A DNA stretch of 37,984 nt from Candidatus Omnitrophota bacterium (GTDB lineage Bacteria; Omnitrophota; Gorgyraeia; 2-02-FULL-51-18). Position numbers and translations under genes: made by a program. Of this stretch, positions 1 through 37,984 are shown one piece after another. How positions within the stretch are numbered: position 1 is the stretch's first letter; the number at the start of each line of letters is the position of its first letter. The stretch lies in the NCBI GenBank assembly GCA_945877765.1, contig CAMDWQ010000013.1:1-37984 (forward strand). Reading direction: 5' to 3'. Below the pieces are notes generated by a model. That model had not been told where the DNA came from and made no database searches. It was given only the letters and a program-made list of their open reading frames with translations.

Positions 1-3000
1 AAGATACAGATGACCACCAAGGAATTTAACTTCTTCCAAGCCAATGAACCTGACTTTGCAACCGTCGCGTATCTTGCCTTCATCAACCGAAAACTCGCTG
101 ACCTCGGCTTTTTCCAGGACCTTATCAGCTACAAAGATATCTTAGAAAAAGGAAAAGAAGCCCTAATTAACTTCTATGACTCAGTAGATAAAAGAGACAA
201 CGCCTTTATCCAAAACACCCAAAGAATCCTAGAAGAAGAAAAGCAAAAAGTAGCCGTCCTCATCACCGGAGGCTATCACACACCGCATCTTAAGAAACTA
301 GTCGAAGACAAAGGCTATTCCTGGGCGGTCCTGACTCCTATTGTTACGTCCGAAACCAACCAGAAAAAATACGAAAAACTTCTCTTAGAACCCCTTCAAA
401 AAGAAACAAAGCGTGTTGAAGTGATTCACGGCGAAGACAGAAAGAAGATGGCGAGCTCCCTCGAAGCGGATCTTATCCTTGCCAAAAAACATGAGGGGGC
501 GAGGATGGCGGCGCTGACCTCAAGATTTGCCGCATACAATCAATTTGCAGAGATTTCCACTAAACCTGATCTCGGTGCACGATTGGCCGGAGTCGTTAGG
601 GGAAATGAAGATGAACTACGCTTGGCGCTTACGGTTGAAGGCGCGCGACTTGCGAATGACAAGAGCGGTACGCCGGAGAATTTAAACCCTTCTCCAGGAG
701 TCTTGGTTGAGCGTCCATTCTCGCCTCCAGGATGGGTGGCTAAGGGGGAAACACTTACGATTCGTGTGGCGGATGGAGAAACCGTGAATATCTTGAAGCC
801 TGGAGAGAAAAATGCCGGACGTGGACTTGGTGAAGTAGAACTTAGCAGTCGAATCGAGCTTCAAATTATGCAGCGTGGCGGGGTGATAGATGTTGATCAC
901 TACGTGATACCGGGTCAAGCGACGGTCTCGGAGCACCGCCTGACTCTCGACCGTCCTTATGTGGGAAAAGATTTTTTCATCGCATTGGACAGCACCGGTA
1001 ATGTGAATATTACTGCCTTGAGTGACCAGCATGTTGTCCAACGAGAGCAAGATGGGAGCGATGTAGCAGGGGTTTCAAAAACAAAAGCCTACGACCCCAT
1101 CGCCATGCCTAAAAAATTGACGGTTGGTACCTATGAAATCTCGGTCGGCAAGGGAGAAGAGGGTATCACCGTAAACGGGAATAGTCTCTCTGAATCAGAT
1201 CCGTGGAGATATTTCAATGTTGGGCGCGAAGCAATAGGAAACGACGTTGAACTTATGGAGTCCGACGAGCCGGGCCGTCGTGGGGTTGGCGCAGTTTCGC
1301 GCCAGTTCTTATATTTAAAGCCCGGTGAAAATGGACAGTGGTGGATGTATTTTAAGCCAAGCGCAATTCAAGGTAGGAAACCTCTCATGATCGGAGAAAC
1401 CACTATTCCTATGGGTCGCTGGATCCCGCTTCAAGTCAATATTGATGCAAGAGATGCTAACAGCGTGAGAAGGCTGGTAGACGAGCCGCGCAAAGATATT
1501 CCGGACGCAATTTATTTGTCTGGTTCCAACCACTCGGCTGATGGGGATGGGGATTGGGTTTACCAGAATCTGGGCGCCGTTGAAATAGTTAGGGCTAACT
1601 TAAGGGTTGGAAACGTCTCATTTCAAATCCAGAAAACAGGAAACAGAATCAGCTTTAGAAATGAAAATGGTGAGCCCCTTGAGTTTGTAGAACAGCCTGA
1701 GGGGCGCAAAGGTTTTCCCTCCAGAAAATTTTTCGAGGTTGCTCCGGGTGAGTCTCTGGTCATCGGTCGAGGAGGCGCATTGGATAATTCTTACGTTTCC
1801 ACACGGCACTTTAAAATCACCGTAGAAAACCAGGGACCTGACAAGTGGAGTTATTTTATCCAGAACTTGAGCGGAAATGGCACGTTCCTGGGAGACAATA
1901 AATTGGCGAGTAAGATGCCGCTCGATTTCGAAGTGGTGTCGGGGGGGGCGAGGCTGGCCGATGGGTCTCTCCAGCGTCATTTTGGAAATCAATCGCTTGA
2001 TAAATATAATAGGTGGATGAGGCGAGAGACAGTAGCACCAACCTCCATACCCGTCGTAGATCAGAAAGTGATTGGTGCTCAGCCAGCGTCCATCACTGCG
2101 CCGTTAGCGCATACATTAGCTCCTTCTCTGCCGGCATTGACGATAGCGGGTTCTTCCGCAGGGAATGCTGCCAGAACTAAAATAGAACCCAAGAGACATG
2201 AGACAGTTTTTGGCTTTCCGTCACGGGAATCTCCTTTGACGAATGCGGATCCTGTGCGAAAGAAGAATTTTTGGGTGTCTTGGAGCGGGGTGAGCGTGGT
2301 AATGAGCGTGGTAGTGGCTACGGTGCTTTTACTGACAGGCCCAGGAACCCGCTTATTTGAACCCATCGTCTTATTTTTTAATCGATCTAATTCTACCACT
2401 TCTAGCCCTGTGGAGATAACCACGCCCAATGCTCAATCCGCTCAGATGGAGCTTTTAGCAGAGTCAGAAAAGTCCGCACGTTCCTTGGACGAACCCGTCC
2501 AAAAAAAATTACACGACCAAGAGCTGGATGACCTAATCAAGCAGTTGGATGATCCCGACCCGGCTAAAATAATTAGAGTTATCGAAGAGTTAAGCGATCG
2601 AGGTATAGAGGCAAAGCCTGCAATACCCAAATTAATAAAGTTGCTTGATGACCCGCGCGAAGGAGAATATGCTGACATTGTAGGCGTCGAAGCGGCTAGA
2701 GCGATTGTGAAGATCCAGGGTAAACCAAAAATATCGAAAGATAATATCCCATTAACTGTTCGTCTTGCTGGTGTGCTGTTCGATCCATTCTGGACAGATG
2801 CACATTACCCAAAAGATCCGATTCCTTATAGTGAAGGGCTCCGCCAGTTTGAGGCCCTCGGAGAACCTGCCGTCCGTGAATTGCTTCAAGTTCTCAAAAA
2901 CCACCCTATTGCAGAATTTCGGGAAAATGCGGCTCGTTTACTTGGACTTGAGGGCTTTGGAGAATATCCTGGGGTGATAAGAGCCTTGCTCCTCGCTCGT

Positions 3001-6000
3001 GTCTACGACGAGGATCGTGTGGGAAAAGCGGCCGAAAAAGCAATCGTTTCGCTAGGAGGCCCCAACTCAGAGAACCCCAAAAAAAATATTCTTAACGCAA
3101 TTCCCGAGCCAACGCCGGAAAATGGCAAGGACCTTCTGTTATTTTTATCTGTCGTAGATTCTTTGCCAACTCAATACCGCAGTGATAATGAACATGCAAT
3201 TTATGAGTTAAAAAGAAGGCTCGATTCACTGGGAATTAAAAACCTAGAGGAAGACATTAAATCCATTTTGTTGGACCCCCGTCTACGCCGCTTAAATCGC
3301 GGGCGTGAATTTCGTAACCAAGTCGCCAAATTTTTCGAAAACTCAATACCTTTTAAGGAATGGGCTGCTAATCAAACCCGCAAAGATGTTGCGGCCTCCA
3401 GGTGGGAGGATGCTCTCAGTAGTGGCGATCTAGGAGATCTCAATTCTGATTTTGCTAAATGGATTGGAGGAGCTTCTGACGCGCAACGTATCGTTGATAT
3501 TCTAGAACAAGGCAATCCCACAGCAGGGCCTCAGACCGATTTTTCTCGCGCCATCCCGACAGAGCAGTATGTGGATCTTCTTGTGAAAATGTTTAGATAC
3601 CAACCCTATATTCCATATGGCATGGAACCTCAAGATTGGAAGGTAATACCAAATTTAATTGTTAAATATGCCCCGAAGTGGGACGGAGAACCCAAGACCT
3701 ATGAAACTGCGCTGGAGGTATTAAGAAGAATACCTGGCCGGGGGGCCATTAGGAAACGATTGAGGCTCCTAGAATCGATGAATCTATCCGGCGAGACTGA
3801 TGAGATGAAAGGTGTCGTTGCTAAGGAATTTAGGGAGCTAGTTAGAGGGGGATCCGACGAAGCGATTAATGCGGTGGTTTCGGCGGCCCAAAAATCAAAT
3901 TTTCGCAATGAAGCTACCCGCGCTTTAGTGGGAGCAGACAATTCTATTACCGCGGTTGAGGCACTAATAGAGGTGCTTGAGTCACCCGCAGCATCGGCGG
4001 AGTTGAAATCTGTAGCCTACTGGTCTCTGAGGCAAACTGAGCTACATGAAATTCGTGTAGGATCTGACATTATTCAGCGTCAAAAAAAAGCGATCGAAAA
4101 ATTTGAGAAAAGTCGTGGCCCGGGCGCTCGACTTTCTAGTGCTTCTGATGGGGGGGGGATGGCGGATCAAAGTAAAGATAATCTCTATAAATTCATCCCG
4201 GGACCTGTTGAACAGGATCGCTTGACGCCTGCTCAAGAGGCTCGTTTGTTGCGTCAAAAATTCCAAGAAAATCTATCCCGGAGTAGTTTTATCCCTTATG
4301 ACGATGGGGTGAGATTTACACCACGTTATACGGAAAATACATACTACGGTTTAATTGGACGTGCGCTGATTGCATTTTTTAACCCATTAGACAACGATTT
4401 TATTCAGCGCGAACTGGATGTTTTATATGCCTTATCGAATCAGGATATTAACGTTGTTGGCCAGCGGATGAGACGTATCGTAGTCAATGCGGCTGCTATA
4501 CGTCATAAAGGTGTTTGGATTGAGACACCACCTTATTTTAATGGCGTCGCAGGGGTTATCAAAGGAGTGTCTGATAGGATCGCCTCCAACTTGGAGTATC
4601 TGAAAGGGCTGGATGAATTGACGACCTCAGGCCTTGAAGCGACAGCGCTTTTTTTTGAAAAGCTCAAATTAGAAGTGGGTGAAGGATTACTGAGAAATCA
4701 GCGCAAAATAGTTTGGGATAAATTAGGCTTCCAGGCATACGAGCTTTTCAGAAAAGACAATAATTTTAACGTCGTTTTTACTCCAGAACAAGCGGAAGCT
4801 CCGGCATGGGCATCTCTTGTTCCAGAATGGATTCTGAATATAACCGGATTGCGACGAGTCACGCAGGAACAAAAAATAGAAATTGTGCCTGTTGAAAACG
4901 GGGCCAACGCGCCAGGGCTAAAGACTGTAATCGATGGGGCGAGTCATGACCAAGGCGCCCGGCTAGCGTCAGCGGACCCAGTTTTAGCCAAGCCGATCGT
5001 TGTGGGTAGCAAAGAATGGAATTCATTTAAAATAGACCTTATAGCGTTGATGACAAAGCATAGATTTCCAATCAATGATTCTATTAATGTTTATTTGGCG
5101 GAAGGTGATCTTATTGCTGTCAAAAAAAATGTTTTAAGTTGGAGGCTCAAGGAGAGCAAATGGAATCGTTTGCTTCGAGGTTTACTCAGACAGCCAAGTC
5201 CTCAGGACCAAGTCCTCAGATTTCTCGACCAATACGAAACACCTAAGCACATTCAAACTATCAATGCTGAATTAGAAGGATTGAGGTTTGCAGGTGACAG
5301 AATATATGAAGAGTCTGCAATAGCAAAGGCTGCTTTAAACATCGTAGAGCACCTCAGTCTTTCACAATCGTACAAAAATGTTCTCCTGGAGTGGATGTAT
5401 TCTAGAATGAGGAATTTTTACCCTGATACTCACCAAGCAATTGCAAACTATATTGCTGACAATGGGGGACCAAAGATTATCCATTTTTATGGCAAGCGCG
5501 GCACTGAATGGAACACATTTAAAAAGAAGCTTACCAATTTGCTGATTATATATCATCCCAGCTCATTAGATCCTACGGTGCTCGATGATTTTCTTAAGTA
5601 TGATCTGGAGGTTGGTGACATGGAAGAAATTGCAGTCAAAATTTCGAATTCAACATTTGTTGAATCTTGGATTAAAAAATATTTTCGAAAATTACGTGGA
5701 CGGGAGAGTCTAGAGGATACAATTTTTAAAATGCTTACGGAATATAGAACGCCTGAGGACGTGAGTGAAACAAAGTGGGAAATGGTTTCATTGAAAAATA
5801 TCGATGGCCAGGCAGAAGACCGGCAACGCGTAGAAAGATATGTTCAAAAAGTGCAAGGGCACGAGACATGGCCACCTAAATATAAAAACATTATGCTTAT
5901 GCAGCTTAACCAGATGACGGATTATCTTTACCGCGACATAAATCACGATATCCAAGATCTTGTCCGCCTTAATACAACGCTCGCGGAGGCCAGCGCCGCG

Positions 6001-9000
6001 CCGATAGGCGTTCTAATGCACGCTGCGCGGTTGGCAACGGATTTGGGAAATCAATATTCTAGTGCTTTATCCTCGGCGAGACAGCAGGTGACACCGACTG
6101 CCGCTGGGGCGAGAATGGCTGACGAAAGCCCGTCACCTTATGCAATTGGATCTTCAGCAGATAAAGCCACAGCCGTGCAAGCCCCGGCCGCGGGCGAATT
6201 TGTGGCGGCGTTGACATCTATTATTATTGCAGACGTTGCATGGCTCTTAATCACACTCCATTATGCTGTAGATCCCACAGCTTTTTTCTTTAATCACTTC
6301 CCAGAGTTGGAGAATTGGCCTCTTTTTAGAGAATATAGTTGGCTGTCAGGCGTGGTGTTAGGCGTGGTGATTTTAATTACAATGGCCCTGGATGTCTACC
6401 TAATTATAAAAATTATATCTGAATATATTAGGGGAGTTGCTATTAAAGCGGAGAGTAATCCAAGTTCAGGGGCTGCGGCTGAACTCGGATCTCATTCGAA
6501 TGTCGCTGCGCGGTTGGCAACGGATTTGGTAAATAAAAATTCTATCGCTTTACCCTCGGCGAGCCAGCAGGTGACAGAGACTGCCGCGGCGGCGAGGATG
6601 GCCAACGAAGCGTGGTCGCCTTATCAAGTTGAAGATCACGATCATGAAATCTACCCGGCTGTGGATAGATTTAAGACGTTGATGATATCTATTATTTTTT
6701 CTACTATTGTGTACGGCATTGGCATGTTTTCATTCATGTACTTAGTTGATCAACGCCATGTAGATTTTTTATTTGATAGATTCCCCGAGTTGCAGAATTT
6801 GCCGCTTTCCAATCGTGACGTTCAGCTTTACAGCTATGTTCCCTTAGTAGTCGCATTGACTGTTGTCGCCTACCCATTGGTGTTTTGGAGGCAGACTATT
6901 AAAATTATAAATTTTGAAAATCATAAAGGATTAAAGAGCGAGGTTGAAAGAAAGTTTAATTTTCTGACCGGTGGTATATTTAAAAATATGGACGTCGACA
7001 AATGGAAACTTTTTTATGCATTCTATCTTCACGTTCCTAGCAAGAACAAAAAAAATATAAAGTTTTTAAATAAAATTAATTTTTATTTAGACTTAATACA
7101 TGACGATGATAAACAGGCCATAGATGTGCAGCGTTTTAGCCGGGCATGGAAAAGCTTTCTTGTGCTCGAATCAAATTTCTCGAACTCCGATTCATTAAAA
7201 TTAAGGGATTTAATCGGCGTATTTCTCGTAGCGAGTTTTAAAAAAGCTTCCGAAAATGAGAAAGATTTTAACGCTAGCTTTGGGTCGGCGCTTGGTGCAC
7301 TTGAGATATTTCTTAGCAAATTCAATCAAGCACACGCGAGTTTTCTCAGTATAAATATACAGCAGGCTATGACTGCGTACGAATTTTACGATTCCAAGAA
7401 ATTCGCCAAAATCGGCGCCCAAGCAGCAGCCTTGTTTAAGAAAAATGAAGATTTTGACGTGACCGTGGTTTTGCCCACGCAAGCTAATCCGGCTGGAAAA
7501 ATTGAAATCACCCGCTCGGTATTTGCCGCGCGGTTGGCGACCGCTACCAAACCCGCAAAGCAAAGAGTGCTATATAAGGAAAATAGAAGCGTCTCAGAAC
7601 AATTCAACTTCCTGCAAGCATTCGGAAGCTTTTCCGGACCAATCTGGATACAAGCGGGGAAGTATGTTTATCGCGTGGAAGCTTATCCTCTACAGCAGAA
7701 GTTTAGTTTTCAACGGTTTCAACCTGCGGCAAAAGGAGTTGAGCCGTCTGTTCCCGCCGGCGAGCTCTACAAAAGAAATTTTGGCAAAGACTACATCGTA
7801 GGCAGGGAACGCTCGGGCTACAGCTTCCTGGACGATGAATTGCTTGAGACAAATCATTTTAGTATTCGTATCGATATCGAGAATTGGGAAACTTCTTTTA
7901 GAATCAAGGATTTAGAATCCACCAACGGCACAACAATTACTTGGACAGAACCGATAGACTTGCGGGATAAGGTGAAATCTCTGGGAATCAATGTGGCTCT
8001 GAGCGATCTTATGCCAGGCTCAACCAGTGATGGGTTTAATGAGATGCCTTTAGAATATCAGAACAAGGTTATTGCCGGGATGTCTCAAGCTGATCCCGCT
8101 TATGATTTTAATACATTTCTGGTGGATAGAAATCTTACTGCCGCCGTTATGGGGGTAATGGATTTAAAAAATTCGGGCCGCCCGACAGTCTATTATCCCG
8201 GAATCGAAAACAGCCTTGGGCGCGACGGTAATTATGGCGCGGCCGTATTGCGGAGCTTAATTCAAACAGATTTTGGGATTTTGGTGGCGACGGCTGCTCA
8301 AAGGGTGTCGATTGAAGAGTTTCAAAACGATTTGACCGCGAAACTAGGGGGTCTCGGCGAAAACTTGCAAATAAGAAAGGGCCCACGAAGCTCTTATATC
8401 GCCACCTTTAGATTCAACAATGTAGACCGCCAAGTAGTCCTTTACTTCAATTCCGATCCCGGCCGCGTGATCCCACAGGAGATCAAAAATGGCTACAATG
8501 TACTGATCAATCGCGGAATGGGTTTTCAGGCTAACAGCTGGGTTGGGCGGATGAAGGATCGAGTTCGTAGGCTTATGAAAAAGCCTCTTCTATTAGAGGA
8601 GGTGATCCAGCTTCTGAAGAGTGACACAGGCTTTATTATCACCGAAGGGCAAGATCTTGCATTTGAGCAACCTGACTTGGAACCTGGCCTTGTGGGGATG
8701 CCCTCTCTAGAGGCTTTGGAACGGACGCCTTCTCTGAGACGTGATTTTAAGTATATTTTGAGCTTAAGTTATCTTTCATTGAATTGGGCGGCACGCCCAA
8801 ACAACCAAACAAGCGCTCTAAATAGAAATTTACCGGTGCTGATGGCCAGGAAACAAATCTCAGAGCAGGCGGTCGATCTTGCCAGGTCAAGAAGCATCGA
8901 CGAACAAAGAAATCATTTTTATAATGGTGTCAAAGGAAAGGTTCCGAGGTTTATTGGGCACCATGCTTTCAATCGTCGTGGGCTCGGTCGAGCTATGTCG

Positions 9001-12000
9001 ATATTGTCCAAAGAGACGCTGAGAGTGGCTGACCCAAGCGAGACGCTTAGACCCGGTAAGAGAGAGAGAGAGGCTTTCTCAAGCATTGATAACGGCGTTG
9101 CTTTTCAAAATCCGCAAGATTTTAGAGGAAACGGAAATTTTATTGCGCCGATAGGAACCCGAAGCTTTGATGATGTTGTTGCCATCATTTTTGCCAGACA
9201 ATACGTGCGCTTTTTTCGTCGCCAATTTCCTAAGCACGCCCAAAAGATTATGTCTTACGAAGAAGCTGTGCTTTATCTCACCGCGTGGACACCGGACATC
9301 GATGAAACAACTCCCATGAATCCGACCACGATCCAAATAATCCATAAAACTGGAGATAAATTAAGGGATCAGATGGATAAGCCTGTGGACGAAAGGGTTG
9401 TCTTGGGTCTTTTATATGACTCAATAGTTATGTTAGGGGAGCCCGTAAGTGTTGACGATAGGGAAAGTATTCTGGGCGCAGACGGCGTTAACCAGGCAAG
9501 GATGGTTTTTAATAGGCTCAGACCGTTCCTTTTGCAATTAAGCGAATTTAAAAATTCAAGACTTCGTCAGAAACTATTCCAAATAATGGCGAGTTATATG
9601 GCAGCTGCAGGTCTTCGATCAATCTCTGGGTTTGACGCGACAACCTTGAATCAAAAAAATAATGTCGATATTGTTGCCGCTCTCGAGGAATTGCTCAAAA
9701 ATAGAAGAATTAGCATGATGGAGTCTTTGGATGATTACTTTGGTATCGATGGCTCAGAGAAGCTTTTCGCTACTGACGCTGTCCGAGTGACGCAAAAGAT
9801 GTTGGCGGCGTATGCATTAAAGATACAATTAGTTCAGAATCAAATTGATAGTAGTGATGACCCGAACGCTTATTCTGTGAGATTAGAGGGAAGTCAACTT
9901 GTGATTATCACCGAAAATAAAAAAGAGTTTAGACCGCTGAACGTAATTGATGTTGAATACGATTGGAGCCGGGGTCACGCAACCCCGCCCTATGTTGTTT
10001 TAACGCATTTGGAGAATGGTATTCGAACGAGACATATTATTTTTAGAAATGGGGAGTCGAAATTAATTTTAGAAGATTCAAATTTAGGGGCAAAGGCCTT
10101 AGATGCATTTATCAATGCCGTTAAAACCACAGCTATCAATGGATTTAATTCACCGGATGGAACAATTCAGCTCTATGCTCCCAATGTAAGGACTGGCCGA
10201 GGGTCGGTTTTTGAATTTTTTACCGCAGGAGATCAAAATTATTATTTGTTAGCCGATGATGCGGAAGGTCGAGGTCATTTACAAACAGAAAATAATGAAG
10301 TAACTTTAACTTTTACTTCAAAAGCAGGAACCTCTATATCGCTTACGGCTCAACTTGGTGCTCGGCTTGCGGAACTTCCTGCCCGCCGAGAAGCTGTTGT
10401 TATCAGCGAGGAGGACGGATTTGTCACGGTTACTTATAATGGGCCAGGTCTAGTAAGTAAGCAAGGACAAGAAGGAAATTCGGAACGATTTAAGCTGGAA
10501 CCTGGCGCGTTTCGTAATGCGGAAATACATTTTTTTGAGGAGGCTGTTTACTATGGGGGAGCCGGACAGATGAGAACCAGAACGTTTCTGCTCTATAGAA
10601 CCAAGAGTGAAAAGCTTATCTATTCCGAATACAACCCATACGAGCTTACTCTAGGTCGATGGTATGCCCCCGGAGCTAAAGAGGCTATCGATCTAAGGAC
10701 TGACAGGCAACTTAAGATGGAGATCGTGCGCATAGTCGTTAGGTGGCGAAGAAAAAAAGTAGACAATCTCTCGAAAAGTCTAGAGGGATCATTGGAGGGT
10801 TTCATACCGGCGGATACTATTAAAAAGTTACCCGATCTTGATCTAGAGGATCTTCTGGCCATCCAGAATAAAATCGAGCTTTTTAGGCAGGATCACCGCC
10901 ATTTTTTTAAACTTTTTGATGAAGGGGCCAAAGCAAGCATTGTAACTACGATTGTCTCCTACGAAAAAAGTGTCCAGGCGGCTATCGATGGATGGTGGAA
11001 ATTTAAAACAGCGCTTGAGCGGGTTTCAACGGAAGATTTACAAGAAATTTCTAGGGTTTTCTTAGAGAATAACCTGCGGCCGGGTCTTACCTTGGCTGAC
11101 ATGATGAGAGGTGGCAGAATCGATAATAATCCTATTCAATTGGCAAGACTGTTGGCGGCAGTGATTAAAGCAATTAAAGAGCTGTCTGCAGATGAAACTA
11201 AAATCGCTGATAAAATTAAAAGCGCTATCGAGGCAAATCCATCGGTAAAGAAACTGCAAGAAGAGTGGATTGATCCCTGGAGCCAAACGGTTGGCGAATC
11301 CCCTGTTTCACAACTTCTAAGCACAGCCTTGATCGTCGCGGGGCTTAGCGCGCAATCGTTGGCCGACATCCAAGCCACGGCGAATCGAGTCAAAGAAGGA
11401 GATGTGGTGACTGATTTAGACGGGCGCCGATTGCGCGTTGTAAAGGTGGAGTCGGGTAAGGTGACCTTTCATCCCACAAAAGGAATTAGCCGGTCTCGAA
11501 CGATATGGCAGGCTGCGCGCAAGCTATTCCGAAGAGAGTCTCCGATTCCGACGCAGACGGAGGCGCGCGGCAGTTTTAAAAAGGGAATACGGCCCCAGTT
11601 TGAATTGAAACCCGGACAGACCTCCACGGCAGCCCGCCTCGCGGGAAATCAAAATTCTACTGTCTCACCCACGACGTCTGTAACCCTCGCTGCGCGGTTG
11701 GCGGGAAAACCAGTTTTTGCTGCCAGACTCGCAGAGACAAGAGTGCTCTATAAGAAAAGAAACAACCCAAACAAATACGTTTCCCTTTATGCGGTCGGTA
11801 GTTTTTCAGGGCCGATATGGATAGGGGCGGGGGACTACGTTTATCGCGTGGAAGCTTATCCCGAAAAGAAGCAGTTTAGTTTTCAACGGTTTCGATCTGC
11901 GGCAAAAGGAGTTGAGTCGTCTTTATCCGTCGGTATTTCTCACACAAAAAAATTTGGCATAGACCACATCGTAGGCAAGGAAGGCTCGAGCTACAGCTTC

Positions 12001-14883
12001 GGCGATCAATTGCTTTCGAAAAATCATTTTAGCATTCGTATCGATAGCGAGGGTTCGAGTACTTTTTTTTCAATCCGTGATTTAGAATCCCTCAACGGCA
12101 CAACCGTTACTTGGACAGAATCGATAGGCTTGGGGGATATGGTGCAATCTCTGAGAGACGATATGGTCAAACGTGAGATGGTCAGTGTATGGACAAGGAT
12201 CAGAGGGCTCGCTAAGACTGAGGCTGATGAATTAAATCCGTATGCTCAAAGAATGTATGGGGATGGAATGTCCAGTGATGGGTACGATGTTAAGTTTAAT
12301 GAAATCTCTAATTTTATTGATCAAATAGATCGATTACTTATTCTAGCCAAAAAAAAGATGGCCCGTAATAGTGCATTTTCTACACTTTTGGTGGATTTGC
12401 TGAAATCAGTGGATTCCCCTTCCCGCAAGGGTGACTATGGCGAGGATAAAAATATTGCTTTTAACAACGCTAATGACTGGGCGCGCGCAGCATTCCTTAG
12501 CAATCCTCAACGGGCGGAGGTTTTGTGGCGGGGGTTGATCGCAAGAGAATTTAGAATTCAGTTGGCTAGTGCCGGTCCAGCTTCCACATATAGGCAAAAT
12601 TATAGTTTTGAAAATTGGGTATTAAACACGTTTAATATTCCTAATTATCTATTGAATCCGAGGCTAGAAGTAACAAAGGTTTGGGAACTAGTCGACTCGA
12701 TTCATCCTGATAACATAGCAGAATCTATGATAGACGTGATCAAGACAATCCTTACGTCACTGAAGGAACTTATTGCGGCTAAGGCGACCAGAGATGAGAA
12801 TATTTTGAGTCTGCAACGTTACTTAAGTACATTGCCAGATGAGACGTTTCACGAAATATATAAAACTTTCAGATTCTCGATGTTTGAGAGCGCAGAGTTG
12901 CGGTTAAAGGCTCTGAAGGCAATACGCAGTTATTTGCTGGGCGCAGGAGTTGCTCAGTTAGAAGAGGGGGACTTAACGGGGAGTCTCGATCTAGAAACTG
13001 TTTTTAGAAATTTTGAACAGGATGATTATTCCAATCCTCATTTCGATGAGCTGCAACCAGGAATTCAACAGGTCTCTTCATTAATGGATATTTTGGATAC
13101 GAATAGAGGCTCACTGAATTCGGCGTTTATAAAAGGGCGTATCGAACAATTTTCGAAACGAGAAAAAAACCAGTCGAACAAGCTTCTCCGAGATTTTCTG
13201 TTTAATCTTCAAGAAGATCTAGGAATCATCCGCGATACCGCGGAGCTGCCTCGAGGAAGTTTTACGGTGGGAGAAAAGGGACGCTTGGTGTGGACTAAGA
13301 GCGCACTCCAGGATGATCGTCAAAAAAAGCTTCCGAACTCGATTGAATGGATTTCTATGTCGTCTAAGTACTCCACGGGTTTCTACGAAGTCGAATCCGA
13401 ACCAGTCGTACATATTTGGTTAAAGCTAACTCGCGATTTCACTCCAGAAGAAATTCAAAAAGAATTTGATAGTCTGATTGCAGACGGTCGAGTGACCGCG
13501 AGCCGCCTAAGGCTTCTAAATCAAGAGGAAGTGCTGATTTTTATTCGTGTCATAGAACGAGAGATACTCATGTTTGGTGATGACTTGTCTGATTCAGTTA
13601 TATTAAGCGATAATATGATTTTACCAGGAAAAAAGGCCTTGGGGGAATATCTGACCGACATTAAGATCTTCTACAACGAAGAAACGGGTCTACCTCGAGG
13701 CGCGCGGCTTGCGGGAAATAAAAGTTCACTCGCTTCACCCGCGGTGTCAACCATGACGCCAGCGGCCCAGCAGGTGATAGCGACAACTGTGGCGCCCGCG
13801 CAGCCAACTATTTATTCCACATCTACAGCAGCTGAATACAGCATTCTTAAAACGTTGTATACTGGCAATTTTCCTGATGTCGTTGTGCAAAGCGGGCAGA
13901 TATCTCGACTCCAACTGTCTGAGAAACAAAAATTGCATATCCTGGCCGCCTATCTTTTGACTAGCAAGAAAGAGCTGTCTATTCCCATGCAAGTTGTTGT
14001 TGATGGTGGCATTGTGGAAATCACACAGGTGTTAAGAGTCCAAGAGAAAGTCCAAGGCGGCGCCAGTCTTATTTTATCCGCTAAAGATGAGTCCGGTGAG
14101 TTGGATGAAGTGGAATTTGCTCTGACGGCAGAAGAGCTTGCCGACGCGCGAACCTTGCTCAAGGAAATGCAGAACCGTGGATCTCGCACCGAAACGTTGA
14201 AAGAAACGGTTGGTTCGGCTGTGTCCCTTACGGGTACATTTGGTGAGTACATGCGGCTTATCCGTCTTTCTCAAGCCGCTTGGGCCGCAAACCCCCGGAT
14301 AGCGCGAAAAGAAATTACTCTCGTGATTCCATTTTCTAAAGAGATGAGCCCTGATGAAAGAAAAGCTATCCAGAGCTTTTTTGACGCTCTTGGCGGGGTC
14401 TTTTACAATAAGATCAGTCTTCGTATTATGGAGTCGGCCGACGAAGCTCTGACTCAAGAGGGCGTGCTTGCGTTTATTGGACACGTGGACGAACCGATGC
14501 TCAATCAAGCCAAGGGAAGCGCCCTACTGCCTATCCCTTACACCCAGACCACTAATGGAGAAATGAAGCTGGCTGATTATATCCGGGCATTTTTACTGGC
14601 TGACTTTTTGGCGGGTTTATCCGAGCAAGAAATGCAAAATCTCCTTCAAAACGACAAATTTATTCAGCTTTTATCCAACGCGATGGCTGACGGCGGTCTG
14701 TGGTTAAATGAAAAAAATACTGATCACAAAACGACCGCTATCCAAGCCTTGTCTAAAGCCAGCCTCGAATATCTCAATCTCTATTTACAGCAACTTCTCA
14801 TCCGTCACCTGTCGGGCCTCTCGATATCCCAGGCGATTGAATTGGCGGCCATGATCACCCAAGCCGTGGGCGCAGCGGCTTAA
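1..14883 (+). CDS. Giant multidomain protein (3' part of gene; FHA, HEAT-like, membrane segments, ARLA motifs)
   Basis: The frame is open from the first base (K-I-Q precede the first Met at 10) with no room to see a ribosome site, so the gene probably begins outside the window; at least 4,957 residues are encoded. Residues are numbered from the Met at 10. Visible in order: an N-terminal segment with VLITGGYHTPHL (about 84-95); degenerate FHA-like folds at about 265-480; a clear FHA domain at about 580-640 (GR, S-x-x-H, NGT); a hydrophobic stretch at about 753-790; HEAT-like helical repeats at about 835-1330; a tandem helical repeat (nt 5011-5975); two linker-plus-two-helix membrane modules (nt 6022-6900); and two copies of an FHA-containing module (nt 7525-7960 and 11719-12160). 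The C-terminal 400 residues have no domain I recognise. Sixteen [GA]AR[LM][AS] motifs are scattered through it, several followed by S/T/P/A-rich linkers. Surface or envelope location is plausible but no signal peptide is visible. Function unknown. Confidence 0.9.
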   Translation, partial: KIQMTTKEFNFFQANEPDFATVAYLAFINRKLADLGFFQDLISYKDILEKGKEALINFYDSVDKRDNAFIQNTQRILEEEKQKVAVLITGGYHTPHLKKLVEDKGYSWAVLTPIVTSETNQKKYEKLLLEPLQKETKRVEVIHGEDRKKMASSLEADLILAKKHEGARMAALTSRFAAYNQFAEISTKPDLGARLAGVVRGNEDELRLALTVEGARLANDKSGTPENLNPSPGVLVERPFSPPGWVAKGETLTIRVADGETVNILKPGEKNAGRGLGEVELSSRIELQIMQRGGVIDVDHYVIPGQATVSEHRLTLDRPYVGKDFFIALDSTGNVNITALSDQHVVQREQDGSDVAGVSKTKAYDPIAMPKKLTVGTYEISVGKGEEGITVNGNSLSESDPWRYFNVGREAIGNDVELMESDEPGRRGVGAVSRQFLYLKPGENGQWWMYFKPSAIQGRKPLMIGETTIPMGRWIPLQVNIDARDANSVRRLVDEPRKDIPDAIYLSGSNHSADGDGDWVYQNLGAVEIVRANLRVGNVSFQIQKTGNRISFRNENGEPLEFVEQPEGRKGFPSRKFFEVAPGESLVIGRGGALDNSYVSTRHFKITVENQGPDKWSYFIQNLSGNGTFLGDNKLASKMPLDFEVVSGGARLADGSLQRHFGNQSLDKYNRWMRRETVAPTSIPVVDQKVIGAQPASITAPLAHTLAPSLPALTIAGSSAGNAARTKIEPKRHETVFGFPSRESPLTNADPVRKKNFWVSWSGVSVVMSVVVATVLLLTGPGTRLFEPIVLFFNRSNSTTSSPVEITTPNAQSAQMELLAESEKSARSLDEPVQKKLHDQELDDLIKQLDDPDPAKIIRVIEELSDRGIEAKPAIPKLIKLLDDPREGEYADIVGVEAARAIVKIQGKPKISKDNIPLTVRLAGVLFDPFWTDAHYPKDPIPYSEGLRQFEALGEPAVRELLQVLKNHPIAEFRENAARLLGLEGFGEYPGVIRALLLARVYDEDRVGKAAEKAIVSLGGPNSENPKKNILNAIPEPTPENGKDLLLFLSVVDSLPTQYRSDNEHAIYELKRRLDSLGIKNLEEDIKSILLDPRLRRLNRGREFRNQVAKFFENSIPFKEWAANQTRKDVAASRWEDALSSGDLGDLNSDFAKWIGGASDAQRIVDILEQGNPTAGPQTDFSRAIPTEQYVDLLVKMFRYQPYIPYGMEPQDWKVIPNLIVKYAPKWDGEPKTYETALEVLRRIPGRGAIRKRLRLLESMNLSGETDEMKGVVAKEFRELVRGGSDEAINAVVSAAQKSNFRNEATRALVGADNSITAVEALIEVLESPAASAELKSVAYWSLRQTELHEIRVGSDIIQRQKKAIEKFEKSRGPGARLSSASDGGGMADQSKDNLYKFIPGPVEQDRLTPAQEARLLRQKFQENLSRSSFIPYDDGVRFTPRYTENTYYGLIGRALIAFFNPLDNDFIQRELDVLYALSNQDINVVGQRMRRIVVNAAAIRHKGVWIETPPYFNGVAGVIKGVSDRIASNLEYLKGLDELTTSGLEATALFFEKLKLEVGEGLLRNQRKIVWDKLGFQAYELFRKDNNFNVVFTPEQAEAPAWASLVPEWILNITGLRRVTQEQKIEIVPVENGANAPGLKTVIDGASHDQGARLASADPVLAKPIVVGSKEWNSFKIDLIALMTKHRFPINDSINVYLAEGDLIAVKKNVLSWRLKESKWNRLLRGLLRQPSPQDQVLRFLDQYETPKHIQTINAELEGLRFAGDRIYEESAIAKAALNIVEHLSLSQSYKNVLLEWMYSRMRNFYPDTHQAIANYIADNGGPKIIHFYGKRGTEWNTFKKKLTNLLIIYHPSSLDPTVLDDFLKYDLEVGDMEEIAVKISNSTFVESWIKKYFRKLRGRESLEDTIFKMLTEYRTPEDVSETKWEMVSLKNIDGQAEDRQRVERYVQKVQGHETWPPKYKNIMLMQLNQMTDYLYRDINHDIQDLVRLNTTLAEASAAPIGVLMHAARLATDLGNQYSSALSSARQQVTPTAAGARMADESPSPYAIGSSADKATAVQAPAAGEFVAALTSIIIADVAWLLITLHYAVDPTAFFFNHFPELENWPLFREYSWLSGVVLGVVILITMALDVYLIIKIISEYIRGVAIKAESNPSSGAAAELGSHSNVAARLATDLVNKNSIALPSASQQVTETAAAARMANEAWSPYQVEDHDHEIYPAVDRFKTLMISIIFSTIVYGIGMFSFMYLVDQRHVDFLFDRFPELQNLPLSNRDVQLYSYVPLVVALTVVAYPLVFWRQTIKIINFENHKGLKSEVERKFNFLTGGIFKNMDVDKWKLFYAFYLHVPSKNKKNIKFLNKINFYLDLIHDDDKQAIDVQRFSRAWKSFLVLESNFSNSDSLKLRDLIGVFLVASFKKASENEKDFNASFGSALGALEIFLSKFNQAHASFLSINIQQAMTAYEFYDSKKFAKIGAQAAALFKKNEDFDVTVVLPTQANPAGKIEITRSVFAARLATATKPAKQRVLYKENRSVSEQFNFLQAFGSFSGPIWIQAGKYVYRVEAYPLQQKFSFQRFQPAAKGVEPSVPAGELYKRNFGKDYIVGRERSGYSFLDDELLETNHFSIRIDIENWETSFRIKDLESTNGTTITWTEPIDLRDKVKSLGINVALSDLMPGSTSDGFNEMPLEYQNKVIAGMSQADPAYDFNTFLVDRNLTAAVMGVMDLKNSGRPTVYYPGIENSLGRDGNYGAAVLRSLIQTDFGILVATAAQRVSIEEFQNDLTAKLGGLGENLQIRKGPRSSYIATFRFNNVDRQVVLYFNSDPGRVIPQEIKNGYNVLINRGMGFQANSWVGRMKDRVRRLMKKPLLLEEVIQLLKSDTGFIITEGQDLAFEQPDLEPGLVGMPSLEALERTPSLRRDFKYILSLSYLSLNWAARPNNQTSALNRNLPVLMARKQISEQAVDLARSRSIDEQRNHFYNGVKGKVPRFIGHHAFNRRGLGRAMSILSKETLRVADPSETLRPGKREREAFSSIDNGVAFQNPQDFRGNGNFIAPIGTRSFDDVVAIIFARQYVRFFRRQFPKHAQKIMSYEEAVLYLTAWTPDIDETTPMNPTTIQIIHKTGDKLRDQMDKPVDERVVLGLLYDSIVMLGEPVSVDDRESILGADGVNQARMVFNRLRPFLLQLSEFKNSRLRQKLFQIMASYMAAAGLRSISGFDATTLNQKNNVDIVAALEELLKNRRISMMESLDDYFGIDGSEKLFATDAVRVTQKMLAAYALKIQLVQNQIDSSDDPNAYSVRLEGSQLVIITENKKEFRPLNVIDVEYDWSRGHATPPYVVLTHLENGIRTRHIIFRNGESKLILEDSNLGAKALDAFINAVKTTAINGFNSPDGTIQLYAPNVRTGRGSVFEFFTAGDQNYYLLADDAEGRGHLQTENNEVTLTFTSKAGTSISLTAQLGARLAELPARREAVVISEEDGFVTVTYNGPGLVSKQGQEGNSERFKLEPGAFRNAEIHFFEEAVYYGGAGQMRTRTFLLYRTKSEKLIYSEYNPYELTLGRWYAPGAKEAIDLRTDRQLKMEIVRIVVRWRRKKVDNLSKSLEGSLEGFIPADTIKKLPDLDLEDLLAIQNKIELFRQDHRHFFKLFDEGAKASIVTTIVSYEKSVQAAIDGWWKFKTALERVSTEDLQEISRVFLENNLRPGLTLADMMRGGRIDNNPIQLARLLAAVIKAIKELSADETKIADKIKSAIEANPSVKKLQEEWIDPWSQTVGESPVSQLLSTALIVAGLSAQSLADIQATANRVKEGDVVTDLDGRRLRVVKVESGKVTFHPTKGISRSRTIWQAARKLFRRESPIPTQTEARGSFKKGIRPQFELKPGQTSTAARLAGNQNSTVSPTTSVTLAARLAGKPVFAARLAETRVLYKKRNNPNKYVSLYAVGSFSGPIWIGAGDYVYRVEAYPEKKQFSFQRFRSAAKGVESSLSVGISHTKKFGIDHIVGKEGSSYSFGDQLLSKNHFSIRIDSEGSSTFFSIRDLESLNGTTVTWTESIGLGDMVQSLRDDMVKREMVSVWTRIRGLAKTEADELNPYAQRMYGDGMSSDGYDVKFNEISNFIDQIDRLLILAKKKMARNSAFSTLLVDLLKSVDSPSRKGDYGEDKNIAFNNANDWARAAFLSNPQRAEVLWRGLIAREFRIQLASAGPASTYRQNYSFENWVLNTFNIPNYLLNPRLEVTKVWELVDSIHPDNIAESMIDVIKTILTSLKELIAAKATRDENILSLQRYLSTLPDETFHEIYKTFRFSMFESAELRLKALKAIRSYLLGAGVAQLEEGDLTGSLDLETVFRNFEQDDYSNPHFDELQPGIQQVSSLMDILDTNRGSLNSAFIKGRIEQFSKREKNQSNKLLRDFLFNLQEDLGIIRDTAELPRGSFTVGEKGRLVWTKSALQDDRQKKLPNSIEWISMSSKYSTGFYEVESEPVVHIWLKLTRDFTPEEIQKEFDSLIADGRVTASRLRLLNQEEVLIFIRVIEREILMFGDDLSDSVILSDNMILPGKKALGEYLTDIKIFYNEETGLPRGARLAGNKSSLASPAVSTMTPAAQQVIATTVAPAQPTIYSTSTAAEYSILKTLYTGNFPDVVVQSGQISRLQLSEKQKLHILAAYLLTSKKELSIPMQVVVDGGIVEITQVLRVQEKVQGGASLILSAKDESGELDEVEFALTAEELADARTLLKEMQNRGSRTETLKETVGSAVSLTGTFGEYMRLIRLSQAAWAANPRIARKEITLVIPFSKEMSPDERKAIQSFFDALGGVFYNKISLRIMESADEALTQEGVLAFIGHVDEPMLNQAKGSALLPIPYTQTTNGEMKLADYIRAFLLADFLAGLSEQEMQNLLQNDKFIQLLSNAMADGGLWLNEKNTDHKTTAIQALSKASLEYLNLYLQQLLIRHLSGLSISQAIELAAMITQAVGAAA
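1735..1940 (+). other. FHA domain, copy 1 (clearest)
   Basis: The translation shows the FHA signature in order: V-I-G-R at 1759-1770, S-T-R-H about ten residues later, then N-L-S-G-N-G-T-F at about 1864-1890. FHA domains bind phosphothreonine peptides through the Arg, Ser and Asn of this signature, and all three are present here. Two degenerate FHA-like segments appear to precede it at about 800-1040 and 1210-1440 (GRG..SSR and VGRE..VSRQ patterns), with lower certainty. Confidence 0.75.
5011..5975 (+). repeat. Tandem internal protein repeat (two diverged units of about 155 residues)
   Basis: Unit 1 (5011 to about 5460) and unit 2 (5503 to about 5975) align across their length: KEWNSFK against TEWNTFK, VYLAEGDLIAVK against YDLEVGDMEEIAVK, the QYETPKHIQ region against EYRTPEDVS, and YKNVLLEWMYSRM against YKNIMLMQLNQMT. 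Both look mainly helical. DNA identity is low, so this is an old duplication kept at protein level. It lies between a GARLA (4954) and an AARLA (6022). I do not recognise the fold. Confidence 0.75.
6022..6900 (+). repeat. Duplicated linker plus two-helix membrane module
   Basis: Copy 1 starts at 6022 and copy 2 at 6505. Each begins AARLATDL, continues through an S/A/Q-rich linker (SSARQQVT / SASQQVT) to ARMA, and then carries two hydrophobic stretches: about 6199-6270 and 6340-6420 in copy 1, about 6667-6750 and 6830-6890 in copy 2. The loop between them conserves F-P-E-L-x-N-x-P-L. The start of each copy shares 25 identical bases, so the linker half is more recent or under stronger constraint than the membrane half. 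The arrangement could place flanking domains on the same side of a membrane. Confidence 0.75.
7525..7960 (+). repeat. FHA-containing module, copy A of a duplicated pair
   Basis: Begins with AARLA, then RVLYKENR, the GSFSGPIWI / YVYRVEAYP region, and an FHA signature: V-G-R at 7798-7806, L-E-T-N-H-F-S-I, and D-L-E-S-T-N-G-T-T ending near 7935. The Ser expected four residues before NHF is replaced by Glu-Thr, while the Arg and STNGT are kept. The same module recurs at 11719-12160 with long stretches of near-identical DNA (for example at 7669-7690 against 11839-11860), indicating a fairly recent intragenic duplication. Confidence 0.8.
11719..12160 (+). repeat. FHA-containing module, copy B of a duplicated pair
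   Basis: Same order as copy A: AARLA, RVLYKKRN, GSFSGPIWI, YVYRVEAYP, then the FHA signature. Here the usual GR is GK (11974-11979) and STNGT is SLNGT, while S-K-N-H-F-S-I keeps the Ser that copy A lost. It is preceded by two more AARLA motifs (11629 and 11689) in a Ser/Thr/Pro-rich linker. Phosphopeptide binding may be weakened or changed relative to copy A. Confidence 0.8.
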
Positions 14884-14925
14884 GCGAGTGTATGATATAC
14901 TTACGTTGATGAGATGGAGGTGCTT

Positions 14926-15144
14926 ATGGCTAGTCCCATGACTGAAATTGTGTTTGTTGTAGAAGAGGCGCCTGAAGGCGGTTGGACGGCTAGGGCATTG
15001 GGGGAGTCTATTTTTACGGAAGCGGATGATAGGACGACTCTCCGGAAATCGATCGTCGATGCGGTGCATTGTCACTTTCCCGATGCTAAAAATTGCCCAC
15101 TAACTACTAAAAAACTGATTGGCGTTAAAGTAAAACTAAGGTAG
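14926..15144 (+). CDS. HicB-like small protein (putative antitoxin-type)
   Basis: A 72-residue protein. I place the start at the ATG at 14926 because GGAGG (14916-14920) lies five bases upstream; an in-frame ATG at 14914 has no such site. The sequence EIVFVVEEAPEGGWTARALGESIFTEADDRTTL followed by a helix resembles the HicB-type beta-beta-alpha fold, seen in many short proteins that databases sometimes name after 2-oxoisovalerate dehydrogenase. Such proteins often pair with a HicA toxin, but no HicA follows here: the next gene is unrelated and begins three bases after this stop. A weak -10-like TATACT lies at 14896-14901. Family call fairly sure, antitoxin role unsure. Confidence 0.75.
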   Translation: MASPMTEIVFVVEEAPEGGWTARALGESIFTEADDRTTLRKSIVDAVHCHFPDAKNCPLTTKKLIGVKVKLR

Positions 15145-15147
15145 AGT

Positions 15148-15351
15148 ATGGCTATGCCAAGTCATCGTTCCAGCACCGTCAAAATTTCCCCCAAAGAAGC
15201 TAAACGTATTTTGGATGGTTTTCGAACTCTTCAGCTCGAAACGCGACAGCTCCCCTCATTCAATAACGCTGAAGATTTTGCTTACCAGATTGAAAAAGTC
15301 TCTCTTTTGAAGGAAGAGGACGTCACCTATTCCACTAATACCTGCGTCTAA
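15148..15351 (+). CDS. Hypothetical protein, 67 residues
   Basis: A small basic-to-neutral protein (S-S-T-V-K-I-S-P-K-E-A-K-R-I-L-D-G-F-R-T-L at residues 8-28) with a likely helix after a short strand and a short C-terminal tail ending in TNTCV. It has three-base gaps to the genes on either side, so it is almost certainly co-translated with them. ATG 15154 is an alternative start, with no clear ribosome site for either. I do not recognise a family. Its position, where a HicA toxin would be expected, makes it a candidate partner of the upstream HicB-like protein or an accessory to the downstream protease. Confidence 0.6.
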   Translation: MAMPSHRSSTVKISPKEAKRILDGFRTLQLETRQLPSFNNAEDFAYQIEKVSLLKEEDVTYSTNTCV

Positions 15352-15354
15352 AAT

Positions 15355-16278
15355 ATGCCAAATTGGGGCGACGTTTTAGCAGAACTGCAGGAATTACAGA
15401 AAACTTTCCAGCCAGGAAATCCTCACCCGCTCGATTTAGTCCGCCGAAAATACCTCAAGATGATGTCGGATGCTACCGGACGAAATGTGATCGCCTATTA
15501 TTCAGGTTTTTTGCAGAGACCTGGAGTTCGTACCTGCCAGATCGATGATAATGATAAAAATGCTTTCATGGCAACAATCCATAAATTGGACCGTTCAAAG
15601 GGTCTCGATTTAATATTGCATACGCCGGGCGGAGATCTCGCAGCTACAGAGTCCTTAGTGGACTATATTCGGGCGATGTTCAAGACGGATGTTGTTGCTT
15701 ATATTCCCCAGATCGCAATGTCGGCTGGCACGATGATAGCCTGTTCTTGTAAGGAAATTGTAATGGGAGATCATTCCAACCTAGGTCCTATCGATCCTCA
15801 GTTCAATGGAATTCCTGCTCATGGTGTCATTGAGGAATTTAAGAGTGCGATTAAGGCTGTAAAGAAGGACCCTGCTTCATTGCCCCTCTGGCAGACAATT
15901 ATCAGTCGCTATCATCCAACATTTATTGGAGAGTGCCAAAAATCTATTAGGTGGTCTGAGCAGATGGTTACCGATTGGCTTGAAACTGGAATGCTTCACG
16001 GTCAGCCGGGAGCCAGAAAAAAGGCAGCCAAGATTGTAAAGGGACTTTCGGATCATAAAACAACCAAGTCTCACGCCAGACACATGACGATGAGGCAGGT
16101 CGCAGATTTGGGTCTGGTGATTAAGGATTTAAAGCTGTCACCGAATAATTTACAGGATACGGTTCTCACCGTGCACCACGCCTTCATGCACACCTTTGCC
16201 AATTCTGTTGCGGCCAAAATTGTTGAAAACCAAAATGGCGTTGCGGTGATTCTCAATAGCAAAGTCACTGGTAATTAA
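15355..16278 (+). CDS. ClpP-fold serine protease, SDH_sah (serine dehydrogenase proteinase) family
   Basis: A 307-residue protein with the ClpP/crotonase-type protease core: LDLILHTPGGDLAATESLVDY (about 84-104) contains the oxyanion-hole GG, and PQIAMSAGTMIA (118-129) carries the probable nucleophile Ser123; GDHSNLGPIDPQ follows at 138-149. These match the SDH_sah family, relatives of ClpP and SppA found in archaea and bacteria. No signal peptide or transmembrane helix is apparent, so it is probably cytoplasmic or peripheral. It is the last gene of a tightly packed three-gene unit directly behind the giant gene. Its substrate is unknown. The C-terminal third (about 200-307) is basic and lies outside the core I recognise. 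Confidence 0.85.
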   Translation: MPNWGDVLAELQELQKTFQPGNPHPLDLVRRKYLKMMSDATGRNVIAYYSGFLQRPGVRTCQIDDNDKNAFMATIHKLDRSKGLDLILHTPGGDLAATESLVDYIRAMFKTDVVAYIPQIAMSAGTMIACSCKEIVMGDHSNLGPIDPQFNGIPAHGVIEEFKSAIKAVKKDPASLPLWQTIISRYHPTFIGECQKSIRWSEQMVTDWLETGMLHGQPGARKKAAKIVKGLSDHKTTKSHARHMTMRQVADLGLVIKDLKLSPNNLQDTVLTVHHAFMHTFANSVAAKIVENQNGVAVILNSKVTGN

Positions 16279-16369
16279 TAAACATTGCTACAAGAATTTC
16301 TTTTCTAAGTCCCCTGTAAGTGATTTTGCTCCTTTCCAATAACCAATTTTCACTCTCGGATTTTAGTCC

Positions 16370-16397
16370 TTGCCTGCCTCTAAAACTTTGGTATAAT
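16370..16397 (+). promoter_or_regulatory. Promoter of the rpsB operon
   Basis: TATAAT at 16392-16397 is preceded by TGG (16389-16391), giving a full extended -10. TTGCCT at 16370-16375 is a fair -35 with 16-bp spacing. Predicted transcription start is near 16404, leaving a leader of about 138 nt before rpsB. Confidence 0.75.
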
Positions 16398-16403
16398 AAG
16401 CGA

Positions 16404-16541
16404 TTCTTGAGAAGTAGGCTTTGGCCGGCGTGTGCCGGGCGAGGGTTTTTTATTAAAATAACGGGAGAACGGTTTCCGTACATAAGTTATTTATAATGAA
16501 TAGCTTATGCGTTCCCTAAAGCAGGTTAAAGGAGAATTAAA
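16404..16541 (+). promoter_or_regulatory. Structured 5' leader of rpsB
   Basis: Two structures are visible. A short GC hairpin (16425-16429 with 16434-16438) is followed seven bases later by six T (16446-16451), a weak attenuator-like arrangement. A strong hairpin at 16481-16509 has a 13-bp stem (two G-U pairs) and a TAA loop, ending 18 bases before the AAAGGAGA ribosome site at 16528. Bacterial rpsB leaders often bind S2 for autoregulation; that role here is inference. The hairpin also contains TATAAT (16492-16497), so a second promoter cannot be excluded. Confidence 0.5.
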
Positions 16542-17294
16542 TTGTCTAAAGAATTGATCCAAGGTTTACTCGAAGCAGGTTCCCATTTCGGCCACCAGAC
16601 CAGAAAATGGAATCCCAAAATGAAGCCGTTTATTTTTGGCGAAAAAAATGGTATTTACATCATCGATCTTGAAAAGACAGCCGATCATCTGGTGAAGGCT
16701 TGCAATTTTATGCGTAGCATCGCTTCCCAAGGACTTCCGATTCTTTATGTGGGCACCAAGCCGCAGGCTCAGCTGGTCATTGAAGAAGAGGCCAAGCGTG
16801 CCGGGATGTTTTATGTCAATGCCCGCTGGCTCGGGGGTGCGCTGACCAATTATCAGACGATTCGTAACAGCATCCGCCGCTACAAAGAATTGATTGTGAT
16901 GAGGACGGACGGGACTTTTGAGGCGCTGACGAAGAAAGAAGTCTCAGAGCTCGAAAAGGAAATCACTAAGCACGAGAAGAATCTAATCGGTATCGCGGAA
17001 ATGGGACGTCTTCCAGGTGCGATGTTTGTCATTGATGCGAAAAAAGAAGATATCGCGGTCAAAGAAGCCAATCGCTTGGGCATTCCCGTCGTGGCCATCG
17101 TGGACACGGATTCTGATCCCGATAGAATTCAATACCCGATTCCTGCCAATGACGATGCGATTCGTTCGCTACGACTGATTACACGTGTTATCACCGACAG
17201 CATCATTGAAGGCGCACAGAAGGTAAGACGCGCACAAGTGGATGCTAAGGATGACGCTAGTGTTGAAGCTGCGATGTCCGAAGCTTCCAGATAA
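16542..17294 (+). CDS. rpsB: 30S ribosomal protein S2
   Basis: A 250-residue protein of normal length for S2. It opens [20 protein letters not shown], followed by [10 protein letters not shown] and IIDLEKT, and later shows the [13 protein letters not shown] and [12 protein letters not shown] blocks that define bacterial S2. The start codon is TTG, supported by AAAGGAGA seven bases upstream and by the S2 N-terminus; no ATG is suitably placed. It is first in an rpsB-tsf-pyrH-frr operon, a very common bacterial order, driven by the promoter at 16370-16397. The rare start codon and leader hairpin suggest controlled initiation. Confidence 0.98.
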
Positions 17295-17323
17295 AATTTA
17301 GCCGTATCTTTTAAGGAGAATTT

Positions 17324-19435
<2,112 letters not shown>

Positions 19436-19478
19436 CCTTTTTGGCAGAGAACCACTCTTTTAATGCATCTGGCAATAT

Positions 19479-19486
19479 GGTATATT
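19479..19486 (+). promoter_or_regulatory. Extended -10 promoter of the hicBA pair
   Basis: TGG followed by TATATT (19481-19486). No good -35 is seen, only a weak TTTTAA at 19458-19463. Predicted start near 19493, so the leader is only about 15 nt and begins at the ribosome site AGGGAG (19493-19498). Confidence 0.5.
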
Positions 19487-19507
19487 TGGATTAGGGAGAG
19501 CTGATTG

Positions 19508-19861
19508 ATGAGAACAATTCGTAAGCACGTTCACGCGACTTTAGATGTGTTGATGTCCCAAGAGGAAGGGAAGTTTTATGCCCACTGCCTGGCTTTTGAT
19601 ATTCTCTCTGAGGGCAGAACTGAACAGGAAGCTAAGAAAAATCTTGCAGAAATGATATTTGAACACATCCGTTTCTTTGTAGAGAAAAATATGGAACCTT
19701 TTATTTTTCGTCCAGCGCCTATGAAGTATTGGAACTTATTGAAGATGCTTGGAAAGGAAAGTCATTTCTTACCTAGCTTTCCGGAAGGACTTTTACATGT
19801 TAATTCCGCAAATCGGATAGCACCCTACCTGAATTCAGTGGATGCCCCAGCCTACGCCTGA
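19508..19861 (+). CDS. HicB-family antitoxin-like protein
   Basis: A 117-residue protein. ATG 19508 is preceded by AGGGAG nine bases upstream; a TTG directly before it would add one residue. Residues 8-60 (HATLDVLMSQEEGKFYAHCL, then DILSEGRTEQEAKKNLAEMI) match the HicB partial RNase-H-like fold, in which strands are followed by an amphipathic helix. The C-terminal half shows no clear DNA-binding motif. The downstream HicA-like gene starts 20 bases before this stop, in another frame. Together they look like a type II toxin-antitoxin module with its own promoter behind frr. Confidence 0.75.
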   Translation: MRTIRKHVHATLDVLMSQEEGKFYAHCLAFDILSEGRTEQEAKKNLAEMIFEHIRFFVEKNMEPFIFRPAPMKYWNLLKMLGKESHFLPSFPEGLLHVNSANRIAPYLNSVDAPAYA

Positions 19862-20093
19862 TCGCGATAAAGTTCTAAAATACCGAGAACTTAAAACCAA
19901 GCTTGCCCGTTTCGGGGTAACTGAGAATTCAAGTCGTGGGAAGGGCTCTCACCGCATGTTTATCAAAATGTTGGAAGGTCGGCCTGTTATCGATTTTGTA
20001 ACATGCCACAATGAAGGTGATGTTGTCAGCCGCAAAGTGGTTCAGCACGTCCGGGAAAAGTTTCAAATTTCAATCCAGGATTTTTACCGCTAA
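19842..20093 (+). CDS. HicA-family toxin-like protein (putative mRNA interferase)
   Basis: An 83-residue protein. Residues 11-23 form a helix (VLKYRELKTKLARFG), followed by SSRGKGSHRMF with the conserved His37 that is catalytic in HicA mRNA interferases, a strand pair (RPVIDFVTCHNEGD), and a final helix VVSRKVVQHVREKF. This is the dsRBD-like order of HicA. It overlaps the antitoxin gene by 20 bases in another frame, as is common when toxin dosage is tied to antitoxin translation. Gly and Ser before His are kept, so it is likely intact. Family call good, activity untested. Confidence 0.75.
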   Translation: MPQPTPDRDKVLKYRELKTKLARFGVTENSSRGKGSHRMFIKMLEGRPVIDFVTCHNEGDVVSRKVVQHVREKFQISIQDFYR

Positions 20094-20107
20094 CTAGAAA
20101 ATCGTTC

Positions 20108-20136
20108 GAGACAGCTTTAAAGAAGTCTGGTATATT
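20108..20136 (+). promoter_or_regulatory. Promoter of tRNA-Lys
   Basis: GAGACA (20108-20113, four of six matches to TTGACA) and TATATT (20131-20136) with 17-bp spacing; TGG precedes the -10, making it extended. The tRNA begins 36 bases downstream of the -10. Confidence 0.6.
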
Positions 20137-20172
20137 AACGCTTCGCTCCCCACTTGCAAAAAACCGTGTTTT

Positions 20173-20245
20173 GAGCCGATAGCTCAGCTGGTAGAGCACT
20201 GCCCTTTTAAGGCAGTTGTCCTGGGTTCGATCCCCAGTCGGCTCA
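20173..20245 (+). tRNA. tRNA-Lys(UUU)
   Basis: Full cloverleaf: acceptor GAGCCGA pairs with TCGGCTC, the D-arm follows, anticodon stem CTGCC/GGCAG encloses loop CTTTTAA (anticodon TTT), and the T-arm contains GGTTCGATCC. The discriminator is A at 20245 and CCA is not encoded. Its 3' end takes part in two overlapping inverted repeats downstream. Confidence 0.97.
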
Positions 20246-20475
20246 CTTTTTAATTTTAGCCTTATCTGCTTCGTTGCGCTTTGTCAACGTGGCTTTGCCA
20301 CGCCTCCTTGAGCACGCCTCGCATATAAGGCTAAAATTAAAAAGTGAGAGTAATGGCCTCGTCTCCGTTGTTGGTCGTCGTCAACGTGGCTATCGCCACG
20401 CCTCCTCCGTCCGCCTAGGATACGAGGCTATTATTTGAAAAAATGGATTTGAAAAGTGAGCCGACTGGGGATCGA
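20227..20475. repeat. Nested inverted repeats starting in the tRNA-Lys 3' end
   Basis: Three pairs of arms. (A) 20227-20250, the tRNA T-arm and acceptor 3' side, is perfectly complementary to 20452-20475 (24 bp). (B) 20243-20265 is perfectly complementary to 20325-20347 (23 bp). (C) 20351-20362 pairs with 20422-20433 (11 of 12, one G-T). The centres of B and C each contain the same motif, GTCAACGTGGC, then a 3- or 4-base loop, then GCCACGCCTCC (20283-20307 and 20380-20405), which is itself a hairpin. Two related hairpin units are thus enclosed by an inverted copy of the tRNA end. This may be an integration remnant or a repeat family. No gene is present. Confidence 0.85.
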
Positions 20476-20602
20476 GGCAAATAACCTACTCCAGCCGCAC
20501 TTTTCTCTAGCATTTTACCCATATTTAAGCTAAAATATTACAATATTAATCAACATTATCAATGTCAAATCAACTCTATTTAAATATTGGAGCACCTCTC
20601 CC

Positions 20603-23080
20603 ATGACGCATGGTCATCTGAAGACAATTTTCCGTAGATTTTTCGTCGCCGCCTCGCTTTTGACGGTACAAGCGTCCGCTTGGGCCAGCGAGGCGGACCT
20701 TAAGATTCCGGACCTCCGCGAGGGGCGCTTTGACCTTTTCTGGGGACTAACCGGTTATCAAATCCTATTTTATGGAGCGATTGTGATTCTCGGGACGGTA
20801 GGTTTGTCTCTTTTTCAATTTTTCGCCATCAAGGCTCTCCCCGCGCACCAATCGATGCTCGATGTGGCCGAGACGATCTACCAGACCTGCAAGACTTATC
20901 TCAAGCAGCAGGTGAGATTCCTGGCGATGCTGTTTACGATCATTGCGCTGGCGATGGCCTACTACTTCATCGGATTGCAGCATGAGTCCATGAAGACGCT
21001 GGGTTTTGTTCTTTTCTTCTCGATCGTTGGTATGGCGGGCTCAACGCTCGTTGCCTGGTATGGGATTCGTGTCAACACGTACGCCAACGCCAGGACCGCG
21101 TTCGCATCGCTGCGCGGCATTCCCTGGGATGTTGTCAATATTCCTTTGCGTGCGGGCATGTCCGTCGGGCTATTTCTCATCTCCGTTGAGCTAGTGATGA
21201 TGGTGAGCATCCTGCTCTTTGTGCCGCGTGAGATTGTCGGCTACTGTTTTCTGGGATTTGCTATCGGTGAATCGCTCGCGGCGAGTGCTCTTCGCATCGC
21301 GGGGGGTATTTTTACCAAAATCGCCGATATCGGCTCGGACTTGATGAAAATTGTGTTCAAGGTCAAAGAGGATGATCCACGCAACCCGGGCGTCATCGCC
21401 GATTGCGCAGGGGACAATGCTGGCGACTCGGTGGGGCCGACGGCTGATGGCTTTGAGACTTACGGCGTCACGGGTGTCGCGCTGATTTCATTTATTACGC
21501 TTGCGGTCAAAGATCCGGCGCTTCAAGCCAAGCTTATTGTCTGGATATTTGCCATGCGCTTTTTGATGGATTTCATGTCGGGTGTTTCCTATTTTATCAA
21601 CAAGGCCATCTCTGAGAAAAAGTACAAGGGTGTGAAGGAGTTTGATTTCGAGGAGCCGTTGACGCGGCTGATTATGATTGCGACGGGTCTGTGCATTTCT
21701 ACTTCTTATGGAATGTCTTATCTTCTGATTGGAGATCTAGCGGATCCGACGCTCTGGTGGAAACTGGCGTCGATCATTGCTTGCGGGACATTGGGCGCTT
21801 ATCTTATTCCCGAATTTACCAAGGCCTTTACTTCCTCTCACTCTAAGCACGTCAAAGAGATTGTGACGGCGTCGCGCGAAGGAGGAGCATCGCTTACGAT
21901 TCTTTCGGGGATCGTGGCGGGGTCGTTTTCGGCTTTTTGGAAGGGGATTCTCATTGCAGGTCTTATGTTTGTGGCCTATCTGATTTCGGGGACGGGGCTT
22001 CAACATATCATGCCGCATGCGTCGGTTTTCGCGTTTGGCTTGGTTGCCTATGGTTTCCTCTGTATGGGTCCGGTCAATATTGCGGTGGATTCCTACGGCC
22101 CCGTGACGGACAACGCCCAGTCGATTTTTGAATTGTCCCAGATGGAGTCGATTCCCGGGATCGAAAAAGAGGTTGAGCATGCTTTTGGTTTTAAGCCTGA
22201 TTTTAAAAAAGGTAAACATTATCTCGAAGCCAACGACTCGGCCGGCAATACGTTTAAGGCGACAGCAAAGCCCGTGCTCATCGCCACGGCTGTTGCGGGT
22301 GCCACGACTATGATTTTCTCCATCATCCTTCTGCTTCAAGAGCATCTTCGGGCCGGGGCTGTTGCCGCCGCGGCGGGTGGATTGGTCCCTGATAACATTG
22401 GGGAGATTCTGCTCCATGAAAAACTTTCACTCACAGCGTCACCGGTACTGCTAGGGTTTCTATGCGGTGGGGCAGTGATCTATTGGTTTTGCGGGGCTTC
22501 GATCCAGGCCGTTACCACCGGAGCTTACTCGGCCGTTGAATACATCAAGAAGAATATGAACCTTAATATCAAAGAAGCTAAGCGGGAGGACTCCATCACG
22601 GTCGTACGAATCTGTACCGAGTATGCTCAGAAGGGGATGTGGAATATTTTCCTCGGGCTCTTGGCATTCACGCTTGCGTTTGCCCTCTTTGATCCCTATT
22701 TCTTCATCGCCTATCTCATGGCGATCGCGGTATTCGGGCTGTTTCAGGCGATGTACATGGCCAATGCGGGCGGATCATGGGACAACGCGAAGAAACTTGT
22801 CGAGGTGGATATGGGCGAGAAGAATACGCCTTTGCATGATGCCACCGTCATTGGCGACACCGTGGGAGATCCCTTTAAAGACACAACTTCTGTATCGTTG
22901 AACCCGATTATTAAATTCTCGACTCTCTTTGGCATGCTGGCGGTCGAGATCGCCATCAAGATGAATCCGGCTACCACGCGCGTTTGCGGGAGCTTTTTCT
23001 TTTTTGCGGGCCTCTTTTTTGTCTGGAAATCTTTTTACGGCATGCGGATTCCGGAAAAGGTCAAAACGATAGGTGCTTAG
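20603..23080 (+). CDS. hppA: Membrane-bound proton-translocating pyrophosphatase
   Basis: An 825-residue polytopic membrane protein that couples PPi hydrolysis to ion transport. The PPi/Mg site motif DCAGDNAGDSVGPTADGFET is at about 267-286, and the second acidic block, with NAGGSWDNAKK, GEKNTPLHDATVIGDTVGDP and FKDT, is near the C-terminus. Residue 552 in GNTFKA is Lys, where K+-dependent enzymes usually have Ala; this suggests the K+-independent class. The N-terminus (about 1-30) looks like a signal peptide (FRRFFVAASLLTVQASAWAS), and the protein is longer than the usual 660-770 residues. ATG 20603 has GGAG (20589-20592) ten bases upstream. The last base of its stop codon is the first base of the next gene's GTG. 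Confidence 0.95.
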   Translation: MTHGHLKTIFRRFFVAASLLTVQASAWASEADLKIPDLREGRFDLFWGLTGYQILFYGAIVILGTVGLSLFQFFAIKALPAHQSMLDVAETIYQTCKTYLKQQVRFLAMLFTIIALAMAYYFIGLQHESMKTLGFVLFFSIVGMAGSTLVAWYGIRVNTYANARTAFASLRGIPWDVVNIPLRAGMSVGLFLISVELVMMVSILLFVPREIVGYCFLGFAIGESLAASALRIAGGIFTKIADIGSDLMKIVFKVKEDDPRNPGVIADCAGDNAGDSVGPTADGFETYGVTGVALISFITLAVKDPALQAKLIVWIFAMRFLMDFMSGVSYFINKAISEKKYKGVKEFDFEEPLTRLIMIATGLCISTSYGMSYLLIGDLADPTLWWKLASIIACGTLGAYLIPEFTKAFTSSHSKHVKEIVTASREGGASLTILSGIVAGSFSAFWKGILIAGLMFVAYLISGTGLQHIMPHASVFAFGLVAYGFLCMGPVNIAVDSYGPVTDNAQSIFELSQMESIPGIEKEVEHAFGFKPDFKKGKHYLEANDSAGNTFKATAKPVLIATAVAGATTMIFSIILLLQEHLRAGAVAAAAGGLVPDNIGEILLHEKLSLTASPVLLGFLCGGAVIYWFCGASIQAVTTGAYSAVEYIKKNMNLNIKEAKREDSITVVRICTEYAQKGMWNIFLGLLAFTLAFALFDPYFFIAYLMAIAVFGLFQAMYMANAGGSWDNAKKLVEVDMGEKNTPLHDATVIGDTVGDPFKDTTSVSLNPIIKFSTLFGMLAVEIAIKMNPATTRVCGSFFFFAGLFFVWKSFYGMRIPEKVKTIGA

Positions 23081-26067
23081 TGGCACAGAAAAATCCTCAA
23101 AATAGCTCTAGCTTCACGTTGTCCAAGCCTACAACCCAGCCCAACTATTTTTACTTAAAAAATATTAAGATTACCCATAAGCTCACGCTGATTGTGGCTG
23201 TTTTTTCGTCGTTTATTTTTCTTCTTCTTTTCTTGAGTAATATTGGCATGGGCATCCTTTCCGATGTGAGGATCGGCATTGCCGGAAAAGAAGTGTGGGC
23301 GATTGCCAGACGAGATGCCGTGATTGATCTGGAGCGGTACGTTAGCCGCGGAGAAGAGGCGGATTACCAGCATTTTTTAAAAAATGTCAGGGTCCCTCTG
23401 GGGGACAGAAAAGCATTCGCGGCAATTTTGAGTAAAAAACCTGATTTAAAAAAAGCCGTGGCCGGATTTGTTGAAGGGGGAATTGATCCGTTTGATGCCA
23501 GGCGCGCGGCGCTAATATTTTTGAGATTTGGATGGATCTCCTATGTGCGCGATTCGATTTCTGCTTGGCAGAAGGCGGATAGTCTTTTGGACCATCAAAT
23601 TCATCTCGGCGCTCAGATTCACCAGGAAATGCAGGCTGGAACGGTGACCAATGCGAAAAGAAAATCATTTCAAGAGCAGATCAAGCAGATCCATGAAAAG
23701 ACAGTGCCCTGGGAAGTTGAATTTGACCATAAGCTGGCTCTTTATGGACGCGCTCTGACGCAGATTTTAATTTTTGCCATGATTTTCATTTCTATTGTGC
23801 TGTTGGTGGTAGGTGTACTCTTTGCGCGTCTGGTTGCGTGGCAACTAATGCGAGAAATTTCCGAATTGCAGAAGGCGGCTACCAAAATCGCCGAAGGTAA
23901 CTTTGGAGAGCTGATTGATGTCACCTCCAAGGATGAAATCGGAGACCTGGCAAGGAATCTTAAACAAATGGCGCTTCAACGCCAGGGGGCGGAAAAAGAA
24001 TTAAGTGAGCATGCTCATGAGCTTGCCTTGGCCAACAAAAAGCTTCTTGATACCGAGCGAATGAAAGATGATTTTTTTGCGACAGTCTCCCACGAACTGC
24101 GTACTCCGCTGACACTGGTCCTGACGCCCTTGGAATCACTTTTGATGGGAGATCCTAAGACAATAACGAAGGCTCAGAGAGAAGTTTTTGAAATCATGCA
24201 CAACAATGCCATTCGATTGCTTCAAATGGTGACGGGACTTCTTGATTTTTCAAAAATTGAAGCAGGTAGGATGGAAATAAAGCGGGAGCCCACGGACATC
24301 GCGGCCGTTACCCGCTCGATTATCAGTGATTTTGAAGCGATGTTAAAACATAAAAAAATTACTAGCCGCTTGGATGTCGGCGAGGTTCAAACTGTCCTAA
24401 TGGACCGCTACATTTACGAACGAATCCTATTTAATCTTCTCTCCAATGCGGCTAAGTTTACTCCTGAAGGGGGAAGTATCGGGGTGTCGGTCGGTTGGAA
24501 GCAGGCAGACTTAACGCTTTCTGTTTCGGATACGGGAATCGGAATTTCCCAAGAGGATCAAAAACGCTTGTTTGAGAAGTTTAGGCAGATCGAAGGAGTC
24601 TCGACGCGCCGTTTTGAGGGCACCGGGTTGGGTCTGGCCTTGGTGAAGGAGTTTGCGGGGCATCTCGGCGGTACTGTTTCGGTTGTAAGTGAGGTGGGTA
24701 AGGGCTCAACCTTTACCGTCCACTGCCAGGCCCCGCTTGCCAAGCTCTTGGAAACGGATAAATTAGTACGTCCGCGACAGAAACTGGTACAGCAGTTTCA
24801 CACTCACAGCGGATGGGCGCCGACCGACGATTCTACTAAAAAAAGTCATTTACCCAAGATTCTGATTGCCGAGGACAACCTGGAGCTAGCTTCCTACTTG
24901 GCGTTGCAAATGCAGGATATTGCCCAGATTCAGCTTGCCAGGGACGGCGAAAAGGCATTGGAGACGGTTCGATCGTGGATGCCCGATCTTGTTCTCTCTG
25001 ACGTGATGATGCCGGAGCGGGATGGGCTGAGCCTTTGCCGGGAAATCAAAGCGGATAAGCGCACCAGTCACATCCCCGTGATTCTTCTGACGGCACTGAC
25101 TTACCGCGAGGCTCTATTAAAAGGATGGGAGGCAGGAGCGGATGAGTATCTATTCAAACCTTTCCACCCAACGGAGTTGATTACGCGCGTCAGCTCGGTG
25201 CTTTCGAATTCTCAAGAGCGCCGAAAAACACACTTATTTTTAAAAGAATCCCATGAGAAGCTGGAGCTTGAGGTCCAAGAGAGAACCGTTAAGCTTTCGG
25301 AAGCGAATAAAATTTTGATTAAGCAAAAAAACTCACTTGAAAAAGTGAACCGGGAATTGGACGGTTTTGTTTACACGGCCAGCCATGATTTGCGAGCGCC
25401 TCTGCGAGTCATCGCCAGTTTTTCAGAAGTGCTTACGAAAAAATATAGTGATCTCATTGACGAGCAGGGGAAGGGGTATTTAAACCGCATTGAGAAAGCC
25501 GCAGTGCGCATGAGTCAGTTGATTGATGACTTGATGCTGGTCGCAAGATTGTCAAAGATTGAAAATCCCTATAAAAATGTTTTAACGAAGGAGATTTTGG
25601 AATCCGTTTTATCGAGGCTTGATTTTGATATCAAAGAGGCGCGAGTCGAAGTGGTGATTCAAAAGGGCATGCCCGTGATTTTTTGCGATAAGGTTAAAAT
25701 AGAAGAGGTTTTTTTCAACCTCATCAGCAATGCCGTCAAGTTTTCCAGGGCTAAAAAATCAACAAAAACACTTAAGATTGAGGTGGGCCACCGTCCACTT
25801 GAGGATAGTCATGAATTCTACGTCAAAGACCGAGGAATTGGCATTAGCGCCAGCCACCAGGAGCGCGCATTTGATATTTTTTGGCAGTTGGAACCTTCCG
25901 CCTCGCCGCAGAGCAGCGGGGTTGGGTTGAGTATCGTTAAGAGACTGGTTCAAGATCACGGAGGCCAGGTGAGGATTGATTCCACACTGGGGGAGGGGGC
26001 GGCATTTTATTTTACTCTTCCTTTGGAACATAGACAGGCTCATGAATTAGAAGGTTTGATTAATTAG
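23080..26067 (+). CDS. Hybrid sensor kinase with two kinase cores around a receiver (HK-REC-HK)
   Basis: A 995-residue protein starting at GTG 23080, which overlaps the hppA stop by one base; AGGTG (23071-23075) is the likely ribosome site. The frame is open further upstream, but only inside hppA. Order: transmembrane helix 35-58, a helical extracytoplasmic domain, helix 226-253, HAMP about 254-305, HisKA with SHELRTPL (His338), HATPase (NLLSNAAKF 452-460, DTGIGIS, GTGLGLAL), receiver 593-707 (phosphoacceptor Asp641, Lys693), coiled coil, second HisKA (ASHDLRAPL, His769), and second HATPase (NLISNAVKFS, DRGIGIS, GVGLSIV). All catalytic boxes look intact. The second core resembles those of phytochrome-type kinases. 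It heads a six-gene signalling run. Confidence 0.93.
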   Translation: MAQKNPQNSSSFTLSKPTTQPNYFYLKNIKITHKLTLIVAVFSSFIFLLLFLSNIGMGILSDVRIGIAGKEVWAIARRDAVIDLERYVSRGEEADYQHFLKNVRVPLGDRKAFAAILSKKPDLKKAVAGFVEGGIDPFDARRAALIFLRFGWISYVRDSISAWQKADSLLDHQIHLGAQIHQEMQAGTVTNAKRKSFQEQIKQIHEKTVPWEVEFDHKLALYGRALTQILIFAMIFISIVLLVVGVLFARLVAWQLMREISELQKAATKIAEGNFGELIDVTSKDEIGDLARNLKQMALQRQGAEKELSEHAHELALANKKLLDTERMKDDFFATVSHELRTPLTLVLTPLESLLMGDPKTITKAQREVFEIMHNNAIRLLQMVTGLLDFSKIEAGRMEIKREPTDIAAVTRSIISDFEAMLKHKKITSRLDVGEVQTVLMDRYIYERILFNLLSNAAKFTPEGGSIGVSVGWKQADLTLSVSDTGIGISQEDQKRLFEKFRQIEGVSTRRFEGTGLGLALVKEFAGHLGGTVSVVSEVGKGSTFTVHCQAPLAKLLETDKLVRPRQKLVQQFHTHSGWAPTDDSTKKSHLPKILIAEDNLELASYLALQMQDIAQIQLARDGEKALETVRSWMPDLVLSDVMMPERDGLSLCREIKADKRTSHIPVILLTALTYREALLKGWEAGADEYLFKPFHPTELITRVSSVLSNSQERRKTHLFLKESHEKLELEVQERTVKLSEANKILIKQKNSLEKVNRELDGFVYTASHDLRAPLRVIASFSEVLTKKYSDLIDEQGKGYLNRIEKAAVRMSQLIDDLMLVARLSKIENPYKNVLTKEILESVLSRLDFDIKEARVEVVIQKGMPVIFCDKVKIEEVFFNLISNAVKFSRAKKSTKTLKIEVGHRPLEDSHEFYVKDRGIGISASHQERAFDIFWQLEPSASPQSSGVGLSIVKRLVQDHGGQVRIDSTLGEGAAFYFTLPLEHRQAHELEGLIN

Positions 26068-26090
26068 GGAACCGCAGAAAGGAAAAATCC

Positions 26091-26561
26091 GTGAATTTGC
26101 CTCATTCGCAGGGCAGTCAAAAAGATCCTCTTAACCTATTGATCGTTGATGACAACGAATCGGATATTGAGATCGCTCGCATAGTTTTTGAGGGAGCCCA
26201 AATAAAAAATAAACTCTTTGCCCTGACAGACACAGAAGTAGTTTTTGATTTTTTGGATGGGATTGGCAGGTATCAGGATCGCCAGGAGTTCCCTAAACCT
26301 GATTTGATACTTCTTGATATTCGTATGCCAAAACTGGACGGCATCGATCTTCTAAAAAAAATTAAGGCGCATCCAATTCACGGTAAAATTCCTGTGATTA
26401 TGTTCACCTCATCCAGACATCCAAAAGATGTTTCGGATAGTTATTCAAACGGCGCCTCTACCTATCTACAGAAACCGGTTGGCTATCAGGAATTTATGAA
26501 AATGACAGATCATTTTAATGCTTATTGGCAGATGGCCGCCTTGGAACGTATCCGGGAATAA
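26091..26561 (+). CDS. Single-domain response regulator, Rcp1-like
   Basis: A 156-residue CheY-like receiver with no output domain. Acidic pair D20-D21 (LIVDDNESD), phosphoacceptor Asp76 (LILLDIRMPKLDG), Thr106/Ser107 and Lys128 (YLQKPVG) are all present. The long insertion between the second strand and helix, and the ending FNAYW, resemble Rcp1-type regulators paired with phytochrome-like kinases. The start is GTG 26091 with AAAGGA upstream (26078-26083). It sits between two kinases whose ASHDL/ISHDL H-boxes are of the same class, so it is a likely phosphate carrier between them. Confidence 0.9.
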   Translation: MNLPHSQGSQKDPLNLLIVDDNESDIEIARIVFEGAQIKNKLFALTDTEVVFDFLDGIGRYQDRQEFPKPDLILLDIRMPKLDGIDLLKKIKAHPIHGKIPVIMFTSSRHPKDVSDSYSNGASTYLQKPVGYQEFMKMTDHFNAYWQMAALERIRE

Positions 26562-26564
26562 CAG

Positions 26565-27599
26565 ATGAAAATTAAAACCAAACTTAATATTGTTTTATGT
26601 CTTGCGACCATGGCAGTCGCGGGGATACTCATCACTGAAATATTGTTGTGGGACTCCCCGCAAAAGAAAACTCAGATTGTGGCGTGGCTGGTTTTATACG
26701 GCATCATTATTGGAAATATTTTTTGGCTTCAGAGGCATGTGGTACGGCCATTGTCATCGTTGGCACAAGGGGCGGCGGAAGTGACAGGTGGAAATAAGGA
26801 TTTTTTGTTTTCACCGCGAAATCCGAAATTCGCGGATGAAACGGATGATGTCAAAAATGCTTTTAATTCAATGCTTATTTCTTTGAAGAAGGCTCTGGGG
26901 GAAATTCAGGCAAAAAACAAAGAGCTTGAAACACTTCTTTATGTCATCTCGCATGATCTCAAAGAGCCGCTGCGGTCTATCCAATTTTTTTCTGGCAGTG
27001 TGCGCGATCGGTACGCTCAAAGCCTGGAGCCGCAAGCCCAAGATTATTTGACGCGCTGTGTTCAAGGCTCTGTCCGGATGGCGGCTCTATTGGATGATGT
27101 TTTAGCCTTAGCGCGGGCACGAAAGGGAACAGAGCCTCCGACCGTGATACCTGCCATGTCAGTGGTTGGGAAAGCTTTAGAGCGTTTGGAGAATAGGATT
27201 AAGGAAACGGGAGCTACTGTTGAAGTGAAGGGAAATTTTACGGATTTAAAAGCGGATGTCATCTGGGCGCAGGAAGCGGTCTACAACTTAATGGATAATG
27301 CGCTAAAATTTGTCCGGCCGGGAGAGAAGCCTCAAGTTGAGATTGTTCCTTATTTGTCAGAACAAAATAGGGGGCACAAGGAAACGGGAATTGTTATTCA
27401 AGACCGCGGGCCGGGAGTCTCTCCTGAAATGGCGGAGAGAATTTTTGGATTGTTTCAGCGCGGAGTCGGCCGCGACATCGAGGGAACAGGCGCGGGGTTG
27501 GCAATTGTAAGGGCTATCGTCGAGAGATATAACGGGAGGGTGTGGATGGAACCTCGAGAAGGCGGCGGCTCAAAATTTATCATTACTTTTCAGTCTTAG
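26565..27599 (+). CDS. Membrane sensor histidine kinase
   Basis: A 344-residue kinase with two N-terminal transmembrane helices (about 8-28 and 37-56) separated by almost no periplasmic loop, so it cannot carry a large external sensor. A HAMP-like segment (about 57-115) starts RHVVRPLSSLAQGAAEVTGG. HisKA has VISHDLKEPLRS with His130. HATPase motifs are NLMDNALKFV, DRGPGVSPEMAERIFGLFQR and GTGAGLAIV. It follows the Rcp1-like receiver by three bases. Its class (SHDLKEPL) matches phytochrome-type kinases that use Rcp1-like partners. Confidence 0.92.
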   Translation: MKIKTKLNIVLCLATMAVAGILITEILLWDSPQKKTQIVAWLVLYGIIIGNIFWLQRHVVRPLSSLAQGAAEVTGGNKDFLFSPRNPKFADETDDVKNAFNSMLISLKKALGEIQAKNKELETLLYVISHDLKEPLRSIQFFSGSVRDRYAQSLEPQAQDYLTRCVQGSVRMAALLDDVLALARARKGTEPPTVIPAMSVVGKALERLENRIKETGATVEVKGNFTDLKADVIWAQEAVYNLMDNALKFVRPGEKPQVEIVPYLSEQNRGHKETGIVIQDRGPGVSPEMAERIFGLFQRGVGRDIEGTGAGLAIVRAIVERYNGRVWMEPREGGGSKFIITFQS

Positions 27600-27631
27600 G
27601 ATGAAAGTGAGCAATTAAAAGGAATAAGGCG

Positions 27632-29293
27632 ATGAAAAAAAATAGTATTCGAGTGCTTCTCATTGAAGACAATGAGGAGGATGTTCTTATTATTAAAAGC
27701 ATGTTATCAGAAATCAACCCTGAGCTTTATCAGCTGGATTGGGCGGCCACGTTGTGCGAGGGTAAAATTAAGCTCCAGGAACAAGAGCCAGATATCATCC
27801 TGCTGGATGTATCTCTTCCTGATTCCAATGGTTTTGAGGGCGTGGAAGTTTTGCAGTCCCTGAAACCCGCGATTCCTATCATTATTTTGACAGGCTACAG
27901 CGACCGAGCCGGGGCGTCCGTTGCTATTCAAAAAGGAGCCGAGGATTACTTGAACAAAGGGCACATTAGCGTTGCGCTGCTTGAGAGGACCGTCCAATAC
28001 TCCATCGAACGTAAAAAAGTAAAATCTGAATTAGCTCTGGCAAATACCGCGTTGCAAGATCTAGTGGGACGTGATCCGTTGACGGGCGCGTTAAACCGTT
28101 GGGGATTTCAGGAGGTGTTGGGGAAAATTTTTGCACTACGCGAACGCGCAGGGCTTAATTTACAAGCTATTTTACTCGACTTAGATGATCTGAAGATTCT
28201 CAATGAAAAGTATGGGTATGGCATTGGCGACATCGCGCTAAAAGAGGTCAGCAAAGCCATTAAAAACGTTGCTCGGGCCTCTGATTATGTGGCCCGCATT
28301 GGCGGTGATGAATTTATTGTGCTGCTGACAAATACGCGCTCAGAGGAGGCATTTCTTGTAGCGGAAAAACTGAGAGCGGCGGTTTCAGAGAATTTATTTT
28401 TCGCGGACGCGGGTAAACCGGTCAGGGTAACGTGCAGCCTTGGGATTTCGGCGGTTGAAGATGGTTGCGAAATCCTGGAAGGCTTGATCGAGGTGCTGGA
28501 AAGCTCTTTACGCAGGAGTAAGAGCTTGGGCAAAAATCGAATTACAATTCAGGAAGATAGCGGCCTTAGGAATATTCCTTCGGCTTTAGAGGTACAAGGG
28601 GGAGCAAAGCCAGTTCTTAAAACTGAAGATTTTTATGCGGTGTATCAGCCGATCTTTGAATTGATCGGGAAAAAGGAAATTGCCTATGAGATGCTCAGCC
28701 GCATTCATTCGGACAGCTTTAATAATATAGTCGATCTTTTTTTACTGGCCCGCCAGCACAATCTAATCACCTGGGTAGATTTTCAATGTTTTAAAACATG
28801 TCTGCGAACGGCCACCAAACTGCCATCGGATTCAATCATCCATATCAATTTACTTCCCTCAACACTTCTAGCACTCCACGCTGACCGTCTAAAGGAGGAA
28901 GCGGAGAAATTTTTCAAAAACCATAAGCTATGCATCGAATTAAGTGAGCAGCAGATTGTCAGCGAACCATCCCATCTTCTTTCTGAAGTAAATCAATTTA
29001 AAAAAAGTGGGATTCAAATCGCGATTGACGACGTGGGTTTTGGATACAGCTCCTTGGAAAGTCTTGTCATTTTAGAGCCTCACGTCGTGAAGATCGACAT
29101 CAAATGTATTAAGGGAATTGCCACCGATATCACCAAGCAGTCTCAATTTAGACGGCTTGTTAGAGTCATTGAAACGTGTGAGGCGCAGTACATGGTGGAG
29201 GGAATTGAAAACGAGGAAGATTATAATTTTCTCATTCAAGCTGGTGCCCGGTACGGCCAAGGGTATCTTTTGGCAAGGCCGCGCCCCGTATGA
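27632..29293 (+). CDS. REC-GGDEF-EAL cyclic-di-GMP turnover protein
   Basis: A 553-residue protein: receiver 1-125 (Asp59), diguanylate cyclase with intact GGDEF at 224-228 and a canonical product-inhibition site RASD at 215-218 five residues before it, then an EAL phosphodiesterase domain (about 330-553). The EAL motif reads E-M-L-S-R (E353), so the E-x-L-x-R pattern is kept; N in INLLPS, E in ELSEQ, DD in IDDVGFGYSS, K in VKIDIK and E in VEGIEN are also present. Both activities are therefore possible, with phosphorylation perhaps choosing between them. It is the only clear enzymatic output in this signalling run. Its end overlaps the next gene by four bases. Confidence 0.93.
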   Translation: MKKNSIRVLLIEDNEEDVLIIKSMLSEINPELYQLDWAATLCEGKIKLQEQEPDIILLDVSLPDSNGFEGVEVLQSLKPAIPIIILTGYSDRAGASVAIQKGAEDYLNKGHISVALLERTVQYSIERKKVKSELALANTALQDLVGRDPLTGALNRWGFQEVLGKIFALRERAGLNLQAILLDLDDLKILNEKYGYGIGDIALKEVSKAIKNVARASDYVARIGGDEFIVLLTNTRSEEAFLVAEKLRAAVSENLFFADAGKPVRVTCSLGISAVEDGCEILEGLIEVLESSLRRSKSLGKNRITIQEDSGLRNIPSALEVQGGAKPVLKTEDFYAVYQPIFELIGKKEIAYEMLSRIHSDSFNNIVDLFLLARQHNLITWVDFQCFKTCLRTATKLPSDSIIHINLLPSTLLALHADRLKEEAEKFFKNHKLCIELSEQQIVSEPSHLLSEVNQFKKSGIQIAIDDVGFGYSSLESLVILEPHVVKIDIKCIKGIATDITKQSQFRRLVRVIETCEAQYMVEGIENEEDYNFLIQAGARYGQGYLLARPRPV

Positions 29294-30429
29294 AGCAGGG
29301 CCAAAAAATCCTTGTGCTCATTATCGAAGACAACGAGAATGACATGTTGATTGTCCGTGATTCTTTAGAAAAAAGGGGCGGTTATGATTTAAAGTGGAAG
29401 GCTGATTTTCTAAGTTCTCTCGCCTATCTTCGGCAGGAAATTCCCGATGTGATTTTACTGGATTTGGGATTGCCAGACAGCGTGGGGATTGAAAGTATTC
29501 AAAAGATCAATACGCTATGTCCCCAAGTCCCCATTGTGGTGCTAACAGGCCTCGATAATGAGAGCGAAGGTTTAAGCGCAATCAATTGTGGAGCGCAGGA
29601 CTATCTCCAGAAGCAAACCGTCATTGGAGACCTGCTGGAACGCTCACTTCGCTACGCGATTGAGCGCAAACGAGTTGAAGAAAAACTTAAAGAGGCATTG
29701 AAAATTAAATCTGATTTTATCTCCATGATTTCCCATGAGCTTCGTACCCCCTTAACGGTCATCAAAGAGAGTGTAGCGATTGTTCATGACGGCGTGGCGG
29801 GACCTCTCAATCAGGAACAACATGAATTTTTAACCAACGCCAAAAGGGATATTGAGCGTTTGTCACGGCTAATCAATAGCGTGCTTGATTTTCAAAAACT
29901 GGAAAATAATCAGATGGCCTTGCGGGCGCAGGAGACGGATATCAATGAACTGGTAACCGAAGTGAAGAACGGCTTCACATTGATGGCAAAAAACAAGGGC
30001 TTGCAATTGTCGATGAATTTGGAAAATAATCTTCCGCGTATTTTTTGTGACCGGGATCAAATTGTGCAAGTTTTAACCAATTTTATGAGCAACGCATTTC
30101 GTGTCACTCAAAAGGGAAGAGTGACGCTCGAGACAAAAAAAATTGATAATAGCATACGTGTTTCTGTGCAGGATCAGGGCCTTGGCATCAAAGAAGCAGA
30201 TTTTCCAAAACTATTTCAGGTCTTTAGCCAGTTGGACATGGAGAACCAAAGACAGCCGGGTACGACGGGGTTGGGGTTGGCCATTTGCAAGGAAATCCTA
30301 GAGGCACACCAAGGAAAAATTGGTTTGGAATCAGTTTACGGCAAGGGAGCAACATTTTATTTTCTCTTACCTATCAAGGAACAGCGGCAGTCGGCACCAA
30401 CGATTAAAAATGGAGCACAGGCAAAATGA
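29290..30429 (+). CDS. Receiver-histidine kinase (REC-HK), soluble
   Basis: A 379-residue protein with an N-terminal receiver (about 5-125, DNEND acidic cluster, phosphoacceptor Asp58 in VILLDLGLPDS) joined by a coiled coil (ERKRVEEKLKEALKIK) to a kinase core: ISHELRTPLTV with His149, NFMSNAFRVTQKG, DQGLGIKEADF and GTTGLGLAICKEI. No membrane helix. The receiver-first order suggests a kinase controlled by phosphorylation from another kinase. It overlaps its neighbours by ATGA at both ends (29290-29293 and 30426-30429), so all three genes are translationally coupled. Its receiver resembles that of the upstream REC-GGDEF-EAL protein. Confidence 0.92.
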   Translation: MKQGQKILVLIIEDNENDMLIVRDSLEKRGGYDLKWKADFLSSLAYLRQEIPDVILLDLGLPDSVGIESIQKINTLCPQVPIVVLTGLDNESEGLSAINCGAQDYLQKQTVIGDLLERSLRYAIERKRVEEKLKEALKIKSDFISMISHELRTPLTVIKESVAIVHDGVAGPLNQEQHEFLTNAKRDIERLSRLINSVLDFQKLENNQMALRAQETDINELVTEVKNGFTLMAKNKGLQLSMNLENNLPRIFCDRDQIVQVLTNFMSNAFRVTQKGRVTLETKKIDNSIRVSVQDQGLGIKEADFPKLFQVFSQLDMENQRQPGTTGLGLAICKEILEAHQGKIGLESVYGKGATFYFLLPIKEQRQSAPTIKNGAQAK

Positions 30430-30806
30430 AGAACTCAATGGACAGCCAAAAAATGAAAACAATTCTATTGATAGAGGACAACAAAGAAATCACTGATGTC
30501 TTGCAAAAGCGTCTGCAGGTAAAGGGTTACCAGGTGCGCTGTGTAGCCAGCGGCCTTGATGTGGTAGAAATGCTAATGAAGGAGCCAGCGCCAAGTGCCA
30601 TTATTCTCGACCTAATGATTCCTGGGCGCTCCGGAATGGAGCTTATTGATGTCATTAAAGTGAAGTGGGCGACCTCCAAACTGTTTATTTTTTCTGCGCA
30701 TCAGAATTATGAGCACTCCATCCCTACTGGGCTGACCGAAGGTTTTTTCCTCAAAAGCGAGGGCTCCGACCGCTTGATTCAGGCATTGGAAATATCATTG
30801 TCCTAG
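30426..30806 (+). CDS. Single-domain response regulator
   Basis: A 126-residue CheY-like receiver: LLIEDNKEITD at the N-terminus, phosphoacceptor Asp62 in IILDLMIPGRSG, Ser in FIFSAH and Lys in FFLKSEG. No output domain follows, so it acts as a phosphate carrier or through protein contacts. It is the last gene of the run that starts at hppA and overlaps the REC-kinase by four bases. The start may be the first or a later Met (residues 1, 5 or 10); I take the first because of the ATGA overlap. Confidence 0.9.
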   Translation: MKNSMDSQKMKTILLIEDNKEITDVLQKRLQVKGYQVRCVASGLDVVEMLMKEPAPSAIILDLMIPGRSGMELIDVIKVKWATSKLFIFSAHQNYEHSIPTGLTEGFFLKSEGSDRLIQALEISLS

Positions 30807-30826
30807 AAGCCGCGTCGAGAAATGTG

Positions 30827-30835
30827 TGGTAGAAT
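30827..30835 (+). promoter_or_regulatory. Extended -10 promoter of serS
   Basis: TGG followed by TAGAAT (30830-30835). No convincing -35. Predicted start near 30842, giving a leader of about 70 nt with no T-box signature that I can see. Confidence 0.45.
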
Positions 30836-30912
30836 ATCGCTTGAACCTGAGCAATAGACGCTCGGATGACACAAAAATAGCAGCTTAACTACGGAATAAG
30901 TCCACATACCCA

Positions 30913-32187
30913 ATGCTTGATCTAGCCTATATACGCGAGAATAAGGACCTGGTTCGTGAACACCTGAAGATCCGTGCCCCTAAACTTGATTTTGATGCCT
31001 TTTTGCTCCTTGATGAAGACCGCCGCGTTGGTATTCAATCCCTGGATGCCCTCCGGGCTGAGAAGAATAGGGCTAATGACCTCATTAGTCAGTTATTAAA
31101 GGATAAGAAAGACCCCAAAGAGACAATTGCTTCAATGAAGGTAATTTCCCAAAAAATTGATGAATTAGAGATAAAAGTGGGAGAAGTTGATAAAAAAGTT
31201 GTCGATTTATTGATGATTATCCCAAATATTCCTCATATATCTGTTAAAATAGGGGCAGATAGCAGCGAAAATACAGTGGTTTTGAGCTGGGGAGAGCCTA
31301 AAAATTTTGAATTCAAGCCTAAGGAGCATAGCGAGCTTGGCCAGGAGCTGGGGCTTTTCGATGCGGCTCGTGCATCCAAGATTTCAGGGAGTGGTTTTGT
31401 TGTGTTCACGGGGGCGGGTGCCCGGCTTCAGCGATCGCTTTTAAATTTTATGTTGGATTACCACACCAGCCAACATGGATACAAAGAATGTTGGCCGCCG
31501 GCCTTGGTCAACCGTGCGACGATGACAGGGACGGGGCAGCTGCCAAAATTTGAAGAGGATATGTACAAGCTAAAGGAGGATGAGCTCTATTTGATCCCGA
31601 CAGCGGAGGTGCCGGTAACTAATTTACACCGGGATGAGACGCTTAAGGAAGAGGAGTTGCCGCTTAAGTATACCGCCTATACGCCTTGTTTTCGGCGCGA
31701 GGCAGGTTCATATGGCAAGGATACCAAAGGCCTGGTGCGAGTTCATCAATTCGATAAAGTAGAGCTTGTTAAATTTTCAAAGCCTGAAAACTCGTATGAA
31801 GAGCACGAGAAAATGCTTAAAGATGCTGAGAGAATTTTACAGCTTCTAAATTTACCTTACCGTGTTCTCCAGCTTTGCAGCGGGGACATGGGATTCTCCG
31901 CCGCTAAATGTTATGACATTGAAGTATGGGCGTCAGGCCTCGGGCGATGGCTGGAGGTTTCCTCGGTCAGTAATTTTGAATCGTTTCAGGCGCGCCGCGC
32001 GAATATTCGTTTCAAACGCAAAGAGACAGGCAAGAGCGAGTTGGTACACACGCTCAATGGATCAGGGCTTGCGCTTCCGCGGGTCATGGTTGCGATTCTT
32101 GAAAATTATCAGAATGCTGACGGCTCTGTGTCGATCCCCGAGGTTTTGCGGCCGTACATGGGCGGCTTACAGATTTTGAAGAAATAA
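30913..32187 (+). CDS. serS: Serine--tRNA ligase
   Basis: A 424-residue class II synthetase of standard length that charges tRNA-Ser. The N-terminal coiled-coil arm (about 25-105), which grips the long variable arm of tRNA-Ser, is present. Motif 2 is [21 protein letters not shown], and motif 3 is in [20 protein letters not shown] near the C-terminus, with the usual ending VLRPYMGG. There is no strong Shine-Dalgarno sequence before ATG 30913. Tryptophans and Cys residues of the active site region (e.g. [21 protein letters not shown]) are typical. A tRNA-Ser(UGA) gene follows 91 bases downstream. Confidence 0.98.
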
Positions 32188-32200
32188 ACTAGCTCTTACT

Positions 32201-32270
32201 GTCATTCCCGAATTTTTTTATCGGGAATCATACATAGGTTTGATCCCCGATTAAAACTTTCGGGGATGAC
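32201..32270. repeat. Double-hairpin palindromic repeat, terminator-like
   Basis: Two 8-bp hairpins, ATTCCCGA/TCGGGAAT (32204-32228) and ATCCCCGA/TCGGGGAT (32243-32267), whose outer ends also pair (32201-32211 with 32260-32270, 10 of 11). The second is followed by GACGTTTTTT, so it could end serS transcription. The GTCATTCCCG form resembles dispersed palindromic elements seen in many bacterial genomes. Confidence 0.7.
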
Positions 32271-32278
32271 GTTTTTTA

Positions 32279-32363
32279 GGAGAGGTGGCAGAGTGGTCTA
32301 TTGCGGCAGTCTTGAAAACTGCTGTACCGCAAGGTACCGTGGGTTCGAATCCTACCCTCTCCG
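32279..32363 (+). tRNA. tRNA-Ser(UGA)
   Basis: Acceptor GGAGAGG pairs with CCTCTCC (32356-32362), discriminator G. Anticodon loop CTTGAAA gives anticodon TGA. The long variable arm TGTACCGCAAGGTACCG marks a class II tRNA, and the T-loop TTCGAAT is present. Twelve bases of its 3' end are shared with the stop region of the convergent gene on the other strand. Confidence 0.97.
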
Positions 32364-33743
32364 TAAAAGTTTTACCCACAATTCATTCAATAAAAATCCT
32401 GCCATTAATAAGTAGCAGGTTTCGAACGGATAACGGTAACGTTCGCCGTCCCCGCAGCAAATCAAAATTCCAATAAATAAGCTGTAAGCCAGATGATAGA
32501 GCAGGATAAGAATCAATTTCTGAGAAGGATCTTGCAGTGTTTGCTTGATCCGCGAAAGAAAAAAAATGGCTCCCAGAGGGAAACATAGAAGAAAGACCCA
32601 GCCCTGAATTTTCATCCACAAACTCACTAGAGTTTCCCCTTTTCCCTCTAGAGAAAAAAATTTCCCCACTTGATACTTGGTCACCTCCCAATAGTAACTT
32701 GGATATTTTTTCACCAGCCAAAGACTATCCTTGATTAATAGTTTATTTGCCTCTAAGGAGGAGTAATGATTGTAATTAATCACTCTTTGAGGGCTCCACG
32801 TCCGGACCCCGGGGGGAGCATAATCTTTAACGGGTTGTGTAAGAGACTGAATATTCTTAAACTTTTCGGGAATAGGAAATTGTTTGTACGGCAAAATCCG
32901 GCAGTCGCGCCCATTCTCCACAAAAACCGTTGAAACCTCACCCTTACTTAAATGAGCCTCTTTTATATCTTGCGGAACGTTGATTCGATCGGCTAAAACG
33001 AAACCGGCGCAGGAGCTGGAGCCTAGAAACCCAAACACGAAGAAATTCTTCAGAGGAACCACTAACACCAAAAGGCAGACGGCAGCGGCCGTTATTTTCA
33101 ATTGCATATTTCGTGCTGGCGCTAGAAAAAGAGCGAACAGGATAGCTCCGATTGCCCAAACATAATGAAAAGAGGAGTTCATTAAGGTCAATGCGGCTGA
33201 AAAAATGGAAAAAAATAAAAAATCAATCGTGCGGTTTCGGTCCATAAAACGGCGAAAAAAATACAACGAAAAAGTCAGTGAAAAAAGGCAGGGAGCGGTA
33301 TAAAAAACAAAATGTTCCAATTCTATCCGTGAGGGTTGGAAAATATAAGATAATCCTACAATCAGCGTGATCCACCGCGATAGGTTCAAACGCTCACAAA
33401 GCCAAATCAAGGCCCAAAGTGATAAAAGGCTGAGCCCAAGCGATAAGCTATAAAATAGCGGGTGGATCAGGCCGGGAGAAATTTTATAAACACCGCCCAG
33501 AAAAAAATTGAAAAAAAGGGGAGGTTGGTAATGGTTGTAAATCACGCATTCCCAAAATGCTTTTTTCATCCATTCAAGATCCAGACATTGCATTAGCAGT
33601 TGGGTGTCCCGCGGGTTATGGGGGACGGAAAAGAGCTTGTAATATGGCGGGATAGAAGCGGCCAAAAAAATGGCCGTAAGAACGGCAAAAAGGATCCGAC
33701 TTGAGTTGATGTTTTTATAAACGCTTTTTAGAGAGGGTAGCAT
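32352..33743 (-). CDS. Polytopic membrane protein, probable GT-C type glycosyltransferase
   Basis: A 463-residue protein with about ten to eleven hydrophobic helices. After the first helix comes an acidic loop ([17 protein letters not shown]) and then [17 protein letters not shown], which resembles the conserved loop and HPPL-type motif of ArnT/PMT-like GT-C transferases that use polyprenyl-linked sugars. A soluble segment of about 110 residues (from [17 protein letters not shown] to the WLVKKYP region) lies before the last helices. ATG 33743 is preferred; a TTG directly upstream extends it by one residue, and no ribosome site is evident. The stop codon lies inside tRNA-Ser(UGA) on the other strand. 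Membrane protein certain; family moderately sure. Confidence 0.75.
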
Positions 33744-33814
33744 CAACTTTTAATTTATAACACGACCCCCCTGTCGAAGCAAGATTTTAGATGTGCTCTG
33801 CCCAAAAGCTTCTA

Positions 33815-33823
33815 TGGTAGAAT
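33815..33823 (+). promoter_or_regulatory. Extended -10 promoter of the short-chain dehydrogenase gene
   Basis: TGG followed by TAGAAT (33818-33823). The predicted start near 33830 is about six bases before ATG 33836, and no ribosome site is present, so the transcript could be almost leaderless. Confidence 0.5.
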
Positions 33824-33835
33824 CACGGCTAATCG

Positions 33836-34636
33836 ATGAATTCTCCCAATAAAAGCACTTCAACGGTTTTAGTTACGGGCGCCTCCGGGGGCATTGGTTT
33901 GGAAATTGCCAAACTTTTTGCGGCGGACGGCTATTCACTGGTATTGGTGGCGCGCTCGAAAGACAAATTAGAGGAAGTTGCCCGGGATCTCAAAAGGTGT
34001 TTTGGCGTCGAGGTAAAATTGATTTTCCAAGACTTGTCGGTCGTTGAAAATTGCCGGAAAGTTTATGAGGAGATTACGCGGGATGGGATTCGGGTGGATG
34101 TCTTGGTCAACAATGCGGGCGCAGGCACCTGGGGAGATTTTTGGAAGACAGATTTGGAGATTGAGATGCAGAACATGCGTCTAAACATGCTCTCACTTGT
34201 CTATTTGACCAAACTGTTTCTAAAAGATATGATACAAAACCAGCGTGGAAAGATATTGAATGTCGCCTCAACCGCGGCTTTCCAGCCCGGGCCGCTCATG
34301 GCGGTCTATTATGCCAGCAAAGCTTTTGTACTTTCTTTTTCAGAAGCGTTGAGCAACGAAACACGCGCAACGGGAGTGACGGTGACCGCCCTATGCCCCG
34401 GGCCAACCGATACTAATTTTCGTGCCGCGGCGGGCATGCAGAAGTCGATGCTTTTTAGCAAGCATCTTAATTTACCGGCATCCGAAGTGGCTCGCGCTGG
34501 TTATGAGGGAATGAAGCGAGGGAAGGCGATTGTGGTGCCGGGTTTTAAAAACCGCCTGGTGATTCAATTGCTTCGTATTGCACCGCGAGGTTTTGTTAGA
34601 AACGCTGTTCGTAAGATGCAGGAAGCAAGAAGATAG
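33836..34636 (+). CDS. Short-chain dehydrogenase/reductase (classical SDR)
   Basis: A 266-residue NAD(P)-dependent oxidoreductase. The cofactor motif TGASGGIG is at 14-21 with Arg40 after the second strand (VLVARSKDKLEEVA), which favours NADP. NNAG is at 92-95, catalytic Ser145 in NVASTAAF, and Y158-x-x-x-K162 in MAVYYASKAF. The pattern VTALCPGPTDTNF and the C-terminal part resemble the DltE/YqjQ-like SDRs of unknown substrate. The nearly leaderless start is noted under the promoter. Its stop is six bases before tRNA-Ser(GCU), which is probably co-transcribed. The last 165 bp are also open on the other strand, as an extension of the recombinase frame. Confidence 0.93.
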   Translation: MNSPNKSTSTVLVTGASGGIGLEIAKLFAADGYSLVLVARSKDKLEEVARDLKRCFGVEVKLIFQDLSVVENCRKVYEEITRDGIRVDVLVNNAGAGTWGDFWKTDLEIEMQNMRLNMLSLVYLTKLFLKDMIQNQRGKILNVASTAAFQPGPLMAVYYASKAFVLSFSEALSNETRATGVTVTALCPGPTDTNFRAAAGMQKSMLFSKHLNLPASEVARAGYEGMKRGKAIVVPGFKNRLVIQLLRIAPRGFVRNAVRKMQEARR

Positions 34637-36112
34637 ATTTTTGGAGAGATGCCGGAGCGGCCGAACGGAGTCGCCTGCTAAGCGATTGACCTGGTAAAAC
34701 GGGTCCCTGGGTTCGAATCCCAGTCTCTCCGAAGTGTTGCTGTTCGAACTCGTCAATGCAGACGGGGGCGCGGGGGTTCGGTGCACCCCGCGTATTCTCG
34801 CCGCCGCGTGCCTCAAGCCCAATCCGGACAAATTTAAAATCTCGTCGTTTGTTGTATCTTTAATAGATATAACCACTTCCAATGAATCCTTAGAGAATCT
34901 TATTTTTTGAATTGTCTTTTCAAAGGTAATGCACTTCTCCATCTGAGTGGAGTTTTCCATCTTGTTTTTGAAGTTTATCAGTACCTGCTGGACTCTTGTA
35001 ATGAGTTTTTCGAAGGACTCCTCCTTGAGTTCGAATCCCACACGACGGGGAGTCTTATACGCTAGTCTGAAGGCAAGATTTTCAATATATTGTTTGTCAT
35101 CGGCGATCCGTGAAAGATTCTCAATTAAAAATGATTCCAGCTTTTCAGCATTTACTTCTTTAACGGAGCAAGCGCCTTTTCCTTCTTTAACGACCTTCAC
35201 ACATTTGTAATAGTAATATCTTCTCTTTATCTTGTTGGTAAAAGAATTGGTCATGGAGGAATTACAATCCGAGCATTGAATAAGGCCACTTAACATGAAT
35301 TCCTTGTAAAGACTCTTTTTACGGACTTTTTTTGTCATGAGTAACTGAGCTTCATCATATAATTCTTTTGAAATAATCGGATCATGCATCCCATCATAAA
35401 TATTATTGTTCCAGCGGACCTTCCCCGTGTAGACAGGATTTCTTAACATCCAGAATACCGAATTGATTGAATAGAGATTTCCATCATCAGAATAAGAGAT
35501 TTTGTTTTGTTTGACCAAATCCATGACGGATTTTAGAGAACCCGTCTCGACGTATTTTTCAAACATCATTCGGACTAAAAGAGCTTTCTTTTTATTCACC
35601 GCAAGTTTTTTATCTTCGTTTTTATACCCAAAGGGCGCCAGTCCCACACACCATCTTCCCCTGATGGCCATTTGCTCGAATTTATCTTTTATCCTCTCGG
35701 AAGTCATCTCTCTTTCGAATTGAGCAAAAGTTAGCATGATATTGCGAAGAAGTCTCCCAGCAGGGGAGGAGGTATCAAATTTCTCCGTCACCGATACGTA
35801 GGCAACATTGTATTTTTCGAAGAATTCGATCACCGAGTAAAAGTCTTTTAGTGACCGAGTAAATCGGTCTATCTTGTAAGTTAGTACAACATCGATTTTC
35901 TTTTGGATAATATCCTTAAATAATTCCTGCAATGCCGGCCTTTCCAAATCTTTGCCACTAAACGCTGGATCGGAGTACTCTTTGGTGAATTCCAAATCTT
36001 CCTGGCTCTTAATATAAGACATGATTCTGTCTTTTTGGGCATCGCATGAACTGTACTCGGCTTCGTTCTGCATGGATGTTGATACGCGAGAATAGATGCC
36101 ACACTTTTTCAT
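34472..36112 (-). CDS. Serine recombinase (resolvase/invertase domain plus recombinase and zinc-ribbon domains)
   Basis: Starts at ATG 36112 with GAAAGGAA upstream. Nucleophile Ser11 is in YSRVST; resolvase domain about 1-150 with Arg-rich YKIDRFTRS and FAQFEREMTSERIKDK; then the Recombinase domain (APFGYKNEDKKLAVN, MLRNPVYTGKVRW) and a zinc ribbon (C-S-D-C, later YYYKC and GAC). The family-like protein ends around residue 420 (near 34854). The frame then continues through the left inverted repeat, antisense through tRNA-Ser(GCU) and antisense into the dehydrogenase, giving 546 residues; the last 125 are probably not selected. It acts on att or inverted sites; the matching repeats on both sides are the obvious candidates. 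It shares an upstream element with the ORF6N gene. Confidence 0.88.
   Translation of the reverse strand: MKKCGIYSRVSTSMQNEAEYSSCDAQKDRIMSYIKSQEDLEFTKEYSDPAFSGKDLERPALQELFKDIIQKKIDVVLTYKIDRFTRSLKDFYSVIEFFEKYNVAYVSVTEKFDTSSPAGRLLRNIMLTFAQFEREMTSERIKDKFEQMAIRGRWCVGLAPFGYKNEDKKLAVNKKKALLVRMMFEKYVETGSLKSVMDLVKQNKISYSDDGNLYSINSVFWMLRNPVYTGKVRWNNNIYDGMHDPIISKELYDEAQLLMTKKVRKKSLYKEFMLSGLIQCSDCNSSMTNSFTNKIKRRYYYYKCVKVVKEGKGACSVKEVNAEKLESFLIENLSRIADDKQYIENLAFRLAYKTPRRVGFELKEESFEKLITRVQQVLINFKNKMENSTQMEKCITFEKTIQKIRFSKDSLEVVISIKDTTNDEILNLSGLGLRHAAARIRGVHRTPAPPSALTSSNSNTSERLGFEPRDPFYQVNRLAGDSVRPLRHLSKNLSSCFLHLTNSVSNKTSRCNTKQLNHQAVFKTRHHNRLPSLHSLITSASHFGCR
34643..34731 (+). tRNA. tRNA-Ser(GCU)
   Basis: Acceptor GGAGAGA pairs with TCTCTCC (34724-34730), discriminator G at 34731. 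Anticodon loop CTGCTAA gives anticodon GCT. A long variable arm (CCTGGTAAAACGGG) and TTCGAAT T-loop are present. The last seven bases are also the first bases of the left 129-bp inverted repeat, so this tRNA end is a likely integration target. Confidence 0.97.
34725..34853. repeat. Left inverted repeat (129 bp, perfect match to 37016-37144)
   Basis: Reverse-complement identity to 37016-37144 over 129 bases without a mismatch, by direct reading. It starts in the tRNA-Ser(GCU) acceptor stem and runs into the 3' coding end of the recombinase gene. It contains the 18-base GC-rich motif CCCCGCGTATTCTCGCCG (34786-34803). Confidence 0.95.
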
Positions 36113-36144
36113 TTGTTTTTCCTTTCACCTAAAACGGTTGAATT

Positions 36145-36158
36145 AAATAAGCTGATTG
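36145..36158 (-). promoter_or_regulatory. Shared upstream element of the recombinase gene
   Basis: On the + strand AAATAAGCTGATTG, 33 bases before the recombinase start. A 12-of-14 match, AAATAAGTTGATGG, lies at 36795-36808, 23 bases before the ORF6N start. Read on the coding strand it is an AT-rich CTTATTT(A/T)ATT that could be a shared -10 region or a repressor half-site. Confidence 0.45.
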
Positions 36159-36247
36159 ATTGTCCGGATAACCTTTGTTTGAAAATGCCTCCCCCTTAGT
36201 AACAAAAAGGAATTCACCAATTACCTTTGAATGTCCTGAATTTCTTC

Positions 36248-36772
36248 TTATAAATCAAACCGTCTTTTGCCTGTATCCCCATTAGCTTTATCCAACAGGA
36301 CTTTGATTGCATTGAAGACGACCATGAATTTTTTGTCGTAACGCTTCTCCATTACTTGGATTTTCTTCTGTAAATCCTTGTGGGTAATCAACATCTCCCG
36401 AAGGCGGATGAAGGTTCTCATGATCTGAAGGTTCACCTGGATTGCCCTTTGGCTGTTTAAGACCGAAGAAAGCATGAGAATGCCATAATCGCTAAAGACC
36501 CGTGGCGGCTTTCTTGTGCCGCCCCAACTTGATCTTCCAAATTGGAATATCAAGTTTTTGAATTCTTGGGGATTTAGCTGAAACATAAACTCTTCGGGAA
36601 AGCGCTCAAGATTTCTCGCAACGGCTTTGTTGAGGTTGCCGGTCTCTACTGCGTAGAGCTCAGCAAGATCCCGATCCAGCATTACCTTCTTGCCTCGAAC
36701 AAGATATATTTTCCTTTCAATGACCTCATTGGATAAAAACGACGAAACTTGGACGGATTTATTTTTAGACAT
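36248..36772 (-). CDS. ORF6N domain protein (DNA-binding, phage/mobile element type)
   Basis: A 174-residue protein. The ORF6N signature is clear: KIYLVRGKKVMLDRDLAELY (about 21-40) followed by VETGNLNKAVARNLERFPEEFMFQL, then GTRKPPRVFSDYGILMLSSVL. The C-terminus is a coiled coil (THKDLQKKIQVMEKRYDKKF) ending in a basic tail. ORF6N/KilA-N-type proteins bind DNA and are common in phages and mobile elements; the precise role is unknown. ATG 36772 has AAGGGG about eight bases upstream. It lies upstream of the recombinase on the same strand with a 135-base gap and belongs to the same unit. Confidence 0.88.
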   Translation of the reverse strand: MSKNKSVQVSSFLSNEVIERKIYLVRGKKVMLDRDLAELYAVETGNLNKAVARNLERFPEEFMFQLNPQEFKNLIFQFGRSSWGGTRKPPRVFSDYGILMLSSVLNSQRAIQVNLQIMRTFIRLREMLITHKDLQKKIQVMEKRYDKKFMVVFNAIKVLLDKANGDTGKRRFDL

Positions 36773-36794
36773 GACAGAACCCCTTTCGGTAATA

Positions 36795-36821
36795 AAATAA
36801 GTTGATGGTTTGCACTTATTT
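36795..36821. promoter_or_regulatory. Inverted repeat upstream of ORF6N gene (putative operator)
   Basis: AAATAAGT (36795-36802) and ACTTATTT (36814-36821) form perfect 8-bp arms with an 11-bp spacer, 23 bases before the ORF6N start on the other strand. The left arm is part of the element shared with the recombinase promoter region, which suggests binding by a common regulator, possibly the ORF6N protein. Confidence 0.5.
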
Positions 36822-36990
36822 CGTCGGGGGTGCCGACTACTTCGGCGTCTTAGACAGAGGTGGGATGAACCGCCGATGGAAGAGATTCATGATAGCATGC
36901 CCACAGGAAATATAGCCAAAGAATAAAAAAGAAATAAAATAAAAATAGGTAGGGTGTGGTATGTCTTGTCTGATTATCTTTGGTTTTTAT

Positions 36991-37238
36991 ATAAAAGAAT
37001 ATCGATTGAAGATAAAACAAACGACGAGATTTTAAATTTGTCCGGATTGGGCTTGAGGCACGCGGCGGCGAGAATACGCGGGGTGCACCGAACCCCCGCG
37101 CCCCCGTCTGCATTGACGAGTTCGAACAGCAACACTTCGGAGAGTCTTATCTCTCCACAAACTCCATTAGAAAAACTATCAACAATAATCGTGATTCTAC
37201 CACATAAGCTTTTAGACAGGACACACCTTAAAACCTAG
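36991..37238 (+). pseudogene. 3' remnant of a second, related recombinase gene
   Basis: An open frame gives R-I-S-I-E-D-K-T-N-D-E-I-L-N, matching V-I-S-I-K-D-T-T-N-D-E-I-L-N of the recombinase. Similarity continues about nine codons upstream of the perfect inverted repeat with scattered base differences, then stops. The rest of the gene is absent. The frame runs through the right repeat and ends at 37238. It looks like the tail of a lost relative rather than a gene. Confidence 0.5.
37016..37144. repeat. Right inverted repeat (129 bp, perfect match to 34725-34853)
   Basis: Exact reverse complement of the left repeat. Beyond its outer end the sequence (TCTTATCTCTCC at 37145-37156) only vaguely resembles the tRNA; there is no complete second tRNA copy. 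Beyond its inner end it remains similar to the recombinase 3' coding region with about three mismatches in twenty bases. Confidence 0.95.
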
Positions 37239-37984
37239 AACCGTACCCACAAGCCCCAGACTGCATATGTCCAGCTCGCACAGAATATTTTCTTAGACAA
37301 ATTCTAAATCCTAGAATTTTAAAATACCCACAGCCTAAAATTTTTCCAACAAACGGACGAATCAAAAACCATGAGCCAAAACTTTTTCTTGAGATAAACT
37401 CCGGGAAGCCTAATTCACAACTTATTTAAATATAAAAACTTATGAATACAAATAAGACAAACTTGATGCCCCGCTCACCTCGCCGTTGGCGTCGAGGTTC
37501 GCTCGTACGTTCGCTAGGCCGCTCACTCAGTTCCCCGGCTGGGTCGCCGGGCCGCCCTTAGGTCAGGGCGGATTTAGGATACAGGGGGATTGGGGGTATG
37601 AATTTGACTAGGGCGCTACACATAACACTCCCCGCGGATTCTCGCCGGGCGCGATTCATTTTTTTCTGCCAGAGACTGACTTGCCGCTTTTTGGCAAGTC
37701 ACCGGAGTGCGTCTATAGCACCTTTTAGAAAGGAGTTTTGGATTCAAAAACAAGCTTGTCAAAAATTTGCAATATCGGGAGTTATTGGGCATACTCAACA
37801 TATCTATATGTAATACATAGACCTATGATAAATAGCTGTTGGGCATCACCACAACAACAACGAATCCCGTCAATAGTGTTGTCGCCGATGTCTTTCGTCT
37901 GACACCCCTGCACCGGTCACGGTGATTTAACACATCAGCCTTGCTTTTGTAGGATCCGGAATTTTAAAGCTCTTGACCGGTCTC
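37145..37984. other. Non-coding stretch with hairpins
   Basis: No convincing gene on either strand: frames are short, lack ribosome sites and have no recognisable product. Strong hairpins lie at 37478-37497 (8-bp arms, one mismatch), 37534-37551 (6 bp, CCCGGC/GCCGGG), 37552-37571 (7 bp, CCGCCCT/AGGGCGG, abutting the previous one) and 37678-37700 (8 bp, GACTTGCC/GGCAAGTC). CCCCGCGGATTCTCGCCG at 37630-37647 matches the motif inside the 129-bp repeats with one difference. The stretch 37478-37571 is much more GC-rich than its flanks. Confidence 0.6.

Follow-up and report, generated by a model that had tools for sequence, protein, structure and literature searches.

The window analysed here is a stretch of 37,984 nucleotides (positions 1-37984 of contig CAMDWQ010000013.1, or C13) from a 1.65 Mb Omnitrophota genome that is 97.9% complete. 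It opens with a single very long reading frame in which the pentapeptide [GA]AR[LM][AS] recurs, and the question is what so short a peptide does at so many places of one protein. Below, G000 is the genome of the window, G189, G247, G286, G287, G290, G291, G292, G293 and G294 are other genomes, and L numbers designate giant ORFs. The relatives compared are draft MAGs.

A pentapeptide repeated in giant proteins

The original prediction had counted sixteen in-frame copies of the motif between positions 496 and 13713, and had presented them as a feature of one giant protein. All 16 copies were found (Table 1), compared to 0.07 expected upon shuffling of the same protein. The contig start has removed the 5′ end of this ORF, and the N-terminal ∼400 aa are missing. 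The motif is enriched in this protein, but it is not special to it, as it was found genome-wide in giants. In 15 giant ORFs of this genome (44,797 aa), 107 copies were scored for 0.70 expected, with a maximum of 4 among the shuffles; these giants were drawn from the surroundings of motif clusters or of N-terminal-domain matches, and such densities are therefore not genome averages. Over the whole genome, the DNA pattern for [GA]ARLA gave 169 matches, against 30 for the reversed pattern, and the matches cluster in further giant ORFs of 1,700 to 5,500 aa. A single protein can hold as many as 30 copies. In the order as a whole, ORFs reach 12,701 aa; they belong to the very long Omnitrophota ORFs with few annotated domains.

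Table 1. Features of the giant ORF, with positions in the window.
Feature	Position	Strand	Remarks
Giant ORF, 4,960 aa in window	1..14883	+	one stop-free frame, +1
C-terminal end of shared N-terminal domain	1..420	+	LITGGYHTP, residues 86-94; remainder beyond contig end
Motif GARMA	496..510	+	76 aa past GGYH; N-terminal-domain border
Motif GARLA	574..588	+	
Motif GARLA	640..654	+	
FHA domain	1777..1911	+	residues 593-637; Pfam
Motif GARLA	1945..1959	+	11 aa downstream of FHA match
HEAT_2 match	2527..2715	+	residues 843-905; Pfam
Motif GARLS	4123..4137	+	
Motif GARLA	4954..4968	+	
Motif AARLA	6022..6036	+	opens duplicated linker copy 1
Motif GARMA	6106..6120	+	closes linker copy 1; precedes module with two TM-like segments (residues 2066-2130)
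Motif AARLA	6505..6519	+	opens duplicated linker copy 2
Motif AARMA	6589..6603	+	closes linker copy 2; precedes second module with two TM-like segments (residues 2227-2294)
Motif AARLA	7525..7539	+	immediately upstream of FHA-containing module copy A
Second FHA-like stretch	7801..7935	+	approximate position; Pfam, three FHA stretches of which the best one alone is located
Motif GARLA	10357..10371	+	
Motif AARLA	11629..11643	+	
Motif AARLA	11689..11703	+	
Motif AARLA	11719..11733	+	immediately upstream of FHA-containing module copy B (paralogue of copy A)
Third FHA-like stretch	11968..12105	+	approximate position; Pfam
Motif GARLA	13699..13713	+	final copy, ahead of C-terminal domain
Conserved C-terminal domain of giants	13798..14880	+	ends VGAAA

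The amino-acid sequence is tightly constrained. Only G and A are used at position 1, xARLA with any other x staying at chance level (2 for 1.8 expected). Arg is never replaced by Lys, no copy of [GA]AKLA being present in the 15 giants, where M in place of L and S in place of A are both rare. When over-represented 5-mers were listed without bias, GARLA and AARLA came at the top. In ∼284 kb scanned, copies were in the giants' own frames, and two stray matches only were seen elsewhere.

A motif produced by the composition of linkers rich in Ala, Arg and Leu has to be considered, as linkers upstream of the motif are somewhat Ala-rich. Composition was also the control named beforehand as a possible refutation. 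The yield of copies was far above the shuffled expectation, and outside the order, giants built in the same way do not exceed chance: 23 such ORFs, sharing the N-terminal domain, hold 1 copy in 42,949 aa for 0.7 expected. Composition is rejected on these two grounds, its probability being negligible. The motif characterises the lineage and is far too frequent for chance. Literature searches found no description of a punctuating motif.

Architecture shared by the giants

At the start of the giants, a segment resembling a signal peptide was recognised by eye (basic n-region, hydrophobic core, AxA-like end). Next comes an N-terminal domain of ∼450 aa, whose model has a pLDDT of 89. As in the ChaN/Tiki superfamily (PF04187), it has conserved DAH, Glu and GGxH residues, invariant among the giants; unlike that superfamily, it carries a large helical insertion, and it has no confident fold match in the PDB. 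With E values up to 1 allowed, 9 of 37 members matched PF04187, the best at 4e-5. No PDB match was found at E≤0.001 for the model, and only 3b55/2rad, which we take to be EreB-like, came up at E 0.8-1.7 with a low TM score. The relationship to ChaN/Tiki would be a weak one.

The N-terminal domain matches ∼35 places in this genome and is present in the 16 genomes of the order searched (16/16). It is also widespread elsewhere in Omnitrophota, including Omnitrophus magneticus, and it cannot alone be what recognises the motif, because it exists in Omnitrophota that do not have the motif. Outside the order it is found as a stand-alone protein as well, of ∼480-590 aa, ending 45-65 aa past GGYH. This is the length that cleavage at the first motif would yield.

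The giants also share a conserved, helical C-terminal domain. In the window giant, the final ∼210 aa of this domain are similar to the end of a giant from G291 (E 2e-8). Among 60 collected ORFs, a set that includes many cut by contig ends, 34 terminate in -AA or -SA. Where the C-terminus is a natural one, this ending is nearly constant, and it could be a second, terminal signal.

The motif marks the borders of folded modules

Pfam modules detected in the giants include hexokinase, GH77 4-alpha-glucanotransferase, FBPase, TAL, PPDK, M23, beta-CASP nuclease, kinases, methyltransferases, GT2, HD, FHA and others, and several complete folded units lie within one ORF, seen as separate Pfam matches (hexokinase, GH77, FBPase/TAL, HD, methyltransferase). 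That the motif often sits at module junctions is confirmed by statistics on domain avoidance, edge excess and spacing. Pfam domains, which cover little of the giants' length (4,964 residues), contained no motif where 14.5 were expected (P<0.0002). The N-terminal domain likewise gave none over 19,034 residues, for 47.5 expected. Using only the best stretch per family, as reported, 14 of 54 domain edges had a motif at 40 aa or less, compared to 6.25 expected (P=0.002). Of 44 giants, 34 have their first motif 50-150 aa past GG[YF]H, where 11 would be expected (maximum 21). Distances between motifs are in excess at 200-400 aa and in deficit at 40-150 aa. The regular spacing that had been described is thus domain-sized, but not strictly regular, and some copies are only 5-40 aa apart.

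A location inside folded cores had been named beforehand as another possible refutation. The motif was found outside them, with the null counts above in Pfam and N-terminal domains, and the two copies flanking hexokinase in low-confidence tails of its model. By simple estimates, of the kind that also underlies the TM-like segments of Table 1, motif flanks are more disorder-prone than average, and the 10 residues just upstream are the most so. Close to C-termini, a few AARLA copies resemble part of a helix rather than a linker. BLAST among the giants gave 37 matches outside the N-terminal domain, and 2.6% of motifs fell within the shared segments, compared to 8.3% at random. [GA]AR[LM][AS] is a short linear peptide that marks the borders of folded modules in giants forming a family within one Omnitrophota order.

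A second short linker motif, SQMSRTDT or a similar [LM]xRTD[PT], recurs after the ARLA motifs of L038, around residues 1525-1550, 2091-2110 and 2447-2470.

Lineage pattern and drift of the consensus

The motif was found in most genomes of the order, including related genera and a sister family. A phylum-wide motif was considered and rejected: DNA counts in 285 genomes were generally not above the reversed-pattern control, though this control is a rough one where G+C is high, and outside the order the counts in proteins were at chance.

Within the order, the consensus varies with the genome between GARLA, AARLA and GARMA. G opens 111 of 114 copies in G189 and about half of those in G000, while position 4 is mostly M in G293, G294 and G247. 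The differences between genomes gave p=1e-14 at position 1 and p=1e-27 at position 4, values that are descriptive only, as copies in one genome share ancestry and are not independent. In genus g226, GARLA is gone and G-x-R-x-A is found instead, with 37 copies for 5.6 expected in G286, and 7 for 1.1 in G287. The consensus shifts in concert over many unlinked genes, as a single recognising factor predicts, and we infer that one trans-acting factor outside the cytoplasm reads the motif. Every second residue is invariant (small, x, Arg, x, Ala), a pattern suggestive of binding as an extended strand in a groove.

Peptide or nucleotide signal

The use of different codons had been read as a sign of selection on the peptide. 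In the 15 giants of this genome, 95 distinct 15-mers encode the 107 copies, mean flank identity among copies is 0.267 and 0.271, compared to 0.260 at random, and codons inside one copy are nearly independent of each other, all of which shows selection to act on the peptide. Codon use is diverse, yet it is not neutral. CGG amounts to 49% at the motif, compared to 16% in the background, and TTG to 48% compared to 21%; no such bias is seen in AR or RL pairs elsewhere. The preference is genome-specific (CGG in most of G000, G189, G290 and G291; CGT, GGA and CTG in G189), and pure peptide selection does not account for it.

The suggestion that the motif serves as a joint for modules was borne out, as edges of recently shared segments coincide with it. 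Nine clear cases of recently shared sequence were seen, eight of which end at the motif on one side. The window motif at 496 and its L082 counterpart have 92% identity upstream and 33% downstream. The opposite holds for L043 653 compared to 2806 (25% upstream, 86% downstream), and the pairs L043 653/2806, L038 1525/2447 and G290 6453/6931 are 78-89% shared on the downstream side only. A processing site and a shuffling joint are compatible, because a tag placed at borders makes a safe joint.

One may then ask whether the joint works at the nucleotide level, the coding sequence offering short homology for module shuffling or duplication and the peptide being a by-product. The ends of shared segments at the motif, in both directions, would fit, as would a codon consensus that differs by genome. 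Such a joint is nevertheless improbable, given the number of distinct 15-mers, the scarcely linked codons, the lack of copies in other frames or on the other strand beyond stray matches, and an amino-acid rule that does not tolerate Lys. In addition, the GxRxA of G286 frees positions 2 and 4, so that DNA homology is lost and the alternating residues are kept. A DNA-level repeat or uptake-type sequence as sole cause is excluded by the restriction to the coding frame, the many codons and the unrelated flanks. Even less can be said for a neutral spread of the linker by duplication, where likeness would reflect recent descent only. A few duplicated linkers do exist, but flank identity equal to random already largely refutes it; moreover the motif is kept across genera and in the sister family when flanks are not, and synonymous sites have diversified. 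We consider neutral spread very unlikely.

What the motif could be for

Our main reading is that the motif would be a recognition peptide of module borders, and that it most likely serves the processing of exported polyproteins, with a probability of roughly 45%. A giant begins with its signal-peptide-like segment, followed by the ChaN/Tiki-like domain, the motif-separated modules and the common C-terminal domain. One factor outside the cytoplasm would recognise the motif at the borders, and this factor would most likely be a processing protease cutting at or beside Arg, so that modules would be released from an exported polyprotein. If the motif is cleaved, Arg would be the natural P1 residue, and a cut after the final Ala is possible too. 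Trypsin cuts after Arg, so tryptic peptide ends at the motif would mislead, since trypsin itself cleaves after the invariant Arg. Copies 5-40 aa apart argue against processing, as cutting there would free tiny peptides, and so do the helix-like AARLA copies near C-termini and the genome-specific codon bias.

Searches for the obvious candidate enzymes, Arg-specific or trypsin-like, also speak against it. Neither peptidase C11 nor C14 turned up in the order (16 genomes searched), and this genome and several motif-rich relatives gave no match to Trypsin or Trypsin_2, which are S1 families; for peptidase C25, a search run without a working control gave no match in this genome. S1 trypsin-like/DegP proteases were not found in most of the order, and three are present in G292, whose sampled giant has no motif.

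We favour proteolytic processing over docking without cleavage, in which one adaptor, scaffold, envelope component or translocation chaperone would bind at each module and the giant would stay intact. Docking is rather unlikely, yet it accounts equally well for the border position and the genome-wide shifts of consensus. Closely spaced copies, 5-20 aa from each other (window 11629, 11689 and 11719), would be in keeping with avidity binding, and C11, C14 and S1 proteases were not found in this genome. Furthermore, passages of PMC10066038 treat an Omnitrophota giant as an intact cell coat. On the other side, a motif at nearly every border, even right after the N-terminal domain, exceeds what docking needs, and no candidate adaptor has come up. 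Alternatively, the motif and its preferred codons might slow the ribosome or the Sec channel, so that modules fold in turn. The border position, domain-sized spacing, signal-peptide-like N-termini and biased codons would agree with this. However, the preferred codons are not rare in giants (CGG is 16% of Arg, TTG 21% of Leu codons) and they vary between genomes (CGT in G189), and pausing does not require so strict a peptide, which makes a pause signal quite improbable.

If we return to processing, a wider scenario can be proposed more tentatively. The order would pack dozens of enzymes in exported polyproteins, and one dedicated factor, co-evolving with a G-x-R-x-A-type peptide, would free them once out of the cytoplasm, perhaps at the cell of a host or of a prey.

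Comparison with known systems

Viral polyproteins, prohormones and filaggrin-type precursors are polyproteins with repeated processing sites. As in these, the giants carry complete folded units in one chain, with a short strict motif in flexible linkers. They differ in being bacterial, with dozens per genome and heterogeneous enzyme modules. To our knowledge, no cellular polyprotein system of such a scale has been described in bacteria; if the motif is a processing site, there would be one. With or without cleavage, the concerted drift of a genome-wide seam tag points to one undiscovered recognising factor.

LPXTG and PEP-CTERM signals are found in one copy near the C-terminus, beside a TM segment. 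They are likewise short peptide rules common to many exported proteins of one lineage, but the motif of the giants is internal, with many copies per protein, and this rules out a sorting signal of that type. Of the original proposal of a processing or sorting signal, a selected peptide signal at module borders is supported, and processing stays putative.

Giant ORFs of Omnitrophota, including the 39,678-aa protein of Velamenicoccus, are described in passages of PMC10066038 as having few annotated domains, with attachment or predation proposed as their role. Our giants are similar to them in phylum, length and paucity of annotated domains. The passages of that paper searched contain no mention of a punctuating peptide, of a shared N- or C-terminal domain or of a polyprotein. 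Such ORFs are a recognised puzzle, and the motif gives a rule for dividing them into modules for expression, folding and assay.

Enzymes embedded in the giants

Hexokinase was found only within long ORFs, of 1,939 aa in G000, 2,576 aa in G189 and 1,052 aa on a short contig of G294. In G000 and G189, which belong to two genera, motifs bracket the enzyme on both sides at the same alignment columns; in G294, from the sister family, motifs are near it, at columns that are not identical. The active-site-type motifs GFTFSFP and NDT are retained. In a weak hexokinase model (3 sequences, pLDDT 57), both flanking motifs are in tails below 50 pLDDT. The GH77 of G189 stops exactly at GARMA 4612, and has no close motif on its left side.

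Sugar-metabolism enzymes (hexokinase, FBPase/transaldolase, PPDK and GH77) were seen inside giants L042, L033, L031 and L039, which have signal-peptide-like starts. The presence of ATP-dependent enzymes of cytoplasmic type in putatively exported giants is odd. It suggests that these presumed symbionts or predators may export hexokinase and other such enzymes.

Neighbourhood of the giant gene

A gene for an SDH/ClpP-like, membrane-type serine protease adjoins the giant gene downstream (window 15355-16278, + strand). It was considered as the processing enzyme and set aside, as the matches listed for a phylum sample included none from the other members of the order that were sampled. An ordinary rpsB-tsf-pyrH-frr cluster comes next (16542-19435, + strand), followed by tRNA-Lys, a membrane pyrophosphatase (20603-23080) and several histidine kinase/response regulator genes.
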